The position numbers and the translations under genes were made by a program. Below the pieces are notes generated by a model. The model searched no databases. It had not been told where the DNA came from and saw nothing but the letters and a program-made list of their open reading frames with translations. Positions 1-64,000 of a DNA stretch of 64,000 bases are shown in pieces. The first letter of the stretch is position 1. Each line of letters opens with the position of its first letter. Source of the stretch: Amycolatopsis sp. EV170708-02-1 (GTDB taxonomy: Bacteria > Actinomycetota > Actinomycetes > Mycobacteriales > Pseudonocardiaceae); the NCBI RefSeq assembly GCF_022479115.1, contig NZ_CP092497.1:8432001-8496000 (forward strand). The letters are read 5' to 3'.

Positions 1-226
1 GGAGGCCGCGGCCGAGAAGGCGGGCCGCGACCCCGGCGCGCTGCGGCGGGTGCTGCGGATCAATCCGAAGCCGGGGACGGACCTCAAGGACGTCGCGGCG
101 CAGCTGGAGGCGGCCGCCGAAACCGGGATCGCCGAAGCCTTCGTCGACCCGCACTATCTCGCGCGGGACGTCACGCACGCGCTCGACCTCGCCGCGGAAC
201 TGCGCGACCTCGTTCCGAAGACCTGA
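1..226 (+). CDS. LLM-class (F420-type) oxidoreductase, C-terminal fragment
   Basis: The open frame enters from the left edge and ends with TGA at 224-226, giving about 74 residues. The tail (RINPKPGTDLKDVAAQLEAA, then a segment ending AFVDPHYLARDV and a final amphipathic helix) resembles the C-terminus of luciferase-like, probably F420-dependent, oxidoreductases. In that family this part forms the last strand and helices of the TIM barrel. The start, the cofactor-binding loops and the substrate pocket lie outside the window, so the cofactor and reaction cannot be stated. A hairpin follows directly after the stop. Confidence 0.6.
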   Translation, partial: EAAAEKAGRDPGALRRVLRINPKPGTDLKDVAAQLEAAAETGIAEAFVDPHYLARDVTHALDLAAELRDLVPKT

Positions 227-258
227 AGGCCCTCCCCGTTCACCGGGAAGGGCCTTCA
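225..258. terminator. Bidirectional hairpin terminator
   Basis: The arms GAAGGCCCT (225-233) and AGGGCCTTC (249-257) pair perfectly and sit between two convergent genes. The left arm begins at the last base but one of the upstream stop codon. There is no clear U-tract, as is usual in high-GC actinomycetes. Confidence 0.7.
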
Positions 259-265
259 GTGAGGG

Positions 266-481
266 TCAGGATTCGCCGTCGGCGAGCTGGACGAGCGCGT
301 GGGCCTTCGCGGCGTACTTCCAGTTGCCGAGGTCCCGGATGGTCTTGATCTTGAGTTCGGCGAGGAGTTCGTCGTGCTTCTTGGTCAGACCTTCGAGAGC
401 GGACGGCGGGGCGTCCAGCAGCTCGCTGATGCCCTTGTCCTCCCACGCCTTGTCCACCAGCTTGTTCAAGTTCAGGCTCAC
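266..481 (-). CDS. Small conserved helical protein, function unknown
   Basis: A 71-residue protein starting at GTG 481, which has a good ribosome site (GAGGAAAGG) a few bases upstream. A longer in-frame start at 556 exists, but its extra residues (arginine- and glycine-rich) look like translated leader. The protein is mostly alpha-helical and charged: LNKLVDKAWEDKGISELL, a middle helix rich in Lys/Glu, and a C-terminal KTIRDLGNWKYAAKAHALV that resembles a helix-hairpin-helix-like repeat. There is no signal peptide or membrane segment. It is convergent with the upstream oxidoreductase and divergent from the esterase. I do not recognise a function. Confidence 0.65.
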   Translation of the reverse strand: MSLNLNKLVDKAWEDKGISELLDAPPSALEGLTKKHDELLAELKIKTIRDLGNWKYAAKAHALVQLADGES

Positions 482-589
482 GGTTTTCGCCTTTCCTCGG
501 GGCAGGTACGCGCACCACCCTGAACGTGATCCACGTCTCAGGCAACCGGAGATCACCCGTTCACGCTCAGTTCACCGACGGTCGGCCCG

Positions 590-1531
590 ATGACAAAGGT
601 GACCCAGGTCGCGTACAACGAACGGGTGACGCAGCGAAGAACGGGCGGCGGCTGCCTCTTCCTGGTGATCGTGCTGTCCGTCCTGGGGATCGCTTATCAC
701 CTTTGGGAGCGTGGAACGGCGGTGACACCGGCGGGGGTCACCACTTCGGACGGTGCGGGCCGGTACGTGGCCCTGGGCGATTCCTACACGGCCTCGCCGG
801 GCACCGGGCGGCCGGTGGGCGCGCCGGCGGGCTGCGACCGCTCGGACAACAACTACCCGAGCCTGCTCGCCGCGAAGCTGCGTCCGGCCGAGTTCGTCGA
901 CGTCAGCTGCGGCGGCGCCACGACCGAGCACCTCACCGGCGAGCAGAAGACGCGGGACGGCACGAACGCCCCGCAGCTCGACGCCGTCGATGGCGACACG
1001 ACGCTGGTGACCGTCGGGATCGGTGGGAACGACGTGGGCTTCGCCGGCTTCGCGAGCCAGTGCGCGACGCAGATACAGACCGCTTCGCCCTGCAAGACCC
1101 AGCTGACCGCGGGCGGGCGCGACCAGCTCGCCGAGCGGATCACCGCCGCGGCGGACCGGCTCGGCGGAATCCTGGACCAGATCCGCGCGAAGGCCCCTTC
1201 GGCGCGCATCGTGGTCGTGGGATACCCGACGGTGCTTCCGGACGACGACGCCGGTTGCTGGCCCGTCCTGCCGGTCGGAGCGGGGGACGTGGCCTACTTC
1301 CGCGACTCGCTGAAACGCCTCAACACGGCCTTGCAGGACACGGCGAAGGCGCACGAAGCGGGCTTCGCCGACATGTCGACCGCGAGCAAAGGGCGGGACA
1401 TGTGCAGTGCCGCGAACCGGCGATGGGTCGAGGGCCCCACGCCCTTGGTGCCCGCGGCGCCCCTGCACCCGAACGCCCGAGGCGGGCAGGGAATGGCGGA
1501 GGTCCTGGAGAAGCTGCTCAAGCTCGCGTAG
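590..1531 (+). CDS. Membrane-anchored or secreted SGNH/GDSL-family esterase
   Basis: A 313-residue protein with one N-terminal hydrophobic segment (about residues 22-38) and then an SGNH hydrolase domain. Block I is ALGDSYTAS with nucleophile Ser65, block III is GGND (oxyanion Asn), and block V near the C-terminus is LHPN with the catalytic His. It resembles actinomycete lipases of the S. coelicolor SCO1725 type. Cysteines spread through the domain suggest disulfides, so it probably acts outside the membrane on lipid or acyl-ester substrates. ATG 590 is used; an in-frame GTG at 626 would give a shorter leader and is also plausible, because neither has a strong ribosome site. A long hairpin follows immediately. 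Confidence 0.85.
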   Translation: MTKVTQVAYNERVTQRRTGGGCLFLVIVLSVLGIAYHLWERGTAVTPAGVTTSDGAGRYVALGDSYTASPGTGRPVGAPAGCDRSDNNYPSLLAAKLRPAEFVDVSCGGATTEHLTGEQKTRDGTNAPQLDAVDGDTTLVTVGIGGNDVGFAGFASQCATQIQTASPCKTQLTAGGRDQLAERITAAADRLGGILDQIRAKAPSARIVVVGYPTVLPDDDAGCWPVLPVGAGDVAYFRDSLKRLNTALQDTAKAHEAGFADMSTASKGRDMCSAANRRWVEGPTPLVPAAPLHPNARGGQGMAEVLEKLLKLA

Positions 1532-1597
1532 AGCAAGGGACCTTTGCTACCACTTACTTAGGCAGGCTAAGCGAGCGATAGCAAAGGTCCCTTGCTC
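1531..1597. terminator. Long bidirectional hairpin between convergent genes
   Basis: Two 19-nt arms (1531-1549 and 1579-1597) are perfect reverse complements around a 29-nt loop. The loop contains a smaller inverted repeat (CTTAG...CTAAG). It begins at the last base of the esterase stop and ends 10 bases before the stop of hadB, so it can terminate both transcripts. Confidence 0.8.
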
Positions 1598-1607
1598 CCC
1601 CGTGAGG

Positions 1608-2012
1608 TCAGGTGCGGACGACCGCCTGCGCCTTGCCCAGGACGGCCTTGCCCTCGAACTTGGCGGTGATGTCGACGCGGGCGGTGCCGTCGTCGTTGAC
1701 CACGGCGACCTTCCCGGTGAACTCGATCGTCGCCGCGCCCTCGTTCGGCACGACCACGGGGCGCGTGAAGCGCGCGAAGTAGTCGACGAGGCGGCCGGGG
1801 TCGCCGAGCCAGTCGGTGACGAGCCGCGCCCCGAGCGCCATGGTCAGCATCCCGTGCGCGATGACGTCGGGAAGGCCGACCTCCTTGGCGAAGGCCTCGT
1901 TCCAGTGGATGGGGTTGAAGTCCAGCGACGCGCCGGCGTAGCGCACCAGCTGGTCGCGGGTGACATCGATGGTCAGCGGCGTCAGTTCTTCCCCGACGGT
2001 GAACGTGCTCAC
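1608..2012 (-). CDS. hadB: (3R)-hydroxyacyl-ACP dehydratase subunit HadB, MaoC-like
   Basis: A 134-residue single hotdog-fold MaoC protein. The hydratase dyad is visible in DFNPIHWN: Asp31 and His36, followed by the GLPDVIAHGML overhang loop. In mycobacteria HadB is the catalytic half of a heterodimer with HadA or HadC that dehydrates 3-hydroxyacyl-ACP in FAS-II. Its start overlaps the hadA stop by 4 bases (ATGA), so the two are translationally coupled. If the host is an Amycolatopsis-type organism without mycolic acids, the substrate would be ordinary or secondary-metabolite acyl-ACP; that is inference. No hadC follows; the next gene is convergent. Confidence 0.9.
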   Translation of the reverse strand: MSTFTVGEELTPLTIDVTRDQLVRYAGASLDFNPIHWNEAFAKEVGLPDVIAHGMLTMALGARLVTDWLGDPGRLVDYFARFTRPVVVPNEGAATIEFTGKVAVVNDDGTARVDITAKFEGKAVLGKAQAVVRT

Positions 2013-2458
2013 GCGTCCTCCCCTCGGACCACGAGCTGGGCGTTCGTGGTGGCGATCAGGCCGCCGTCGGCGCCGGCGATCTCGGCGCGCAGGTTGATGA
2101 AGTCGTTCCCGGCGCGGGCCATGATGTTGTCGATATGCGTGGTGAGCGACAGCACGTCGCCCGCGTGCACCGGCCGCGTGTAGGTGAACCGCTGGTCGCC
2201 GTGGACCATCCGCGAATAGTCGAGGCCCAGCTCGGGGTCCGAGACGATCGCGTTGATCGAGGCGAGGTTGATGATCGTCAGGAACGTCGGCGGCGCGATG
2301 ACGTCGGGATAGCCGGCCGCCTTCGCCGCTTCGGTGTCGCGGTAGAGCGGGTTCGTGTCGCCGAGCGCGTCGGCGAACTCCCGGATCTTCTCGCGACTCA
2401 CTTCATAGGTACTGGTCGGCGGGTACACCCGCCCGGTGAACGACTGGTCCAAGGCCAC
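2009..2458 (-). CDS. hadA: (3R)-hydroxyacyl-ACP dehydratase subunit HadA, non-catalytic partner
   Basis: A 149-residue MaoC-like hotdog protein (FTGRVYPPTSTYEVSREKIR at the N-terminus). The segment DTNPLYRDTEAAKAAGYPDV aligns with the hydratase motif but has Tyr/Arg where the catalytic His would be. This matches the known structural, substrate-binding role of HadA. It is followed by hadB with a 4-base overlap and preceded by rpmG with a hairpin in between. The gene order tRNA-Thr, tRNA-Met, rpmG, hadA, hadB is that of mycobacteria, which supports orthology. Confidence 0.9.
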   Translation of the reverse strand: MALDQSFTGRVYPPTSTYEVSREKIREFADALGDTNPLYRDTEAAKAAGYPDVIAPPTFLTIINLASINAIVSDPELGLDYSRMVHGDQRFTYTRPVHAGDVLSLTTHIDNIMARAGNDFINLRAEIAGADGGLIATTNAQLVVRGEDA

Positions 2459-2485
2459 CCGAGCAGGCTACCGAACCCGGAAAAT

Positions 2486-2520
2486 ACCGAAGCCGCCCTG
2501 GTGACCAGGACGGCTTCGGT
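2486..2520 (-). terminator. Hairpin between rpmG and hadA (terminator or attenuator)
   Basis: The arms ACCGAAGCCG (2486-2495) and CGGCTTCGGT (2511-2520) pair perfectly, and the stem continues inward through CCTGG/CCAGG. It lies downstream of rpmG and 28 bases upstream of the hadA start on the same strand. It may therefore end the ribosomal-protein transcript or reduce read-through into hadAB. Confidence 0.7.
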
Positions 2521-2544
2521 AAGACAGGTAGAACCGCTAGACGC

Positions 2545-2709
2545 TCAGCGGGTCTCTTTGTGAGTCCGGTGCGTACCGCAGTTCGGGCAGAACTTCTTCA
2601 TCTCCAGGCGATCCGGGTTGTTGCGCCGGTTCTTCTTGGTGATGTAGTTGCGGTGCTTGCACTCCTCACACGCGAGCGTGATCTTCGGTCGCACGTCAGT
2701 GGCAGCCAC
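2545..2709 (-). CDS. rpmG: 50S ribosomal protein L33
   Basis: A 54-residue protein from GTG 2709 (ribosome site GAAGGAAA), the usual L33 length. It has two CxxC pairs (CEEC and CPNC) forming the zinc ribbon and the conserved basic middle [20 protein letters not shown]. It belongs to the zinc-binding (C+) type. An in-frame upstream start at 2784 would read through the tRNA-proximal spacer and is rejected. It lies 45 bases downstream of tRNA-Met and is probably co-transcribed with the two tRNAs. Confidence 0.95.
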
Positions 2710-2754
2710 AGCATTTCCTTCTCTACTAGGCCTGGGACACCCAGGGTTACCGCG

Positions 2755-2827
2755 TAGCGGTGGCCGGACTTGAACCGGCGACACAGCGATTATGAGCCGC
2801 TTGCTCTGCCAACTGAGCTACACCGCC
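2755..2827 (-). tRNA. tRNA-Met (CAT), elongator type
   Basis: A 73-nt cloverleaf on the minus strand. The acceptor GGCGGTG pairs with the 3' CACCGCT and the discriminator is A. The D-arm is AGCTCAGTTGGCAGAGC, the anticodon loop is CTCATAA (CAT) and the T-arm contains GGTTCAAGTCC. The first pair is G-U rather than the unpaired initiator C1-A72, so it reads as elongator. CCA is not encoded. Confidence 0.93.
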
Positions 2828-2877
2828 CTTACATGAACCAGGCCGCGACACGCTTGCGTGACGCGGCTGAGGTCGCG

Positions 2878-2950
2878 AGCCCCTTTACGGAATCGAACCG
2901 TAGACCTTTTCCTTACCATGGAAACGCTCTGCCGACTGAGCTAAAGGGGC
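2878..2950 (-). tRNA. tRNA-Thr (GGT)
   Basis: A 73-nt cloverleaf on the minus strand. The acceptor GCCCCTT pairs with AAGGGGC, the D-arm is AGCTCAGTCGGCAGAGC, the anticodon loop is read as GGT and the T-loop is GGTTCGATTCC. CCA is not encoded. It precedes tRNA-Met by 50 bases, and the spacer holds a near-perfect hairpin (2842-2867) that could be a processing signal. Confidence 0.93.
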
Positions 2951-2960
2951 CTTGCCTCTC

Positions 2961-2992
2961 GCGAGGACTTGGAAAGATTAGCAAGTCCTCGC
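2961..2992 (-). terminator. Hairpin downstream of the GGDEF/EAL gene
   Basis: The perfect arms GCGAGGACTTG (2961-2971) and CAAGTCCTCGC (2982-2992) enclose a 10-base loop. It lies between the end of the minus-strand EAL gene and tRNA-Thr, so it probably terminates the former. Confidence 0.65.
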
Positions 2993-3028
2993 CGGCGCCT
3001 GAAACAGGGGGTACGTTACCGCAAAACC

Positions 3029-5643
3029 TCAGGTCAGCAGGGTCAGGACGGTCTCGGAGTGTCGTCCGGGCGAACGCGCCGTGCGGGCCTGCAGCCACGC
3101 CTCCAGGCGGTCCTCCGGCAGCGGCCGCGAGATGAGGTAGCCCTGAGCCACGTCACATCCCATCGCCTCGAGCTGATCCCGCGCGACGTCCTCCTCGACC
3201 CCTCCGCCACGACCGTGAGGCCGAGCGAGTGACCCAGCTCGACGATGGAGCGCACGACGGCGAGGTCGCCGAGGTCGGTGCCCATGCCGAGGACGAAGCT
3301 CTTGTCGATCTTGACCTGGTCGACCGGGAGCTGCCGCAGGTACGCCAGCGACGAGTAGCCGGTGCCGAAGTCGTCGACGGCGAGCACGATGCCCAGCGAG
3401 TGCAGCTCCCGCAGGATCGGCAGCGCCTTCTGCGGGTCGGACATCACACCGGACTCGGTCAGCTCGAAGGTGAGCAGCTCGGGCGGGATGCCGAAGCGGT
3501 CGAGCTCGCGCGCGACCTTCGTCGGGAAGTCCTCGTCGGCCAGGTTCCGCACCGACAGGTTCACCGCGGCGGAGATGCGCAGGCCCTCGTCGAGCCACTT
3601 GCGCACGCGCTTCAACGACTCTTCGAGCACGAACGACGTCAGGACGCCGATGAGGCCGGCGGCTTCGATCGCCGGGACGAACTCGTCCGGGCCGAGCCTG
3701 CCGAACTCCGGGTGCACCCAGCGCACCAGCGCCTCGACACCCTGGATCTGCCGGTTCGGCAAGGTGATCTTCGGCTGGTAGTGGACGCTCAGCTGGCCTT
3801 CTTCCAGCGACTGCCGGAACTGCGTGACCATCTGGAACCGGCGCATGAAGATCTGGCCCATGCTGGCCATGTAGCCGCGGACCTCTTCGCCGCCCTTGGT
3901 CGCGCGGACGGCGACGTCGGCGCGCTGCAGCAGCCCGTCGACGTCGACCTGGTCGTCGTCTTCCGCCGACGAGGTGGCGTAGCCGATCATCGCGTTGGCT
4001 TCGACGGAGAGCCGGTCCACCGGGTACGGGGCGACGAGTTCCGCGCGGAGCAGTTCCGCGGCGGCCTGGGCGCGTTCCGGGGCGCAGCCGACGAGAAGCG
4101 CCGCGAAGGAAGCGCCTTCGAGCCTGGCGAGCGGGACGTCGGGGCCGAGCGCGTCACGGATCCGGCGGCCCGCGGCGATGACCATCCGGTCCGCCCAGAC
4201 GTAGCCGAGGGCGTCGCTGACGGTGGAGAAGACGTCCAGATCGACCCGGAGCACGACCGCGTCGACCTGTTCCCGCAACGGTTCCTTGGCGACCTGGCGG
4301 AAGCCCGGCCGGTTGAGCAGACCGGTCAGCGGGTCGTGGTACGCGTCGTGACGCAGGGTCGCGAGCAGGCGCCGGTTGTCCAGCGACGTCGCGAGGTGGC
4401 TGGCCATCGTGCCGAGCAGCTGGACGTCGTACTTGCCGAACCCGCGCCAGCGGCTCAGCCTGTCGTGCGCTTCGACGACGCCGAGGAGCTGGTTCGCGCT
4501 GCGCAACGGGACGACCAGCGCCTCCTGCGCGCCGCGGTCGAGCAACGCGGAGCGGACGTCGGGATTGGCTTCGGTGATCCGGAAGTGGCGGACGTGCGCG
4601 CCGGGCAGGCGCAGCAGCGGGTCGTCGGCGGCCGGGTCGACCGGCGGCAGTTCGTCGCCCGCGACGACCATCCGCATGGTGTCCTTCGGCTCCAGTCGAA
4701 GTCTCAGGACGACGCGGCCGGCGGCGAGCTGGTCCTTGATGCGTTCGGCGATGGTCGCCCACTCGCGGACGTCCACGCCGCCGACGAGTTCGTCCGCGCG
4801 CCCGGCGGGCCTTGCGGCGGCCTGCTGACCGGAGCGCGCGACCATCAGGCTGACGTCGGACAACGCTTCCATGTCGCGTTGCTCGCGCAGCAGATCCGAG
4901 TACGCCCAGTACAGCGCGGTGAGCCCGAGGAAGACGGCCAGCACGAGCGGCCAGGCCTTCGGCGTCCCGGAAATGACCAAATATCCGGAAAGACCGACCG
5001 AGGCGTTGACGAAACCGACGACGAGGATGCGGCCGGTCAGCCGGATCGCGGTGCTGACCCGCATGCGGCGGCGCAGCACGCGGACGGCGGCGAGCGCGAG
5101 CAGCGTGCTGACCAGCGGCGCGGTCAAAGTCCCCGCCAGCGCGGCGATCCAGGTCATGTCGTGGGCGCCGGAGGCCTGTTTCACCAGTCCTGCCACGGCG
5201 AACGCGCCGGTGATCTCCAGCAGGAACGCGCCGGCGTTGTAGAGGACGCGGCCCGCGACCTTGCGGGCCAGCAGCGTTCCGATCCCCGCCGCGAGATGCG
5301 CGGCGAGCACGACTTCGAAAGGAGCGACGAAGAATCCGATGACCAGCGGAATCTCGGTGAACGAGATCGTCCACGAGATGCCGCTGCGGACGTCGACGTT
5401 GATGCCGAGCTGTTCGGCGAGCAGGAACGCGAGGGCGAGGATCGGCCCGATCCACAGCAGATCGTCCGAGGCCTCGAAGTCCAGCCAAAGGCTGACCGCG
5501 GCCGCGGCGGCGATGCCCATGGTGAGTACCGCGAAGGTGTAAACGCGGAACCGTCGCTCGTCGGTACGAGCCTCCGTAACGGCGCCTCCCTTGCCCGCTG
5601 TCGCCTGTGCGGCGCTCCCGGGCCTGCCGTTCGTGTCCGGCAT
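3029..5643 (-). CDS. Membrane GAF-GGDEF-EAL cyclic-di-GMP protein, frame interrupted near the C-terminus
   Basis: The composite protein is about 871 residues. Order: several N-terminal membrane helices (about 30-240), a GAF-like region (about 280-410), a degenerate GGDEF domain (the signature place reads LEGASF, so no cyclase activity is expected), and an EAL domain. The EAL domain retains EALVRW, NLSVRNL, ELTES, DDFGTGYSS and KIDKSF, so phosphodiesterase activity is likely. Within the motif VVAEGVE the frame breaks at the C run 3199-3202. One added base restores AEGVEEDVARDQLEAMGCD and the normal C-terminus (QGYLISRPLPEDRLEAWL) to a stop at 3029-3031. Without it, the frame reads an arginine-rich tail to 3043 and loses the last metal/base residues. 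A sequencing error is favoured over real decay. Confidence 0.85.
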
Positions 5644-5923
5644 CCGACCTTCCTTCCCGGCTGCCCAACCGGTCTTGTCCTACCGCGACCTCGGGGACGA
5701 GGGCAATACAGTACCCCGGAGGGCGTACCCAAGTCCCATTCGAGACAGTATGAGATCACCCCAGGGTTAACAATGGGCGCGTCGCGCTGACCTGCGTGGA
5801 CCAAGGGGTGAAATGGGAGCGTTATTCGCGTTCCTTCCGACTACCGGAAGTCACCTGGCGCCACGCTCCGGCCAATCTCGTGAAGTTCCCGGCGGACCGG
5901 TGAGTAGGGGCTTGAATAGCCCT

Positions 5924-6862
5924 ATGAATAGCCACGCCATCGCCGCCGGGCATGCCGAGCGGCTCGCCACCGTGGACGCCCTGCTCCCCGAAATGCCTGC
6001 ACTGGAGCCTGCCGAGGGCTCCGTGTCACTCTCCGCGACAGCGGGCGACTCGGCCGCCGCCGGATTGTCGGTACGGACCGAAGCGGGCCCCGATTCTGTT
6101 GACTCTCCGTGGCGGGCCCTCGTCGAGCATCGCCTCGAAGCCCGCCTCACCGGCCCCAGCCCGGAAGCGGCCCTCGACGCATTACTCACCCGATGGGATG
6201 AACATCTGAAGACCGTGGCCCCACCTGGGGATGTCGAGACGGCGGCGACCGTGGTGCGGCCCAGCCGGGACTCCCCCGGCTCGGCCGAATTACTGCGTCG
6301 CGGCTTCGCGCCGGTGCTGGTGATCGCGGTCCGCCCGGCCGACCGGCTCGCCGTGACCGGACCGCCCGCCACTCCCGGCGTGCACATCCGGCCCGCCGAA
6401 GTGGATGATCTCGAAACCGCCGTCGGACTGGAACTGGAATTGCAGCGTTATGACGCGCAGTTCGGTTCTGTCACTTTGCGCGAGGGCGCGGAGGAAACGA
6501 TCACGGCGGACCTGTCGAAAGAGCTGGGCCGGGAAAATCCGACGTTGTGGATCGCCGAGCTGTACGGCCGTCCGCTGGGCATGGTGCGGGTGCAGTTCCC
6601 CGGCGACACGGCGTGGATCCGCGGCCGGGTCGCGGCCGAGAAGGTCGGCTACCTGTCGTCGCTGGCGGTGGCGGAACAGGCTCGTTCGAGCGGGGTGGGG
6701 ACCGCGCTCGCCGCGCACGCGCACCAGGTCTTCGACGAATGCGGCACCGACGCCGTGCTGCTGCACCACGCGCTGGCCAATCCGCGCTCGACACCGTTCT
6801 GGTACGCGCAGGGCTACCGGCCGCTCTGGACGTACTGGCGGCGGCGACCGGCCGTCCCGTGA
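5924..6862 (+). CDS. GNAT-family N-acetyltransferase
   Basis: A 312-residue protein from ATG 5924. An in-frame ATG at 5813 would add 37 residues that look like leader. The N-terminal half (about 1-150) is variable. The C-terminal half is a GNAT domain beginning VHIRPAEVDDLETAVGLELE, with the acetyl-CoA loop in VGYLSSLAVAEQARSSGVGT (R-x-x-G-x-G type) and the closing NPRSTPFWYAQGYRPL. The substrate is not apparent. The next gene starts 18 bases downstream, so the two may be co-transcribed. Confidence 0.8.
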   Translation: MNSHAIAAGHAERLATVDALLPEMPALEPAEGSVSLSATAGDSAAAGLSVRTEAGPDSVDSPWRALVEHRLEARLTGPSPEAALDALLTRWDEHLKTVAPPGDVETAATVVRPSRDSPGSAELLRRGFAPVLVIAVRPADRLAVTGPPATPGVHIRPAEVDDLETAVGLELELQRYDAQFGSVTLREGAEETITADLSKELGRENPTLWIAELYGRPLGMVRVQFPGDTAWIRGRVAAEKVGYLSSLAVAEQARSSGVGTALAAHAHQVFDECGTDAVLLHHALANPRSTPFWYAQGYRPLWTYWRRRPAVP

Positions 6863-6880
6863 TCCGGATAGGCTCGTTTC

Positions 6881-7729
6881 GTGACGAGGGACGATGACGC
6901 GGCCCCGGTGGCGCCGACCGGGGTCGACACCGAGAAGCCGTCCGCGGCGAGGATCTACGACTGGTTCCTCGGCGGGACACACAACTGGGCGGTCGATCGA
7001 GAGTTCGCCCGGGCACTGGAAAAGCAGTGGCGCTGGGTCAAACCGGGCGCGCGGCACAACCGCGAGTTCATGAACCGCGTCGTGCGCGCGGCGCTGGACG
7101 CCGGCATCCGGCAGTTCATCGATCTGGGCTCCGGTGTCCCGACAGCCGGGAACGTGCACGAGATCGTGCAAGAGGAACTGGAGCCCGGCGATACGGCGAA
7201 GGTCGTGTACGTCGACTACGAGCCGGTGGCGGTGGCGCACGCGGAGCTGATCCTCGAACGCCACGAGGCGACCGACTGGGCGGGGATCGTCCAGGCGGAC
7301 ATGCGGCGACCGAAGGACGTCCTGCGGCATCCGGAGACGCTGCGGCTGATCGATTTCGACCAGCCGGTGTGCCTGATGATGATGGCCGTCCTGCATTTCG
7401 CCGGGCCGCACGACGATCCGCCCGCACTGGTCGCGACGTACCGGAACGCGCTCGCGCCGGGCAGCTGGCTGGGGCTGTCGCATATGAGCTTCGGCGGCCA
7501 GACCGGCAAGGACGCCGACGGGCTGCACTGGATGGTCGAGCAGTACCGGAAGACGAGCAATCCGGTGTGGATGCGGGACCGCGAAGAGATCGAGCCGCTC
7601 TTCGGTGACTGGCCGCTGCTGGAGCCCGGCGTCGTCCACCTTCCGGACTGGCGGCCCGTGCGGGAGCTGCGGCGGGACGAAGAAGGCGCCCGGCCGTTCG
7701 CCTGGTGCGGCGTCTCGGTCCACCCCTGA
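6881..7729 (+). CDS. SAM-dependent methyltransferase, PF04672/DUF574 type
   Basis: A 282-residue protein with GTG start at 6881. It has the hallmark N-terminus of this large actinomycete family: PSAARIYDWFLGGTHNWAVD (a substrate-cap motif), then RHNREFMNRVVRAALDAGIR and the SAM-binding QFIDLGSGVPT. The acidic residue after beta-2 is in VVYVDYEPVAVAHA. Family members are very numerous in Streptomyces and Amycolatopsis, and their substrates are mostly unknown. A strong hairpin follows. Confidence 0.88.
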   Translation: MTRDDDAAPVAPTGVDTEKPSAARIYDWFLGGTHNWAVDREFARALEKQWRWVKPGARHNREFMNRVVRAALDAGIRQFIDLGSGVPTAGNVHEIVQEELEPGDTAKVVYVDYEPVAVAHAELILERHEATDWAGIVQADMRRPKDVLRHPETLRLIDFDQPVCLMMMAVLHFAGPHDDPPALVATYRNALAPGSWLGLSHMSFGGQTGKDADGLHWMVEQYRKTSNPVWMRDREEIEPLFGDWPLLEPGVVHLPDWRPVRELRRDEEGARPFAWCGVSVHP

Positions 7730-7732
7730 CCT

Positions 7733-7798
7733 CCGACCTCTCGCCGGTGCGCGTCGCGTTTAGCGGGCTAAAGGCGACGCGCACCGCGCAGAGGTCGG
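7733..7798. terminator. Compound hairpin containing a TTTAGC-GCTAAA repeat copy
   Basis: The outer arms CCGACCTCT and AGAGGTCGG (7733-7741 and 7790-7798) enclose inner arms GGTGCGCGTCGC and GCGACGCGCACC. At the apex is TTTAGCGGGCTAAA (7759-7772). The apex is the same core found in the intergenic repeats at 42.0 and 48.0 kb. Confidence 0.75.
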
Positions 7799-7856
7799 AT
7801 GAGTAGGTGATCGCTGACGGCGAACGCGCGGAGGAAACAAACGGGTCGATCGGAGA

Positions 7857-7877
7857 GTTGAGCTAGACAGACTCAAC
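7857..7877 (+). promoter_or_regulatory. HAIR-type operator (HspR site) upstream of lon
   Basis: GTTGAGC, a 7-base spacer, then ACTCAAC, 18 bases before the lon start. It matches the HspR-associated inverted repeat (CTTGAGT-N7-ACTCAAG) at all but the outer bases and one inner base, and the spacing is exact. HspR represses dnaK, clpB and lon in Streptomyces, so heat-shock control of this lon is likely. hspR itself is not in the window. Confidence 0.8.
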
Positions 7878-7895
7878 TAACCGAGGAGTGCACAG

Positions 7896-10298
7896 ATGAC
7901 CGACAACCGCCTCCTGCCCGTCCTCCCGCTCGATGACGACGTCGTGCTGCCGGGCATGATCGTCCCGCTCGACCTCGCCGACACGGAGACGCGCGCCGCG
8001 GTGGAGTCCGCCCAGGCCAACACGCCTGCCCAGGCTTCCTTCCCGGGGATCCGGTCCAGCGCCGCCACCAAGGCCGAGGTGCTGATCGTCCCCCGCGTCC
8101 ACGGCGAGTACGCCGAGCTCGGCACCATCGCGACCGTCGAGCGCATCGGGCGGGTGCCCGGCGGCAAGACCGCGGTGCTGTTGCGCGGCACCCGCCGCGC
8201 CGTCGTCGGCCGCATCGCCGACGGCCCCGGCGCCGCCCGCTGGGTCCACGCCGAGGTCGCGACCGAGACCACCGACGACAACTCCGCGAAGCTCGCGTCC
8301 GAGTACAAGAGCGTCGTCCTCGCGATCCTCCAGCAGCGTGGCGGCTGGCAGATGATCGACGCGGTCCAGGAGGTCAAGGACCCGTCCGCGCTCGCCGACC
8401 TCGCGGGCAACTCGTCGTACCTGAACACCGAGCAGAAGCTCGAACTGCTCACCGCGCTCGACGTTTCGGCACGGCTCGAAAAGGCCCTCGAATGGAGCCG
8501 CGAGCAGCTGGCCGAACTCGAGGTCACCGACACCATCCGCAAGGACGTCCAGGAGGGCATGGAGAAGCAGCAGAAGGAGTTCCTGCTGCGCCGCCAGCTC
8601 GAAGCGATCCGCAAGGAGCTGGGCGAACTCGACGGCACGGCCAACGACGACGACTACCGCGCCCGCGTCGAGGCCGCCGAGCTGCCGGACGCGGTCAAGA
8701 AGGCCGCACTGTCCGAAGTGGACAAACTGGAGCGCACCTCCGACCAGTCCCCCGAGGGCGGCTGGATCCGCACGTGGCTGGACACGGTCCTCGAACTGCC
8801 GTGGAACGAGCGCACCACCGACGTCCACGACATCGCCGCCGCGCGCGACATCCTCGACGCCGACCACGCCGGTCTCGACGACGTGAAGGAACGCATCATC
8901 GAGTACCTGGCCGTGCGCAAACGTCGCGCGGAGTCGGGCCTCGGCCCCGTCGGCGGGCGCCGTTCGGGCGCGGTGCTGGCGCTCGCCGGCCCTCCCGGGG
9001 TCGGCAAGACGTCGCTCGGCGAGTCCGTGGCGAAGGCGATGGGCCGCAAGTTCGTCCGCGTCGCGCTCGGTGGCATCCGCGACGAGGCGGAGATCCGCGG
9101 TCACCGCCGCACCTACGTCGGCGCGCTGCCCGGCCGGATCGTCCGCGCCATCAAGGAAGCGGGCTCGATGAATCCGGTCGTGCTGCTCGACGAGATCGAC
9201 AAGGTCGGCGCCGACTACCGCGGCGACCCGACGGCCGCACTGCTGGAGGTGCTGGACCCGGAGCAGAACCACACCTTCCGCGACCACTACCTCGAGGTCG
9301 AGCTCGACCTGTCCGACGTCGTGTTCCTCGCGACGGCGAACGCGCTCGAAACCATCCCCGGCCCGCTGCTGGACCGGATGGAGCTGGTCACCCTCGACGG
9401 CTACACCGAGCACGAGAAGGTCACCATCGCCCGCGACCACCTGCTCCCCCGCGAGCTGGAGCGCGCCGGTCTCGGCAAGGACGACGTCACGCTGACCGAC
9501 GGCGCGTTCAGCCGCATCGCCGCCGAGTACACGCGGGAAGCCGGGGTGCGCAACGCGAACCGGACCATCGCGAAGGTTCTGCGGAAGGTGGCGACCAAGG
9601 TCGCGCTGGACGAGGTCGCGCTGCCGCTGACGATCGACGCCGACGGGCTGGAGACCTACCTCGGCCGCCCACGGCACCTGCCGGAGTCCTCGCTGCCCGC
9701 GTCGACCCAGCGCACGTCGACCCCGGGCGTGGCCACCGGGCTGGCGGTGACCGGTGCCGGCGGTGACGTCCTCTACATCGAGGCGTCGCTGGCGGATCCG
9801 GAGTCCGGCTCCACCGGGCTGTCGCTGACCGGTCAGCTGGGTGACGTGATGAAGGAGTCGGTGCAGATCGCGTTGTCGTACCTGCGTTCGCGCGGCGCGG
9901 AGCTGGAACTCCCGGTCGGCGATCTGAAGGACCGCGGCATCCACGTGCACGTCCCGGCGGGCGCGGTGCCCAAGGACGGGCCGAGCGCCGGTATCACGAT
10001 GACGACCGCCCTCGCGTCCTTGCTTTCGGGTCGGGTCGTGAAGTCGGACGTCGCGATGACCGGTGAGGTGTCGCTGACCGGGCGCGTGCTGCCGATCGGC
10101 GGGGTCAAGCAGAAGCTGCTGGCCGCGCACCGGGCCGGGATGAAGACGGTGATCATCCCGCAGCGCAACGAGCCCGATCTGGACGACGTCCCGGCCGAAG
10201 TGCTGGCACAGCTGGACGTCCACGCCGTGGCGAACGTCCGCGACGTGCTGGACATCGCGCTGGCCCCGGCGACGGCTCCGGTCGCCCAAGCGGCGTAA
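7896..10298 (+). CDS. lon: ATP-dependent protease Lon
   Basis: An 800-residue LonA protease. It has an N-terminal substrate-recognition domain (about 1-200) and a coiled-coil linker (SREQLAELEVTDTIRKDVQE and on). The AAA+ module has Walker A GPPGVGKT (residues 365-372) and Walker B VLLDEIDKV. The serine-lysine peptidase domain has Ser697 in DGPSAG and Lys740 in GGVKQK; the 43-residue spacing is the same as E. coli Ser679/Lys722. The length is typical. Ribosome site GAGGAG at 7883. It degrades misfolded and regulatory proteins in the cytosol. Not all actinobacteria keep lon (M. tuberculosis lacks it). It is monocistronic, with an HspR-type operator upstream and a hairpin downstream. Confidence 0.97.
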   Translation: MTDNRLLPVLPLDDDVVLPGMIVPLDLADTETRAAVESAQANTPAQASFPGIRSSAATKAEVLIVPRVHGEYAELGTIATVERIGRVPGGKTAVLLRGTRRAVVGRIADGPGAARWVHAEVATETTDDNSAKLASEYKSVVLAILQQRGGWQMIDAVQEVKDPSALADLAGNSSYLNTEQKLELLTALDVSARLEKALEWSREQLAELEVTDTIRKDVQEGMEKQQKEFLLRRQLEAIRKELGELDGTANDDDYRARVEAAELPDAVKKAALSEVDKLERTSDQSPEGGWIRTWLDTVLELPWNERTTDVHDIAAARDILDADHAGLDDVKERIIEYLAVRKRRAESGLGPVGGRRSGAVLALAGPPGVGKTSLGESVAKAMGRKFVRVALGGIRDEAEIRGHRRTYVGALPGRIVRAIKEAGSMNPVVLLDEIDKVGADYRGDPTAALLEVLDPEQNHTFRDHYLEVELDLSDVVFLATANALETIPGPLLDRMELVTLDGYTEHEKVTIARDHLLPRELERAGLGKDDVTLTDGAFSRIAAEYTREAGVRNANRTIAKVLRKVATKVALDEVALPLTIDADGLETYLGRPRHLPESSLPASTQRTSTPGVATGLAVTGAGGDVLYIEASLADPESGSTGLSLTGQLGDVMKESVQIALSYLRSRGAELELPVGDLKDRGIHVHVPAGAVPKDGPSAGITMTTALASLLSGRVVKSDVAMTGEVSLTGRVLPIGGVKQKLLAAHRAGMKTVIIPQRNEPDLDDVPAEVLAQLDVHAVANVRDVLDIALAPATAPVAQAA

Positions 10299-10307
10299 CG
10301 GCGCGAG

Positions 10308-10349
10308 GCCGAAGCCCCGGATCTCTTCGCGGGATCCGGGGCTTTCGGC
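10308..10349 (+). terminator. lon terminator hairpin
   Basis: The arms GCCGAAGCCCCGGATC (10308-10323) and GATCCGGGGCTTTCGGC (10333-10349) pair with one bulge. It lies 10 bases after the lon stop. Confidence 0.85.
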
Positions 10350-10464
10350 TTCCGAGATCCGGACGAACCCGGACATTGACTCGCCTTAAACTCCCTATCA
10401 CGTTTTGATAACGTACATTGCGTGCCACCCAGCCGGGGTGCGTGATCCTTGAGAGGGCAAGGTC

Positions 10465-10665
10465 ATGAGTCAAGGAATTCTTTCCCCGTTGCGGCCGAGG
10501 CGCAGGTGCGTTTCGGCCGGTCAGATCGTCTGTCTGAGCATTCTCACCGGATTCACCGCGGCGCTGACCTTCGCCGGCACCAGCTCCACGATCGCCGCCG
10601 GGATCGCCATCGCCCTGTTCGGCGCCGTTCTCCGCCAACCCGCGCCCGCCAAGGCACTCCGATGA
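10465..10665 (+). CDS. Small two-helix membrane protein, unknown function
   Basis: 66 residues from ATG 10465 (ribosome site GGCAAGG). A basic N-terminus (LRPRRR) is followed by two hydrophobic segments (about 17-36 and 40-56) and a short polar tail, which predicts a hairpin inner-membrane protein. Its stop overlaps the next start by 4 bases (ATGA), so it is coupled to the HTH gene. About 60 bases upstream lies an inverted repeat ACGTT-N5-AACGT (around 10402-10416), preceded by TTGACT near 10376; these are a possible operator and promoter element. No family recognised. Confidence 0.65.
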   Translation: MSQGILSPLRPRRRCVSAGQIVCLSILTGFTAALTFAGTSSTIAAGIAIALFGAVLRQPAPAKALR

Positions 10666-11165
10666 ACACGGAAGCGGAGTTCATGGCGCGGCTGCGCGAA
10701 CTCCGTGACCGAAGCGGCCTCAGCATCCGCGCGCTGGCTGCCGCGACCGGCTGGTCCCGCAGCACCTTGGCCGACCTGCTGGCCCGGAACAGCTTGCCCA
10801 GCAACGAAAACCAGATGCGAGTCCTGTTACGCGCCCTGCTCCGGACGGTCCCCGACGAGCTCGGGGTCGACGAGTATCTCGCCGACTGGCGTCACCTGAT
10901 CGGACGTCGCCACCACCGCAATGGCGGATGCGCGCCGCTCGACCGGATACTCGTCGCGCTGGAAATCGCCGCACAGCGCGGCGGCGCCGAAGCGCCGGGC
11001 CTTCGCAAAGCGAAAGAAATCGTTCAGCACGAAGGTTCCCTACGAAAGTTCCCTCCTCGCGGTGAATACGCCGCGAATTCACCTGGATGTCCCGTTCCGC
11101 CCGTACTCTCCGACCCGCTCCATCCCGCACCACCACATCAGCGGATGTCTCGGAGGCACGAGTGA
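10662..11165 (+). CDS. Helix-turn-helix (XRE-like) regulator
   Basis: 167 residues from ATG 10662, chosen because ATGA overlaps the preceding stop. The N-terminal HTH reads MARLRELRDRSGLSIRALAA then TGWSRSTLADLLARN, a Cro/C1-like fold common in actinomycete regulators. The rest is predicted helical, with a Pro-rich disordered tail (PPVLSDPLHPAPPHQ). Its last codons overlap the GTG start of the downstream TAT phosphatase. The three genes therefore look like one translationally coupled unit, which suggests the regulator controls its own operon. Confidence 0.75.
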   Translation: MNTEAEFMARLRELRDRSGLSIRALAAATGWSRSTLADLLARNSLPSNENQMRVLLRALLRTVPDELGVDEYLADWRHLIGRRHHRNGGCAPLDRILVALEIAAQRGGAEAPGLRKAKEIVQHEGSLRKFPPRGEYAANSPGCPVPPVLSDPLHPAPPHQRMSRRHE

Positions 11166-12322
11166 AGCGACGGAATTTCCTGCGCGCGGCCGTGGTCGGC
11201 GCCAGCGTCACGGCGTTCGGAAACAGGCTCTCGGGAGCGGCTCTCGCCGCGCCCGCCCAGAACGGACCCAGCCCGTACGGCGCCCTCCAGGCGGCCGACG
11301 CGAACGGGATCCAGCTGCCGGCGGGATTCACCAGCCGCGTCATCGCGAGGTCCGGCCAGCAGGTCGCGAACACCGGGTACACCTGGCACAGCGCCCCGGA
11401 CGGCGGCGCGGTGTTCGCCGACGGCAGCGGCTGGATCTACGTGTCGAACTCGGAGATCACCCCCGGCGGCGGCGCGAGCGCGGTCAAATTCGACGCGAGC
11501 GGGAACATCACCGGCGCCCACCGCATCCTGGCGAACACGCGCCAGAACTGCGCGGGCGGCAAGACTCCTTGGAACACCTGGCTTTCCTGTGAAGAGACCG
11601 ATCTCGGTTTCGTCTACGAATGCCAGCCGAACGGCCCGGCCACGGCCGCCGTCCAGCGGCCCGCGATGGGGAAGTTCAAGCACGAGGCCGCGGCGGCCGA
11701 CCCGGTACGCAAGGTCGTCTACCTGACCGAAGACACCTCGGACGGCTGCTTCTACCGCTTCGTCCCGACGACCTGGGGCAACCTCTCCGCCGGGACGTTG
11801 CAGGTGCTCAAGGCGGGCACGGCGACCTCGGGCAGCTTCACCTGGGCGAACGTTCCCGACCCCGACGGCTCCCCCACCGCCACCCGCAACCAGGTGTCCG
11901 GCGCGAAGCGGTTCAACGGTGGCGAAGGACTGCACTACGCCAACGACACCGCATGGTTCACCACCAAGGGCGACAACCGCGTCTGGCAGCTCAACCTGAC
12001 GAACAGTACCTACGAGCTGGCCTACGACGACTCGCTGGTCAGCCCCGGCTCGGCCCCGCTGACCGGCGTCGACAACGTCACCGGGACCTCGTCGGGCGAC
12101 CTGTACGTCGCCGAAGACGGCGGCAACATGGAGATCTGCATCATCACGCCGAACGACATCGTGGCCCCCTTCCTGCGGATCAACGGCCAGAGCTCGTCGG
12201 AGATCTGCGGCCCCGCCTTCACCCCGGCGGGCAACCGGCTGTACTTCTCTTCCCAGCGTGGCACCTCCGGTTCGTCCTCGGGCGGGATCACCTACGAGGT
12301 GACCGGCCCCTTCCGCTCCTGA
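11162..12322 (+). CDS. TAT-exported PhoX-family (DUF839) phosphatase-like protein
   Basis: 386 residues from GTG 11162, which overlaps the stop of the HTH gene. It starts VKRRNFLRAAVVGAS, a twin-arginine signal, followed by an alanine-rich stretch ending LAAPA. The mature part is a beta-propeller with the PhoX/DUF839 hallmarks: PAGF...VIARSG, a WNTWLSCEET metal-ligand motif and later KHEAAAADP and VYLTEDTSDGCFYRF. PhoX enzymes are Ca/Fe phosphatases for organic phosphate; this short form (under 400 residues) may have another substrate. A 40-nt perfect palindrome follows. Confidence 0.82.
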   Translation: MKRRNFLRAAVVGASVTAFGNRLSGAALAAPAQNGPSPYGALQAADANGIQLPAGFTSRVIARSGQQVANTGYTWHSAPDGGAVFADGSGWIYVSNSEITPGGGASAVKFDASGNITGAHRILANTRQNCAGGKTPWNTWLSCEETDLGFVYECQPNGPATAAVQRPAMGKFKHEAAAADPVRKVVYLTEDTSDGCFYRFVPTTWGNLSAGTLQVLKAGTATSGSFTWANVPDPDGSPTATRNQVSGAKRFNGGEGLHYANDTAWFTTKGDNRVWQLNLTNSTYELAYDDSLVSPGSAPLTGVDNVTGTSSGDLYVAEDGGNMEICIITPNDIVAPFLRINGQSSSEICGPAFTPAGNRLYFSSQRGTSGSSSGGITYEVTGPFRS

Positions 12323-12345
12323 GCTCCTGCTGGTGAACCCACGTC

Positions 12346-12385
12346 CGCTATCGCGGTGGCAGGGCGCCCTGCCACCGCGATAGCG
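12346..12385. terminator. Perfect 40-nt palindrome between convergent genes
   Basis: Two 20-nt arms (12346-12365 and 12366-12385) are exact reverse complements with no spacer. It sits between the phosphatase stop and the convergent dedA stop. A bidirectional terminator is the simplest reading, although a spacer-free palindrome this long is unusual. Confidence 0.75.
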
Positions 12386-12471
12386 AGGCCTTCGACCAGG
12401 GCACATCTCAGCTCCCCCAACAGGCTCTAAGACCGGCGTGCGGGGCGCCCGACCCAGGCGCCCCGCACGGC

Positions 12472-13122
12472 TCAGGCGTCGATACGGGACTTCTCACGGA
12501 GACGGCTCACCACGAAGAGGGTCAGGGCGACAGCGACGGCGGCGATCACGAAGTACTGGAAGAACCCGGCGTATTCCTCGACCAGATGCCAGCTCTCCCC
12601 GAGGCCATAGCCCGCCAGGACGAACACCGTGTTCCAGATCAGGCTGCCCAGCGTGGTCAGGGCCAGGAAGCGCCAGAACGGCATGCGCTCGATTCCGGCT
12701 GGCAGGGAGATGAGACTGCGGAAGATCGGCACCATCCTGCCGAAGAACACCGCCTTGGTGCCGTGCTTCTGGAACCAGGCTTCGGTCTTGTCGAAGTCGG
12801 ACGCCTTGACCAGCGGGATCTTCGCCATCCAGCGGCGTGTGCGGTCGCGGCCCAGCAACAGGCCGAGGTAGTACACGATGATCGCGCCCGCCACCGAGCC
12901 GAACGTCGTCCACACCAGCGCTTCCATCAGCGTGAACGTGCCCTGACTGGCGGAGAACCCGGCGAGCGGGAGGACCAGTTCGCTGGGGATCGGCGGGAAG
13001 AGGTTGTCCAGGCCGACGATGATCGCGGCGCCCGGACCACCCAGCGCGTCCATCAGTGACACCGCCCAGCCGGCGAGTCCTCCCATCGGTTCACTGGCGG
13101 TTTGGGCGAGAAGGAGGTTCAT
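12472..13122 (-). CDS. DedA-family membrane protein
   Basis: 216 residues from ATG 13122 (AAAGG upstream). It shows the DedA pattern: an N-terminal helix, the re-entrant FPPIPSELVLPLAGFSASQG, the helix SVAGAIIVYYLGLLLGRD, then the conserved FFGRMVPIFRSLISLPAGI and two C-terminal helices. Members are undecaprenyl-phosphate or phospholipid flippases of the inner membrane. The short basic tail (RLREKSRIDA) is cytosolic. Transcribed away from the histidine kinase gene, with a palindrome in the shared promoter region. Confidence 0.92.
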   Translation of the reverse strand: MNLLLAQTASEPMGGLAGWAVSLMDALGGPGAAIIVGLDNLFPPIPSELVLPLAGFSASQGTFTLMEALVWTTFGSVAGAIIVYYLGLLLGRDRTRRWMAKIPLVKASDFDKTEAWFQKHGTKAVFFGRMVPIFRSLISLPAGIERMPFWRFLALTTLGSLIWNTVFVLAGYGLGESWHLVEEYAGFFQYFVIAAVAVALTLFVVSRLREKSRIDA

Positions 13123-13206
13123 GGCGGCCTTTCGTGGTCGTCTGCGGATGTCAACGAACGTACGAATCGCCCGGGTTCCGCACACTGGGGTGAAGCGGCA
13201 CAAATC

Positions 13207-13224
13207 ACTGCGGTAAACCGCAGT
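13207..13224. promoter_or_regulatory. 18-bp palindrome in the dedA/sensor-kinase divergent promoter
   Basis: ACTGCGGT-AA-ACCGCAGT is a perfect inverted repeat 33 bases upstream of the kinase start and 85 bases upstream of the dedA start. It has the form of a dimeric regulator site, and the LuxR-type response regulator encoded downstream is an obvious candidate. That assignment is inference. Confidence 0.55.
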
Positions 13225-13257
13225 ACCGATCTTCGGCTACCCCGCTAACCTGGCGTT

Positions 13258-14409
13258 ATGCCCGTTCCGGCAGCGATGCGCCGCTATCTGCGCAAAGCAC
13301 TCCGCGCCACACTCGGTCTGGCGATCGGCGCCATGACCGCTGTCGCGGAGTTCTTCTACGTGCTCTTCGGCGGAATCGCGCTCGCGGTCCCCGCGCTGCG
13401 GCAGCCCGTCTTCGCCGGTGCGCGCGCACTGTCCGAAGTGGAACGGCGACGACTGGAGAAGTACTTCGGCGAAGAGAACGCCACGAACTACACCGATCGC
13501 CGCGCGATGGCCTATCTCGTCCCGCGGTGCGTCATCGGCCTGCTCTGTGCCGCGATTTTCGTCCTGATCCTGCTGGGCGCCGCTTCCGGCCTGATCATCG
13601 CCGCTCAGCTTGTCGAGGGTCAGTCGCCCGGAGGAGGAGCACCGGCAGACTGGTACGACCCGCTCACCACCGTCCTCTTCGGCGGGTTACTCGTATTCCT
13701 TTCCGTGCAAGGGCTCATCGGAGCCGCGACGCTGGACGCCAGGCTGGCGAAGCGCTTTTTCGGTCCCAGCAAAAGCGAAAAGTTGCGCCGGCGGCTCTCC
13801 GAACTCACGACCAGCCGGGCCGAAGTGGTCGAGGCGGTCAACGGTGAGCGCCGCCGGATCGAACGTGACCTGCACGACGGCGTCCAGCAGCGGCTCGTCG
13901 CGCTGGGGATGCTGCTCGGCCGGGCGCGTCGCGCGAGCGACCCGGAGCACGCGGCGGATCTGCTCCGGCAAGCACACGAGGAATCACAGCGCGCCCTGGT
14001 GGACCTGCGAGAGGTCTCGTGGCGGGTGTATCCGATCGCGCTGGACGCGGACGGGCTGCATCCCGCGTTGGAGGCGCTCGCGGAACGCTCGGGTATCCCG
14101 GTCCACCTGCGGGTCGACCTGCCGGAACGGCCACCGCCGTCGATCGAGACCGTCATCTACTTCGTCGCTTCCGAGGCGGTCACCAATACGATCAAGCACG
14201 CCGCGGCGACGCGGATCGACATCGAGGTGGAGCGGGACGGGGACAAGGTGCGGGTGCGGATCACCGATGACGGAACGGGCGGGGCGCGCGAGTCGGGCGG
14301 CGGGCTTTCCGGCCTCGCGATGCGCGTCGCGGCGGCCGACGGAAAGTTCACTGTGGACAGTCCACTGGGCGGTCCGACAGTGGTGACCGCGGTGCTGCCA
14401 TGCGGGTGA
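13258..14409 (+). CDS. NarL-type sensor histidine kinase
   Basis: 383 residues. The N-terminal half contains two or three hydrophobic spans (about 20-45, 95-125, 140-160) and no large extracellular domain, so it may sense membrane or envelope state. The HisKA_3 dimerisation helix reads RRRIERDLHDGVQQRLV with His206, and the HATPase domain has SEAVTNTIKHA (N-box) and ITDDGTGG. The last 10 bases overlap the response regulator start. ATG 13258 has no ribosome site but is close to a TA-rich hexamer, so it may be leaderless. Confidence 0.9.
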   Translation: MPVPAAMRRYLRKALRATLGLAIGAMTAVAEFFYVLFGGIALAVPALRQPVFAGARALSEVERRRLEKYFGEENATNYTDRRAMAYLVPRCVIGLLCAAIFVLILLGAASGLIIAAQLVEGQSPGGGAPADWYDPLTTVLFGGLLVFLSVQGLIGAATLDARLAKRFFGPSKSEKLRRRLSELTTSRAEVVEAVNGERRRIERDLHDGVQQRLVALGMLLGRARRASDPEHAADLLRQAHEESQRALVDLREVSWRVYPIALDADGLHPALEALAERSGIPVHLRVDLPERPPPSIETVIYFVASEAVTNTIKHAAATRIDIEVERDGDKVRVRITDDGTGGARESGGGLSGLAMRVAAADGKFTVDSPLGGPTVVTAVLPCG

Positions 14410-15044
14410 TCCTCGCGGAGGACTCGACCCTTCTGCGCGAGGGGCTGGTCCGGCTGCTGGTCGAAGAAGGACACGAGGTCGTGGCGTCGGTCGGCGACGG
14501 CGAAGCGCTCCTCTCGACGACGGCCGCACACAGGCCGGACGTGATCGTCACGGACGTCCGTATGCCGCCGACCCACACCGACGAGGGCCTCCGCGCGGCG
14601 CTCGAGATCCGGAAACGCTGGCCGGAGATCGGGGTGCTGGTGCTCTCGCAGTACGTCGAGAAGCGCTACGCCGCGGACCTGATCACCGGCGACGGCGAAC
14701 GCGTCGGTTATCTCCTGAAGGACAGGGTCGCCCAAGTGGGCGAATTCCTGGACGCGCTCGACCGGATCGCCGCGGGTGGTGCGGCGTTCGATCCGGAGGT
14801 CGTCCGGCGGTTGCTCGCCCGGACCACGCATACCGATCCGCTCGCGAAACTGACCGTCCGCGAACGTGAAGTACTGGAGAAAATGGCGCAGGGCCACACG
14901 AACCCCGGGATCGCCGAGTCGTTGTTCATCTCGCTGAGCGCTGTCGAGAAGCACGTGAACGCCATTTTCGACAAGCTCGGGCTGGCCAGCACCGCCGGCT
15001 ACAGCCGTCGAGTCCTGGCCATCCTTCGCTATCTCGGGTCCTGA
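14400..15044 (+). CDS. LuxR/NarL-family response regulator
   Basis: 214 residues. The receiver domain (about 1-125) has AEDSTLLREGL at the acidic pocket, Asp52 in VIVTDVRMPP, and a Lys in YLLKDRV. The C-terminal LuxR HTH (about 145-205) reads LTVREREVLEKMAQGHTNPG, then SAVEKHVNAIFDKL. It overlaps the kinase gene by 10 bases, the usual arrangement of an actinomycete two-component pair. Targets are unknown, though the palindrome upstream of the kinase suggests autoregulation. Confidence 0.93.
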   Translation: MRVILAEDSTLLREGLVRLLVEEGHEVVASVGDGEALLSTTAAHRPDVIVTDVRMPPTHTDEGLRAALEIRKRWPEIGVLVLSQYVEKRYAADLITGDGERVGYLLKDRVAQVGEFLDALDRIAAGGAAFDPEVVRRLLARTTHTDPLAKLTVREREVLEKMAQGHTNPGIAESLFISLSAVEKHVNAIFDKLGLASTAGYSRRVLAILRYLGS

Positions 15045-15052
15045 CCCCCGAG

Positions 15053-15082
15053 TTGACAGGCAAGCGACGGCTTGCCTATAAC
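15053..15082 (+). promoter_or_regulatory. Promoter with an operator in the spacer, for the ArsR gene
   Basis: -35 TTGACA (15053-15058) and -10 TATAAC (15077-15082) with an 18-base spacer. The spacer holds the inverted repeat AGGCAAG-cgacgg-CTTGCCT (15058-15077), which would block RNA polymerase when bound. The GTG start at 15089 lies 6 bases beyond the -10, so the transcript is expected to be leaderless. Confidence 0.82.
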
Positions 15083-15088
15083 TGGGTC

Positions 15089-15379
15089 GTGGACGGCGAC
15101 CTGTTCAAGGCGATCGGCGACGCGACGCGACGCACCATCCTGGACGAGCTGACCGAAAAGGACGGTCAGACCCTGTTCGAGATCTGCGGCAGGCTGACCA
15201 TGAAACATGGCTTGACCTCGTCGCGGCAGGCCATTTCGCAGCATCTCGCGATGCTCGAACAAGCGGGCCTGGTGCGTACTCGGCGACAGGGCCGCTACAA
15301 GTTCCACCACATCGACACGAGCCCATTGCGGTCGATCGTCGAGCGGTGGCCCATCGACCGAGAGGAACCGAACCCGTGA
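15089..15379 (+). CDS. ArsR-family winged-helix repressor
   Basis: 96 residues from GTG 15089. An upstream in-frame start at 15053 would lie inside the -35 element and is rejected. The winged helix reads LFKAIGDATRRTILDELTEK, SRQAISQHLAMLEQAGLV and TRRQGRYKFHHID. There is no metal-binding cysteine pair, so it is the non-metal SdpR/enzyme-linked type. It overlaps the VOC gene by 4 bases and should repress both through the palindrome in its promoter. Confidence 0.88.
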   Translation: MDGDLFKAIGDATRRTILDELTEKDGQTLFEICGRLTMKHGLTSSRQAISQHLAMLEQAGLVRTRRQGRYKFHHIDTSPLRSIVERWPIDREEPNP

Positions 15380-15765
15380 TCCGGATCAACATCACCAGCG
15401 TCTTCGTCGACGACCAGGCCAAGGCCCTCGACTTCTACACCGAAAAACTGGGGTTCATCAAGAAACACGACGTGCCCACCGGAGACGCCCGCTGGCTCAC
15501 CGTGGTCTCCCCGGCGAATCCCGACGGCGTCGAACTGCTGCTGGAACCGGACGGACACCCCGCGGCGAAGCCGTTCAAGAAGGCACTCGCCGGCGACGGC
15601 ATCCCGTTCACGCAGTTCGCCGTGGACGACGTGTACGCCGAGGTCGAGCGACTCAAGGGGCTCGGCGTCGAGTTCACCCAGGACCCCGTCGACATGGGGC
15701 CCGTGGTCACCGCCGTCTTCGACGACACCTGCGGCAACCTGATCCAGCTCGCCACGATGAAGTAG
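15376..15765 (+). CDS. VOC-family (glyoxalase/bleomycin-resistance fold) protein
   Basis: 129 residues from GTG 15376, which overlaps the ArsR stop (GTGA). It contains two beta-alpha-beta-beta-beta modules: VIRINITSVFVDDQAKALDF and GIPFTQFAVDDVYAEVERL. The C-terminal FDDTCGNLIQLA carries the usual last metal-ligand strand. This ArsR-VOC pairing is common in actinobacteria, but the substrate is not known. A GC-rich terminator follows. Confidence 0.87.
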   Translation: MIRINITSVFVDDQAKALDFYTEKLGFIKKHDVPTGDARWLTVVSPANPDGVELLLEPDGHPAAKPFKKALAGDGIPFTQFAVDDVYAEVERLKGLGVEFTQDPVDMGPVVTAVFDDTCGNLIQLATMK

Positions 15766-15778
15766 ACCCGGCGAAACA

Positions 15779-15815
15779 GGGCGGGGCCTGGTCCACCGTG
15801 GACCAGGCCCCGCCC
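15779..15815. terminator. Bidirectional terminator hairpin
   Basis: The arms beginning GGGCGGGGCCTGGTCCA (15779-15795) and ending TGGACCAGGCCCCGCCC (15799-15815) are perfectly complementary around a short loop. It lies between two convergent VOC genes. Confidence 0.88.
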
Positions 15816-15821
15816 GAAGAT

Positions 15822-16202
15822 TTACTGCTGCACCCACTCCACGAGTTCCACGGGCACACCGTTCGGGTCGGTGACCATGAAGAGACGCTCTCCCCAAGGC
15901 TCTTCCCGCAGCGGCAGCGTGATCTCGACACCTTCGTCGCGAAGGCGCTTCTCCTCGGCCTCGAGGTTCTCGACCGTGAAGGCCACGATCACGCCGGACG
16001 CGCGCCGCTGCCGCAGGTTCTCCGGCAAGACCTCGATACCCGCCTGAAGCAGGACGATGGTCACCTTCGCGGTTTCGTGCCCGAGGGAGACGAAACCCTC
16101 CGCGGCCATCTGCTCGGTGAAGCCGAAGTGCTCGGTGAAGAAGCGACTGGACGCGGCGACGTCGTCGACGGTCAACGAGACGGTGGAGGCAAGGACGTTC
16201 AT
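15822..16202 (-). CDS. VOC-family protein
   Basis: 126 residues. The N-terminal module VSLTVDDVAASSRFFTEHFG is followed by a second module with GVIVAFTVENLEAEEKRLRD and the closing MVTDPNGVPVELVEWVQQ. It resembles fosfomycin/bleomycin-resistance-fold proteins without a diagnostic residue set. It is transcribed divergently from a TetR gene whose promoter region has AAGTTTAC/GTAAACTT half-sites, so it is the likely target of that repressor. Confidence 0.87.
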   Translation of the reverse strand: MNVLASTVSLTVDDVAASSRFFTEHFGFTEQMAAEGFVSLGHETAKVTIVLLQAGIEVLPENLRQRRASGVIVAFTVENLEAEEKRLRDEGVEITLPLREEPWGERLFMVTDPNGVPVELVEWVQQ

Positions 16203-16428
16203 GGGCTATCCCCTTCGGTCGGCGATGAGTTTTCGGACGAGCTGAGCGGTCAGTACGACCGGCGGCGCGGCACGCCGGTCGAGCGGCGCACCGGCATCGA
16301 GCGGCCGGGGAACGGCTGCTGATGACGGCGGTCGTTCCGGCGGACCTGGGCGCGATTGGTGCCTTCGTTGCCTTGGGGGATTCGAGCGGTCAAGGAGCCT
16401 CGTCTCTCGCGATCGGTAGTACGGACGT

Positions 16429-16484
16429 AAGTTTACATCCGACCTACTGGAAGTCAAGGATATTTTTACGACGGTGGTAAACTT
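16429..16484. promoter_or_regulatory. Pair of AAGTTTAC half-sites in the VOC/TetR divergent region
   Basis: AAGTTTAC (16429-16436) and its exact reverse complement GTAAACTT (16477-16484) lie 40 bases apart in an AT-rich stretch. The second is 5 bases before the TetR start. They are candidate operators for the adjacent TetR protein. The rest of the 287-base intergenic region shows no other clear element. Confidence 0.55.
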
Positions 16485-16489
16485 CGCTC

Positions 16490-17128
16490 ATGACCAGCGC
16501 GGATGTGGGCCTTCGGGAGCTCAAGAAGCAGGAGACGCGGCAGCTGATCTCCGACCAGGCGACGCTTCTCTTCATCGAGAAGGGCTTCGAGGAGACGACG
16601 ATCGCCGAGATCGCGGCCGCGGCGAGAGTCGCGAAGAAGACCGTCACCAACTACTTCGCGCGCAAAGAGGATCTGGCGCTCGACCAGCACGAGGAGTTCA
16701 CGAACGGGCTGGCGAACGCCGTCCGCGACCGGAAGCCGGGTGAGTCGGCGCTGGCCGCGCTACGGCGTACCTTCCTGAACGCGGTGGCGGAGCACTCCCC
16801 CGTGATCGGCTTCACCGGGCCGGTCTTCGCGAAGATGGTGCTGGAAAGCCCGACACTGACCGCACGACTGCGTGAACTGCACGAACTGCGCGAAGCAGCA
16901 CTCGCCGAACTGCTCGCGGCCGAGACCGGGGCCGACGCGGACGACGTCACCCCGGTCATGGCGGCCGCCGAACTCAACGCGATCGACCGCGTCCTCTTTC
17001 GCGAGGTCCTCCGACGTTCCCACGCCGGTGAGAGCAACGACGAGATCGCCGAAGCGCTGACAAAGGCGACCAAGCGGGCTTTCGAGCTGCTGGAGCCCGC
17101 CTTCGGCGGCTACGCGATCCGCGAATAG
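16490..17128 (+). CDS. TetR-family repressor
   Basis: 212 residues. The N-terminal HTH reads TRQLISDQATLLFIEKGFEE, TTIAEIAAAARVAKKTVTNY, FARKEDL. The C-terminal ligand domain is helical and includes a TetR_C-like region with VIGFTGPVFAKMVLESP. ATG 16490 has a weak ribosome site. Divergent from a VOC enzyme that it probably represses; ligand unknown. Confidence 0.9.
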   Translation: MTSADVGLRELKKQETRQLISDQATLLFIEKGFEETTIAEIAAAARVAKKTVTNYFARKEDLALDQHEEFTNGLANAVRDRKPGESALAALRRTFLNAVAEHSPVIGFTGPVFAKMVLESPTLTARLRELHELREAALAELLAAETGADADDVTPVMAAAELNAIDRVLFREVLRRSHAGESNDEIAEALTKATKRAFELLEPAFGGYAIRE

Positions 17129-17167
17129 CCCTGGGTTTTGTCGGGGGTAACCGCTAGGTTTCGCTCC

Positions 17168-18382
17168 ATGTCTGAGGGGACCTTGCTCGACGTCGTCTAC
17201 TGCGAAGGCTGGGACCCGGCCGCCCGCGCACTGATCGGAAGGTTCTCCCCCGGTATCGCGCGGGAACGCGATGCTGCCGGAGAGCAGTACGCCGTCGCGC
17301 TGGTGCGTCCCGACACGGAAGAGCCGCTGGTGTTGCTCGAAATCGCGTGGAAGCACCACTTCGCCCGCTCCGCGCACTTCGACGAGCGGAGCAGGCGCCG
17401 CGGTTTGTTCGAGTTTCGCGTGCTCGAAGACGGTGCGCTGTTCCTCGTGAAGGTCGAGCAGTGGACCTACCATTTCGACGACCAGGAGGAGTTCGACGAG
17501 CAGAACGCCTGCCGGGTCGAGCTGTCCTTCGGCCCCGACGGTGACGGCTGGGTGAACAAGGCTCCTCGCGGCTACGGCGGCGGTTCCAGCAGCGGCCGCG
17601 TGCGAAAGCCGTTGTCCGAGCTGAGGATGCCGAAGCCCGCCTTCGGCGACTGGGAGCCCTTCACGAATCTCAAGCAGCTGACCCTCCGGACGCCGGACAC
17701 CCCGGTCACCGATCCACTGCTTCCGGTCGAAGAACGTCCTTGGCGGCCCTCCGTTCCCTTGCGCCCCTTCGGAATCGACGAGATGTTCACGGCGGGAACA
17801 CGCTTTTCCCTGAGCGGTGGCCATGGCGTCGCCGAGATCGAGCTTCGGGACGCCGGGAAACTCCGCATGCCCAGCGGCAGGCTCGTCGCGGCGGACCCGG
17901 CCTTCCTGGATTCGGACGCCGCGCACTTCACGGTCACCGTGCCTCCCGGCGAGTACCGGGTAGCGGTCTCGGTGATCCGGTTCGTCGACGAACCGGATCA
18001 CGAACGGGTCGTGGCGGCCAAACTCGTCGTCGCCGACATCCCCGTCGCCACCTGGGAAGCGGCGCTCTGGCCCGGGCAGAACGCGCTTTTCCTCGGTGAC
18101 GGGGAGTTCTACGGCTACGGCGTGGACAGCGGCACAGGCTGTTTCACCGACGCCGACGCCCTCCCCGAGGAGATGGACGACGAACTCCTGGAGAAGTTCG
18201 AGGAGGTGGACCCGCATATCGACGTCACCCCGGACGGAGCCGACGGCAACATCATCGCGTTCACCACCGGCTGGGGAGACGGCAGCTATCCGACCTGGAT
18301 CGGCCGGGCGGCCGACGGCACGCCGGTCTGTTTCGCCACCGACATGCTGATCCTGAACCGTGCCCGGATTCTCACAGCCTGA
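17168..18382 (+). CDS. DUF4241 domain protein
   Basis: 404 residues from ATG 17168; an upstream start at 17138 lies in the spacer and has no better ribosome site. The N-terminal half is a beta-rich domain of unknown type (VVYCEGWDPAARALIGRFSP and on). The C-terminal half carries the DUF4241 signature: MPSGRLVAADPAF, TVPPGEYRVAVSV, GVDSGTGCFTDADAL and GWGDGSYPTWIGR. DUF4241 occurs in many bacteria, sometimes next to immunity-type genes, but its role is not known. No signal peptide. Confidence 0.82.
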   Translation: MSEGTLLDVVYCEGWDPAARALIGRFSPGIARERDAAGEQYAVALVRPDTEEPLVLLEIAWKHHFARSAHFDERSRRRGLFEFRVLEDGALFLVKVEQWTYHFDDQEEFDEQNACRVELSFGPDGDGWVNKAPRGYGGGSSSGRVRKPLSELRMPKPAFGDWEPFTNLKQLTLRTPDTPVTDPLLPVEERPWRPSVPLRPFGIDEMFTAGTRFSLSGGHGVAEIELRDAGKLRMPSGRLVAADPAFLDSDAAHFTVTVPPGEYRVAVSVIRFVDEPDHERVVAAKLVVADIPVATWEAALWPGQNALFLGDGEFYGYGVDSGTGCFTDADALPEEMDDELLEKFEEVDPHIDVTPDGADGNIIAFTTGWGDGSYPTWIGRAADGTPVCFATDMLILNRARILTA

Positions 18383-18399
18383 GCGGGGATCATGACGGC

Positions 18400-18822
18400 A
18401 TGACCTTCACCGCAGAAGAGATCGCGTACCTGCGCTCGCAACCGTTGGCCCGCTTCGCGACCCTGTCGGAAGACGGTGAACAGCCCGACGTCGTCCCGCT
18501 GGCGTTCGAGTTCGACGGAACGCATTTCTGGGTGGGCGGCGCGGGCGCGTCGGTCCTCGCGACCCGGAAGTTCCGCAATATCCGAGCGGGGCAACGCAAA
18601 GTCGCCTTGCTCGTGGACGACCTCGTCTCACTCGACCCGTTCATCGCCCGCGGTGTCCGGATCTACGGCGAAGCCGCCGACCCGATCGAACGGATGGGAA
18701 TCGTCGGCCCGGGCATCTATTCGCGCGTGACGCCGAAGGTGTCGTGGAGCTGGAACATGGCGGGCGAACCCGTGGGCGAGGCGTGGTATCCGTCGAGGCG
18801 CGCTGTTCACGGCGACACGTAG
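18400..18822 (+). CDS. PPOX-class F420-dependent oxidoreductase
   Basis: 140 residues, a single split beta-barrel domain. It reads FTAEEIAYLRSQPLARFATL, followed by VVPLAFEFDGTHFWVGG, the cofactor strand with RKFRNIRAGQRKVALLVDD and a C-terminal PKVSWSWN. This set is typical of the F420-binding PPOX subfamily (Rv1155-like). The substrate is unknown. It starts 17 bases after the DUF4241 stop and may share its transcript. Confidence 0.88.
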   Translation: MTFTAEEIAYLRSQPLARFATLSEDGEQPDVVPLAFEFDGTHFWVGGAGASVLATRKFRNIRAGQRKVALLVDDLVSLDPFIARGVRIYGEAADPIERMGIVGPGIYSRVTPKVSWSWNMAGEPVGEAWYPSRRAVHGDT

Positions 18823-18906
18823 AACTCGCGGAGGACGACGGATCCGTGGGCGGGCTGCCCGCTCGCCGGTCCATTCTTGTCGGTGGCCGGCGGTACTGTC
18901 GGATCC

Positions 18907-19476
18907 ATGCGGGAGCTGATCGTCACCGAGAACTGCACGATCGACGGCGTGATCGAACTGGCGGGCGACTGGTTCAGCCCGGGCGACACCGATCCGGATG
19001 TGGACCAGTCGGACGTCCTGGCCACGCTCCGGGAACAACGTGAGAACGCCGACGCGTTCCTGCTCGGGCGCGTCACCTTCGAAGACATGCGCGGGTACTG
19101 GCCGCACCAAACCGAAGACACGACAGGTATTTCCGCTTACCTCAACTCAGTGAACAAGTACGTGGTCTCGAGCACGCTCACGGAGCCGGAGTGGGAGAAC
19201 ACCACGGTGCTCTCCGGTGAGCTGCGCTCGGAGATCGAGAATCTGAAGGCCGCCGAGGGCAAGGACATCGTGACCACCGGCAGCATCTCGCTGGTGCGAT
19301 CGCTCATCGCCGAGGGTCTCGTCGACGAGTACCGGTTGTTCGTCTATCCCGTCGTGGTCGGTGAGGGGCGTCGGCTGTTCGAGGGCGCCACCGGTGTTCC
19401 GAAGCTTCGCCTGGTGGAGGAGAAGGCGTTCGCATCGGGAATCGTTCTGCTGCGCTACCGCGCGGCGCCGAACTGA
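18907..19476 (+). CDS. Dihydrofolate reductase-like (RibD C-terminal domain) protein
   Basis: 189 residues from ATG 18907. The fold shows MRELIVTENCTIDGVIELAG, FLLGRVTFEDMRGYWPHQ, KYVVSSTL and DIVTTGSISLVRSLIAEGLV, with the ending LFVYPVVVGEGRRLFEG. It belongs to the large YwjB/YyaP-type group of NADPH-dependent reductases of unknown substrate, not to folA. It stands alone in its context. Confidence 0.9.
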   Translation: MRELIVTENCTIDGVIELAGDWFSPGDTDPDVDQSDVLATLREQRENADAFLLGRVTFEDMRGYWPHQTEDTTGISAYLNSVNKYVVSSTLTEPEWENTTVLSGELRSEIENLKAAEGKDIVTTGSISLVRSLIAEGLVDEYRLFVYPVVVGEGRRLFEGATGVPKLRLVEEKAFASGIVLLRYRAAPN

Positions 19477-19575
19477 CGCTTCACCGGGTCGTGCGGCGGG
19501 AATTCCCTGCTCACCCGCCGCTCGGTAGGGTTCGTGCTCCGGTTCGGCGACGGGAGAACGACGGAGGTGGCGCGC

Positions 19576-19947
19576 ATGGTCGACGCGTCGAAGTTCACGG
19601 CCGAGGTGTTCCGTCGCGCGTCGGAACGGCCCGAGGTCCAGCCGAGGCTGGCTCGGGCGGCGACCTGCGTCCGGGAAGGCAAGTTCACTTGGGAGGAGGT
19701 CGCCACCGGGAATTGCGAGCACCCGCTCGCGCAGGCGCTGTTCGCGCCCAGGGCCCAGGAGAAGCTGTGGCCCCTGCTGGCCGAGGTCGCCGCGGAGCTC
19801 GAGTCGGACCCTCCGCCGGCCGAACCCCGGCGCGCGCGACGAGCACCGACGACGGACGACGACTTCAGCGAGTACACCTACCTCGAAGACCTGGCCGAAC
19901 CGGATACGCGTCCCGCGTGGCCGCAACGGCGGGGTCGCGGCCGGTGA
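19576..19947 (+). CDS. Hypothetical protein
   Basis: 123 residues from ATG 19576, which has GGAGGTGG seven bases upstream. An in-frame start at 19534 gives 14 extra residues and is less likely. The N-terminal part is helical (VDASKFTAEVFRRASERPEV, CVREGKFTWEEVATGNCEHP). The C-terminal part is acidic then basic (PAEPRRARRAPTTDDDF) and probably disordered. No family recognised and no export signal. Confidence 0.6.
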   Translation: MVDASKFTAEVFRRASERPEVQPRLARAATCVREGKFTWEEVATGNCEHPLAQALFAPRAQEKLWPLLAEVAAELESDPPPAEPRRARRAPTTDDDFSEYTYLEDLAEPDTRPAWPQRRGRGR

Positions 19948-20007
19948 GCGCCCGCCGGCGGAAAACGGGATGAGGAGCGCACGGCCTCGCGCGTAGCGTC
20001 GGCGACC

Positions 20008-20766
20008 GTGATCAGTGAGACGGAGACAGGAGACGACGCTTCGGACGGCTGGTTCCCCGAGAGCGTGGCCGCGGACTACGACGAGCCGGGCGGAGCGAAC
20101 GCGCCCGAAGTGGTGACGCCCGCGGTGGACGTCCTCGAAGACCTGGCCGACGGTCCGGTGCTCGAGTTCGCCGTCGGGACCGGGCGGATCGCGATCCCGC
20201 TGGCCGCTCGCGGCGTGCCGGTGAGCGGCATCGAACTGAGCCGGGCGATGGCCACGCGGATCGCGGGCAAACCGGGCGGTGAAGCGGTCGGCGTCACGAT
20301 CGGAGACATGACGGAAACGCGGGTGGACGGCGAGTTTTCGTTGGTCTATCTGGTGTTCAACACGATCGGCAACGTGACCACCCAGGACGGGCAGGTCGAC
20401 GTCTTCCGCAACGCGGCGGCGCATTTGCGCCCCGGTGGGCTGTTCCTCGTCGAGGTGGGCCTGCCGGATCTGCGCCGCCTGCCGCCCGGACAGGACATCG
20501 TCCCGTTCGCGATGGGGCCCAGCTACGTCGGATTCGACCAGTACAACGTGGTCACGCAGGAGTTCACGTCGAACCACGTCACCGTGACATCGGATGGTCA
20601 GGGGCGGTTCCGCCGCATCCCCTTCCGGTATGTCTGGCCTGCCGAACTGGACCTCATGGCGCGTATCGCCGGCATGCGCCTGAAGTACCGCTGGGCCGAC
20701 TGGGACCGCTCGGAGTTCACCGCCGGGAGCACGAAGCACGTGTCGGTCTGGGAGCGCGGTTCGTGA
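20008..20766 (+). CDS. Class I SAM-dependent methyltransferase
   Basis: 252 residues, GTG start. It has SAM motif I VLEFAVGTGRIAIPLAARG, motif II VSGIELSRAMATRI, then FSLVYLVFNTIGNVTTQDGQ and LRPGGLFLVEV. It resembles the unassigned small-molecule methyltransferases common in actinomycetes (substrate-binding C-terminal beta strands FRRIPFRYVWPAEL). Its 3' end overlaps the 3' end of the convergent MFS gene by 50 bases. Confidence 0.87.
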   Translation: MISETETGDDASDGWFPESVAADYDEPGGANAPEVVTPAVDVLEDLADGPVLEFAVGTGRIAIPLAARGVPVSGIELSRAMATRIAGKPGGEAVGVTIGDMTETRVDGEFSLVYLVFNTIGNVTTQDGQVDVFRNAAAHLRPGGLFLVEVGLPDLRRLPPGQDIVPFAMGPSYVGFDQYNVVTQEFTSNHVTVTSDGQGRFRRIPFRYVWPAELDLMARIAGMRLKYRWADWDRSEFTAGSTKHVSVWERGS

Positions 20767-22117
20767 CGATGACGGCCGCGCTGACGACGAGCGGAGGCAG
20801 TGCCCACAGCGCCGTCGTGAGGTAGCCGTCCCGGGCGGGGAGCAACGCGCCCTCCGGGGTGACGGCGGCGAGCAGGAGACCGGCGAGAGCACTGCCCGCG
20901 GCCATCCCGATGCTGCGGGCGATCTGGTTGATCGAGAGCACGCTGGCCGTTTCCCCTTGTGGCACACCGGCCAGAACGAGCTTGGGCATCACCGCGAAGA
21001 CCCCTCCGACGGCGAAACCGAGCAGGGCGATCGCGACGAGGACGAGAAGGAACGACCGGTTGCCGACGGCGAACAGCAGTGCGCTCACCACGGCGATCAC
21101 GACCGAGAACGCGTACGTCCATCGTTCGGTGAGGCGCGCGACGAGCCGCGGAATCACTTTTCCCGCAACGAATCCGAGGAGAGAGAAGGGGATCAGCGCC
21201 GCACCCGCGGCGACGCCGGGAAGCGCGAAGCCGTAGTGGGCGCCGGCGGGAGTCTGCACGTAACGGGTGAACAAGCTGAACAGCAAGTACAAACCCGCGC
21301 CGGCGACGAGAATCGCCAGGTTCGCGCGAAGAATGGCACTTCGGCCGAGCAACCGGAGATTCACCAGCGGCGCCGTCGTACGCAGTTCGATGAACGCCCA
21401 CCCGACCAGGACCGCGACGGAGCCGGTGAGAACTCCGACGCCCAGCCACGCGGTCGTCCATATCGAGGGCTCGGCGATGACCAGGAGGACACCGAGCGTG
21501 CCGAGAGCGAGAAGCAGCGTGCCGGGAACGTCGATCCGAGGAAGCTCGCCGGGCGCTTCGGCCGGCAGGAAACGCCAGGCGACGACCAGCGCGACAGCGG
21601 ACAGGAGGAAGCCGAATCCGTACGCGACCCGCAGTCCCGCGAGCTGGTCGAGAAGGCTGACCACCGGATAGCCGACGCCGATGCCGACCGTCGACGCGAC
21701 CGAAAGGGCGGCGATCGTCGATGTCGCGCGCTCGGGCGGCAGATGTGCGCGGGCGACGCTCATCAACAGCGCCCCGGCCGCGACCCCGAGCCCTTGCAGG
21801 CCGCGTCCGATCAACAGCGCCGCGTACGGAAGCGGGAGCACCGTCAGCAACCCACCCGCCATGACCAGGGCCAGGGTGATCAGGATCGTGGCGCGGCGGT
21901 ACGGGCCGCTGCCGAGCCTGCCCAGCACCGGGCCCGCAATCGCGCCGCTGAACAGCGTCACCGTCAAGGTCCACTGCGCGGCGTCCAGCGAGACGTGCAT
22001 ACCCGTGGCGACCGGGGTGATCAGGGGCGCCCCGACGCTGCCGATCACCGCGCCCGCCAACGCCGTGCACACCAGCGCGGGGCTCAGCCGCTCGTCGTGC
22101 CGAACAGGGACACTCAT
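20717..22117 (-). CDS. MFS efflux transporter, probably DHA2-like
   Basis: 466 residues with 12-14 membrane helices. The ATG at 22117 overlaps the TetR stop by 4 bases and is chosen over longer upstream frames. Motif A is seen as GRLGSGPYRRATIL, and motif C-like glycine/proline helices occur near VGIGVGYPVVSLL. It probably exports drugs or metabolites by proton antiport. It is co-transcribed with the TetR gene, the classic repressor-pump arrangement. Confidence 0.88.
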   Translation of the reverse strand: MSVPVRHDERLSPALVCTALAGAVIGSVGAPLITPVATGMHVSLDAAQWTLTVTLFSGAIAGPVLGRLGSGPYRRATILITLALVMAGGLLTVLPLPYAALLIGRGLQGLGVAAGALLMSVARAHLPPERATSTIAALSVASTVGIGVGYPVVSLLDQLAGLRVAYGFGFLLSAVALVVAWRFLPAEAPGELPRIDVPGTLLLALGTLGVLLVIAEPSIWTTAWLGVGVLTGSVAVLVGWAFIELRTTAPLVNLRLLGRSAILRANLAILVAGAGLYLLFSLFTRYVQTPAGAHYGFALPGVAAGAALIPFSLLGFVAGKVIPRLVARLTERWTYAFSVVIAVVSALLFAVGNRSFLLVLVAIALLGFAVGGVFAVMPKLVLAGVPQGETASVLSINQIARSIGMAAGSALAGLLLAAVTPEGALLPARDGYLTTALWALPPLVVSAAVIVTNRAPRPTRASCSRR

Positions 22118-22686
22118 CGGTTCGTCTCGGTGGTGATGTGCGTGAACAGCCCAGGCCGGATCCGGGTACGGACCCCCTCGGCCCACGCGGCGTCGACCTG
22201 CTCCACGTCCATCGCGGCGCCCGTGTTCAGCAACATCCCGAAGGCGAGGAAGGTCTTCACGGTCACCGGGTCGAGCCCGGTGCCGTCCTCGGCCGTGCCC
22301 CACATCCGCGCGAAACAGGACCGCACCGCGTCCCGCACCTCCGGGTCGCCACACGCGGCGAAGCCCTGAAGCTGCAACAACAACCCGGTCCGGTCGGCCA
22401 GCAGGTCGAAGTACTGCGCACCCATCGCCGAGAGCGCGTCCAGGCCGGTCTTCCCGTCGCCCGCGTCCCGCATCGCGGCACTGAGCCGCTCGAACGCGGC
22501 CTCGACCAGCTCCAGGAACAGGGCCTTCTTCGTCCCGAACATCCGGAAGACGTACGCCTGCGTGATCCCCGCCGTCTTCGCGATCGCCTCCGTCGACGCC
22601 CCGTGCAGCCCATGTTCCGCGAACTCCTTCGCGGCGATGGCGAGCACCTGGGCACGTCGTTCGGGTCCGCTCATTCGTCCGGCCAT
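22114..22686 (-). CDS. TetR-family repressor of the adjacent MFS pump
   Basis: 190 residues. The HTH reads RRAQVLAIAAKEFAEHGLHG, ASTEAIAKTAGITQAYVFRM, FGTKKALFLEL. The C-terminal domain (YFDLLADRTGLLLQLQGFAA and on) fits the common TetR_C drug-sensing form. The gene is first in a two-gene unit with the MFS transporter. A near-palindrome with GGTTACTAACC lies 11-31 bases upstream of the start, where it would overlap the promoter. Confidence 0.9.
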   Translation of the reverse strand: MAGRMSGPERRAQVLAIAAKEFAEHGLHGASTEAIAKTAGITQAYVFRMFGTKKALFLELVEAAFERLSAAMRDAGDGKTGLDALSAMGAQYFDLLADRTGLLLQLQGFAACGDPEVRDAVRSCFARMWGTAEDGTGLDPVTVKTFLAFGMLLNTGAAMDVEQVDAAWAEGVRTRIRPGLFTHITTETNR

Positions 22687-22696
22687 ACCCTCAAAG

Positions 22697-22717
22697 TTAC
22701 TGGTTACTAACCACTAA
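22697..22717 (-). promoter_or_regulatory. Putative TetR operator upstream of the TetR/MFS unit
   Basis: TTACTGGTTACTAACCACTAA is a near-palindrome built around GGTT-ACT-AACC, with outer TTA/TAA. It is AT-rich against a GC-rich background and immediately upstream of the repressor start. The standard model is autoregulation plus pump control. Confidence 0.65.
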
Positions 22718-22741
22718 CCAAAGGTGTCGCGCGCAACAAAC

Positions 22742-22776
22742 AAAGCGGCCCCGTGACTGGGTCACGGGGCCGCTTT
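22742..22776 (-). terminator. Ancestral tRNA-Tyr terminator, separated by the AICE
   Basis: The perfect arms AAAGCGGCCCCGTGAC (22742-22757) and GTCACGGGGCCGCTTT (22761-22776) abut the left copy of the tRNA-Tyr 3' end. Before integration it would have stood directly downstream of tRNA-Tyr. It is now 13 kb away from the functional gene. Confidence 0.8.
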
Positions 22777-22830
22777 GGTGTGGCGAGTGAGGGATTCGAA
22801 CCCCCGAAGGCAGTGCCGTCTGATTTACAG
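22776..22830. repeat. attL: 55-bp copy of the tRNA-Tyr 3' portion
   Basis: The block is identical to 35857-35911 over 55 bases: the tRNA-Tyr 3' end plus a few bases beyond, through the anticodon to the start of the anticodon stem. After two mismatches, seven more bases (AGATCCC) also agree. Its 5' tRNA half is absent, so this copy cannot make a tRNA. It marks the left boundary of the integrated element. Confidence 0.92.
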
Positions 22831-22879
22831 AGAGATCCCCTCATTGCCTCTGAGCTGCGCTTTCGTCGATTCGAAGTGC

Positions 22880-22905
22880 AACTTTGACGCACATTTGGCA
22901 CAGAC
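22880..22905 (+). repeat. Left arm-type repeat, putative integrase/Xis binding site
   Basis: AACTTTGACGC followed by ACATTTGGCACAGAC. It matches the right-end block at 35740-35765 in the same orientation with a few transitions. Each block holds two TTTGGCGC-like units about one helical turn apart. It is 50 bases inside the left att core. Confidence 0.6.
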
Positions 22906-23035
22906 ACGGGCGTCGAGGTTCTACCCCGACCTACGTCCAGCCGCCTCACACGGTTACATCTTGAACACCGACGTAACAAGGTGTGATGTTGGCCCGACAT
23001 CGTGCTTACGATGCCGACACTGAGGAGAGGGCACC

Positions 23036-23482
23036 TTGGGCTCAGTAGAAGCGGTAGCAGCCGCGAGCGGCGGAGAGTGGGAGTTCTACAGAGACGAGCG
23101 CGGCATACCCGTAGTCAAGCTAGAGATCCACAACGGCGGCGACACCCCTCACGAGCGAGCCATGGTGCTTGCCGAGGTCGGCGATCTCCTGCGCGCCGCC
23201 GTACGCGGCGACCTGAAGCCTTACCTTGATATTGCTCACATCGTGAGGAACCCATTGATCTACGAGCTTCGCTGGAAGCTTGGCGACGAGTACACGCCGA
23301 CGAAGCTGTGGCGACTGTACTTTGGCTGGCACAGCAACCGCGGGCCGCTCCGCATCGCACTCAAGTTCGGCTCGAAACCGCACGGGGAAGTCGGGCTGAT
23401 CGTACAAAACGGCCACATCGATGAGGCCAGCGCACGCTACAAGCTATGGCTCAAGCGACCCCAACCAGGTAGTATAACCTAG
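23036..23482 (+). CDS. RelE/HigB-like toxin of a type II toxin-antitoxin pair
   Basis: 148 residues from TTG 23036, with the ribosome site GAGGAGAGG six bases upstream. The C-terminal part fits the RelE/HigB mRNA-interferase fold: LLRAAVRGDLKPYLDIAHIV, a strand IYELRWKL, then LWRLYFGWH and IALKFGSKPHGE. The toxin-before-antitoxin order is that of higBA. A 20-bp element ACACC-N10-GGTGT (22965-22984) upstream may be its operator. Composition is less GC-rich than the chromosome, suggesting recent acquisition. It should act on ribosome-associated mRNA in the cytosol, by family inference. Confidence 0.72.
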   Translation: MGSVEAVAAASGGEWEFYRDERGIPVVKLEIHNGGDTPHERAMVLAEVGDLLRAAVRGDLKPYLDIAHIVRNPLIYELRWKLGDEYTPTKLWRLYFGWHSNRGPLRIALKFGSKPHGEVGLIVQNGHIDEASARYKLWLKRPQPGSIT

Positions 23483-23503
23483 AGTTGATAAGGAGGGTGG
23501 CAC

Positions 23504-23899
23504 ATGCGCGACGACATCGATGATCTGTTAGGCATTGATCTTTCAGACCCCGTACAACGGCTGGCTACCGACCTGGTGGAGTCCGATCGCCAACTCCTGC
23601 GTCGACTTGTCGCGCTGCGCAACGAGAAGAAGCTCACGCAGAAGGACATAGCCAACACCATGGGCGTGACACAACCAGCCGTAGCAGCGCTTGAACGGGC
23701 TGACGCCGACCCGAAGCTATCCACCATTCGCCGGTACGCACTGGCGATCGGAGCCCTGATCCGCCACTCCGTCACCGATGTTTCATCCCACTCACCTGGC
23801 TTGACTGTTAGTCCTTCGCTTCCCGCCACCGGAACAAGCGACCGCAAGACAAGCCTGAAGACCAACGTCCGATCTCGGTTTGTGCAGGTCAGCCGGTGA
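23504..23899 (+). CDS. XRE-type antitoxin (HigA-like)
   Basis: 131 residues from ATG 23504, preceded by AAGGAGGGTGG. The HTH reads LRRLVALRNEKKLTQKDIAN, TMGVTQPAVAALERADADPK, LSTIRRYALAIGA, a Cro/C1 domain of the HigA group. The C-terminal tail (about 90-131) is Ser/Thr-rich and likely disordered; it may be the toxin-neutralising part. It follows the toxin by 21 bases and overlaps the next gene by 4 bases, so three genes form one unit. Confidence 0.8.
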   Translation: MRDDIDDLLGIDLSDPVQRLATDLVESDRQLLRRLVALRNEKKLTQKDIANTMGVTQPAVAALERADADPKLSTIRRYALAIGALIRHSVTDVSSHSPGLTVSPSLPATGTSDRKTSLKTNVRSRFVQVSR

Positions 23900-24363
23900 A
23901 CATCGTCGTTCAACTCGCCGATTACGCACAAGGTCAGCCCGGACAGAAGGTCAATGCTCTTGGCATGGGGTGGACAAGAACGGGCACCCCCCTGGGGATC
24001 CACTCGTTAATCCTGCTCATTGAGGCAGACGAAAACGAAAGGGGAATGACAGTTCCCCTATACATTCGCCTAGTGGATGAGTCTGGAACTTCAGTTACCG
24101 ACCAAAGCGGGACGAAACTTGACGTTGAAGCCGAATTTCATATCGGCGAGTCCGCAGATGAAGGCGAAATACTAGGAGTGGTACCTGTAGTGCTTAGCCT
24201 TGCCGCTGGTCTACCACTCGAACCCGGCTTCTACAAATGGGAAGTAACATCGCCTAGCTTCCCGGATGAGAAGTGGACCCGCGCATTCAAAGTCGTTTCG
24301 AATCCCGAAGAGGCAGCGCCTTCCTCTACGTTCAGCGCCACACTAAAGGTCAAGGGCGACTGA
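23896..24363 (+). CDS. DUF6941-like protein, third gene of the toxin-antitoxin unit
   Basis: 155 residues from GTG 23896 (GTGA overlaps the antitoxin stop). The N-terminus VVQLADYAQGQPGQKVNALG followed by a GWT segment resembles the DUF6941 pattern (an ADYA-type start, a gap, then a GWxR-like turn). The rest is beta-sandwich-like (SLILLIEADENE, VPLYIRLVDESG, GFYKWEVTSPSF). No signal peptide. Base composition is clearly lower in GC than the chromosome. Function unknown; coupling to the antitoxin suggests a linked role. Family assignment is from pattern memory. Confidence 0.62.
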   Translation: MNIVVQLADYAQGQPGQKVNALGMGWTRTGTPLGIHSLILLIEADENERGMTVPLYIRLVDESGTSVTDQSGTKLDVEAEFHIGESADEGEILGVVPVVLSLAAGLPLEPGFYKWEVTSPSFPDEKWTRAFKVVSNPEEAAPSSTFSATLKVKGD

Positions 24364-24392
24364 GCCGCTGTCTATTACTCCGGCGCGTACAC

Positions 24393-25328
24393 CTACCGAG
24401 TAGCCGCATTAGACGGAACCCGACCGGCAAGGAATGCCTTCACCTGGTCCGCTGCAACTGCGTAGCACAGCGCATTGGTCCCTGGAACCGTTCGAGCGCT
24501 GTGCGGGCTGATGATGGCGCCAGTGCATGACCACAGGGGGTGATCCTCCGGGAGCGGCTCCGGCTCCGTGACATCGAGGGCCGCCCGCAGTCGCCCTGCT
24601 TGCAGCTCCGCCACGAGAGCATCGGTATCGACGATTTTGCCGCGCCCAGCGTTGACCAGGAGCGCACCGTCGTCCATGGCCGCAAGAAAGCTCTTGTCGA
24701 CCAGGTTGAGCGTGGCTTCATTGAGCGGCGCGGTGATCACAACGACCTGGTGCCCGCCGATGAGTGCCGGCAGTTCCGCAGCCCCATGGATTCCATCACG
24801 TGCCGTGCTGGCAACCAGCGTCGAGCTCGCACCGAAGGCATCCAGGAGCCGCGCAGTCGCCATGCCGATACTGCCTGCGCCGACGATCAGAACTCGCTTG
24901 CCTCGAAGCGTGTCGGCATCGAATCGCCGGTGCGCCCATGTGTACTCGTCCTGGTAGCGGACAAGAGCGGGCCACTGACGAAGTTGAGCCAGCACCGCCG
25001 ACAGGATCCACTCGGAGACTGGCCCTGCATGTGCCCCACGCGCACCTGCCAGCACTACACCGTCCGGCACCTCATTGACCCACTCGTCGGTCCCGGCCGC
25101 CGTGATCTGAACCATCCTCAAGTGCGGCATCTGCGCCATCAGGGCCATGGGACGGTTCGTGCCCCGGTACGGCGGAACGAAGACATTCGCCCTCCTCTGC
25201 ACCTCGTCTAGCTGCTTGGTGGTCGGGTCATACCCCACCACCTCGACGCCATCAATCTGACCGAACAGCTCGTGAGCTACAAGGTCATCCGTTTCGGTGC
25301 TAACCAGGATCGTGGTCTTGTCTGCCAT
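24393..25328 (-). CDS. D-isomer-specific 2-hydroxyacid dehydrogenase
   Basis: 311 residues. The NAD-binding Rossmann motif is GAGSIG (150-155). The catalytic residues of the family are all visible: Arg229 in NAGRGK, Glu255 in DVTEPEP and His276 in SPHSART. An intact NAD(P)-dependent 2-hydroxyacid/2-ketoacid enzyme is therefore expected. The ATG at 25328 shares one base with the stop of the upstream GntR-kinase gene (TGATG), so the two are coupled. A metabolic dehydrogenase is an unusual cargo for a conjugative element; substrate unknown. Confidence 0.87.
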   Translation of the reverse strand: MADKTTILVSTETDDLVAHELFGQIDGVEVVGYDPTTKQLDEVQRRANVFVPPYRGTNRPMALMAQMPHLRMVQITAAGTDEWVNEVPDGVVLAGARGAHAGPVSEWILSAVLAQLRQWPALVRYQDEYTWAHRRFDADTLRGKRVLIVGAGSIGMATARLLDAFGASSTLVASTARDGIHGAAELPALIGGHQVVVITAPLNEATLNLVDKSFLAAMDDGALLVNAGRGKIVDTDALVAELQAGRLRAALDVTEPEPLPEDHPLWSCTGAIISPHSARTVPGTNALCYAVAADQVKAFLAGRVPSNAATR

Positions 25329-26185
25329 CACTTGGGCGCATCCTCGTTCAGAATCGTGGAAACTAAGTCGCGGGCCTGATCTTGCAACGGCCTGCTAGAA
25401 GCCGAGTTATCGATCACCACGTGAGGCACTGGCGGCCGCAGTTCCAGGTCAATACCTGCCACGTAGGTGTCCCAATTCGCCAGTTTCGCGGCGTCTCGCG
25501 CCGCACCACGATGCCTGACATAGGTGTGCATTGTGCTGGCATCGCAGTAGACCCAGACAAAGCTAGGAACCGCTCCCAAATCCTTGCATGTCGCCTGAAT
25601 CCGACTCACCCACGCGGGATCTGAGAACTCGCGGATGAATGGGGCAGTGACGATAACGCTGTTTCCACACTGAACGTTCTCCGTCATAGTGGCAATGAGC
25701 GCTTCATACTCGCGGGGGCGAATCTTGTCGACGTAAACGTCCGACTCACGATCATTCGGCGAAAGGCCCTGCATCTCTAGAGCGACTTCGACGACAGAAC
25801 GAGTCGTCGTGTCCTTGTCGAGCATTGCCCAGCCCGTCTCCCGCGCGAGCACGCGGCCAAGCTCCGTCTTGCCACTTCCGGCGAAACCCCCCACAAACAC
25901 AACCTGAGTCGCCGACGCCTTGGGACGCGCAGCCTCCGTGACATGTGGCGCATGCACGACGCGACCAGCCCGTGGCTTACTCACGACCAGCCCCTCTCGG
26001 ATCAGCACATCCATGGCTTCAGTGATTGTGAACGGGCTGACCTGCCACTCTTCGGCCAGTTCCCTTGTCGACGGCAGCGACTGACCATCCCGCAGTCGCC
26101 CCGCCTCAATGTCGTTCCTGATGTGGCGCGCAACCTGCTGATGCAGGGACTCGGACCGTTGAGCCTTCGGGCGTGGCCGGGACAT
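25328..26185 (-). CDS. GntR winged-helix regulator fused to a P-loop kinase-like domain
   Basis: 285 residues. Residues 10-78 form a GntR HTH (LHQQVARHIRNDIEAGRLRD, LPSTRELAEEWQVSPFTITE, AMDVLIREGLV). Residues 93-285 form an AAA_33/zeta-kinase-like P-loop domain with Walker A GFAGSGKT (100-107) and a following WAMLDKDTTTR. In AICEs a GntR protein (KorSA type) represses transfer. Here the ligand-binding domain is replaced by a nucleotide-binding, possibly kinase, domain. It is transcribed away from the transfer genes, and three CCAGT/ACTGG sites lie in the shared promoter region. Confidence 0.87.
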   Translation of the reverse strand: MSRPRPKAQRSESLHQQVARHIRNDIEAGRLRDGQSLPSTRELAEEWQVSPFTITEAMDVLIREGLVVSKPRAGRVVHAPHVTEAARPKASATQVVFVGGFAGSGKTELGRVLARETGWAMLDKDTTTRSVVEVALEMQGLSPNDRESDVYVDKIRPREYEALIATMTENVQCGNSVIVTAPFIREFSDPAWVSRIQATCKDLGAVPSFVWVYCDASTMHTYVRHRGAARDAAKLANWDTYVAGIDLELRPPVPHVVIDNSASSRPLQDQARDLVSTILNEDAPK

Positions 26186-26211
26186 TTGGGGCTCCCAACT
26201 AAGCGGAGCAA

Positions 26212-26319
26212 CCAGTCAGATGACTGGCTGACAGGTCAGACCATACCAGATGACTGGAACAGTTTTCCCAGGTAAGCCGCCTAGTCGTTACTCCATTCGA
26301 GTCAACCAGTTGACTGGTT
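26212..26319. promoter_or_regulatory. Operator cluster between the GntR regulator and the transfer genes
   Basis: Three related sites: CCAGTCA-GA-TGACTGG (26212-26227, perfect arms), ACCAGATGACTGG (26245-26257, partial) and AACCAGT-TG-ACTGGTT (26304-26319, perfect arms). They occupy the divergent promoter region and fit the inverted ACTGG half-sites expected of a dimeric GntR repressor controlling itself and the transfer operon. Confidence 0.72.
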
Positions 26320-26377
26320 TACAAATCAGTTGTTAGGTTTCGTGGTGTTCGAGTTCACACACCACGAAGGAGACCCG

Positions 26378-26707
26378 ATGAGGTCGGCACACATCTCCCG
26401 CCGTCAGGCCGAAGCATCGTTTGACGGCCTGGAGTACGACGTTTCCGCTGTTCAGGCCTCTGCGCCGAGGGCGTGGGACTTCCAGGACTACACCGATGAG
26501 GAGCGCGAAGTTGACGCGCTGATTGCGTCGGTTGACGCGGAACTGGCGGCGGCGACGGTTGCGGCGGACGTCCGAGTGACGCACTCGTTCACCGACGTTC
26601 GCCGGGCAACCCGGTCCGAGCGTCGCAGTGGCCGCACCGTGCTGCGTGCGCTGCCGTTGCTGCTGGACGCCGCCGAGGCCACGCCGTCTGAGGGCGAGGC
26701 CGCGTGA
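26378..26707 (+). CDS. AICE hypothetical protein, first gene of the transfer operon
   Basis: 109 residues from ATG 26378 (AAGGAGA eight bases upstream; an earlier in-frame start at 26330 lies in the operator region). It is acidic in the middle (DFQDYTDEEREVDALIASVD) and Ala/Val-rich toward the end. No export signal or known family. The stop is coupled to the next gene by TGATG. It is probably derepressed together with transfer. Confidence 0.6.
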   Translation: MRSAHISRRQAEASFDGLEYDVSAVQASAPRAWDFQDYTDEEREVDALIASVDAELAAATVAADVRVTHSFTDVRRATRSERRSGRTVLRALPLLLDAAEATPSEGEAA

Positions 26708-27081
26708 TGGCCGCTCGCCTGCTGATCAGCCCCGACGCGGCGGCCCACTCCGCCAAGAACGCGCCGACCGCGCCGGGTGTCCCCAACCAGCCAGCAAGTG
26801 ACTCGAAGGGAAATCCGATGGTAGAGGAGCAGTTCGCCGTCTACCTCCGGCAGACGCGTGAACGCGCTGTGCGGCAGATGCAGGCCGCGCAGGACGTCAT
26901 GGGTGAGTGGCTGGACCTGGTCCGCCAGTGCACCGAAACCCGGCTCGACAGCTTCGAAGCCGAGGACGTCACCGCCGATCCCGCCTACCGCGAGGCCCTG
27001 CGGCTCTACGCCCGCGTGGCCGCTTCGGTCGGCTGGTTCGCCCACCGCGCCCCCGCGATTGAAGCGGGTGAGGGCGAATGA
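26707..27081 (+). CDS. AICE hypothetical helical protein
   Basis: 124 residues from ATG 26707 (coupled by TGATG). A second candidate start, ATG 26818, has its own ribosome site (GAAGGG) and would remove a low-complexity leader of 37 residues; the sequence does not decide between them. The conserved-looking part is helical: FAVYLRQTRERAVRQMQAAQ, VMGEWLDLVRQCTETRLDSF, with a closing aromatic segment SVGWFAHRAPA. It overlaps the next gene by 4 bases. Confidence 0.6.
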   Translation: MAARLLISPDAAAHSAKNAPTAPGVPNQPASDSKGNPMVEEQFAVYLRQTRERAVRQMQAAQDVMGEWLDLVRQCTETRLDSFEAEDVTADPAYREALRLYARVAASVGWFAHRAPAIEAGEGE

Positions 27082-27647
27082 GCCGCCAGTACCCGTGGAC
27101 GCTGCGGGAGGTTCCGTGGTCGGACTTGCAGGAGTTCACTCGCGGCACGTGTGACGGTCTGCCGCTGCTGTCCTGGGGTATCGCCCCGACGGACAAGCTC
27201 GCGACCCGGCGCCAGTTGCGGGCGATGGGGTTGCGTCCGGGCGGCCAGGACCCGGTGGCCGTTCTGTACTTCCGGTGCGCCCGTGCCGGGAAGAAGGTCC
27301 ACGCCGACCTGTTCCTGATCGACGGAGCGAAGCCCGTCCGGCCGATGACCCCGGCCCGTCAGGCCGCGCTGGACAAGGCGATGGCCGCGCGCCGCACCTG
27401 CCGCCAGTGCGGGGAGACCGGGTGGGCCGAGCTGCCCAAGGCCGACCGCACGTGTGAGGCGTGCCGGTACCGGGCCGGGCTCGAACCCGATTCCTACCTC
27501 CACGACTACGTGGCCGGAACCCCGGTCCTCGCCCCCCACGAGCTCGCCGAGGCTCACCGCGGCTTCTCCCCCGCCGAGCTCGCGCCGGTGATCCCGATCC
27601 GTTCCGCACGGCCCGGCCGTGCCGAGTTCCCGAAGGTGGTGGCCTGA
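27078..27647 (+). CDS. RRQRL-motif-type zinc-ribbon protein of the transfer operon
   Basis: 189 residues. After the N-terminal WGIAPTDKLATRRQLRAMG (the RRQ[R]L-type motif found in AICE proteins) comes a central basic segment and two CxxC pairs: CRQC and CEAC, spaced like a zinc ribbon. The C-terminus is Pro/Ala-rich. Such small zinc proteins recur next to tra genes in actinomycete elements; their role is not established. ATGA overlap with the preceding gene. Confidence 0.72.
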   Translation: MSRQYPWTLREVPWSDLQEFTRGTCDGLPLLSWGIAPTDKLATRRQLRAMGLRPGGQDPVAVLYFRCARAGKKVHADLFLIDGAKPVRPMTPARQAALDKAMAARRTCRQCGETGWAELPKADRTCEACRYRAGLEPDSYLHDYVAGTPVLAPHELAEAHRGFSPAELAPVIPIRSARPGRAEFPKVVA

Positions 27648-27965
27648 ATGACCACGCAAACCCTCATGATCCTGGGCGGCCTGGCGCTGGTGGGTGTGTT
27701 CAGCGTGTGGCGTGCCGGACGGAAGTCCGCCACCAAGGCACAGAAGGGCGTGCGGGAGGTGACCCGCATGACCGGCAACACGATCCGGCTCATCCTGGCC
27801 ACCGCCGTCATCGCGTTCGTGCAGTGGCTGGTGGTCGTGAAGATCGGCAACACCACCGCCACCTGGATCGCGCTCATCGTCCCGGCCCTGTTCGCCGCCG
27901 CCACGATCGTGCGGCTCATGGCCATCACCGAGGTCGTCACCACCACGCGGGGAGGTCGTCACTGA
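27648..27965 (+). CDS. Small membrane protein, spread (Spd)-type
   Basis: 105 residues beginning directly after the preceding stop. The N-terminal hydrophobic span (about 6-20), a basic linker (RAGRKSATKAQKGVREVTRM) and two further spans (about 44-64 and 70-90) give a three-helix membrane protein. Similar small membrane proteins in pSAM2-type elements act in intramycelial spread of the transferred DNA. Stop overlaps the next start (TGATG). Confidence 0.68.
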   Translation: MTTQTLMILGGLALVGVFSVWRAGRKSATKAQKGVREVTRMTGNTIRLILATAVIAFVQWLVVVKIGNTTATWIALIVPALFAAATIVRLMAITEVVTTTRGGRH

Positions 27966-28165
27966 TGGCACGCAAGAAGACCGAGGGCGAACAGATCGGC
28001 GACCGCGTGGTCCACACGCTCCTCTCCGGCATGCGCCCCAAAGACCGTCAGGCCGTCCTGGGCGAGCTGACGACCGAGGAGCGGCAGGAAGTCCTGGAGT
28101 CCGAGTTGGACGGCCGCATCGCGCAGTGGGACCAGACGCACGAGACGAAGTGGGGGGAGAGCTGA
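27965..28165 (+). CDS. Small charged AICE protein
   Basis: 66 residues from ATG 27965, with TGATG at both ends. Entirely soluble and charged: LLSGMRPKDRQAVLGELTTE, ERQEVLESELDGRIAQWDQT. Predicted two helices. No family recognised. Its position in an uninterrupted coupled string between membrane proteins suggests a role in transfer or spread. Confidence 0.65.
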   Translation: MARKKTEGEQIGDRVVHTLLSGMRPKDRQAVLGELTTEERQEVLESELDGRIAQWDQTHETKWGES

Positions 28166-29103
28166 TGACCACCACCACCGCCATCGCCACCGCGCAGGAC
28201 GCGCGGCACCAGCCGCTCACCGAGGCGGACAAGCTCCGGCAGGATGCCGAGTCGGCCGCGCAGGTTCGCCGTCTGGCCAACCACCCCGACGTCATCGCGC
28301 TGCGGGTGGAGAAGGTGCGCACTCAGATTGACGTGCTGTTGTGGGTCGGGATCTTCCTGGGTCTCGCGTTCACGATGGTCAACGTCCAGGCTTTCGCCGC
28401 CTCCGGGTCGGCCCCGTGGTCGCTGGGCTGGCTGTCCGCGTGGCTGCTGGACCCGATGGTGTCGCTCGTGCTGGTGGCCGTGCTGCGGGCGGAGCAGATC
28501 ACCGCCCGCTACCAGGTCCAGACCGGGAAGTGGGCGCACCGGACGAAGTGGTTCGCGTTCCTGGCCACCTACGTGATGAACACCTGGAAGTCCTGGGTTC
28601 ACCTCGACGTGGCAGGGGTCGCGCTGCACTCCGTCCCGCCGGTGCTGGTGTTCCTCGCCGCCGAAACCGCCCCCGTCCTGCGGGACAAGCTCACTGAAGC
28701 CGTCATGAAGGCCGCTGGACACGCCTTCACCGGCGAGGCGAATACGGAGGAGACCGCCCCGGCCGCCGAGGCCACCCCCGCCGACACCCCGGACGCCGAG
28801 GAGCCGGTGCCCACGCCGGCACTCTCCCCCGCCACGGCTCCGCGACGCACCACCCGCAAGGCCAAGGCTCCCGCCAAGCAGAGCCGGAAGCTGCGCGGCG
28901 ACTACCTCGCCGAGGCACGCGCCGCCTGGGCGCCCGGCATCGAGATCACCCCCGCATGGGTCCGCGAGGTCTGCCCCGAGGTCTCGCGCGGTACCTCGAA
29001 GAACGTCGCCGACGACCTGATCGCCGAAACCCGCACCGCGCCCACCGTCCTGCCGGTGAGCGTCGCGAACACCACCCCGACGGACACGGAGGAGGCCGCC
29101 TGA
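28165..29103 (+). CDS. Membrane spread/transfer protein with a C-terminal DNA-binding-like segment (DUF2637-like)
   Basis: 312 residues from ATG 28165 (ribosome site GGGGGGAGA). Four or so membrane helices lie between residues 50 and 180 (VLLWVGIFLGLAFTMVNVQA; LDPMVSLVLVAVL; FAFLATYVMNTW; LHSVPPVLVFLAAETAP). A Pro/Ala/Glu-rich linker follows (about 195-250). The C-terminal helical region, YLAEARAAWAPGIEITPAWV, then VSRGTSKNVADDLIAE, is like a winged helix. This architecture occurs just upstream of the translocase gene in many AICEs. Coupled to it by TGATG. Confidence 0.72.
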   Translation: MTTTTAIATAQDARHQPLTEADKLRQDAESAAQVRRLANHPDVIALRVEKVRTQIDVLLWVGIFLGLAFTMVNVQAFAASGSAPWSLGWLSAWLLDPMVSLVLVAVLRAEQITARYQVQTGKWAHRTKWFAFLATYVMNTWKSWVHLDVAGVALHSVPPVLVFLAAETAPVLRDKLTEAVMKAAGHAFTGEANTEETAPAAEATPADTPDAEEPVPTPALSPATAPRRTTRKAKAPAKQSRKLRGDYLAEARAAWAPGIEITPAWVREVCPEVSRGTSKNVADDLIAETRTAPTVLPVSVANTTPTDTEEAA

Positions 29104-31346
29104 TGTCCACCACCGCCGACCACACCCCCGCATCCGAGCCCGAGAGGGACGCCATGGTGAACACGCCCAACCCGACACCCGACACCGCCTCTGACGAACG
29201 GCCGGACGGCCGTGTCGTGAACGGCAACGTGGTGGAGTTCAAGCCGGGCACCGCCCGCACCGCCGAGGAGATCCCGACACCCCGCGACACCACCGCCGTG
29301 GTCCCCTCGAACGTCCTCGACGCAGAGATCGTGGACGAGTCCGAGCCCGCCGCGAAGGTGGACCCGCCGGAGGTCAAAAAGTCCTGGTGGGAGACCGTGT
29401 CCGACGCCAAGGCCCGGCCGCTCGTCGCGTCCTGGCTGCTCTCGGCCGAGGAGTTCAAATCCCGCGCGAAGTTCCTCGTGCAGCTCGCCGGGCACCAGAC
29501 CGCGTTCCACGCGCTGCGGGTGCCCGTGTACGTCCCGAGCGCGCTGCTGAAGGCTCCGGGCGCGTTGTGCCGGGGCGCCGTTCGTGTACACCGCTGGGTG
29601 TTCGACGCGGAGTCGAAGCCGGTGCGCATGGACGCCCGTGACCGGGCCGACGTGAACGAGTACATGAGGCTGCGCGAGGCACGGAACGAGACCGTTCGCC
29701 GCCGGTCTGCGCCCGTGATGGTCGGTGTCCTGACCCTCATCGCCATCGTCTATCTCGCGATCACCTACGTCACCCCGTTCTGGAACTGGACCATCCTCAT
29801 CACCGCCATGACGTTGGTGGGCTGGTTCGGGGCACCGAAGGACAAGCCCGTCGCCGGGCGCGCCGTCGACTCCGCGAAGGCGCCGAAGCTCACGTCGGCG
29901 ATGATCGAAGACGCGCTAGGCGCGCTGGGTATCGCGGGGATCAACCAGGCCATCGCGAAGGGCCGGGGCATCGGGTTCCCGTCGCCGATCGTGCGCGACG
30001 GCCCCGGCTGGCGCGCGGATATCGACCTGCCGCCGGGCGTCACGGCCGGGGATGTCATCGACCGCCGCGAACGGCTCTCCTCCGGGCTGCGCCGTCAGCT
30101 TGGGTGTGTCTGGCCCGAGGGTGACCCGACCATCCACGAAGGCCGTCTGATCATCTGGGTCGGGGACAAGGACATGTCCACCACCAAGCAGGCCCCGTGG
30201 CCGCTCGCCAAGGCCGGGGCGACGGTGGACCTGTTCAAGCCTCAGCCGTTCGGCACGGACCAGCGCGGCCGGTGGGTGCCCATCACGATGATGTTCGCCT
30301 CCGGCGCCATCGGCGCCATCCCCCGCATGGGCAAAACCGTTTCCCTGCGCGAAATCCTGCTCATCGCCGCACTCGACCCGCGCTCGGTGCTCTACGCCTA
30401 CGACCTCAAGGGCACCGGCGACCTGTCCGCGTTGTCGCAGGTCTGCCACGGCTACGGAGTCGGCGACGACCCCGAAGACATCGAGCGCATGGTTGTGGAG
30501 ATGCGGGAACTCCGCGAAGAACTCCGCCGCCGCGCCAAGGTGATCCGGAACCTGCCCGAGAACGTGTGCCCGGACAACAAGGTCACCCCGGCTCTGGCGT
30601 CCCGCAAGGACCTGGGATTGGCGCCCATCATCATCGGCGTGGACGAGTGCCAGGTGTGGTTCGAGCACCCCGAGCACGGCGACGAACTCCGGGAGATCTG
30701 CACTGACCTGGTGAAACGTGGTCCCGCACTGGGTATCGGGCTGTTCCTCGCCACCCAGCGGCCGGACGCGAAGGCCATCCCGACCGACATTTCGGCGAAC
30801 CTGTCCATCCGGTACTGCCTGAAAGTCATGGGACAGACCGAAAACGACATGGTCCTCGGCACCAGTCAGTACAAGAACGGCATTCGCGCGACCACGTTTG
30901 CCTGGTCTGACAAGGGAATCGGCTACCTGCGCGGTGAGGGCAGCGACGCGCAGATCACCCGGTCCGTGTACCAAGACGGGCCGACCGCCAAGCGCATCGC
31001 CGCCGGTGCCCGCAAACAGCGCGAAGCCCTGGGCAACATCACCGGCTACGCCGCCGGGGAAGAGGTCGACCTGGACACCGCGCGTCTGGACACGCTCGCC
31101 GACGTCCTCGGCGTGTTCGAAAAGGGCGAGGAGAAGCTCTGGTCGGACGTGATCGTGTCCCGGCTCGCCGAACTCCGGCCCTCGACCTACGGCAAGTGGA
31201 ACCCCGCCGCGCTCGCCACCGCGCTCAAGCCGGACGGGGTGAAGCCCGGACAGGTGTGGGCCACCGACCCCGAAACCGGCAAGGGCAGCAACCGCAACGG
31301 CTACACCCGCGACGCCCTCACCAAGGCCAAGAGTAACCGAGCGTGA
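29103..31346 (+). CDS. FtsK/SpoIIIE-type conjugative DNA translocase (TraSA/TraB)
   Basis: 747 residues. A disordered N-terminus (1-85) is followed by membrane segments (about 205-240). The ATPase domain has Walker A GAIPRMGKT (404-412; the first conserved Gly is displaced by one residue) and Walker B IIIGVDE with Asp514. A C-terminal segment (about 665-747) contains a winged-helix-like KLWSDVIVSRLAELRPSTYG and may bind clt DNA, as the TraB gamma domain does. TraB-class proteins alone move double-stranded DNA between mycelia. The 8-bp repeat cluster directly downstream is the expected recognition site. Confidence 0.92.
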   Translation: MSTTADHTPASEPERDAMVNTPNPTPDTASDERPDGRVVNGNVVEFKPGTARTAEEIPTPRDTTAVVPSNVLDAEIVDESEPAAKVDPPEVKKSWWETVSDAKARPLVASWLLSAEEFKSRAKFLVQLAGHQTAFHALRVPVYVPSALLKAPGALCRGAVRVHRWVFDAESKPVRMDARDRADVNEYMRLREARNETVRRRSAPVMVGVLTLIAIVYLAITYVTPFWNWTILITAMTLVGWFGAPKDKPVAGRAVDSAKAPKLTSAMIEDALGALGIAGINQAIAKGRGIGFPSPIVRDGPGWRADIDLPPGVTAGDVIDRRERLSSGLRRQLGCVWPEGDPTIHEGRLIIWVGDKDMSTTKQAPWPLAKAGATVDLFKPQPFGTDQRGRWVPITMMFASGAIGAIPRMGKTVSLREILLIAALDPRSVLYAYDLKGTGDLSALSQVCHGYGVGDDPEDIERMVVEMRELREELRRRAKVIRNLPENVCPDNKVTPALASRKDLGLAPIIIGVDECQVWFEHPEHGDELREICTDLVKRGPALGIGLFLATQRPDAKAIPTDISANLSIRYCLKVMGQTENDMVLGTSQYKNGIRATTFAWSDKGIGYLRGEGSDAQITRSVYQDGPTAKRIAAGARKQREALGNITGYAAGEEVDLDTARLDTLADVLGVFEKGEEKLWSDVIVSRLAELRPSTYGKWNPAALATALKPDGVKPGQVWATDPETGKGSNRNGYTRDALTKAKSNRA

Positions 31347-31352
31347 CAGAAA

Positions 31353-31457
31353 TCTAGGGCTAGGGGCGCGCCGCGTCCTAGACCGGAGCGCCCCTAGACC
31401 TAGACCCCCACTCTAGAACACCGCGACTTTCTGACCAGGACTCTAGGGACCTAGACC
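31353..31457 (+). other. Putative clt (transfer locus): clustered 8-bp CCTAGACC repeats
   Basis: CCTAGACC occurs at 31377-31384, 31393-31400, 31399-31406 and 31450-31457. Related TCTAGGGC/CTAGGGG variants surround them, giving about ten CTAG tetramers in the 31353-31521 spacer. CTAG is normally very rare in such DNA. In pSVH1-type plasmids TraB recognises plasmid-specific 8-bp direct repeats next to traB, and this cluster begins 30 bases after the translocase stop. Confidence 0.72.
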
Positions 31458-31580
31458 ACCCCCGCGCGGACCTGCGGAAACCCGCGAAAACCCCGGCTAG
31501 CCGCCATCGCCACCGGCTCTAGCCCTGGTCGAGCACTGCCCAAAACAGGCACACACAGTCACCGACGTAAGGACTCCGTT

Positions 31581-32213
31581 TTGACCACGCACACCACCGG
31601 CCGCGCCTTCGCCGCCGCCGTCCCGCTCGCCCTCGCCGCGCTGTTCGTCACCGGCTGCGAGGTCCCGGCCGCCACCGGAACCCCCAGCGGCACCGACTCC
31701 ACCACCGCCACTCGGCAACTCTCCAAGCTCGCCGTGAAGCCCGCCGACACCGGCGCCCACTACAACCGCGACGACTGGCCCCACTGGGACTCCGTCGGCA
31801 AGGGCTGCAACCGCCGCGAAGACACCCTCAAGACCCAAGGGCGCAACGTCACCACCGGCAAGGGCTGCAAGGTCCTCAGTGGAGAGTGGACCAGCCGCTA
31901 CGACGGCGTGAAGGTCACCGACCCCGAAACCGTCGACATCGACCACATGGTGCCGCTCGCCGAGGCCGCCCGCTCGCACACCCGCGACTGGACCGAGGCA
32001 CAGCGGACCCGCTACGCCAACGACCCGGCCGTCCTGGTCGCCGTAACCGCGAAGTCCAACCGCGCCAAGGGCGACCAGGACCCTGCGAAGTGGCTTCCCG
32101 CCAAAGACAAGTGCGGCTATGTCGCGCACTGGGTGCAGGTGAAGACCGCCTACCGCATGAGCGTCGACAAGGCCGAGCACGACGCCATCGCCGCCATCCT
32201 CAAGCGCTGCTGA
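31581..32213 (+). CDS. Exported HNH/DUF1524 nuclease-like lipoprotein
   Basis: 210 residues from TTG 31581 (ribosome site TAAGGA). The signal peptide ends in the lipobox LFVTGC, so the protein should be lipid-anchored outside. The HNH/DUF1524 core is VDIDHMVPLAEAARSHTRDW, then VAVTAKSNRAKGDQDPAKWL, with a final cysteine pair (CGYVAHW and ILKRC). Similar HNH proteins are frequent in AICEs between tra and rep genes. A role in DNA transfer or in competition is possible; neither is shown. Confidence 0.83.
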   Translation: MTTHTTGRAFAAAVPLALAALFVTGCEVPAATGTPSGTDSTTATRQLSKLAVKPADTGAHYNRDDWPHWDSVGKGCNRREDTLKTQGRNVTTGKGCKVLSGEWTSRYDGVKVTDPETVDIDHMVPLAEAARSHTRDWTEAQRTRYANDPAVLVAVTAKSNRAKGDQDPAKWLPAKDKCGYVAHWVQVKTAYRMSVDKAEHDAIAAILKRC

Positions 32214-32262
32214 CCAACCCCTGACCTAACCGCCCTGACTGTCCACTGTGGAAGGTACTTCG

Positions 32263-32781
32263 ATGGACACGGCACACCCGCTCACCGATCCCGAACGCCA
32301 GTTCCTCGGCTGTCTCATGTGGCTGTCCGCCGACCAAGCCCGGCGCCTGCTCACCGGAATGCGCGCCGACGACCTGGCCGACCCCATGGCAGCGTTCGTG
32401 CTTCAACTGGCCATCGAACTCATCGCCGACGACCACCCACCGGCACCGGTCGCCCTGTTCGTCCACGCCGTCCGCACCGGACGCGCCACCGGCGAACACC
32501 GACAGCACCGGCTCGGCGGGTGGCTACGCGAGACCTACAGCGACGTCACACCCGCCCTCGCCGGATGGCTCAAAACCGTGGTCCTCGAGAACGCCTGGCG
32601 ACGCGCTCTCACCACCCACGCACAGCGCCTCATCCAAGCCGCGGAATCGAGCCCCGCCGAGATCGTGCGGGACCTCGCAGATGACACCGCCGCCGAGGAG
32701 CTGTGGACCCGCTACCGGGATGCCCTCGGCAGGAATGCCGGCATTCCCAGTCTCGACGCCCACCGAGGAAAGGCCGCCTGA
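32263..32781 (+). CDS. DnaB N-terminal-like protein of the AICE replication module
   Basis: 172 residues from ATG 32263 (GGAAGG seven bases upstream; GTG 32248 rejected). The sequence begins HPLTDPERQFLGCLMWLSAD and shows helices resembling the DnaB helicase N-terminal domain (LADPMAAFVLQLAIELIADD, then LRETYSDVTPALAGW) without the ATPase domain. It overlaps rep by one base (TGATG). It may load or dock the host helicase or primase onto the element origin; this is inference. Confidence 0.68.
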   Translation: MDTAHPLTDPERQFLGCLMWLSADQARRLLTGMRADDLADPMAAFVLQLAIELIADDHPPAPVALFVHAVRTGRATGEHRQHRLGGWLRETYSDVTPALAGWLKTVVLENAWRRALTTHAQRLIQAAESSPAEIVRDLADDTAAEELWTRYRDALGRNAGIPSLDAHRGKAA

Positions 32782-33935
32782 TGACCGTGCCCGCGCTGCG
32801 GGTGGTGTCGCCTCCCCGTGAGCCGACCGCCACGTCCGCCGATGGCGCCGAAGTCCTGGACCAGATCGGAGAGTTCGTGTCCCGCTTCAACGTCTTCCCC
32901 TCGCCACACTGCGCGCCGATGCTCGCGCTCTGGTACGCCCACACCCACGCCGCCGAGCACTTCTACATCACCCCGCGACTGATCCTGTCGTCTGCCGAGC
33001 CCGGTAGCGGGAAGACCCGCGTTCTGGAGGTCGCGCAGTACCTCGTGGCCTCGCCAGAGATGACGTTGTCTGCCTCCCCGGCCGCGCTGTTCCGACTCGT
33101 ATCCGCCGCGCCGATCACGATCCTGTTCGATGAGGTGGACGCCATCTTCAACCCGAAGAACACCGGCAACACCGAGGACCTGCGCGCACTGCTCAACGCC
33201 GGATACAAGCGGTCGGCCACGATCCCGCGCTGTGTCGGCGACGCCAAGGCCATGGCCGTGCAGCGGTTCAAGGTCTACGCCCCCGCCGCTTTGGCAGGAA
33301 TCGCCGGGCACATGCCGGACACCATCACCACCCGCGCCATCACTGTCCACATGCGCCGCCGCGCACCGGGCGAAACTGTCGAGCCCTTCAAGACCCGCCG
33401 TGTCGAGACCGAGGCCGAACCACTGCGGGACCGGCTCGCCGACTGGGTCCACAGCGTCGCCGCACAGGTCGGCGAGGCCGAACCCGAGATGCCCGAAGGT
33501 GTCACCGACCGCTCCGCCGAGATCTGGGAACCCCTGCTGGCCCTCGCCGACGCCGCCGGAGGCGAATGGCCGGAGAAAGCCCGCGAAGCCTGCAAGCACT
33601 TCGTCACCGCCAACAACCACCGCGCGGGCAGCGTCGGAACCCGCTTGCTCGCCGACCTGCGGACCGTCTTCACCGCGCACCAGGCCGAACGCCTGCCCAC
33701 CACGACCATCCTCGAAGCCCTCCACGCCATGGAAGAGGCTCCGTGGGCCGACTACTACGGCAAGCCGTTCGACGCCCGCCACCTGTCCAAGGAACTCGGC
33801 CGGTACGGGGTGGAAGTCCACGCGTTCAAGCACAACGGCACCACCGCCAAGGGCTACCGCACCACCGGCGAGACCGGCCTCGCCGACGCCTGGACCCGCT
33901 ACCTCCCGCCACCCGAAACCGGGGATTCCCGGTAA
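32781..33935 (+). CDS. AAA-type replication protein (DUF3631-like)
   Basis: 384 residues from ATG 32781. Walker A is EPGSGKT (73-79) and Walker B is ITILFDEVDAIF. A sensor-like segment (LNAGYKRSATIPRCVGDAK) is followed by a C-terminal region with RAGSVGTRLLADLRTVFTAH and LSKELGRYGVEVHAFKHNGT that matches the DUF3631 type. No HUH or primase-polymerase motif is present, so it differs from RepSA and Prim-Pol AICE initiators. The iteron array begins inside its last codons, which supports a role at that origin. Confidence 0.82.
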   Translation: MTVPALRVVSPPREPTATSADGAEVLDQIGEFVSRFNVFPSPHCAPMLALWYAHTHAAEHFYITPRLILSSAEPGSGKTRVLEVAQYLVASPEMTLSASPAALFRLVSAAPITILFDEVDAIFNPKNTGNTEDLRALLNAGYKRSATIPRCVGDAKAMAVQRFKVYAPAALAGIAGHMPDTITTRAITVHMRRRAPGETVEPFKTRRVETEAEPLRDRLADWVHSVAAQVGEAEPEMPEGVTDRSAEIWEPLLALADAAGGEWPEKAREACKHFVTANNHRAGSVGTRLLADLRTVFTAHQAERLPTTTILEALHAMEEAPWADYYGKPFDARHLSKELGRYGVEVHAFKHNGTTAKGYRTTGETGLADAWTRYLPPPETGDSR

Positions 33936-34085
33936 CTGCGGTAACCCCGGTAACCGTGCAGGTCAGACGGTTACCGAGCCGAAATCGCTGCGGTAACTGC
34001 GGTAACCGGGTTACCGAGGTTACCGAGCCGAAAATCCCTCGGTAACCGTCTGACCAGCGAAGTTACCGAGGTTACCGAAGTTACC
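33931..34085. other. Putative AICE origin: 12 GGTAAC/GTTACC iterons
   Basis: GGTAAC at 33931, 33940, 33949, 33992, 34001 and 34041; its reverse complement GTTACC at 33970, 34010, 34019, 34062, 34071 and 34080. Many are spaced exactly 9 bases apart. Two perfect 18-nt arms, GGTCAGACGGTTACCGAG (33961-33978) and its complement (34038-34055), form a larger inverted repeat. The array lies between rep and xis and fills most of the 239-base gap. Confidence 0.82.
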
Positions 34086-34174
34086 GACAACACCCGCTCA
34101 AGCCGCCAAGGAGACCGCCATGCACGTCGCGCACGCCACCAGCACGCACCGCCGCGCGAGGAGAAGCCGCCACC

Positions 34175-34363
34175 ATGGCCACCACGAACTGGCTCACAGT
34201 CGCCGAATTCTGCGCCGAAATGAAGATCTCACGCCGGACATTCCAGCAATGGCGCGCCACCGGGCGCGGACCTAGCTGTCTGAAACTGCCGAACGGTGAT
34301 CTCCGTATCCGCCGTTCCGAGTACGAACGCTTTCTGGACATGTGCGAGGAGGCTGCTGCCTGA
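34175..34363 (+). CDS. xis: Excisionase, AlpA/MerR-like HTH
   Basis: 62 residues from ATG 34175 (ribosome site GAGGAGAAG). The single HTH reads WLTVAEFCAEMKISRRTFQQ, WRATGRGPSCLKLPNGDLRI, RRSEYERFL, the standard actinophage/AICE Xis (helix_turn_helix_17) pattern. It is coupled to int by TGATG, as is usual. It directs the integrase toward excision. Confidence 0.88.
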   Translation: MATTNWLTVAEFCAEMKISRRTFQQWRATGRGPSCLKLPNGDLRIRRSEYERFLDMCEEAAA

Positions 34364-35730
34364 TGGCGACCACACATGACGTCCGAATCTGGACGCTCTA
34401 CAAGTACGAGGGCAAGCGGAAGACGACGTACCGAGCCCGCTGGGTAGTTGCCGGTGAAAAGTTCGGCGAGAGCTTCGACACGCTCGCTCTCGCCGACAGT
34501 TTCCGATCCAAACTCCTCACTGCCGCCCGTGAGGGAGAGGCGTTCGACACTGAGAGCGGGCTGCCGGTCTCGATGCTTCGCGCGACCGAGGTCAAGTCTT
34601 GGTTTGTGTTCGCTTGTGAGTACGCGGACATGAAGTGGCCGGAGTCGTCACCCAAGTACCGCGCGTCTCTCGCAGAGTCCTTGATGACCATCACGGTTCC
34701 CATGCTCAAAGGGAAACCGCCGTGCGACCCCAAGAACCTGCGAAAGGCCCTCAAGACAGCCTTCAACCTGAACACACGGAACGCGCCCCAAACCGACGAA
34801 GTCCGACAGGCTCTCTCATTCGCCGCGAAGTCGAGCCGCAACGTCGGCGAGCTAGCGAACGCGGACACGCTGCGCGCTGTTCTACGCGCCTTGGATCTCA
34901 AGCTGGACGGAAAGAAGGCAGCGACCAACACCGTGCGACTTCGCCGCGTCGCCCTCGGAAACGCCATCGAGTACGCAATGTCGCCCGAACAGAAGCTTCT
35001 GACGGCGAATCCGGTTGAGGACGTGAAGATGAAGAAGCGAAAGTTCGTCGTCCACGAGGTCGACCCGAAGTCCGTCGTAAACCCGATTCAGGGGCGAATG
35101 CTGCTCGAAGCAGTCGGCACGATCGGCAAGCAGGGTCCGCCCCTGGTCGCGTTCTACGGGCTGATGTACTACGCCGCTCTCCGTCCGGAGGAGGTAGCGA
35201 ACCTGAACAAGACTGATCTGTCGCTGCCCAAGGAAGGATGGGGAGATCTTCTCCTTAGGAGGGCGCGCCCGGAGATCGGGCAGGAATGGACCGACTCCGG
35301 CGAGGCATCCGAAGAGGGGCCGCTCAAGCACCGGGCCGAAGAGGAGGAGCGGACGGTGCCGTGCCCGCCTCAACTCACCGCGCTACTCCACGAGCACCTA
35401 CGCCGGTTCGGAACCGCGCCGGACGGCAGGCTGTTCCGAGGAGCCCGCGACGGCGGCCGGGTCGGTAGCTCGGTCTACGGCCGGGTGTGGGCGACGGCAC
35501 GTGAACGAGTCTTCACCGCCGAGGTGGCCGCTGGGCCGCTCGGAAAACGTCCCTATGACCTCCGCCACGCTGCGGTGTCCACGTGGCTCAACGGCGGCGT
35601 GGAGCCCACCCGGGTGGCCAAGTGGGCCGGACACAGTCTCTCCGTGCTGCTAAGGGTCTACGCCAAGTGTCTCGACGGCGGTGAGCAGGCCGCCCGAGAC
35701 CGCGTGACCAGGGCTCTGGGTGGCGAGTAG
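34363..35730 (+). CDS. int: Site-specific tyrosine recombinase (integrase)
   Basis: 455 residues from ATG 34363. The N-terminal arm-binding domain starts with IWTLYKYEGKRKTTYRARWV. A SAM-like core-binding domain follows (about 65-235). The catalytic domain has Arg274 (ALRPEEV), Arg401-His402 excluded? no, the LRHAA box gives Arg401 and His402-region residues, His424 (WAGHS) and nucleophile Tyr433, so the R-H-R-H-Y set looks complete. It reads toward attR, with its stop 126 bases before the core. Arm-type repeats lie just beyond the stop. Confidence 0.92.
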   Translation: MATTHDVRIWTLYKYEGKRKTTYRARWVVAGEKFGESFDTLALADSFRSKLLTAAREGEAFDTESGLPVSMLRATEVKSWFVFACEYADMKWPESSPKYRASLAESLMTITVPMLKGKPPCDPKNLRKALKTAFNLNTRNAPQTDEVRQALSFAAKSSRNVGELANADTLRAVLRALDLKLDGKKAATNTVRLRRVALGNAIEYAMSPEQKLLTANPVEDVKMKKRKFVVHEVDPKSVVNPIQGRMLLEAVGTIGKQGPPLVAFYGLMYYAALRPEEVANLNKTDLSLPKEGWGDLLLRRARPEIGQEWTDSGEASEEGPLKHRAEEEERTVPCPPQLTALLHEHLRRFGTAPDGRLFRGARDGGRVGSSVYGRVWATARERVFTAEVAAGPLGKRPYDLRHAAVSTWLNGGVEPTRVAKWAGHSLSVLLRVYAKCLDGGEQAARDRVTRALGGE

Positions 35731-35739
35731 GCCCGGGCA

Positions 35740-35765
35740 AACTTTGGCGCGTATTTGGCGCGGCC
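35740..35765 (+). repeat. Right arm-type repeat, putative integrase binding site
   Basis: AACTTTGGCGC followed by GTATTTGGCGCGGCC, holding two TTTGGCGCG units. It repeats the left-end block at 22880-22905 in the same orientation. It lies 9 bases after the integrase stop and 91 bases from the right att core. Confidence 0.6.
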
Positions 35766-35808
35766 ACCCGCTAGCAGCCGCGCCGAGCTGCACACAACTG
35801 CACATAAC

Positions 35809-35854
35809 AAGATCGGCCCCCTGTCCTGGTTTCCCAGGTCAGGGGGCCGATCTT
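35809..35854 (-). terminator. Element-borne terminator for tRNA-Tyr
   Basis: The arms AAGATCGGCCCCCTG (35809-35823) and CAGGGGGCCGATCTT (35840-35854) pair perfectly, 8 bases downstream of the tRNA 3' end. It replaces the chromosomal hairpin that now lies at 22742-22776, and it may also terminate int from the other side. Confidence 0.82.
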
Positions 35855-35856
35855 GC

Positions 35857-35911
35857 TGGTGTGGCGAGTGAGGGATTCGAACCCCCGAAGGCAGTGCCGT
35901 CTGATTTACAG
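35857..35911. repeat. attR: 55-bp core shared with attL
   Basis: Identical to 22776-22830. It covers the tRNA-Tyr 3' end through the anticodon loop; the shared block ends two bases past the anticodon. Exchange within this block restores an intact tRNA on integration. Confidence 0.92.
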
Positions 35912-35943
35912 TCAGATCCCTTTGGCCGCTCGGGCAACTCGCC
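35862..35943 (-). tRNA. tRNA-Tyr (GTA)
   Basis: An 82-nt class II cloverleaf on the minus strand. The acceptor GGCGAGT pairs with ACTCGCC and the discriminator is A. The anticodon loop CTGTAAA reads GTA, a long variable arm follows (GACGGCACTGCCTTCGGG), and the T-loop is GGTTCGAATCC. CCA is not encoded. Its 3' half derives from the attP of the inserted element. Confidence 0.94.
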
Positions 35944-36062
35944 GTGGCCGGGTGTCCCCGGCCGAGACGAAAGAATACCCAATGCCGTGGCGGGCCGGTC
36001 AACCGGGTTCCGCAGGGCTAGGGTGGAAGCTCCTGACAAGCGAGTACGAGGTGTGAGAACAC

Positions 36063-36554
36063 GTGGCGGATCCCTCTTTCGACGTGGTGAGCAAGGTCGA
36101 TCGCCAGGAGGTGGACAACGCCCTGAACCAGGCCAGCAAGGAACTCGGTACGCGGTTCGACTTCCGGGGTACCGGGACCAAGATCGACTGGTCCGGTGAA
36201 GAGGCGATCGCGATCGAGTCCGAGACCGAGGAGCGGGCGCTGGCGGCGGTCGAGGTGTTCAAGGAGAAGCTGATCAAACGCGGCATCTCCCTGAAGGCCT
36301 TCGAGGCGGGCGAGCCGGCGTTGTCCGGCAAGATCTACAAGATCGGCGGCAAGATCCTGCAGGGGATCGCGTCGGACAAGGCGAAGCAGATAGCCAAGTT
36401 CATCCGTGACGAAGGCCCCAAGGGCGTCCAGGCGCAGATCCAGGGCGACCAGCTTCGGGTGTCCGGCAAGAAGAAGGACCAGCTGCAGGACGTGATCGCC
36501 TTGCTGAAGGGCAAGGACTTCGAGATCGCGCTGCAGTTCACGAACTACCGCTGA
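36063..36554 (+). CDS. YajQ-family nucleotide-binding protein
   Basis: 163 residues, GTG start, the normal YajQ length. The two ferredoxin-like repeats are recognisable: [20 protein letters not shown] at the N-terminus, [12 protein letters not shown], then [20 protein letters not shown] and [20 protein letters not shown], ending FTNYR. YajQ proteins bind nucleotides, and cyclic-di-GMP in some Gram-negative species, but their role in actinomycetes is not settled. Divergent from tRNA-Tyr and followed by a hairpin. Confidence 0.95.
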
Positions 36555-36569
36555 GCACGGCGACGGCGA

Positions 36570-36593
36570 GGCCACCTTCCGCGGAAGGTGGCC
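36570..36593. terminator. Bidirectional terminator hairpin
   Basis: GGCCACCTTCC (36570-36580) and GGAAGGTGGCC (36583-36593) pair perfectly around a 2-base centre. It lies between yajQ and a convergent lipoprotein gene. Confidence 0.82.
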
Positions 36594-36603
36594 TTCGTCA
36601 TGT

Positions 36604-37278
36604 CTACGACGCGGTGACCGTCCAGGTCCCGTCGCCTTCCACCGACACGAAGGCCGGACCGGACACGGGCACGCTGCCCTTGTAGTCGCCGAGCTGGTTC
36701 ACGGGGAGCTCCGAGTAGTCGCCACTGTGCACCCACACCGCGGTGCGGCCGCTGTTCTTGGTGGTGATGGCGACCGATGAGACGCCATCGGGCGCGGCGA
36801 AGACCGCTTCGCTCTTGCCGGACAGGGCCTTGCCCGGCGTGAGGACGGGCAAACCGCTTTCGTCGGTGATGGTCAGCGTCCAGGCGGCGTTGGCCTTGAC
36901 GGTGAACGTCTTCGCCTGACGGCCGGGCATGTCGTTGATCCACTGCGTGCCCTTGTATGGGCCGACGTCGTTGACGATCAGCTCGTTCTCGGTGTTGACC
37001 GCGACGTGCCCGGAACACTTCGGACAGTCGAAGGTCACGAAGCCGATGCGCGACGGCCAGGCCATGGGGACCGACGCGTTCCCCTTCCCCGAGTGCTTCT
37101 CCTCCGGCTGCGGACCGGGCTTCGGGGTGGTGGTCGGCGTGGGAATCGTCGTCGGCGAGCGCAACCCGTCCGGGGCGGCCGCCCGCGGGACGACGCGACC
37201 GAGAGCCGGCGGCGAGCAGGCCATCAGGCCTGCGGTCAGCAGCACGGCACTCGCGGCCGCGCACAAGCGCCTGATCAC
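36604..37278 (-). CDS. Secreted lipoprotein, unknown function
   Basis: 224 residues from GTG 37278 (ribosome site GGGGGAAA; an in-frame start at 37305 is weaker). The signal peptide is VIRRLCAAASAVLLTAGLMA, with the lipobox Cys next. A Pro/Thr-rich linker follows (TTIPTPTTTPKPGPQPEEK). The exported part (about 75-224) is beta-rich, with FVTFDCPKCSGHVAVNTENE and repeated strands ending FVSVEGDGTWTVTAS. The CPKC pair may bind metal or form a disulfide. No enzymatic family is apparent. Confidence 0.78.
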   Translation of the reverse strand: MIRRLCAAASAVLLTAGLMACSPPALGRVVPRAAAPDGLRSPTTIPTPTTTPKPGPQPEEKHSGKGNASVPMAWPSRIGFVTFDCPKCSGHVAVNTENELIVNDVGPYKGTQWINDMPGRQAKTFTVKANAAWTLTITDESGLPVLTPGKALSGKSEAVFAAPDGVSSVAITTKNSGRTAVWVHSGDYSELPVNQLGDYKGSVPVSGPAFVSVEGDGTWTVTAS

Positions 37279-37462
37279 GTGTTTCCCCCTAGTCGAACCC
37301 GTCATCCGATCTTCGTCGGTCGATAGCCCAGCGTTACCGGATCACTCGGCCGAGCGATTCAGGCCACTCGGACGTGGGTTTCCGTCGCAACGCCTCCTCG
37401 GGAGTCCGAAAGGGACAAAAGCCCGTGTTGTAATCCGGCGATCGCGTTCGAGGAAGGTCACG

Positions 37463-38611
37463 ATGAAACGCCGTTTCAGCTCCGCACTCGCCTTCGCGCT
37501 GTCACTCACGGTGATCGCGTCCCTGTTCACGTCCGCGCAGGCCGCGGAGCGCCAACAGCTCGTGCCCGGCTACGGCTCGTACCCGCGGCTCATCCGCCTG
37601 GAGCATTCCTCGATCGGCCGCGGCCGCATCCTCGCGTCGCTGACCAGCGAAGACGCGAGCGGCAAGTTCACCCCGATCATGGAGAGCACCGACGAGGGCC
37701 AGACCTTCCACAAGATCGGCGAGGTCCGCGACCGCGACGGTCGCCGCGGCATGTGCTGCGGAACGCTGTACGAACTGCCGCAGCGGGTCGGCAGGCTTCG
37801 CGCGGGCACCCTGCTGTGGGCCGCGAGCTACCGGCAGGATGCCGGTCCGCAGCGGCGGATCGGCATCAGGATCTGGTACAGCCGCGACGCCGGCCGCTCG
37901 TGGGCCTTCCTGTCCGAGGCCGCCCGCTCGCACAACCACGACGGCATCTGGGAGCCGGAGTTCGTCGTCGACGCGGGCGGCACGCTCTGGCTGCACTACG
38001 CCGACGAGACCGAGGCTCCCCAGTTCGCGCAGGTGATGAACCGGGTCGCCTCCACCGACGGGGTGAACTGGGGCACCAAGCAGCGCACGATGGCAATCCC
38101 ACCGCATCGGGTGCGGCCCGGGATGCCGATCATCCGCCGCCTCCCCGACGGCCGGTACTACCTGGCCTACGAGATCTGCAACTACCGCGACCGCTACTGC
38201 GACCCGTACTTCAAGATCTCCTCCGACGGCGCCAACTGGGGTGATCCCCTCGACCCCGGCACCCGCGTCACCACCGCCAGCGGCAACTACTTCCAGCACG
38301 CGCAGACGATCACGCTGTTCCCCGGCGGCCCGAACGGCGTGCGGCTGGTGATGGTCGGGCAGATCTACACGAACGCCGCCGGGGTCCCGCAGCCCAAGAA
38401 CGGCCAGGTCCTGCTGGCCAACGACAACTTCGGCGCCGGGCATTGGTACGAACTGCCCGCGCCGGTGCACATCGTCGGGATCCACAACAACTTCTGCCCC
38501 AACTACAGCTCGACGCTGCTGCCGGTCGACGGCGGCAAGAACGTGTTGCAGATCTCCACCGAGTACAACCTCGGCTGCAAGGCGTACTTCGCGAAGGGCC
38601 CGGCGTTCTGA
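37463..38611 (+). CDS. Secreted Asp-box (sialidase/BNR-fold) protein
   Basis: 382 residues from ATG 37463 (ribosome site GAGGAAGG). The Sec signal is MKRRFSSALAFALSLTVIAS up to AQA. The mature part is a propeller with Asp-box repeats STDEGQTF, SRDAGRSW and SSDGANW, and an HDGIWEPEFVVDAGGTLWLH strand-turn block. It resembles the exo-alpha-sialidase/glycoside-hydrolase-like superfamily of actinomycetes; the arginine triad of true sialidases was not confirmed. It probably acts on or binds a glycan outside the cell. Confidence 0.83.
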   Translation: MKRRFSSALAFALSLTVIASLFTSAQAAERQQLVPGYGSYPRLIRLEHSSIGRGRILASLTSEDASGKFTPIMESTDEGQTFHKIGEVRDRDGRRGMCCGTLYELPQRVGRLRAGTLLWAASYRQDAGPQRRIGIRIWYSRDAGRSWAFLSEAARSHNHDGIWEPEFVVDAGGTLWLHYADETEAPQFAQVMNRVASTDGVNWGTKQRTMAIPPHRVRPGMPIIRRLPDGRYYLAYEICNYRDRYCDPYFKISSDGANWGDPLDPGTRVTTASGNYFQHAQTITLFPGGPNGVRLVMVGQIYTNAAGVPQPKNGQVLLANDNFGAGHWYELPAPVHIVGIHNNFCPNYSSTLLPVDGGKNVLQISTEYNLGCKAYFAKGPAF

Positions 38612-38664
38612 GCCACCCGGTAGTGTGAGATCCCGAGCGATCGGCTACGAAGCGGGGGCATCGC

Positions 38665-39546
38665 ATGAAGGGCATCGTGCTGGCGGGGGGCAGTGGGACG
38701 CGTCTGCATCCCATCACCCAGGCGATATCGAAACAGCTGCTACCGGTCTACGACAAACCGATGATCTACTACCCGATCTCGGTGCTGATGTTCGCCGGGA
38801 TCCGCGAGATCCTGATCATCTCGACCCCCGTCGACCTGCCGCATTTCCGGCGGCTGCTCGGTGACGGCAGCCAGTTCGGGCTCAGCTTCAGCTACGCCGA
38901 GCAGGCCGCCCCGAACGGGCTGGCCGAGGCGTTCGTCATCGGCGCGGACTTCGTCGGCGACGACGACGTCGCGCTCGTGCTCGGCGACAACATCTTCTAC
39001 GGCCAGGGATTCTCCAGCAGGCTGCAGGCCGCGGCCACCGCGCTCGACGGCTGCGTGCTGTTCGGCTACCCGGTGAAGGATCCGCAGCGGTACGGCGTCG
39101 GCGAGATCGACGCCGACGGCAAGCTCCTCTCCATCGAGGAGAAACCCGAGAAGCCGAAGTCGAACAAGGCCATCACCGGCCTGTACTTCTACGACAACCA
39201 GGTCGTCGAGATCGCCCGTGACCTCAAGCCCTCCCCGCGCGGCGAGCTGGAGATCACGGACGTCAACCTCACCTACCTGCGGCAGGACCGCGCGACGCTG
39301 ATCGACCTCGGCCGCGGGTTCGCCTGGCTCGACACCGGAACGCACGACTCGCTGCTGGAGGCGGGCCAGTTCGTGCAGGTCCTCGAGCACCGGACGGGTG
39401 TCCGGATCGCCTGTCTCGAAGAAGTCGCGCTGCGTATGGGCTTCATCGACGCGGAGCAGTGCTTCGCGCTCGGGGCGAAGCTGGCGAAGTCCGGCTACGG
39501 CGAATATCTGATGAACGTCGCGCGCACCCAGGGTGCTACCGGCTGA
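38665..39546 (+). CDS. rfbA: Glucose-1-phosphate thymidylyltransferase
   Basis: 293 residues, the full RmlA length. It begins [20 protein letters not shown], followed by the signature [20 protein letters not shown], the Mg-binding [12 protein letters not shown], and [21 protein letters not shown]. It makes dTDP-glucose from glucose-1-phosphate and dTTP, the first step to dTDP-deoxysugars. rfbB and rfbD are not in the window; an RfbC-type epimerase lies 17 kb downstream in the glycan operon. Its end overlaps the convergent monooxygenase by 11 bases. Confidence 0.96.
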
Positions 39547-40852
39547 ACAGGTGTTCCCGCAGGGTGTCGCCGGTGTAGTCGCTCCGGAAGACACCACGTT
39601 CCTGTAGCTGTGGGATGACGTCGTCGACGAACGCGTCCAGCCCGCCCGGGGTCAGATGCGGCACCAGCACGAAGCCGTCGGCGGCGTCGCCCTGGACGTA
39701 TTCGTCGATCGATTCCGCGACCTGCCGGGCGGTGCCGACGAACTGCTGGCGCGCGGTCACCTCGATGACCAGTTCGCGGATCGAGAGCTTCTTCTCCTCC
39801 GCGATCGCCCGCCATTTCGCGGCCACGGCCAGCGGATCCTTCTCGTGCCGGACGCGGCCCCAGGTCAGTGGTTCGGCGTCGGGATCCGGGTCGATCTCGG
39901 GGAGCGGGCCGTCGGCGTCGTAGGCGGAGAGGTCGCGGCTCCAGACCTGTTCGAGGAACTGGATCGCGGTCGCCGGACGGACCTGTTGATAGCGGATCTC
40001 GCGGGCCTGCTCGTGCGCGTCCTCCTCGGTGTCGCCGAGGACGAAGGTCGCGGCGGGCATGATCAGCAGCTCTCCGGGCTCGCGGCCGTACGCGGGCAGC
40101 CGTCGCTTGACGTCGGCGAAGAACTCCTTGCCGCTCTCCAGCGAACCGTGGCGGCTGAAGATGACGTCGGCGGTCTTGGCGGCGAACTCCCTGCCCTCGT
40201 CGGAATCCCCGGCCTGGATGACGATCGGCTGCCCCTGCGGGGTCCTCGGGACGGTGAACGCGCCGTGGATGTCGAACTGCGGTCCACTGTGGACAAATCG
40301 GCCGATGCCGCGGGCGAAGACGCCGTTCTCCTTGTCCCCCACGAGCGCGTCGGGCGCCCAGCTGTCCCAGAGTTCACGCACGGTGGCGAGGAATTCCTCG
40401 GCGCGGCGATAGCGGTCCTCGCGTTTCAGGAAGCCGCCGCGGCGGAAGTTCTGGCCCGTCCACGCGTCCGGTGACGTGACGACGTTCCACGCGGCGCGGC
40501 CACCGGAGAGGTGGTCGATGCTCGCGACCTGCCGCGCGACCTCGTACGGCTCGTTGAAGGTGGACGACAGCGTGCCCGCGAGGCCGAGGCGGGTGGTGAC
40601 CGCCGACAGCGCGGCCAGCACGGTGGTGGTGTTCGGCCGCCCGACGACGTCGGAGTCGAGGATCTTGCCCGCGTGTTCGCGCAGGCGCAGGCCTTCGGCG
40701 AGGAACAGGAAGTCGAACTTGCCCCGCTCGGCCGTGCGCGCGAGATGCTCGAAGGACGAAAAGTCGATTTGGCTACCCGAACGCGGGTCGCTCCACACGG
40801 TCGTGTTGTTGACGCCGGGGAAATGGGCGGCGAGTTTGACCTGTTTGGGCAT
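39536..40852 (-). CDS. FMN-dependent monooxygenase, NtaA/SnaA/DszA-type
   Basis: 438 residues. It has the class C flavin monooxygenase pattern: [20 protein letters not shown] at the N-terminus, [20 protein letters not shown], the flavin-phosphate region [20 protein letters not shown], and the C-terminal [20 protein letters not shown]. Such enzymes use reduced FMN from a partner reductase to oxidise xenobiotics or sulfonates. No reductase gene is adjacent. It lies 3 bases downstream of another LLM-family gene, forming an operon. Confidence 0.9.
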
Positions 40853-40855
40853 CTG

Positions 40856-41926
40856 TCACGCCTCCGCGTACTGGTTGGCGGCGACCCCGAGACCGAGATG
40901 GTCGCGCAGGGTGGCGCCGGTGTAGGCCTGCCGGAACGCGCCCGCGGCCTGGAGCGCGGGCACGGTCTCGGCGGTGAAGAGCGCCAGGTCGTCGGGCAGG
41001 ACCGCGGGCCTGAGGTGGAAGCCGTCGAGGCCGTTGGATGCCGCGAGGCGGGGCAGCTCGGTGGCGAGGCCGGCGGGAGTTCCGGTGAAACTCGGGCCCG
41101 GCGGGAAGGGCGCGTAAGCCTCCAGCGCCCGGCGACGCTCGATGGCGGCCTGCTCGGTCTCGGCGAGCACGATCGACAGGCCGGCGAGGAGTTTCGCGTC
41201 CGGGAAGCGCTCGCGGGCGCCGCGGATCTCGTCGGCCAGGACGACGTCGGCGCCGTGCGCGTACGGCGAGTCGCCGTACACCGCGACGACGGGGTGGCCT
41301 TGCGGCGGACGCGGCGTGATCGAAGGTCCCTTGATGCTGAAAAAGCGACCTTCGAAGTCGACGTAGTGCAGCTTCTCGCGATCGATGAAGCGGCCGGTCG
41401 GCTCGTCGCGGATGATCGCGCCGTCCTCCCAGCTGTCCCAGAGGCGGGCGATGACGTCGACGACCTCGGCGTTCTCCGCTTCGGCGTCCACCTCGGACGG
41501 CAGGGTGCGCCTGCCGAAGTGCGCGACCTCGGCTTCGGTGCGCGAAGGCACCGCGAGGACACCTGCGCGGCCGCGGCTCGCGAAGTCGAGCGACGCGACG
41601 GCCGTCGAGATGTGGAACGGCTCGGTGTGGGTGGTGGTGACCGTGGGGATGAGGCCGATTCCGCTGGTCACGGGGGCTATGGCGGCGAAGGTCAGCAACG
41701 CGTCGAGGCGCCCTCGGACGACCTCCTCGCCTCCGGGCTGGAGCGCGAGGGTGTCGTCGAGGGTGACGAAGTCGAGCGAAGCCGCTTCGGCGAGCTTCGC
41801 GTGGGCGAGGTAGTGGGCGGCGGTGAACAACGCGGACGGGCGGACGTCGGAGACCCGCCAGGCGGCCGGATGCTGCCCGGCCCCGTCGAGCGCGACCCCG
41901 AGGTGCAACTGCTGTGCGGAACCCAT
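40856..41926 (-). CDS. LLM-class flavin-dependent oxidoreductase
   Basis: 356 residues. Features: LHLGVALDGAGQHPAAWRVS, AEAASLDFVTLDDTLALQPG, GIGLIPTVTTTHTEPFHIST and the phosphate-site SRGRAGVLAVPSRTEAE. The C-terminal GTPAGLATELPRLAASNGLD, GFHLRPAVLPDDL is typical of the monooxygenase subgroup paired with NtaA-like proteins. First gene of a two-gene unit; a cluster of palindromic repeats lies upstream. The substrate is unknown, though sulfur or halogenated organics are usual for the family. Confidence 0.87.
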   Translation of the reverse strand: MGSAQQLHLGVALDGAGQHPAAWRVSDVRPSALFTAAHYLAHAKLAEAASLDFVTLDDTLALQPGGEEVVRGRLDALLTFAAIAPVTSGIGLIPTVTTTHTEPFHISTAVASLDFASRGRAGVLAVPSRTEAEVAHFGRRTLPSEVDAEAENAEVVDVIARLWDSWEDGAIIRDEPTGRFIDREKLHYVDFEGRFFSIKGPSITPRPPQGHPVVAVYGDSPYAHGADVVLADEIRGARERFPDAKLLAGLSIVLAETEQAAIERRRALEAYAPFPPGPSFTGTPAGLATELPRLAASNGLDGFHLRPAVLPDDLALFTAETVPALQAAGAFRQAYTGATLRDHLGLGVAANQYAEA

Positions 41927-41993
41927 GCCCGGGGAACTCGCGCCCTCGTCCCCCGATTCCCGCTCTCACGAGGTGAGATCCCCGGGCCGACCT

Positions 41994-42090
41994 GCGTTTA
42001 GCGGGCTAATCGCGATCTGGAGGCGGACCTGCGTTTCGCGGGCTAAACGCGATCTGGCGGCAGAGCGCAGTTAGCGGGCTAAACGCGATC
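41994..42090. repeat. Three tandem copies of the TTTAGCGGGCTAAA palindromic repeat
   Basis: Copies at 41994-42017, 42031-42054 and 42065-42090, each GCGTTTAGCGGGCTAAACGC with one or two changes and each followed by GATC(T/C)GG. They fill most of the spacer between the LLM gene and htpX. The same unit occurs near 7.76 kb and at 47.87-48.07 kb. Confidence 0.85.
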
Positions 42091-42097
42091 CGGCTGG

Positions 42098-42964
42098 TCA
42101 GTAGGGGCGGCGGGCCATGTCTTCCAGGCGCCGGATGCGTTCGGCCATGGGCGGGTGGGTCGAGAAGAGCTTCGAGAGGCCTTCGCCGGGGCGGAACGGG
42201 TTCGCGATCATGAGGTGCGACTGCGAGACCAGCTTCGGCTCCGGCACGAGCGGCGCCGCGCGCGTCCCCCTGTCGAGCTTCCGCAGGGCGGACGCCAGGC
42301 CGAGCGGGTCGCCGGTGAGTTCCGCGCCCGACGCGTCGGCTTGGAACTCCCGCGAGCGGCTCACCCCGAGCTTCACCACGGCGGCCGCGATCGGCCCGAT
42401 CAGCACCAGGAGCAGCCCGACCAGCGGACTGTCGCCGTCCTCGCGGTTGTTGCCGCCGAAAACGCTGGTGAACATCGCGATGTTGGCGATCACGCTGATC
42501 ACGCTCGCCAGCGCGCCCGCGACGCACGAGATCAGGATGTCGCGGTTGTAGACGTGGGACAGCTCGTGCCCGAGCACCGCCCGCAGTTCGCGCTCGTCGA
42601 GCAGATCGAGGATGCCGGTGGTGCAGCACACCGCCGCGTGCCGGGGGCTGCGGCCGGTGGCGAAGGCGTTCGGGGCCACGGTGGGGCTGACATAGAGCCG
42701 CGGCATCGGTTGCCGCGCCGTGGTCGCCAGCTCCCGCACGATCCGGTACATCGCCGGCTGCTCGGCCTCGGAGACCGGCCGCGCGCGCATGGCCCGCAGC
42801 GCCAGCTTGTCGGAGTTGAAGTAGGCGTACGCGTTGACGCCGAGCGCCACCACCAGGCCGATGACCAGCGCGCCCCGCCCGAAGAAGCCGCTGATCCCGA
42901 CGATGAGCGCGGACAGCAGGCCGAGCAGGACGACGGTCTTCAGCCCGTTCTGGTGCTTGTGCAC
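42098..42964 (-). CDS. htpX: Membrane zinc metalloprotease HtpX
   Basis: 288 residues, the usual length. Two N-terminal membrane helices (about 10-46), the M48 zinc motif H133-E134-L-S-H137 (GHELSHVYN), two further helices ([40 protein letters not shown]) and the third-ligand region [16 protein letters not shown]. The C-terminus [14 protein letters not shown] is also conserved. HtpX degrades misfolded membrane proteins. It is monocistronic in appearance. Confidence 0.95.
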
Positions 42965-43097
42965 GGCGTCCTGCTCCTTCCTTCTCAGGGGTGGGGGTTA
43001 CTCATCGGAAACAACGCGATCGGGGGACGCGAAGTTCCTTCGCGTGCTCGGATCGCGGGTTATCGTCGAAGCTCGGAACGATCATCGGGAGGCGCCT

Positions 43098-44066
43098 GTG
43101 CGAGGACCCGAGCTGAGCCGCCGAGCCCTGCTCACGCTGGCCGCGGCCGGTGCCTCCGCGGTGGCGTTCCCGCCGGCGGCCAGAGCCGAGAAAGTGCTCC
43201 TCGTCGAGGTCGGGGGCGCCCCGGAGGCGGTCGCGGTGAATTCCGTCACCGGCTTCGCCTACCTGTCGGACCCGTCCACCGGCACGATCGTCGTCCTCGA
43301 CTCGCGGTCCGGCACGGTCGGTGACGTGATCCCGGTCGGCGGCGAGCCCGCCGGGCTGGCCGTGGACACGGTGACCAACCGGGTCTTCGTGGCGAACCCG
43401 CCCGCCGGGACCGTCCTCGTCCTGGACGGGCGGACCAACGACGTCGTCAGCGTGGTGCCCGCCGGCCCCGGCGCGTCCGGTGTCGACGTCGACGAGCACG
43501 CGAACCGCATCTACGCGGTCAGTGACCTCACCGGGACGCTCGCCGTCATCGACGGCGTGGGCTGCCGCCTGCTGGACCTGGTCCCGGGACCGACCCGGGG
43601 GTTGTCGTCGACGGCGGTCGACAGCGGACGCAAGCTCGCGTACTGCACCAGCACGGCCACCGACTCGCTGGAGATCTTCGACATCGGCGCGGGCCGGTTC
43701 GCCGGTGGGATCCCGGTCGGCAAGTCGCCGACCGGCGTCGCCGTGCACAGCGCGTCCGGCACGGTGTTCGTCGCGAATTCGGCCATCCACCATCTGTCCA
43801 TCGTGGACACGGGCACGCGCAAGGAGAAGGCGACCGTGCTGCTGCGCTCGGAGTCTTCGGCGCTCGCGGTCCATGAAGGATCGAACACCGTCTACGCCAA
43901 CGGCGGACCCAACGGCATCGCCAGGATCGACGGCAGGACGAGCCTGCTCACCGGCGACCTCTCACTCGGCGTGAACCCCGGCGCGGTCGCGATCGACCAG
44001 CGCACCAGGACGGTGTACGTGACGGATCCCTTACGCGGCAGGGTTTCTCTGATCAGGGACTTCTGA
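43098..44066 (+). CDS. TAT-exported YncE-like beta-propeller protein
   Basis: 322 residues from GTG 43098 (ribosome site GGGAGG; longer frames upstream rejected). The TAT signal is SRRALLTLAAAGASAVAF, ending PPAARA. The mature part consists of seven or so repeats of the type GEPAGLAVDTVTNRVFVANP, i.e. a YVTN/YncE propeller. Such proteins bind ligands or partners in the envelope. No catalytic residues are evident. Confidence 0.87.
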   Translation: MRGPELSRRALLTLAAAGASAVAFPPAARAEKVLLVEVGGAPEAVAVNSVTGFAYLSDPSTGTIVVLDSRSGTVGDVIPVGGEPAGLAVDTVTNRVFVANPPAGTVLVLDGRTNDVVSVVPAGPGASGVDVDEHANRIYAVSDLTGTLAVIDGVGCRLLDLVPGPTRGLSSTAVDSGRKLAYCTSTATDSLEIFDIGAGRFAGGIPVGKSPTGVAVHSASGTVFVANSAIHHLSIVDTGTRKEKATVLLRSESSALAVHEGSNTVYANGGPNGIARIDGRTSLLTGDLSLGVNPGAVAIDQRTRTVYVTDPLRGRVSLIRDF

Positions 44067-44090
44067 CGCCGAAACGGGCATGATGGCGGG

Positions 44091-45276
44091 GTGAGCGAGT
44101 ACGCATTGCGCGGCGGGCTGCAACCCGATGTTTCGGCGGTCACCGCCGTACTGACCCATCACGGCGTCGAAGGGCCGGACGGGCAGGCGCCCGGCGAGGC
44201 GCTGGTCTTCGCCGTGTCCGGCGGGATCGGGGCCGGCTACATCCTGTGGGACTTCGCGCACGAGACGATGTCGACGATCGTGTTCGGCTTCCGCGCGCGG
44301 TGGCAGTATCCGCAGGAATGGCTCAAGTCCACAGTGGACCGACTGGGGCTCGCCGTCGACATCCACACCACCGGTGGCAAACGCGCCGCCGCGAAACGCC
44401 TCTCCGCGAATCTCGAAGCGGGACGGCCGTCGATCGTCCTCCCCGACCGCGAGTCACTCGGCTACTGGCGGCTGCCACCGGAGCTGTCCGGCGGTGGCGG
44501 CCACTTCGTCGTCGCGTACGGCGAGGAAGACGGCCGGGTGCTGGTCGACGACCGGAACCTCGCCCGCTCACGGTCGACCGGAAGACGTTCGACGCCGCGC
44601 GTGGCCGCGTCGGCTCGTACAAGAACCTGCTCGCCACGATCGAGCCCGGCGACGTCCCCGACTGGCGGGCGGCCGTACGCGACGGGCTGACGGACTGCGC
44701 GCGGAATCTCTCGGCGCCGTCGAAATCGTTCTCGCTGCCAGCCTGGGGCGCTGGGCGAAGGCGATGACCGACGAACGTGACCCCAAGGGCTGGCCGCGCG
44801 CGTTCGGGGAGCGGCGCGGGCTCGTCGGAGCGCTGTTCACCGTGTGGGAGAACGTCACCCCGGCCGGGATGGAGGGCGGGCATCTGCGCGGACTGTTCGC
44901 CGACGCGCTCACCGAGGCCGCCGTCCTGCTCGAACTCCCGGCGCTGGCCGAACAGGCGTCGACCTGGCGCGGGATCGCCGAGCGCTGGGCGGAGCTGGCC
45001 GAGGCGGCCGTCCCGGTGTCGATCGCCGAATTCGCCTGGATGCGCGGACTGGTCAGCGCGGTTTCGGCGGGGGTCCGCGAAGGCGACGCGGGACAAGACG
45101 CCGCTGCGGCCGCCGGTGACGAGATGTGGAAACTGCGCGAGCACTACAACGACGAAACGCCGTTCACCGACGCCGAAGCACGTGACCTTTTCCGCACGAT
45201 GGGCACCATGATCCGCGACATCCACAGCGCCGAGACGGCCGCGATCCGCGAGCTCTCCGAAGCCCTGATGGAGTGA
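44091..45276 (+). CDS. BtrH N-terminal/DUF4872-type protein, frame broken twice
   Basis: The composite protein is about 395 residues, read in three frames. The first frame (GTG 44091) gives LRGGLQPDVSAVTAVLTHHG, SGGIGAGYILWDF and HFVVAYGEEDGRVLVDDRNL. One base added in the C run 44563-44565 leads into LTVDRKTFDAARGRVGSYKN. One base added in the G run 44745-44748 leads into RWAKAMTDERDPKGWPRAFG and the C-terminal domain ending RELSEALME. BtrH in butirosin synthesis is an acyl-ACP:aminoglycoside acyltransferase of C39-peptidase-like fold, but most relatives are uncharacterised. As written, the gene gives only truncated products. Two independent indels in one gene favour a sequencing artefact. 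Confidence 0.78.
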
Positions 45277-45285
45277 ACCGGGCCG

Positions 45286-45801
45286 GTGTCCGTTGCGCCG
45301 CGCGGCCGGAACACCACGCGATCATTCAAGATCCACTTCGTGCACGCACATCCGCTGGGGACGACCAGTGCGCGTCCCGCTCCCGAGATCCACCTCCACC
45401 GCCATCGCCTGCGTGTCGCCGACCTCGACCATCTCGGATACGTCGGGAATGTGCGGTTGCTCGACTATTTCCAGGAAGCCCAGGTCGCGATGCTCGATCC
45501 GCGGCGCGAACACCTTTTCCAGGCCAAGGGACCGGCGTATCTCATCGCGAAGCACAACGTCAGCTACCTGCGCAGGCTGACCTTCCGTGACAACCCGGTC
45601 GAGGTGGAGACCGTGGTCGGCCGGATCGGGACCTGCGACGTCGTGGTGAACAGCAGGCTGCGCGACGAACGGGCCGTCTACGCGCGCTGCCGCACCATCT
45701 GGATCGCGTGCGTCCTGCCCGAAGGCAGCACGCGAAGACTCGGCGACGAGGAACGCGAGCGGTTGACGCGGTTCAGCGGGGCGATCGACGAGAGCTCCTG
45801 A
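45286..45801 (+). CDS. Acyl-CoA thioesterase, 4HBT hotdog fold
   Basis: The hotdog domain begins HLHRHRLRVADLDHLGYVGN, continues VRLLDYFQEAQVAMLDPRRE, and has KHNVSYLRRLTFRDNPVEVE and RAVYARCRTIWIAC. The Asp-x-x-Gly-x-Val-x-Asn pattern is that of 4-hydroxybenzoyl-CoA thioesterases. The start is uncertain: GTG 45286 gives 171 residues, GTG 45340 gives 153. Neither has a convincing ribosome site. Confidence 0.82.
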   Translation: MSVAPRGRNTTRSFKIHFVHAHPLGTTSARPAPEIHLHRHRLRVADLDHLGYVGNVRLLDYFQEAQVAMLDPRREHLFQAKGPAYLIAKHNVSYLRRLTFRDNPVEVETVVGRIGTCDVVVNSRLRDERAVYARCRTIWIACVLPEGSTRRLGDEERERLTRFSGAIDESS

Positions 45802-45936
45802 ATCAGTTTTTAACCGTTTATGCTCCATTTCCCCCATCGCCGGGGAACGGCTGGGCCGTTCAGCGGCTGATCATCGCACTTTTCGGCCGGTACCTTCGAA
45901 AGACCTCTCCCCTGCAGAGCTCTCCGGAGGTATTTC

Positions 45937-47862
45937 ATGCCACGGTCGAAGTCTGTCCGCTTTCTCGCGCCCTTGGTCGGCGCGATGCTACTGACGAGCG
46001 GGGTGGCCGTCGCCGCCCCGGCCGCCGAAGATCCCCAGTTCATCCGCCTGGCCAGCAGGACCTTCGATCCGCTCAGCCAGCGGACGGCCGCGAGCCAGGA
46101 CTGGAAGGGCGCCTACCTGCTCCAGGTCCGGAGCGCGCTGACCGACGAACAGCGCGGGCGATTGCGTTCACTCGGCGTGCGGATCGGGACCTACATTCCC
46201 GATTTCGCCTACGTGGTCCGGCTGAAGCCGGAAAACCGCGAATCGGTCGCGAAATTGAATTTCGTCCGGTGGCTCGGCGAATACCGGGCGGACGACAAGG
46301 TGGAGATCTCACTGGCCGCGACGGGCGGTTACCTCGTGACGCTGGTCGAATCGGACGCGCGGGACCAGCGCGCGGTGGCCGAGCGGATCCTGCGCCTCGG
46401 CGGCGGCATCGAGGCGATCTCGCAGAGCGGGCAGCACATCGTGGCGAAGCTCGGCCCCGGCCAGGCCGCCACCGTGGCGCAGGGGGCCGAGGTGCTCGCG
46501 GTCGGCGCGATCACCGCGCCCGAGACCGACATGGCCAACGCCAGGGAGAGCAGCGGCGCGAACTACGTCGAAAGTGTCGGCGGCTATCGCGGCCAGGGCG
46601 TGCGCGGCGAGGTGATGGACGGTGGACTGCGCGTCACGCACCAGGAGTTCAAGGCGCGGCCGACGGTGATGCACGGGTCGAACTCCACCAGCACCAGCCA
46701 CGGGACGTCCACGTACGGCCAGATCTTCGCGTCGGGTGTGAGCGCTGCACGGCGGGGGCTGCTGCCCGAGGCTCAGGGGATCTTCGCCACCTACAACAAG
46801 CCGGACCGCTACGCCCACACCAAGGAGCTGGTCGACCCGGCGGGCAGGTACCGCGCGGTGTTCCAGAGCAACAGCTGGGGCGGCGGGCTGACCACGGCCT
46901 ACAACTCGGTCTCCGCCGAGCTCGACAAGATCGTCTTCGACCACGACCTGCTGATCTGCCAGTCGCAGAGCAACGCGGGCACCCAGCAGTCGCGGCCGCA
47001 GGCCTGGTCGAAGAACGTGCTCTCGGTCGGCGGGCAGTACCACTACGACACGCTGGGCCGCACCGACGACAAGTGGAACGGCGGCGCCAGCATCGGCCCG
47101 GCCGCCGACGGGCGGATCAAACCGGAACTGTCGAACTACTACGACCGGATCGACACCACGTCGTCCGGCAGTGACACCTCGTACACGGCGTCGTTCGGCG
47201 GCACGAGCGGCGCGACCCCGATCACCTGCGGAAACGCCGGGCTGCTGTTCCAGATGTGGGCCGACGGCGTGTTCGACGGCGGCCCCGGAAAGGGCCGCGA
47301 CGTCTTCACGAGCCGCCCGCACGCCTCGACCGCGAAGGCGCTGCTGATCAACGGTGCCGACCAGTTCGCGTTCAGCGGCACCTCGCACGACATGACCCGG
47401 ACGCATCAGGGCTGGGGCACCGCGAACGTGCGGTACCTGCACGAACAGGCCAAGGCGAACGGCTGGAAACTGCCGGTGCTGGTGAACGAGACCGATCTGC
47501 TGGGCACCGGGCAGTCGAAGAAGTACACGGTCGCGGTGAACGGGACCAAACAGTTCAAGGCCACGCTGGCCTACACCGACCCGGCGGGCTCGCCGAGCGC
47601 GACGGTCGCCAGGGTCAACGACCTGACCCTGAAGGTCACCGCGCCGAACGGGACCGTCTACTACGGCAACAACGGGCTGAAGGCGGGCAACTTCTCGACC
47701 GCGGGCGGGTCGCCGAACACCGTCGACACGGTGGAGAACGTCATCCTCGAGAGGCCGGCCGCCGGTACTTGGACGGTGGAGGTCGTGGCGACGCAGGTGA
47801 ACGCCGACGGTCACCCGGAGACGTCGGCGACCGATGCGGACTACGCGCTGGTGGTCTCCTGA
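45937..47862 (+). CDS. Secreted subtilisin-like (S8) serine protease
   Basis: 641 residues. A Sec signal (about 1-29, ending AVAAPAAE) is followed by a propeptide-like region (30-200). The catalytic domain has Asp228 (VMDGGLRVTH), His255 (TSHGTST) and Ser424 (GGTSGATP), so the triad is complete. The C-terminal beta domain (about 520-641; QFKATLAYTDPAGSPSATVA, then LKVTAPNGTVYYGNNG) is a pre-peptidase/P-domain-like jelly roll. It is released or cell-wall-associated. An ATG at 45937 with GGAGG upstream is a strong start. Confidence 0.93.
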   Translation: MPRSKSVRFLAPLVGAMLLTSGVAVAAPAAEDPQFIRLASRTFDPLSQRTAASQDWKGAYLLQVRSALTDEQRGRLRSLGVRIGTYIPDFAYVVRLKPENRESVAKLNFVRWLGEYRADDKVEISLAATGGYLVTLVESDARDQRAVAERILRLGGGIEAISQSGQHIVAKLGPGQAATVAQGAEVLAVGAITAPETDMANARESSGANYVESVGGYRGQGVRGEVMDGGLRVTHQEFKARPTVMHGSNSTSTSHGTSTYGQIFASGVSAARRGLLPEAQGIFATYNKPDRYAHTKELVDPAGRYRAVFQSNSWGGGLTTAYNSVSAELDKIVFDHDLLICQSQSNAGTQQSRPQAWSKNVLSVGGQYHYDTLGRTDDKWNGGASIGPAADGRIKPELSNYYDRIDTTSSGSDTSYTASFGGTSGATPITCGNAGLLFQMWADGVFDGGPGKGRDVFTSRPHASTAKALLINGADQFAFSGTSHDMTRTHQGWGTANVRYLHEQAKANGWKLPVLVNETDLLGTGQSKKYTVAVNGTKQFKATLAYTDPAGSPSATVARVNDLTLKVTAPNGTVYYGNNGLKAGNFSTAGGSPNTVDTVENVILERPAAGTWTVEVVATQVNADGHPETSATDADYALVVS

Positions 47863-47873
47863 CGGCTTGACGG

Positions 47874-48074
47874 CCGGATCGCGTTTAGCCCGCTAAACGC
47901 GATCCGGGCGCGGCGGCTCGGCGACCAGGTGTCGCGAAAGCCACTTTCGGGACATCAGACGTCGCGAAAGTGGCTTTCGCGACGTCTGCGGGGGCCTGGC
48001 GGGTCGCGTTTAGTCGGCTAAACGCGATCCGGGCGGGGGCCTGGCGGGTCGCGTTTAGCGGGCGGAACGCGATC
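47874..48074. repeat. Cluster of intergenic palindromic repeats (two families)
   Basis: This 376-base gene-free stretch (47863-48238) holds three copies of the TTTAGC-GCTAAA family: 47874-47907 (perfect 16-nt arms), 48004-48030 and 48049-48074 (one arm degraded). It also holds two copies of a GCGAAAG-type palindrome at 47931-47953 and 47958-47986. A second-order direct repeat (GGGGCCTGGCGGGTCGCGTTTAG) carries copies two and three. The remaining bases up to 48238 show no gene; they must contain the glycan operon promoter, which I could not identify. Confidence 0.85.
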
Positions 48075-48238
48075 GGCCGGGAGTTGCCCGCGTCCGGATG
48101 GCGGAGACGCCTGCGCCGATGGCCGAGACGCCAGGTTTCGGTTGTGAGACGGAAGCGTGAGACCCCTGGAAGGCATGTAACGAGGCGACCCGAGGTGCCG
48201 ACGTCTGGGATACGTGACGCGAGCCAAGGAGCCTCTCG

Positions 48239-49474
48239 ATGACCACCTGCCGACTCTGCGGCTCGGCCCATCTCGCCAGTGTCGTCGACCTCGGGGCGAC
48301 GCCGCCGTGCGAACGTTTCCTGACCGCGGAACAGCTCGCGGAGCCGGAGCCGACGTACCCCCTCCACCTGCGGGTCTGCACCGAATGCTGGCTGGCCCAG
48401 ATCCCTCCGCTGATCACCCCGGAAGAGACTTTCACCGAATACGCGTATTTCTCGTCGTATTCCGCCTCCTGGGTCGAACACGCCAAGACGTTCGTCGACG
48501 GCGCCGTCGAGCGGCTGGGGCTCGACGAGTCCTCGTTCGTCGTCGAGGTCGCCAGCAACGACGGCTATCTCCTCAAACACGTTGTGGCACAGCAGATCCG
48601 TTGTCTCGGCGTGGAACCTTCGGTGAACGTGGGCCAAGCCGCGCGTGACGCCGGGGTGCCGACGAAGACCGCCTTCCTCGGCCCCGAAACCGGACGCGAC
48701 GTCCGCGAGGAGCACGGCCCCGCCGACCTCGTCGTGGCGAACAACGTCTACGCGCACATTCCGGACATCATCGGGTTCACGCACGGGCTCCGCGCCCTGG
48801 TCGCCGATGACGGCTGGGTCAGCATCGAGGTCCAGCACCTGCTGACGCTGATCCAGGAGAACCAGTACGACACGATCTATCACGAGCACTTCCAGTACTA
48901 CACGGTGGAATCCGCGCGCCGGGCGCTCGCGCAGGGCGGATTGTCCGTTGTGGACGTCGAGCTCCTGCCCACGCACGGCGGTTCGATCCGGTTGTGGGCG
49001 CGCCCGGACGCCGTCGCCGGTGAGCCGAGCGAGCGGATGACGCGGGTCCTCGACGCCGAAAAGGCGGCCGGGCTGCACGAAATGTCCGGCTACACCGAAT
49101 TCTCCGAGCGGGTCACCAAGGTCCGGCTCGAGCTGAACAAGTTCCTCACCGACGCCGCGCTCGAAGGCAAGACCGTCGTCGGTTACGGCGCCCCGGGCAA
49201 GGGCAACACGCTGCTGAACCACTGCGGCATCCGCCCGGACGTCTTGCGGTACACCGTCGACCGCAACCCGTACAAGCACGGCCGGTTCACCCCCGGCACC
49301 CGGATCCCGATCCTGCCGCCGGAGCGCATCGAAGCGGACCGGCCCGACTACGTGCTCGTCCTTCCGTGGAATCTCCGGAAGGAACTGACCGCCCAATTGT
49401 CCTTTGTGGACGAATGGGGCGGGAAGCTGGTCTTCCCCATCCCGCACCTGGAAATCGTCGAGGTGAAGTCGTGA
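48239..49474 (+). CDS. NDP-sugar C-methyltransferase, TylCIII/NovU-type
   Basis: 411 residues from ATG 48239 (AAGGAG upstream). The N-terminal zinc domain has Cys4, Cys7, Cys47 and Cys50 (CRLC, CTEC). The SAM domain includes FVVEVASNDGYLLKHVVAQQ, VVANNVYAHIPDIIGF and IYHEHFQYYT, and the C-terminal Rossmann-like domain VVGYGAPGKGNTLLNHCG. This three-part build is that of sugar 3-C-methyltransferases acting on dTDP-4-keto sugars. It is the first gene of the glycan operon; the next start overlaps its stop (GTGA). Confidence 0.92.
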   Translation: MTTCRLCGSAHLASVVDLGATPPCERFLTAEQLAEPEPTYPLHLRVCTECWLAQIPPLITPEETFTEYAYFSSYSASWVEHAKTFVDGAVERLGLDESSFVVEVASNDGYLLKHVVAQQIRCLGVEPSVNVGQAARDAGVPTKTAFLGPETGRDVREEHGPADLVVANNVYAHIPDIIGFTHGLRALVADDGWVSIEVQHLLTLIQENQYDTIYHEHFQYYTVESARRALAQGGLSVVDVELLPTHGGSIRLWARPDAVAGEPSERMTRVLDAEKAAGLHEMSGYTEFSERVTKVRLELNKFLTDAALEGKTVVGYGAPGKGNTLLNHCGIRPDVLRYTVDRNPYKHGRFTPGTRIPILPPERIEADRPDYVLVLPWNLRKELTAQLSFVDEWGGKLVFPIPHLEIVEVKS

Positions 49475-50261
49475 AGGTAGTCCTCTTCTGCGGCGGCTAC
49501 GGCATGCGGATGCGCAACGGTGACGCGTCCGACGTGCCGAAGCCGATGGCCATGGTCGGCCCCAGACCCCTGATCTGGCACGTGATGCGGTACTACGCGC
49601 ATTTCGGGCACACCGAGTTCATCCTCTGTCTCGGCTACGGCGCGCACCACATCAAGGAGTTCTTCCTCAACTACCAGGAGACCACCTCCAACGATTTCGT
49701 CCTGCGCCGCGGCAAGGCCGAGCTGCTGTCGACCGACATCGCGGACTGGTCGATCACCTTCGTGCAGACCGGGCTCGAATCGGCCATCGGCGAGCGGCTG
49801 CGCCGGGTGCGCCCGTATCTCGAGGGCGACGAGATGTTCCTCGCCAACTACGCCGACGTCCTCACCGACGCGCCCTTGCCGGACATGATCGAGCGGTTCA
49901 CCGAATCCGACGCCGGCGCGTCGATGATGGTCGTGCCGCCGCAGTCGTCGTTCCACTGCGTCGAGATGGGCGAGGACGGCCGCATCGGCGCGCTGACCCC
50001 GGTCAGCGAGATGCCGCTGTGGGAGAACGGCGGATACTTCGTGCTGCGCCAGGAGATCTTCGACCACATCCCGAGGGCGGCGACCTGGTGGCCGACGGCT
50101 GCGGCGAGCTCGCCAAGCGCGGCAAGCTGCTCGCGTACCCGTACCGCGGGTTCTGGAAGCCGACCGACACCGTCAAGGAACGCGTCCAGCTGGACGACGC
50201 GTACGCGCACGGAGACCGTCCGTGGGCCCGCTGGGAACGCGAAGCGGCGAGCTCGGCGTGA
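49471..50261 (+). CDS. Sugar-1-phosphate nucleotidylyltransferase (RfbF-like), frame broken once
   Basis: The composite protein is about 263 residues from GTG 49471. It starts VKVVLFCGGYGMRMRNGDAS, a nucleotidylyltransferase loop in which GMRMR replaces GTRLR, then VPKPMAMVGPRPLIWHVMRY, as in glucose-1-phosphate cytidylyltransferases. The frame breaks at CCC 50070-50072. One extra base restores FDHIPEGGDLVADGCGELAK and KLLAYPYRGFWKPTDTVKER to a stop at 50259-50261, whose GTGA overlaps the next gene exactly as the other operon junctions do. Without it the frame runs on to 50316 as arginine/serine-rich sequence. An indel artefact is favoured. It would activate a sugar phosphate for this pathway. 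Confidence 0.85.
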
Positions 50262-50911
50262 TCGAGCTCGGCACCGGCGGCGTCCAGCGGATCGTCGCGC
50301 TCGGCGCGCACTGTGACGACATCGCCATCGGCGCGGGCGGCACCCTGCTGACGATCTGCGCCGCCAACCCGGGTGTCCGGGTGGACGCGCTCGTGCTTTC
50401 CGGCGGCGGCACCGAGCGGGAGACCGAGGAACGCGCCGCGCTCGCGGCCTTCTGCCCCGGCGCCGACGTCGAGGTCACCGTGCTCAAACTGCCCGACGGC
50501 CGGTTCCCCGCGCATTGGGAAGAGGCCAAGAACGGGCTGGAGGAGCTGCGCCGCCGCACCGACCCGGACCTCGTGCTCTCCCCGCGCACGGCCGACGCGC
50601 ACCAGGACCACCGCGGCCTGGCGAAGCTGGTGCCGACCGTGTTCCGCACCCATCTCCAGCTGGAGTACGAGATCGCGAAATGGGACGGCGACCTCGGCAA
50701 ACCCACCGCGTACGTGCCGCTTTCGCCCGAGCGCGCCGAGGAGAAGGTCCGCCTGCTGCAGGAGCATTACGCCTCTCAGCGGCACCGGCCTTGGTACGAC
50801 CGGGAAGCCTTCCTCGGCCTCGCCCGCATTCGCGGTATCGAATGCGGGCAGCGCTATGCCGAGGCCTTCGACCTCAAGAAACTGACGCTCGACCTCACTC
50901 CGAAAGGCTGA
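50258..50911 (+). CDS. PIG-L family deacetylase
   Basis: 217 residues from GTG 50258; an earlier in-frame GTG at 50222 lies within the preceding gene. The PIG-L zinc motif is AHCDD (17-21, with Cys in place of the common Pro), then [27 protein letters not shown] and the second motif [17 protein letters not shown] (HxxH). Such enzymes remove N-acetyl groups from GlcNAc-containing conjugates, so an amino sugar is probably part of the product. Confidence 0.9.
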
Positions 50912-50916
50912 AAGCC

Positions 50917-51939
50917 ATGCGTGTGCTGCTGACCGGGCACAAGGGTTACCTGGGCACGGTGATGGCCCCGGTGCTGGCCGCCGAAGGCCACGAGGTGATC
51001 GGCCTCGACTCCGGTCTCTACGACACCTGCGTGCTCGGCCCGAAGCCCGAAGACCCCGAGGGTTTCGAGGTCGACCTCCGTGACGTCACGGCCGAGCACG
51101 TGGCCGGCGTGGACGCGGTGATCCATCTCGGGGCGCTGTCCAACGACCCGCTCGGTTCGCTGGCGCCGGAGCTGACCTACGACATCAACCACCACGCTTC
51201 GGTCAAGCTCGCGAAGCTGGCGAAGGACGCCGGGGTCAAGCGGTACCTCTACGCCTCCACGTGCTCGGTGTACGGCGCTTCGGGCGGCGACGGCCTGGTC
51301 GACGAGGACGCGCCGCTGCGCCCGGTGACGCCGTACGCCGAGTCGAAGGTGCGGGTGGAGGACGACGTCCAGGAGCTCGCCGACGCCGACTTCAGCCCGG
51401 TGTACATGCGGAACGCGACCGCGTTCGGGTTCTCGCCCCGGCTGCGCGGCGACATCGTGCTCAACAACCTGACCGCGCACGCGCACCTCTCCGGCGAGGT
51501 GCTGGTGCTCTCCGACGGCACGCCGTGGCGGCCGCTGGTGCACGCCAAGGACATCGCGCGGGCCTTCGCCGCGGCGCTGGTGGCACCGAAGGAAGCCGTG
51601 CACGGCAAGGCGTTCAACATCGGCACCGAACGCAACAACGTGACCGTCGCCGAGATCGCCGAAGAGGTCGTCGAGGCCGTCCCCGGCTCGACGCTGCGGA
51701 TCACCGGCGAGGCGGGCGCGGACCCGCGTTCGTACCGGGTCGACTTCTCCCGGTTCCGCGCGGCGATCCCCGGCTTCGACTGCGACTGGTCGGTCAAGGA
51801 CGGCGCGCTCGAACTGATCGAGGCCTACAAGACGCACGGCCTCACCGAACACGGCTTCCAGCGCCTGTTCACGCGGCTCGCGCGGCTGCAGGACCGGACC
51901 GCGGCCGGCGAACTCGACGACACCCTCCGGCGTCGCTGA
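50917..51939 (+). CDS. NAD-dependent sugar epimerase/dehydratase (extended SDR)
   Basis: 340 residues from ATG 50917. The NAD-binding motif is TGHKGYLG (6-13), with [20 protein letters not shown], a Ser/Thr-rich [10 protein letters not shown], and the catalytic YAESK. Substrate domain: [20 protein letters not shown]. It resembles the epimerases found beside NovU-type methyltransferases and RfbF-like proteins; reduction or epimerisation of the 4-keto sugar is the likely step. Stop and next start share a base (TGATG). Confidence 0.92.
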
Positions 51940-53213
51940 TGTCGAACAGGGATCTGGACACGGGCGCCGACCTGCGAAAGCTGGTCGAGCGCCTGTATCC
52001 GCTGTGCCGCAGCATCACCGGCGACGGCGTCCGCCGCACGCTGGAGATCGTCGGCGAGCACGTCCCGCTGGAGATCCACGAGGTCCCCACCGGCACCCGG
52101 GTACTGGACTGGACGGTGCCGCAGGAATGGAACATCCGCGACGCGTACATCAAGGACGCCACCGGCCGCCGCGTGGTCGACTTCCAGGAGTCGAACCTGC
52201 ATGTCGTCGGCTACAGCGTCCCGGTGTCGCGGAAGATGCCGCTCAGCGAGCTGCGCGAGCACCTGCACACCCTGCCCGATCAGCCGTCCTGGGTGCCGTA
52301 CCGGACCAGCTACTACTCGCCGACCTGGGGTTTCTGCCTGGCGCAGGAAACACTCGACGCGATGCCGGACGGCGAGTACGAAGTGCACATCGACTCCACG
52401 CTCGCCGACGGGAGCCTCACCTACGCCGAGCACGTCGTGCCGGGCGAGGTCACCGACGAGGTGATCATCTCCTGCCACACCTGCCATCCGTCGCTGGCGA
52501 ACGACAACGTCGCCGGGATCGCGATCGCCGCCGCCTTCGCACAGACACTGGAGAAGCCGCACTACACGTACCGGTTCCTCTTCATGCCGGGCACGATCGG
52601 CGCCATCACCTGGCTCGCGCGCAACAACGACCGCGTCGGCCGGATCAAGGCCGGGCTCGTGCTGGCGTGCGCGGGCGACCCGGGATCGTTGACCTACAAG
52701 CGAAGCCGCCGGGGCGACGCCGAAATCGACCGCGTGCTCGCGTACGTCCTGGCCGACCGCGCGCACAAGATCGTGGACTTCTCGCCGTACGGCTACGACG
52801 AGCGCCAGTTCTGCTCGCCCGGCTTCAACCTCGGCGTCGGCTCGCTGACGAGGACGCCGTACGCGGGCTATCCCGAGTACCACACTTCGGCCGACAACCT
52901 CGATTTCGTGTCCACGGAGGCCATGGAGGAAACCCTTCAGACCTTGAAGGACACCTTCGCCGTCCTCGACCGCAACCGCAGCTACGTCAACCTCAGCCCC
53001 TACGGCGAGCCGCAGCTCGGCAAGCGCGGGCTGTACGACTCGCTCGGCGGCCGAAGCGACGCCAAACAAGCCCAGATGGCCATGCTCTGGGTGCTCAACC
53101 TCTCGGACGGCGAGCACAGCCTGCTCGACGTCGCCGAGCGGTCCGGGCTGCCGTTCGATTCCGTCGTCGCCGCCGCTCGGGCGCTGCACGACGCCGGATT
53201 GCTCAAGGACTGA
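51939..53213 (+). CDS. DUF4910 aminopeptidase-like protein of the glycan operon
   Basis: 424 residues from ATG 51939. Domain order is N-terminal DUF2172-like (DWTVPQEWNIRDAYIKDATG, VVDFQESNLHVVGYSVPVS), M28/DUF4910 peptidase-like and a C-terminal winged-helix-like tail (DGEHSLLDVAERSGLPFDSV). Zinc-ligand-like residues are kept: SCHTCHPSLANDNVAG and EYHTSADNLD. Family members occur inside polysaccharide gene clusters. The real substrate is unknown; hydrolysis of an amide on a sugar (amino-acyl or acetyl group) would fit the neighbours. Confidence 0.88.
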   Translation: MSNRDLDTGADLRKLVERLYPLCRSITGDGVRRTLEIVGEHVPLEIHEVPTGTRVLDWTVPQEWNIRDAYIKDATGRRVVDFQESNLHVVGYSVPVSRKMPLSELREHLHTLPDQPSWVPYRTSYYSPTWGFCLAQETLDAMPDGEYEVHIDSTLADGSLTYAEHVVPGEVTDEVIISCHTCHPSLANDNVAGIAIAAAFAQTLEKPHYTYRFLFMPGTIGAITWLARNNDRVGRIKAGLVLACAGDPGSLTYKRSRRGDAEIDRVLAYVLADRAHKIVDFSPYGYDERQFCSPGFNLGVGSLTRTPYAGYPEYHTSADNLDFVSTEAMEETLQTLKDTFAVLDRNRSYVNLSPYGEPQLGKRGLYDSLGGRSDAKQAQMAMLWVLNLSDGEHSLLDVAERSGLPFDSVVAAARALHDAGLLKD

Positions 53214-53215
53214 AG

Positions 53216-54490
53216 ATGCGATCACTTCTGCGTTCCCAAGCCGTCCGGGCCATGGCCGGGCGGCTCAGCTGGGGCCTCGGCGACCAGGCCGTTTCCAGTA
53301 TCACCAACTTCGTGGTCGGGCTGTTCGTGGCGCGTTCGCTCGGCACGTTCGCCTTCGGCATGTTCAGCCTCGCCTGGGTCAGCTACGGCGTGGTGCTCAA
53401 CCTTTCGCGCGGGCTGACGACGGATCCGCTGATGGTGCGGTTCTCCGGGGTGCCCACCGAGACCTGGCGGACGGCGACCGCCAAGGCGACCGGGACGGCG
53501 CTCTCCGCGGGTGTCGCCGCCGGTGCCGTCAGTGTGGGCGCGGGTCTCGTGGTGGGTGGCCCCATCGGCGGCGCGTTCGTCGCGCTCGGCGTGGTCATCC
53601 CGACGCTGCTGCTGCAGGACGCGTGGCGGTTCACCTTCTTCGCCGCGGGGCACGGGAAGAAGGCGTTCGTCAACGACGTCGTCTGGGGCATCGCGCTGAT
53701 CCCGGCGCTCTTCATCGCGCACCAGTGGTTCGACACGGTCGTCGCGTTCATCCTGGCGTGGGGCCTGTCCGGGGCGGTCGCCGCCGGATACGGCTGCCTG
53801 CAGGCGGGGGTCCGGCCGGATCCTCGCGGCACGCTCGACTGGCTCAAGCACCACCGCGACCTCGGCACCCGCTACCTGATCGAAAACGTCAGCAACAGCG
53901 GCTCGACGCAGCTGCGGATGTACGGGCTCGGCGCGATCGCCGGGCTCGCGAGCGTCGGCGCGGTCCGCGGCGCCGAGCTGCTCCTCGGACCGTTCTTCGC
54001 TCTTCTGATGGGACTTTCCCTGGTCACGGTGGCGGAAGGCGCGCGGGTGCTCCAACGGGCCCCGCATCGCCTCCGCCATTTCTGCGCCGTGCTCGGCGCG
54101 GGCCAGGCGGCCGCGGCCCTGCTCTGGGGTCTCGCCTTGCTTCTGGTACCCCACGACGCCGGCCGGTTCGTCCTCGGCGACGTGTGGGATCCCGCCTCCG
54201 AACTGATCCTCCCGGTGACCATCGGTATCGCCGCGGCGGGATTCAACACGGGGGCGGCCGCCGGATTGCGTGCGCTCGGCGCTGCGAAAAGGAGCCTTCG
54301 CGCCCAGCTGATCAACTCGGCCGGCTACGTCGGTTTCGGGCTCATAGGCGCCTTCTTGGCCGGGGCGTCCGGATCCGCTTGGGGGGTCGCGTTGGCGATC
54401 ACCAGCGGGTCGGCGGTGTGGTGGCTTCAGCTCCATGCCGCTCTCAAAGCGCATCTGACTTCGGAGAAGGAAGAAATGAGGACGTCATGA
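53216..54490 (+). CDS. Lipid-linked glycan flippase, polysaccharide-export (MATE/Wzx-like) family
   Basis: 424 residues from ATG 53216, 2 bases after the previous stop. There are 10-12 hydrophobic helices, starting with LSWGLGDQAVSSITNFVVGL, FVARSLGTFAFGMFSLAW, the Wzx/RfbX-type opening. It is expected to move a lipid-linked saccharide across the membrane. The ending KEEMRTS overlaps the next gene (ATGA). Confidence 0.88.
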   Translation: MRSLLRSQAVRAMAGRLSWGLGDQAVSSITNFVVGLFVARSLGTFAFGMFSLAWVSYGVVLNLSRGLTTDPLMVRFSGVPTETWRTATAKATGTALSAGVAAGAVSVGAGLVVGGPIGGAFVALGVVIPTLLLQDAWRFTFFAAGHGKKAFVNDVVWGIALIPALFIAHQWFDTVVAFILAWGLSGAVAAGYGCLQAGVRPDPRGTLDWLKHHRDLGTRYLIENVSNSGSTQLRMYGLGAIAGLASVGAVRGAELLLGPFFALLMGLSLVTVAEGARVLQRAPHRLRHFCAVLGAGQAAAALLWGLALLLVPHDAGRFVLGDVWDPASELILPVTIGIAAAGFNTGAAAGLRALGAAKRSLRAQLINSAGYVGFGLIGAFLAGASGSAWGVALAITSGSAVWWLQLHAALKAHLTSEKEEMRTS

Positions 54491-55437
54491 GCACCGCTCC
54501 TCGGCTGAGCATCGGGCTCCCGGTCTACAACGGCGAGGACTACCTCGCCGAATCGCTGGACGCACTCCTCGGCCAAAGCTACGAGAACTTCGAGCTGATC
54601 ATCTCGGACAACGCGTCCTTGGACCGCACCGAAGAGATCAGCCGCGAGTACGCGAAGCAGGATTCGCGCGTCCGCTATGTCCGCCAGCCGGTGAACATCG
54701 GCTGCGCGCCCAACCACAACTACTGTGTCGACGTCGCCCGCGGCGAACTGTTCAAATGGGCGTCCGACGACGACCTTTACGCGCGTGACCTGCTGGAACG
54801 CTGTATCGAGGCACTCGACGAGCATCCCGAGTTCGTCCTCTCGCATTCGTGGACGGCGATGATCGACGAGAAGGCCGTCGTCACGCAGGCACTGGAGTAC
54901 CCGCTCAACACGGTCTCGCCGCACGCCGCGGAACGCTTCCGCAGCACGCTGTTCGCCCCCGGCGGGGACGACGACGGCGCGGTCGTCCGCACCGAGGTGC
55001 TGCGCCGCGTCGCGCCGCTGGACAGCTACCACCACGCGGACCGCACGATCATCTCGGAACTGGCCCTGCACGGCCCGTTCCACCAGGTGCCCGACTGGCT
55101 GTACTTCCGGCGCGACCACCCCGGCCGCTCCGAACACGAGCACCCGACCGTGCGCAGGCGGGCCGCCAACCTCGACCCGAAACGGGCCGACAAGCTGCGC
55201 CACCCGATGGTCCGGCTGCTCGGCGAATACGTACTCGGCTACGTCAAGGCGATCCGCAACGCGCCGATCTCCGGCGCGGAGAAGCGCGAATGCTTCCGCT
55301 ACCTGCGGCAATGGATGCTGAACCGGGCGGGGAACCCGGCCATGGGACGGATGCCCGTCCAGGCCGAGGCCGAAGTGGGCCCCCGTGAAGTGTCCGTGGC
55401 CTCGGTCGTCGCCGGCCAGGAGGGACGAGTCCCTTGA
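54487..55437 (+). CDS. Family 2 glycosyltransferase
   Basis: 316 residues. GT2 fold: RLSIGLPVYNGEDYLAESLD, ALLGQSYENFELIISDNASL, the metal motif KWASDDDLYARDLLERCIEA. The C-terminal part (about 240-316) is basic, with a QWMLNRAGNPAMG segment, and is not membrane-spanning. It transfers one sugar of the glycan unit, probably at the inner face of the membrane. Four-base overlaps at both ends. Confidence 0.92.
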   Translation: MSTAPRLSIGLPVYNGEDYLAESLDALLGQSYENFELIISDNASLDRTEEISREYAKQDSRVRYVRQPVNIGCAPNHNYCVDVARGELFKWASDDDLYARDLLERCIEALDEHPEFVLSHSWTAMIDEKAVVTQALEYPLNTVSPHAAERFRSTLFAPGGDDDGAVVRTEVLRRVAPLDSYHHADRTIISELALHGPFHQVPDWLYFRRDHPGRSEHEHPTVRRRAANLDPKRADKLRHPMVRLLGEYVLGYVKAIRNAPISGAEKRECFRYLRQWMLNRAGNPAMGRMPVQAEAEVGPREVSVASVVAGQEGRVP

Positions 55438-56621
55438 CCTCGCCCGTGAGAATCGGGCTGTTCGGGCTCCTCGGATCAGGGAACCTCGGCAACGACGGGT
55501 CCTTCGAGGCGGTTCTCGGGTATTTGCGCGCGGAGCATCCGGGCGCCGCGCTCAGCGTGATGTGCGGCGGCCCGGAAGTCGTCGCGTCGCGCCACGGACT
55601 CGAAACGACCGCGTTGAACTGGTACGAGGGCGAGTACCGAACGGCATCGGGACCGCTGTCCATCGCCATGAAGGGCTTCGGGAAACTCGTCGACATCTTC
55701 CGCACGGCCGCGTGGGTGCGGCGCCAAGACGTGGTGATCGTGCCGGGAATGGGTGTCCTCGAATCCACTCTTCCCTTGCGTCCCTGGGGTTTCCCGTACG
55801 CGCTACTGCTGCTTTCGGTATCCGGCCGTCTGGTTGGCACCAAGGTGGCGCTGGTGAGCGTCGGCGCCAGCGTGAGCACGCACCGGGTCACCCGGTCCGT
55901 GATCGGGTGGGCCGCGCGGCTCGCGGCGTTCCGGTCCTACCGGGACGAGCCGTCACGTGAAGCGATGCGCACAATGGGCGTCGACGTCACGAACGACCGC
56001 GTGTACCCCGATCTCGCCTTCGCCCTCCGCGCGCCTTCGGAACCGGTGCTGCCCCGGTCCGTCGGGGTCGGGGTGATGGCGTACCACGGCGGGAACGACG
56101 ACCGGCACCGAGCCGCCGAGATCTACGAGTCCTATGTGGACAAGATGACCCGGTTCGTGGCTCGTCTGGTCGCCGACGGCCGCCCGGTGCGGCTGTTCAT
56201 CGGCGACCGGGCGGACGCGCAGGTCGTCGACGAGATCATGCGGGAACTGGAATCCCCGCTGATCGCCGCCGCCGACACGGCCACTTTGGACGAGGTGATG
56301 CGGGCGATGTCGGCGGTCGAGACCGTCGTCGCCACCCGGTACCACAACGTCCTGTGCGCGCTGAAGCTGGCGAAACCGACGTTGTCCATCGGGTACGCCG
56401 GCAAGAACGAAGTGCTCATGACCACGCTGGGACTCGGCGAGTTCTGCCAGTCCGCCAAGGAGATCGACTTCGACGCGCTGGTGCGCCAGTTCGCCGAACT
56501 CGAGTCCAGGGCGGGTGAGCTGACCGAGATCGTCGCGAAACGAGGCGCGGAGCAGACGCGGTTGCTGGACGAACAGTTCGCCGCGCTGTCCGCCGCCTTC
56601 CTGCCGATGGGAGTCCGATGA
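55434..56621 (+). CDS. Polysaccharide pyruvyltransferase-family protein
   Basis: 395 residues from TTG 55434 (AGGAGGGA upstream; TTGA overlaps the previous stop). The PS_pyruv_trans pattern is clear: RIGLFGLLGSGNLGNDGSFE, then VVIVPGMGVLESTLPLRPWG, LVSVGASVSTHRVTRSVIGW, and the C-terminal VVATRYHNVLCALKLAKPTL. The family adds pyruvate ketals to sugars or acts in related glycan modification. This would give the glycan a negative charge. Confidence 0.9.
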   Translation: MTSPVRIGLFGLLGSGNLGNDGSFEAVLGYLRAEHPGAALSVMCGGPEVVASRHGLETTALNWYEGEYRTASGPLSIAMKGFGKLVDIFRTAAWVRRQDVVIVPGMGVLESTLPLRPWGFPYALLLLSVSGRLVGTKVALVSVGASVSTHRVTRSVIGWAARLAAFRSYRDEPSREAMRTMGVDVTNDRVYPDLAFALRAPSEPVLPRSVGVGVMAYHGGNDDRHRAAEIYESYVDKMTRFVARLVADGRPVRLFIGDRADAQVVDEIMRELESPLIAAADTATLDEVMRAMSAVETVVATRYHNVLCALKLAKPTLSIGYAGKNEVLMTTLGLGEFCQSAKEIDFDALVRQFAELESRAGELTEIVAKRGAEQTRLLDEQFAALSAAFLPMGVR

Positions 56622-57166
56622 AGGTGATCCCGGTGCCCGCCATCGCGGGCGCGTACCTGTTCGAGCCGACCCCGCACGCCGACGAACGCGGCTTCTTCAG
56701 CCGCACCTTCGACGCCGACGTCGTCCGGTCGGCCGGGATCGACCCGAACGGGTTCCTCCAGGACAGTGTTTCCCGCTCCCGCAAGGGAGTGCTGCGCGGG
56801 ATGCACCTTCGTTCGGGGCTCGGCGAGGCGAAGCTGGTCCGGTGCTCGTGGGGCGCCGTCTTCGACGTCGTCGTCGACCTGAGGCCGGATTCGCCGACGT
56901 ACCTCGCCAAGGAGACGTTCGAACTGTCCGGGGAGACGCAGGTTTCGCTGTACATCCCGGCCGGGTGCGCGCACGGGTTCCAGGCGCTCACCGAGTACGC
57001 CGACGTCTCCTACCGGATCGACCGCGCGCACGACCCGGCGGAGGACGTCGCGATCGCCTACGACGACCCGGAACTGGCGATCCTGTGGCCACTTCCGGTG
57101 GCGCTCATGTCGGAGCGGGATCGATCCGCGCTCCCGCTTTCCGCCGTACTACAGAACACGAGGTGA
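56618..57166 (+). CDS. rfbC: dTDP-4-dehydrorhamnose 3,5-epimerase-family protein
   Basis: 182 residues. Cupin fold with catalytic His63 in RGMHLRSG, the entry motif PHADERGFFSRTFDADVV, VDLRPDSPTYLAKETFELSG, VSLYIPAGCAHGFQALTEYA and the Tyr in VSYRID. It epimerises dTDP-4-keto-6-deoxyglucose at C3 and/or C5. The neighbouring C-methyltransferase would use such a keto sugar. ATGA overlap with the previous gene. Confidence 0.93.
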   Translation: MKVIPVPAIAGAYLFEPTPHADERGFFSRTFDADVVRSAGIDPNGFLQDSVSRSRKGVLRGMHLRSGLGEAKLVRCSWGAVFDVVVDLRPDSPTYLAKETFELSGETQVSLYIPAGCAHGFQALTEYADVSYRIDRAHDPAEDVAIAYDDPELAILWPLPVALMSERDRSALPLSAVLQNTR

Positions 57167-57170
57167 GAGC

Positions 57171-58487
57171 ATGACCCGTCAGCTTCCCAAGTCCATGCGG
57201 GCCAACGAGCGCCTCCACGCCATGATCCCCGGCGGGGCGCACACCTACGCCAAGGGCGACGACCAGTATCCGGAGAATCTGGCACCGGTCATCTCGCACG
57301 GGCTCGGCGCGCACGTCTGGGACGTCGACGGGAACGAATACATCGAGTACGGCTCGGGGCTGCGCGCGGTCAGCCTCGGGCACGTGCACCCGAGGGTGAC
57401 CGAAGCCGCCCACCGCGAGATCGACCGGGGCGCCAACTTCGCCCGTCCGTCCATTGTGGAGGAACGGGCGGCGACGAAGTTCCTCGAAACCGTGCCGACC
57501 GCCGAGATGGTCAAGTTCGCCAAGAACGGCTCGGACGCCACCACGGCCGCGGTCAAACTCGCCAGGGCGGCCACCGGCAGGCCGCTGGTGGCGATCTGCC
57601 GCGACCACGCGTTCTTCTCCATCGACGACTGGTTCATCGGCACCACCGCGATGTCTTCGGGCATCCCGGACGCGATCACGGATCTCACCGTGTCGTTCCC
57701 GTACGGCGACCTCCCGGCGGTGGAGCGGCTGCTGCGGGACAACGCTGGCCGGATCGCCTGCCTGATCCTGGAGGCGTCGACCCAGCTCGAACCGCCCGCC
57801 GGCTACCTCGTCGGCCTGCGGGAACTCGCCGACCGGTACGGCTGTGTGCTGATCTTCGACGAGATGATCACCGGTTTCCGCTGGTCGGAGGCGGGCGCGC
57901 AGGGGCTCTACGGGGTCACGCCGGATCTCTCGACGTTCGGCAAGGCGCTCGGCAACGGGTTCGCCGTCTCGGCGCTGGCGGGCAAACGGGAACTGATGGA
58001 ACTCGGCGGGCTGCGCACCGGCGAGGACCGCGTCTTCCTGCTGTCCACCACGCACGGCGCCGAGACGCATTCGCTGGCCGCCGCGATCGCGGTCATGGAG
58101 ACCTACACCGAAGAAGGCATCGCCGCGCGGCTGCACGCGCTCGGCGACCGGCTCGCCGCCGGGGTCCGCGAAGTCGCGGCCTCGGCCGGGGTCGGGGAAC
58201 ACGTCGTCGTGCGCGGCCGGGCGAGCAACCTCGTCTTCGCCACGCTCGACGCCGGCAAGAAACCGTCGCAGGACTACCGGACGTTGTTCCTGCGGCAACT
58301 GGTCACGGGCGGGGTCCTCGGGCCGTCGTTCGTGGTCAGCAGCGCGTTGTCCGAAGAAGACATCGACCGGACGGTCGAAGTGGTCTCGCAGGCCTGCCTC
58401 GTGTACCGCAAAGCGCTCGACGCGGATGATCCGGCGCCGTGGCTGGGTGGCCGTCCGGTGAAGCCGGTATTTCGGAGAAGGGTATGA
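57171..58487 (+). CDS. PLP-dependent aminotransferase, glutamate-1-semialdehyde aminomutase-like
   Basis: 438 residues. Class III fold: ERLHAMIPGGAHTYAKGDDQ, WDVDGNEYIEYGSGLRAVSL, KFAKNGSDATTAAVKLARAA, cofactor Asp in LIFDEMITGFRWS, Schiff-base Lys258 in STFGKALGNGF. It is longer than HemL, and this context differs from heme genes. It probably transaminates a keto sugar or makes a small amino-keto building block. It is not the housekeeping hemL, by inference from its place in the operon. Confidence 0.9.
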   Translation: MTRQLPKSMRANERLHAMIPGGAHTYAKGDDQYPENLAPVISHGLGAHVWDVDGNEYIEYGSGLRAVSLGHVHPRVTEAAHREIDRGANFARPSIVEERAATKFLETVPTAEMVKFAKNGSDATTAAVKLARAATGRPLVAICRDHAFFSIDDWFIGTTAMSSGIPDAITDLTVSFPYGDLPAVERLLRDNAGRIACLILEASTQLEPPAGYLVGLRELADRYGCVLIFDEMITGFRWSEAGAQGLYGVTPDLSTFGKALGNGFAVSALAGKRELMELGGLRTGEDRVFLLSTTHGAETHSLAAAIAVMETYTEEGIAARLHALGDRLAAGVREVAASAGVGEHVVVRGRASNLVFATLDAGKKPSQDYRTLFLRQLVTGGVLGPSFVVSSALSEEDIDRTVEVVSQACLVYRKALDADDPAPWLGGRPVKPVFRRRV

Positions 58488-59983
58488 GCCCAGGGATCGT
58501 ATATCGCTCGACCGGCACGCGCGTGTTCTGCGCCGCGTTGTCCGTATTACTGCTCCAGGTCGCCGTTGAGAACACAGCGGTGGCGTCCGAAGAGCCGGCT
58601 CGAGGGGTGTGCGGCACGACCGTCGGCGTCCCTTCCGCCCCGGAAGGCGCCCAGGTCGTCGATCCAGGCACCGATCTGACCGACAGGACCCGGTTCAGCC
58701 CGCCGGGGACCACGTTCTGGCTGTCACCGGGCGAGCACACGCTGAGTTCCGACCAGTTCGGCCAGGTGATGCCGAAGGACGGCAACGTCTACCTCGGCGC
58801 GCCCGGCGCCGTGCTCAACGGACGCGGGATCAACCGCGCGGCCTTCACCACGCCGGCCAAGGACGTGGTGATCCGCGGGCTGACCATCCGCGGTTTCGTC
58901 GCCGAACGCGACCAGGGCGTGGTCAACCACGATTCGGGCGAACGCTGGACCATCGAAGGCAACGTCATCGAGGACAACGACGGCGCCGCGATGATGACCG
59001 GCTCCGGCCAGCGGGTGATCGGGAACTGCCTGCGGAACAACGGGCAGTACGGCATCAACGCCTATCGCTTCGGCGGCGGGCTGACCGGCCTGGTGATCGA
59101 GGGCAACGAGATCACCGGGAACAACACCGGCGACTGGGAGACGAAGGTCCCGGGCTGCGGTTGCAGCGGCGGGGCGAAGTTCTGGGCCGTGAACGGCGCC
59201 GACGTCACCGGGAACTGGGTCCACCACAACCACGGTGTCGGGCTCTGGGCCGACACGAACAACAACGACTTCCTCATCCAGGACAACCTGATCGAGGACA
59301 ACGCGTCCGAGGGCCTGTTCTACGAGATCTCCTACAACCTGGAGCTGATCGGGAACACCTTCAACCGGAACGCGCTGGTGCAGGGCCGGAAACGGGCCGC
59401 CAAGGGCGACAACTTCCCGGTCGCGGCGGTGTACCTCAGCGAATCGGGCGGCGAGCCGAGGCTGCCCGCCCGGACCAGCCGGATCGACATCCGGGGCAAC
59501 ATGTTCTCCGACAACTGGTCGGGGATCACGTTGTGGGAGAACGCCGACCGGTTCTGCAACAGCCCGGCCAACACCTCCACGCTCTCCTGTACGGCGCTGG
59601 TCTCCCCGACTTCCGCCTGCTCCGATCCGGGTATCGCGACCGAGCCGCTGTACGGCGACTGCCGGTGGAAGACACAGCGCGTTTCGGTGCACGAGAACAC
59701 CTTCGAATTCGACTCGGCGATGGAAGGCTGTCTCGGCCTGTGCGGGCGGATGGCGGTGCTCTCGAACTACGGGACCTTCCCGGCCTGGTCGCCGTACCGA
59801 GGCTCCGTGATCTCGGAGGCGATCACCTTCCGGCAGGAGAACCGGTGGTACGACAACCAGTACTACGGGCCGTGGACGTTCGTCGCCCACGACACCTCAC
59901 GGCGGCTGACCGCGGCGCAATGGCAGGCGGCGCCCTATCTGCAGGACACCTGCAGCGGCTTCGGAGAGACGGTGACCTGCTGA
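58484..59983 (+). CDS. Secreted right-handed beta-helix protein, copy 1
   Basis: 499 residues from ATG 58484 (ribosome site GGAGAAGGG; ATGA overlaps the aminotransferase stop). After a signal peptide (about 1-38) comes a parallel beta-helix with NosD/pectate-lyase-like rungs: DVVIRGLTIRGF, WTIEGNVIEDNDGAAMM, NGQYGINAYRFGGG, HHNHGVGLWADTNNNDFLIQ, LIEDNASEGLFYEIS. A CGCSGGAKFWAVNGA loop and several Cys suggest disulfides. It is probably a lyase, epimerase or binding protein for the glycan made by the operon. Confidence 0.88.
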   Translation: MSPGIVYRSTGTRVFCAALSVLLLQVAVENTAVASEEPARGVCGTTVGVPSAPEGAQVVDPGTDLTDRTRFSPPGTTFWLSPGEHTLSSDQFGQVMPKDGNVYLGAPGAVLNGRGINRAAFTTPAKDVVIRGLTIRGFVAERDQGVVNHDSGERWTIEGNVIEDNDGAAMMTGSGQRVIGNCLRNNGQYGINAYRFGGGLTGLVIEGNEITGNNTGDWETKVPGCGCSGGAKFWAVNGADVTGNWVHHNHGVGLWADTNNNDFLIQDNLIEDNASEGLFYEISYNLELIGNTFNRNALVQGRKRAAKGDNFPVAAVYLSESGGEPRLPARTSRIDIRGNMFSDNWSGITLWENADRFCNSPANTSTLSCTALVSPTSACSDPGIATEPLYGDCRWKTQRVSVHENTFEFDSAMEGCLGLCGRMAVLSNYGTFPAWSPYRGSVISEAITFRQENRWYDNQYYGPWTFVAHDTSRRLTAAQWQAAPYLQDTCSGFGETVTC

Positions 59984-59997
59984 AGGTTCACCTGTAA

Positions 59998-61476
59998 GTG
60001 TCCATCTGGGACGGTCCATACTGGCTTACCGTTTTCAGTATGCCGACGTTCCTCGTAATGGTGCTGCTGCTCGTGACAGGAGTCGTCCCGGCCTCGGCGG
60101 CTCCTGTCGCGGCCTGCGCTGCGGGACCGGTGAGCCCGGGGAAACCGGACGGCGCCGTGGTCGTCTCCCCGGGAACGGACCTTTCCGCGAAGACCCGCGA
60201 ACTCCCCGCCGGCACGACGTTCTGGCTGACCGACGGCAAGCACACGCTGGGCCCGGACGAGTTCGGGCAGATCATCCCCAAGGACGGCAACGCCTACCTC
60301 GGCGCCCCCGGTGCCGTACTGGACGGTGGCGGCGTCAACCGCTACGCGTTCACCCAGCAGGCGCGCGACGTCGTCATCCGCGGCCTCACGATCCGCGGTT
60401 TCGCGGCGCCGCGCGATCAAGGCGTGGTCAATCACGACTCGGGGGAACACTGGACCATCGAAGGCAACACGATCGAGGACAACCGCGGCGCCGCGATGAT
60501 GGCGGGACCGCGTCAGGAGATCCTCCGGAACTGCCTGCGGAACAACGGTCAGTACGGCATCAACGCGTACCGGGCGGGCGACGGGATCACCGGGCTGCTC
60601 GTCGAGGGCAACGAGATCACCGGCAACAACACCGACGACTGGGAAACGAAGGAACCCGGCTGCGGCTGCAGCGGCGGCGCGAAATTCTGGGCGGTGAACG
60701 GCGCCGACATCCGCGGCAACTGGGTGCATCACAACCACGGCGCCGGACTGTGGGCGGACACGAACAACAACGACTTCCTCATCGAGGACAACCTGATCGA
60801 GGACAACGCGGCGGAGGCGTTGTTCTACGAGATCTCCTACAACGTCGTGGTCCGCGGGAACACCTTCCGACGGAACACCCTCGTGCAGGGCCGGGCCTTC
60901 GCTGACCGCGGGGACGATTTCCCGGTCGGGACGGTGTACATCTCGGAATCCGGCGGCGAGCCGAGGGTGCCGGCCCGGACTTCGCTGGTGGAGATCACCG
61001 ACAACGTCTTCGAGGACAACTGGTCCGGGATCACCCTGTGGGAGAACGCGGACCGCTTCTGCAACAGCCCGGCGAACACGTCGTCCGGCTCTTGCACGCT
61101 CCTCGTCCCTTCGGTCTCTTCGTGTTCGGCGCCCGGGATCGCGTCGCGTCCGCTTTACGACGACTGCCGGTGGAAGACGCAGCGGGTTTCGATCCACGGC
61201 AACCAGTTCTCCCACGGGTCTTCCTGCTCGGGATACTGCGGGCGGATGGCGCTTTTGGCGAACTTCGGGACTTATCCGGAGTGGTCGCCTTATCGGGGGT
61301 CTTCCGTTTCGGACGCTGTCACTTTCCGGCAGGAGAACCGGTGGTACGACAACGCTTATTCGGGTGAGTGGCGGTTCGTCGTTCATGACACTTCGCGGAC
61401 TGTGGGGGTTTCGGGGTGGCAGGGGGCTCCTTACTTGCAGGATGCTTGTAGTTCTTTTGGGGATGGCGGGTGTTGA
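59998..61476 (+). CDS. Secreted right-handed beta-helix protein, copy 2
   Basis: 492 residues from GTG 59998; ATG 60040 would give a better-shaped signal peptide and may be the true start. The whole body repeats the preceding protein, including CGCSGGAKFWAVNGA, HHNHG-GLWADTNNNDFLI, NADRFCNSPANTS and the ending CRWKTQRVSIHGNQF. It starts 15 bases after copy 1, which indicates tandem duplication. The copies diverge in the N-terminal 60 residues and in the Ser/Cys-rich loop near residue 370. Confidence 0.87.
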   Translation: MSIWDGPYWLTVFSMPTFLVMVLLLVTGVVPASAAPVAACAAGPVSPGKPDGAVVVSPGTDLSAKTRELPAGTTFWLTDGKHTLGPDEFGQIIPKDGNAYLGAPGAVLDGGGVNRYAFTQQARDVVIRGLTIRGFAAPRDQGVVNHDSGEHWTIEGNTIEDNRGAAMMAGPRQEILRNCLRNNGQYGINAYRAGDGITGLLVEGNEITGNNTDDWETKEPGCGCSGGAKFWAVNGADIRGNWVHHNHGAGLWADTNNNDFLIEDNLIEDNAAEALFYEISYNVVVRGNTFRRNTLVQGRAFADRGDDFPVGTVYISESGGEPRVPARTSLVEITDNVFEDNWSGITLWENADRFCNSPANTSSGSCTLLVPSVSSCSAPGIASRPLYDDCRWKTQRVSIHGNQFSHGSSCSGYCGRMALLANFGTYPEWSPYRGSSVSDAVTFRQENRWYDNAYSGEWRFVVHDTSRTVGVSGWQGAPYLQDACSSFGDGGC

Positions 61477-61490
61477 GCGGCCCGCCTGGC

Positions 61491-61541
61491 GCGAGCGTGG
61501 AGGATTTGGGACGTTCAACGTCCTAAATCCTCCACGCTCGC
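61491..61541. terminator. Long hairpin ending the glycan/beta-helix operon
   Basis: Two 25-nt arms (61491-61515 and 61517-61541) with one mismatch and a single-base centre, containing GAGGATTTGGGACGTT and its complement. It lies 15 bases after the stop of beta-helix copy 2 and is followed by an A/T-rich AAAGAAATTTT tract. Confidence 0.85.
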
Positions 61542-61617
61542 AAAGAAATTTTCGTGACCGGACCATTCACGCACCCTGAAGAGCAAAACTGTCGGTGGTC
61601 GGCCGCATGGTGATCGG

Positions 61618-62562
61618 GTGCTACGAGGAACCTGGTCGACCGACCCCATGCTCACCCAAGGCCCGATGGTGGTCCGCTCGGCCGCGCTCGAGGCCGCCGG
61701 CGTGCCGGGCCGGACCATTTCACGCCGATGTGCTTCCGGCGGCCCTTGGCAACGCCTGCTGCCGCGAATCGTTCTGCTTCACAACGGAAACCCCACGGAC
61801 GAGCAGCGACTCCAGGCGTCGCTGCTCCATGGCCGCGAAGGCGCGGTCCTGACCGGTCTCTGGGCGCTCCGCCGTCATGGCTTGGAGAGGCCTCCGCCGC
61901 CACAGGACGTACATATCCTGGTGCCCGCCGCTCGCAGGATCGCCACGACGGGGTTCGTGCACGTCGAACGGACCCGGCACCTGCCGCGCCCCCACCTCCG
62001 CGGCGACCTCCCCGTCGCCCCCGTCCCCCGAGCAGTCATCGACGCCGCCCGAAAACTCACCGCCGAAGACGAGATCCAGGCGATGATGGCCGAGTCCGTC
62101 CAACGCCGCTTCTGCACCACCGAAATGCTCACCCACGAACTGGACCAAGCAGGTCGAACCGGAACCGCACTACCGAGAAGGGCCCTGACCCCGCTCCTCG
62201 GCGGAGCGAGATCCGTCGCCGAAGCCGACGCTTGGCGGCTCTGGCGAAGATCCGGCCTCCCGCCGGGCCGCTGGAACGTCCCGATCTTCGACGCGAACGA
62301 CAACTACATCGCCACCCCGGACTTCTGGTGCGACGAGTGCGCCTTCGCTTGGGAGATCGATTCCTGCCGTCACCACGCCGGCCTCGACGGTCATCGCGCC
62401 ACCGTCGCACGCAATGCGCGTTATGTCGCCGCGGGGATCGTCGTGCTCCAGACGTTGCCGTCTCGCCTGCGTACGGAGCCGGCGCAGGTCGAGCGTGAGC
62501 TGAAGGCCGCGTTCCGGACGGCGCGGGCCCGGCCGCGGCCGGATGTCAGGCGGGCCGCGTGA
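61618..62562 (+). CDS. AbiEi-like/DUF559-like protein (type IV antitoxin N-domain, endonuclease-like C-domain)
   Basis: 314 residues from GTG 61618, or 304 from ATG 61648. The N-terminal domain has the AbiEi-like winged helix: LEAAGVPGRTISRRCASG, WQRLLPRIVLLHNG, AVLTGLWALRRHGL. The C-terminal domain ends with a nuclease-fold-like FWCDECAFAWEIDSCRHHAG, YVAAGIVVLQTLPSRLRTEP. This two-domain form is multi-copy in actinobacteria and its function is not established. No partner toxin gene lies next to it. Confidence 0.72.
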   Translation: MLRGTWSTDPMLTQGPMVVRSAALEAAGVPGRTISRRCASGGPWQRLLPRIVLLHNGNPTDEQRLQASLLHGREGAVLTGLWALRRHGLERPPPPQDVHILVPAARRIATTGFVHVERTRHLPRPHLRGDLPVAPVPRAVIDAARKLTAEDEIQAMMAESVQRRFCTTEMLTHELDQAGRTGTALPRRALTPLLGGARSVAEADAWRLWRRSGLPPGRWNVPIFDANDNYIATPDFWCDECAFAWEIDSCRHHAGLDGHRATVARNARYVAAGIVVLQTLPSRLRTEPAQVERELKAAFRTARARPRPDVRRAA

Positions 62563-63181
62563 GCCGGTCCACCGCCCACCCCACCACCGGAACCACCGCG
62601 ACAGCGACCCCGAACCCTCCGAAGGTGTCCGTCGGATAGTGCGCCCCCAGCGCCACCTCAGCCCAACCCATCGCGAGCCCCGCGAACGCGACCAGCCCCA
62701 CCAGCACCAGAGCCCCACCGACGGGTCCGAGCCCCCGCACGTCGATCACCAGCAACCCCACGACGGCCGCGACGGTCACCGCGAAGGCCGTGTGCCCACT
62801 CGGATACGAAAGGAACTCACCATGGATCAGCCTGCCGACCAGGGGTTTCAGTCCGGTGGTCAGCGCCACCGTCACGCCGCTCGCCGCCACCGTGAGGATC
62901 GCGATCCGCGGCCGCCGGTGCCGCAGGCACAGCCAGCCGAACAGGGCGATCACCACGACCGCGCCCACCGGTTCGCCCGCGAAGTCGATGGCGGTCGCCA
63001 GGTACCAGAGCGGGCCTTCGACGCGGTCGACGACGGGGAGCACGAGGGCGTCCAGTCCGGCGGTGTGCGAGCTACCGGCGTAGCGCACGCCGAGCACGAG
63101 GGCGACGACGAAGCCGAAGGTGCCCAGGGTCCAGAGCGGGATTCGCGCCCGCGGCGGGATCGCGGGCGGTCCGGTGATCAC
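62546..63181 (-). CDS. PAP2-family membrane phosphatase
   Basis: 211 residues from GTG 63181 (GTGA overlaps the stop of the upstream glycosyltransferase). Six helices with the acid-phosphatase signature in three parts: KPLVGR, SYPSGHTAF and GAHYPTDTFGG. It is expected to dephosphorylate a lipid or polyprenyl pyrophosphate at the outer face. Its 3' end overlaps the convergent gene by 17 bases. Coupling to a glycosyltransferase suggests lipid-carrier recycling. Confidence 0.88.
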   Translation of the reverse strand: MITGPPAIPPRARIPLWTLGTFGFVVALVLGVRYAGSSHTAGLDALVLPVVDRVEGPLWYLATAIDFAGEPVGAVVVIALFGWLCLRHRRPRIAILTVAASGVTVALTTGLKPLVGRLIHGEFLSYPSGHTAFAVTVAAVVGLLVIDVRGLGPVGGALVLVGLVAFAGLAMGWAEVALGAHYPTDTFGGFGVAVAVVPVVGWAVDRLTRPA

Positions 63182-64000
63182 GCGTCGATCGCGGCCTGGT
63201 AGCCGCCGATGAGCCGTTCGAGGCCGACCTTCGGCGTGAACTCCTGCTCGTACACCAGCCTGGCCGCCCAGCCCATCTCCTGGTTCCGTTCGGCGTCGCC
63301 GACGATCTCCCGCAAGCGAGCAGCGAGGGACTCGGCGTCGCCGGGGTCGTGCAGCAGGCCGGTGACGCCGTCCTCGACGAGCTCGCGGAAGGCGCCGTGG
63401 GCGGCGGCGACGGTGGGGACGCCGGCGGCCATCGCCTCGACGACGACCAGCCCGAACGCCTCCAGCCATTCGGACGGGGCGATGACGGCGTTCGAGCGGA
63501 CGATCAGGTCTTGACACTCCACTTTGGACTGAAGGCCGACGTAGCGGACGTCGTCCCGGCCGTGGGCCCAGCGCGCGACCCCGTCCTGCATCGGGCCGGT
63601 GCCGGCGATCACCAGCGGCGGCAGCGGACCGCCCGCCGCGACGAGCAGGTCCCAGGCCTTCATCAGCAGGCCGATGCCCTTTTCCTCGGTGATCCGGCCG
63701 AGGAACAGCAGGTGCTCCCCCGCGCCCTTGCGCGTCTTGCCCGGGTCGGTGACGTAGTTGTACTTCACCGCGAGCCGGTCGGCGGGCATCCCGGCGGCGA
63801 TCAGGATCTCGCGTTGCGCCCGCGAGATGCAGAAGAACTTCGACACCCCGGACCACCAGCGCTTGCGGTTCAGCACCATGCTCGCCGCCATCGGCACGGT
63901 GGCGAGCCCCGAACCGCGGTAGCACCCGTGCCGCACCGCCGGGATCGGTTTGCGCCCCACACAGTCGGTGCAGATGTAGCCCTCGCGATAGAGCGTGCCG
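63178..64000 (-). CDS. Family 4 glycosyltransferase, N-terminus beyond the window
   Basis: About 274 residues of the C-terminal part; the frame continues past 64000 without a start. At the edge it reads YICTDCVGRKPIPAVRHGCY, a CxxC-type loop seen in some GT4 enzymes. Then GVSKFFCISRAQREILIAAG, the donor domain with LLFLGRITEEKGIGLLMKAW, and the EX7E motif in EAFGLVVVEAMAAGVPTVAA. It uses a nucleotide sugar (often GDP-mannose); the acceptor is not evident. An internal ATG at 63960 is not the true start. Confidence 0.9.
   Translation of the reverse strand, partial: GTLYREGYICTDCVGRKPIPAVRHGCYRGSGLATVPMAASMVLNRKRWWSGVSKFFCISRAQREILIAAGMPADRLAVKYNYVTDPGKTRKGAGEHLLFLGRITEEKGIGLLMKAWDLLVAAGGPLPPLVIAGTGPMQDGVARWAHGRDDVRYVGLQSKVECQDLIVRSNAVIAPSEWLEAFGLVVVEAMAAGVPTVAAAHGAFRELVEDGVTGLLHDPGDAESLAARLREIVGDAERNQEMGWAARLVYEQEFTPKVGLERLIGGYQAAIDA

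Follow-up and report, generated by a model that had tools for sequence, protein, structure and literature searches.

A polysaccharide operon of Amycolatopsis is very probably one half of a Wzx/Wzy-type homologue of the Streptomyces ebosin (ste) cluster

Our analysis of a 64,000-nucleotide stretch of Amycolatopsis DNA (here called the window) indicates that the genes at 48239-61476 very probably belong to a complete exopolysaccharide cluster of the Wzx/Wzy type, of which they form the half on the plus strand, and that this cluster is a homologue of the ebosin (ste) genes known from Streptomyces. An initial annotation of the window had placed twelve plus-strand genes in this interval, and all twelve are there. 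It had also stated that no described system with this exact set was known to it, a view that it would have given up for a match to a characterised cluster of known product; the set is in fact that of the ste cluster of Streptomyces sp. 139, which makes the exopolysaccharide ebosin. A cluster that recurs in Streptomycetaceae and Pseudonocardiaceae is now tied to a studied product. The first ste paper is said to be that of Wang et al. 2003.

The operon begins with a sugar C-methyltransferase of the NovU/TylC3 type (MT14, 48239..49474, ste16 position; Pfam Methyltransf_13/23/14, best PDB match 4rv9). It is followed, also on the plus strand, by a glucose-1-phosphate cytidylyltransferase-like (RfbF-like) gene that lies in two frames in the assembly (49471..50261, ste17 position; TIGR02623), a PIG-L family deacetylase (50258..50911, ste18 position; Pfam PIG-L 8.4e-15 for the ORF from 50222, motifs AHCDD and HQDH), an NAD-dependent sugar epimerase/dehydrogenase of the SDR type (50917..51939, ste19 position; Pfam Epimerase, best PDB match 6vo6 at E 6.3e-34, motifs STCSVYG and YAESK) and a protein with Pfam matches to DUF4910, DUF2172 and HTH_47 (51939..53213, ste20 position; 560 bits to 3k9t with a 24-row profile). 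Next come a Wzx flippase of the MOP superfamily, recognised by its predicted fold (53216..54490, ste21 position), a GT2 glycosyltransferase (54487..55437, ste22 position; Pfam Glycos_transf_2), a polysaccharide pyruvyl transferase (55434..56621; Pfam PS_pyruv_trans 5.2e-21), an RmlC/RfbC-type 3,5-epimerase (56618..57166; Pfam dTDP_sugar_isom 1e-53) and a GSA-type class III aminotransferase (57171..58487; NF004856 at 689 bits against a cut-off of 486, PLP lysine motif FGKALGNG). Two secreted beta-helix proteins, both matching Pfam Beta_helix, complete the run (protein 1 at 58484..59983, on the secreted side of the tree described below, and protein 2 at 60040..61476). The motifs of the sugar-modifying enzymes are intact. 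The ten junctions from MT14 to beta-helix 1 are as tight as had been claimed (-4, -4, +5, -1, +2, -4, -4, -4, +4 and -4 bases); the gap from there to beta-helix 2 is 56 bases from its likely start, the ATG at 60040, or 14 from a possible GTG at 59998, and in six relatives (L003-L008) the 59998-type start is followed after 3-7 codons by an in-frame stop. The reading of these genes as one co-directional operon, with sugar-modifying enzymes, a flippase, a GT2 enzyme and two secreted beta-helix proteins, that would serve an unusual exported glycan was well founded, and so were the gene families assigned, except that the flippase has no Pfam match by itself. Other genes lie between the operon and an rmlA gene at 38665, which the operon count excludes.

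The flippase also gave no match in a profile comparison with an annotated Tsukamurella flippase, no PDB sequence match and no useful NCBIfam match, and PF13440, used as a flippase marker, had 0 matches in its own genome and weak ones in 4 of 33 relatives. Its predicted fold is nearest to WzxE and a MATE transporter, and we regard its identity as settled by this structure model.

A second run of genes faces the operon on the minus strand. Its last gene, in the same place in relatives, encodes a PAP2 phosphatase (62546..63181; Pfam PAP2), and beside it is a GT4 glycosyltransferase at the ste15 position (63178..64000, continuing past the window to 64359; Pfam Glycos_transf_1) that is 68% identical to its counterpart in Streptomyces sp. 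KN37. Beyond the window edge the run goes on with Wzy, a third beta-helix protein, a heparinase II/III-like protein (in which a crude count of hydropathy shows neither signal peptide nor membrane segment, a point against our preferred reading), a bi-domain oxidoreductase, AsnB, Wzz2, Wzz1, a second GT4 enzyme and a nucleotide-sugar dehydrogenase (NSD), and it ends at 78784 on the window scale. The predicted polymerase Wzy (L078:6525-7745) matches Pfam Wzy_C with 38.7 bits (cut-off 31.7), Wzz2 scores 43.0 bits (cut-off 25.5), and Wzz1, at 17.2, falls under that cut-off. The initiating transferase, sought by PF02397 only, is the single such match in the genome (231 bits, unlinked, at G000:C1:4.717 Mb) and is 61% identical to the KN37 sugar transferase. 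Plus-strand operon and facing run, with this unlinked gene, hence contain the predicted Wzx, Wzy, Wzz and initiating transferase by which a Wzx/Wzy-dependent cluster is recognised. The reported absence of Wzy was an artefact of the window edge, and the count of one glycosyltransferase, the GT2, is true only inside the window, as one of the two GT4 genes lies partly within it. The plus-strand genes, with their single glycosyltransferase, would by themselves suggest an undescribed kind of system that exports an oligosaccharide or glycolipid without Wzy. The facing run, with the Wzy, two Wzz and two GT4 genes that come to light when it is followed out of the window, and the layouts of related loci refute this reading, to which we give almost no credence.

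Those layouts come from 75 loci recruited with beta-helix 2. The convergent arrangement, GSA gene then beta-helix gene with facing glycosyltransferase and Wzy genes, is found in 25 of them and one contiguous cluster in 31; in 11 the beta-helix gene stands alone, and 8 are of other kinds or cut by contig ends. The same layouts recur among these loci, so the association of the genes goes beyond chance. Amycolatopsis and its kin are distinguished by the convergent layout and by having secreted beta-helix proteins in addition to the lipoprotein-like one. In the window's family, 26 of 120 genomes have a DUF4910 homologue of at least 72% identity; in the genus taken as Streptomyces, 41 of 121 have one of 76-81% identity. 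Among the papers listed by literature searches on Amycolatopsis, none showed a cluster of the ste type.

The ste gene numbers are anchored by primers for ste5, ste8 and ste17 only, the other genes being numbered by position. The primer sequences, given in PMC8902715, match genome G322 with zero mismatches, those for ste5 in its sugar transferase gene, those for ste8 in the first Wzz gene and those for ste17 in the RfbF gene. The G322 genes between these sites count out as ste6-7 and ste9-16, with GT2 at ste22, and this count fits the classes of function that PMC11078827 gives in the legend of its Fig. 1a. Homologues of all 18 genes from ste5 to ste22, the range compared (ste1-ste4 and ste26-ste27 lie outside it), are present in the Amycolatopsis genome in conserved order, as are those of the pyruvyl transferase, RfbC, GSA and PAP2 genes. 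The Amycolatopsis cluster differs from ste in forming two convergent blocks with an unlinked initiating transferase and in having two extra secreted beta-helix genes; a plasmid of Streptomyces sp. KN37 carries the same genes in a single run. Of the 58 loci with an RfbF match, 49 would yield a product of 145 bases with the ste17 primers, at 0-4 and 0-3 mismatches, and the remaining nine (L074 and eight of L001-L011) have most of the RfbF gene beyond the fetched DNA. These primers alone are not decisive, because a Tsukamurella RfbF gene also fits them (3+1 mismatches), as do 8 of 300 random 1-kb control stretches at up to 4 mismatches, a control set in which RfbF genes may still have been present. 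In other loci the Wzz1 genes are a poor match for the ste8 primers, with 6-8 mismatches to the forward one. Six window proteins were scored over full or nearly full length against G322; GT2 (61% identical to the G322 gene in the ste22 position) and the pyruvyl transferase (55%) are the least conserved, the other four having 76-79% identity, and the Amycolatopsis product may therefore differ from ebosin. If the pyruvyl transferase is ste22b, the class given by the authors of PMC11078827, polymerization and export, is not that of a pyruvyl transferase, which counts against our preferred reading.

The gene content predicts a C-methylated, aminated and pyruvylated sugar, perhaps with a uronamide. 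MT14 has the three-part domain order of NovU/TylC3 enzymes and matches the mycarose 3-C-methyltransferase 4rv9 (E 6.1e-84) and its TylC3/TcaB9 relatives over the full length; it differs from them in belonging to a polysaccharide cluster. The motif YHEH, common to MT14 and 4rv9, is presumably the active-site motif of NovU/TylC3 C-methyltransferases. The genome has one dTDP-glucose 4,6-dehydratase over the cut-off, unlinked to the cluster, and of six TIGR02622 matches for a CDP-glucose 4,6-dehydratase none is above the cut-off of that model. The DUF4910 protein has the three domains and the metal site of the CA_C2195 family, and the counterparts of the His/Asp/His ligands described for 3k9t (PMC4000134), H184, D190 and H316, are invariant in 24 of 24 profile rows. 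The portions of Das et al. 2014 (PMC4000134) available describe DUF4910 genes in surface-carbohydrate neighbourhoods beside nucleotidyltransferase, epimerase, methyltransferase and glycosyltransferase genes, in several cases with exporter and pyruvyl transferase genes too; the association there is general, whereas in Amycolatopsis it is an ordered Wzx/Wzy cluster. As far as they could be consulted, two published ebosin compositions name neither a C-methyl sugar nor pyruvate, nor do they include a uronamide, and their silence on C-methyl and pyruvylated sugars counts against our preferred reading. It is conceivable, if rather improbable, that ebosin-type polymers have a C-methyl-branched, pyruvylated sugar overlooked in the composition analyses and made without 4,6-dehydration, the SDR oxidising C4 like Cj1427 before C3-methylation and RfbC epimerisation, and that the secreted beta-helix pair is a Pseudonocardiaceae enzyme set for remodelling or cutting the polymer once it has left the cell, the lipoprotein form being active where export takes place.

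The RfbF-like gene is of the family claimed for it; it is not a single frame in the assembly, its TIGR02623 matches (49474-50097 and 50106-50234) being in different frames and under the curated cut-off. With this frame broken the strain may not make the sugar, which counts against our preferred reading. No second TIGR02623 match was found in the genome. Among loci L001-L011 the gene crosses the place of the break in one frame in nine (L001 begins right there and L006 has no such match), and 2 of 58 RfbF matches have no C-terminal motif in their frame. We think it possible, though doubtful, that the cluster is decaying in this strain, the broken cytidylyltransferase leaving it silent or changing its product. 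Against such decay, the remaining 11 plus-strand genes are open, and G322, which carries the ebosin primer sites, changes frame in its own Wzz1, RfbF and DUF4910 genes, so breaks of this kind may be assembly errors. Among G322, G373 and G385 the DUF4910 gene changes frame in G322 only, the split matches in the other two staying in-frame.

On the preferred reading, an ebosin-like Wzx/Wzy pathway, the unlinked Ste5-like transferase would load the first sugar onto undecaprenyl phosphate, and the two GT4 enzymes and GT2 would extend the repeat unit; the nucleotide-sugar dehydrogenase would supply UDP-uronate. The module of MT14, RfbF, PIG-L, SDR, DUF4910, RfbC and GSA proteins would provide a C-branched, probably aminated sugar, and the pyruvyl transferase would add a ketal. 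Wzx would then flip the unit, Wzy with the two Wzz proteins would polymerise it, and PAP2 would recycle the lipid pyrophosphate. The predicted product could be a wall-attached glycopolymer or capsule, and not a released exopolysaccharide, since beta-helix 3 is lipoprotein-like and hence membrane-near; we consider this unlikely, as ebosin is obtained from culture supernatants.

The released polymer that we favour would be worked on outside the cell by lipoprotein-like beta-helix 3 and secreted beta-helix 1 and 2, most likely as epimerases or lyases at uronate residues, a testable role for proteins annotated merely as repeat proteins. The predicted fold of beta-helix 2 most resembles that of uronan C5-epimerases and lyases, namely AlgE6/AlgE4 and the polysaccharide lyase RbmB, a likeness at the level of fold (14-19% identity over the aligned parts to AlgE/AlgG mannuronan C5-epimerases and RbmB). 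Other beta-helix groups match too, and the same fold is common to NosD, tailspikes, an adhesin and GH87 glucanases; with the low Foldseek TM-scores this gives real weight, short of an even chance, to the proteins being structural or binding proteins or glycosidases instead. A tree of the beta-helix proteins, built without eight short pieces that include beta-helix 2 of L003-L008, separates a lipoprotein-like side, with beta-helix 3 and the Ste13 type, from a secreted side with beta-helix 1 and 2.

The plus-strand operon at 48239–61476, carried on a single contig of 9.66 Mb (the window covering 8432001–8496000), is real and conserved. Its twelve genes belong to the families given in the initial annotation, except that the flippase, taken by itself, gives no Pfam match. 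The tight coupling proposed from the sugar C-methyltransferase (48239) to beta-helix 1 holds at all ten junctions (-4, -4, +5, -1, +2, -4, -4, -4, +4 and -4 bases). Beta-helix 2 probably begins at 60040, because in six relatives a stop follows 3–7 codons past the upstream start; the top named matches of this protein are from Amycolatopsis species (A. keratiniphila, 96%). The RfbF-like cytidylyltransferase gene (49471–50261) is present as predicted, but its frame switches between 50097 and 50106, a place that is read in one frame by 9 of the relatives' loci L001–L011, and a family-model search of the genome found no second RfbF-family match elsewhere. An assembly error is plausible, because the cluster of a Streptomyces-read genome that matches the ebosin primers (G322; loci L106 and L107) changes frame in three genes (Wzz1, RfbF and DUF4910).

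A facing run of genes spans 62546 to 78784 (window numbering carried on beyond its right edge), of which the window takes in only PAP2 and a portion of the final GT4 gene. In order of transcription it encodes a nucleotide-sugar dehydrogenase, GT4, Wzz1, Wzz2, AsnB, a bi-domain oxidoreductase, a heparinase II/III-like protein, beta-helix 3, Wzy, GT4 and PAP2. Because 112 and 165 bases separate the genes at two of its junctions, it may form more than one transcript. When plasmids were searched with the region by megablast, Streptomyces sp. KN37 showed the same genes in a single run, together with a sugar transferase, a Wzz and an O-antigen-ligase-type Wzy. In the Amycolatopsis genome the sole PF02397 sugar transferase match is 3.8 Mb distant and shares 61% identity with the head gene of the KN37 cluster.

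Passages of a 2024 paper (PMC11078827) give functional classes for ste1–ste27, the ebosin exopolysaccharide cluster of Streptomyces sp. 139, and passages of a 2022 paper (PMC8902715) give primers for ste5, ste8, ste17 and ste2. One ste8 primer, searched against 392 genomes of one genus (read as Streptomyces), gave one exact match, in G322, and six with one mismatch. Eleven of the 12 primers tried match G322 without mismatch and the twelfth with one; the ste2 flanks there, primer tails excluded, are 828 and 731 bases (829 and 749 in the passages of PMC8902715). We infer that G322 is Streptomyces sp. 139 or its species. Its primer sites fall in the sugar transferase (ste5), the first Wzz (ste8) and the RfbF gene (ste17); counted by homology, two genes separate ste5 from ste8 and eight separate ste8 from ste17, GT2 is the fifth after ste17, and the spacing agrees with the ste numbering throughout. 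Because these sites and counts fit, the window holds the counterparts of ste16–ste22 plus the pyruvyl transferase, RfbC and GSA genes, and the facing run those of ste6–ste15. The names ste5, ste8 and ste17 rest on primers and all other single-gene names on position and class. The Amycolatopsis cluster thus joins a known type, set apart by a layout particular to its family and by additional secreted beta-helix proteins. A literature search turned up no data on its expression or product, and neither of two passages on ebosin composition names a C-methyl sugar or pyruvate; either the ebosin analyses missed these groups or the predictions are wrong.

Among 75 named loci the layout is contiguous in 31 (Streptomyces, Kitasatospora and one unplaced actinobacterium) and convergent in 25 (Amycolatopsis and one Prauserella); 11 have the beta-helix gene only, and 8 are arranged differently or meet a contig end. 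Of 120 genomes of the family, 26 have a DUF4910 homologue at E 1e-30 or better (11 of 46 genera, identity 72% or more); so do 41 of the 121 from the genus to which genome G018 belongs (identity 76–81%). A Tsukamurella tyrosinosolvens plasmid (L077:14995–21733) carries the C-methyltransferase/RfbF/PIG-L/SDR module with RfbC and GSA; its fetched stretch has no DUF4910 match, so DUF4910 is not an obligatory partner of the sugar module.

When 106 beta-helix proteins are placed in a quick tree and parted at its midpoint, the split separates 65 rows that include Ste13 and beta-helix 3 from 41 Pseudonocardiaceae rows that include beta-helix 1 and 2 (SH-aLRT 88, which is not starred support). A crude lipobox pattern is found in 61 of the 65 and also in 14 of the 41; these 14 read as putatively secreted proteins, since the pattern falls mostly within or after the hydrophobic stretch. 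Eleven secreted beta-helix genes stand alone, their fetched flanks showing no cluster gene (L017, L023, L026, L028–L031, L035–L037 and L051); six of them come from species with a further copy inside a cluster (A. vastitatis, A. bullii, A. eburnea, A. rifamycinica and two without a species name). For six of the 11 loci the neighbouring frames were listed, without a family search, and they include no cluster gene.

Elsewhere in the window, an integrative element (22776–35911) is bounded by 55-base exact direct repeats (22776–22830 and 35857–35911), the right one within a tRNA-Tyr gene, and carries integrase-like (34363–35730) and FtsK-like (29103–31346) genes, both below the Pfam cut-off. Two adjacent luciferase-like monooxygenase genes (39536–41926, minus strand) lie between rmlA and an M48 peptidase gene.
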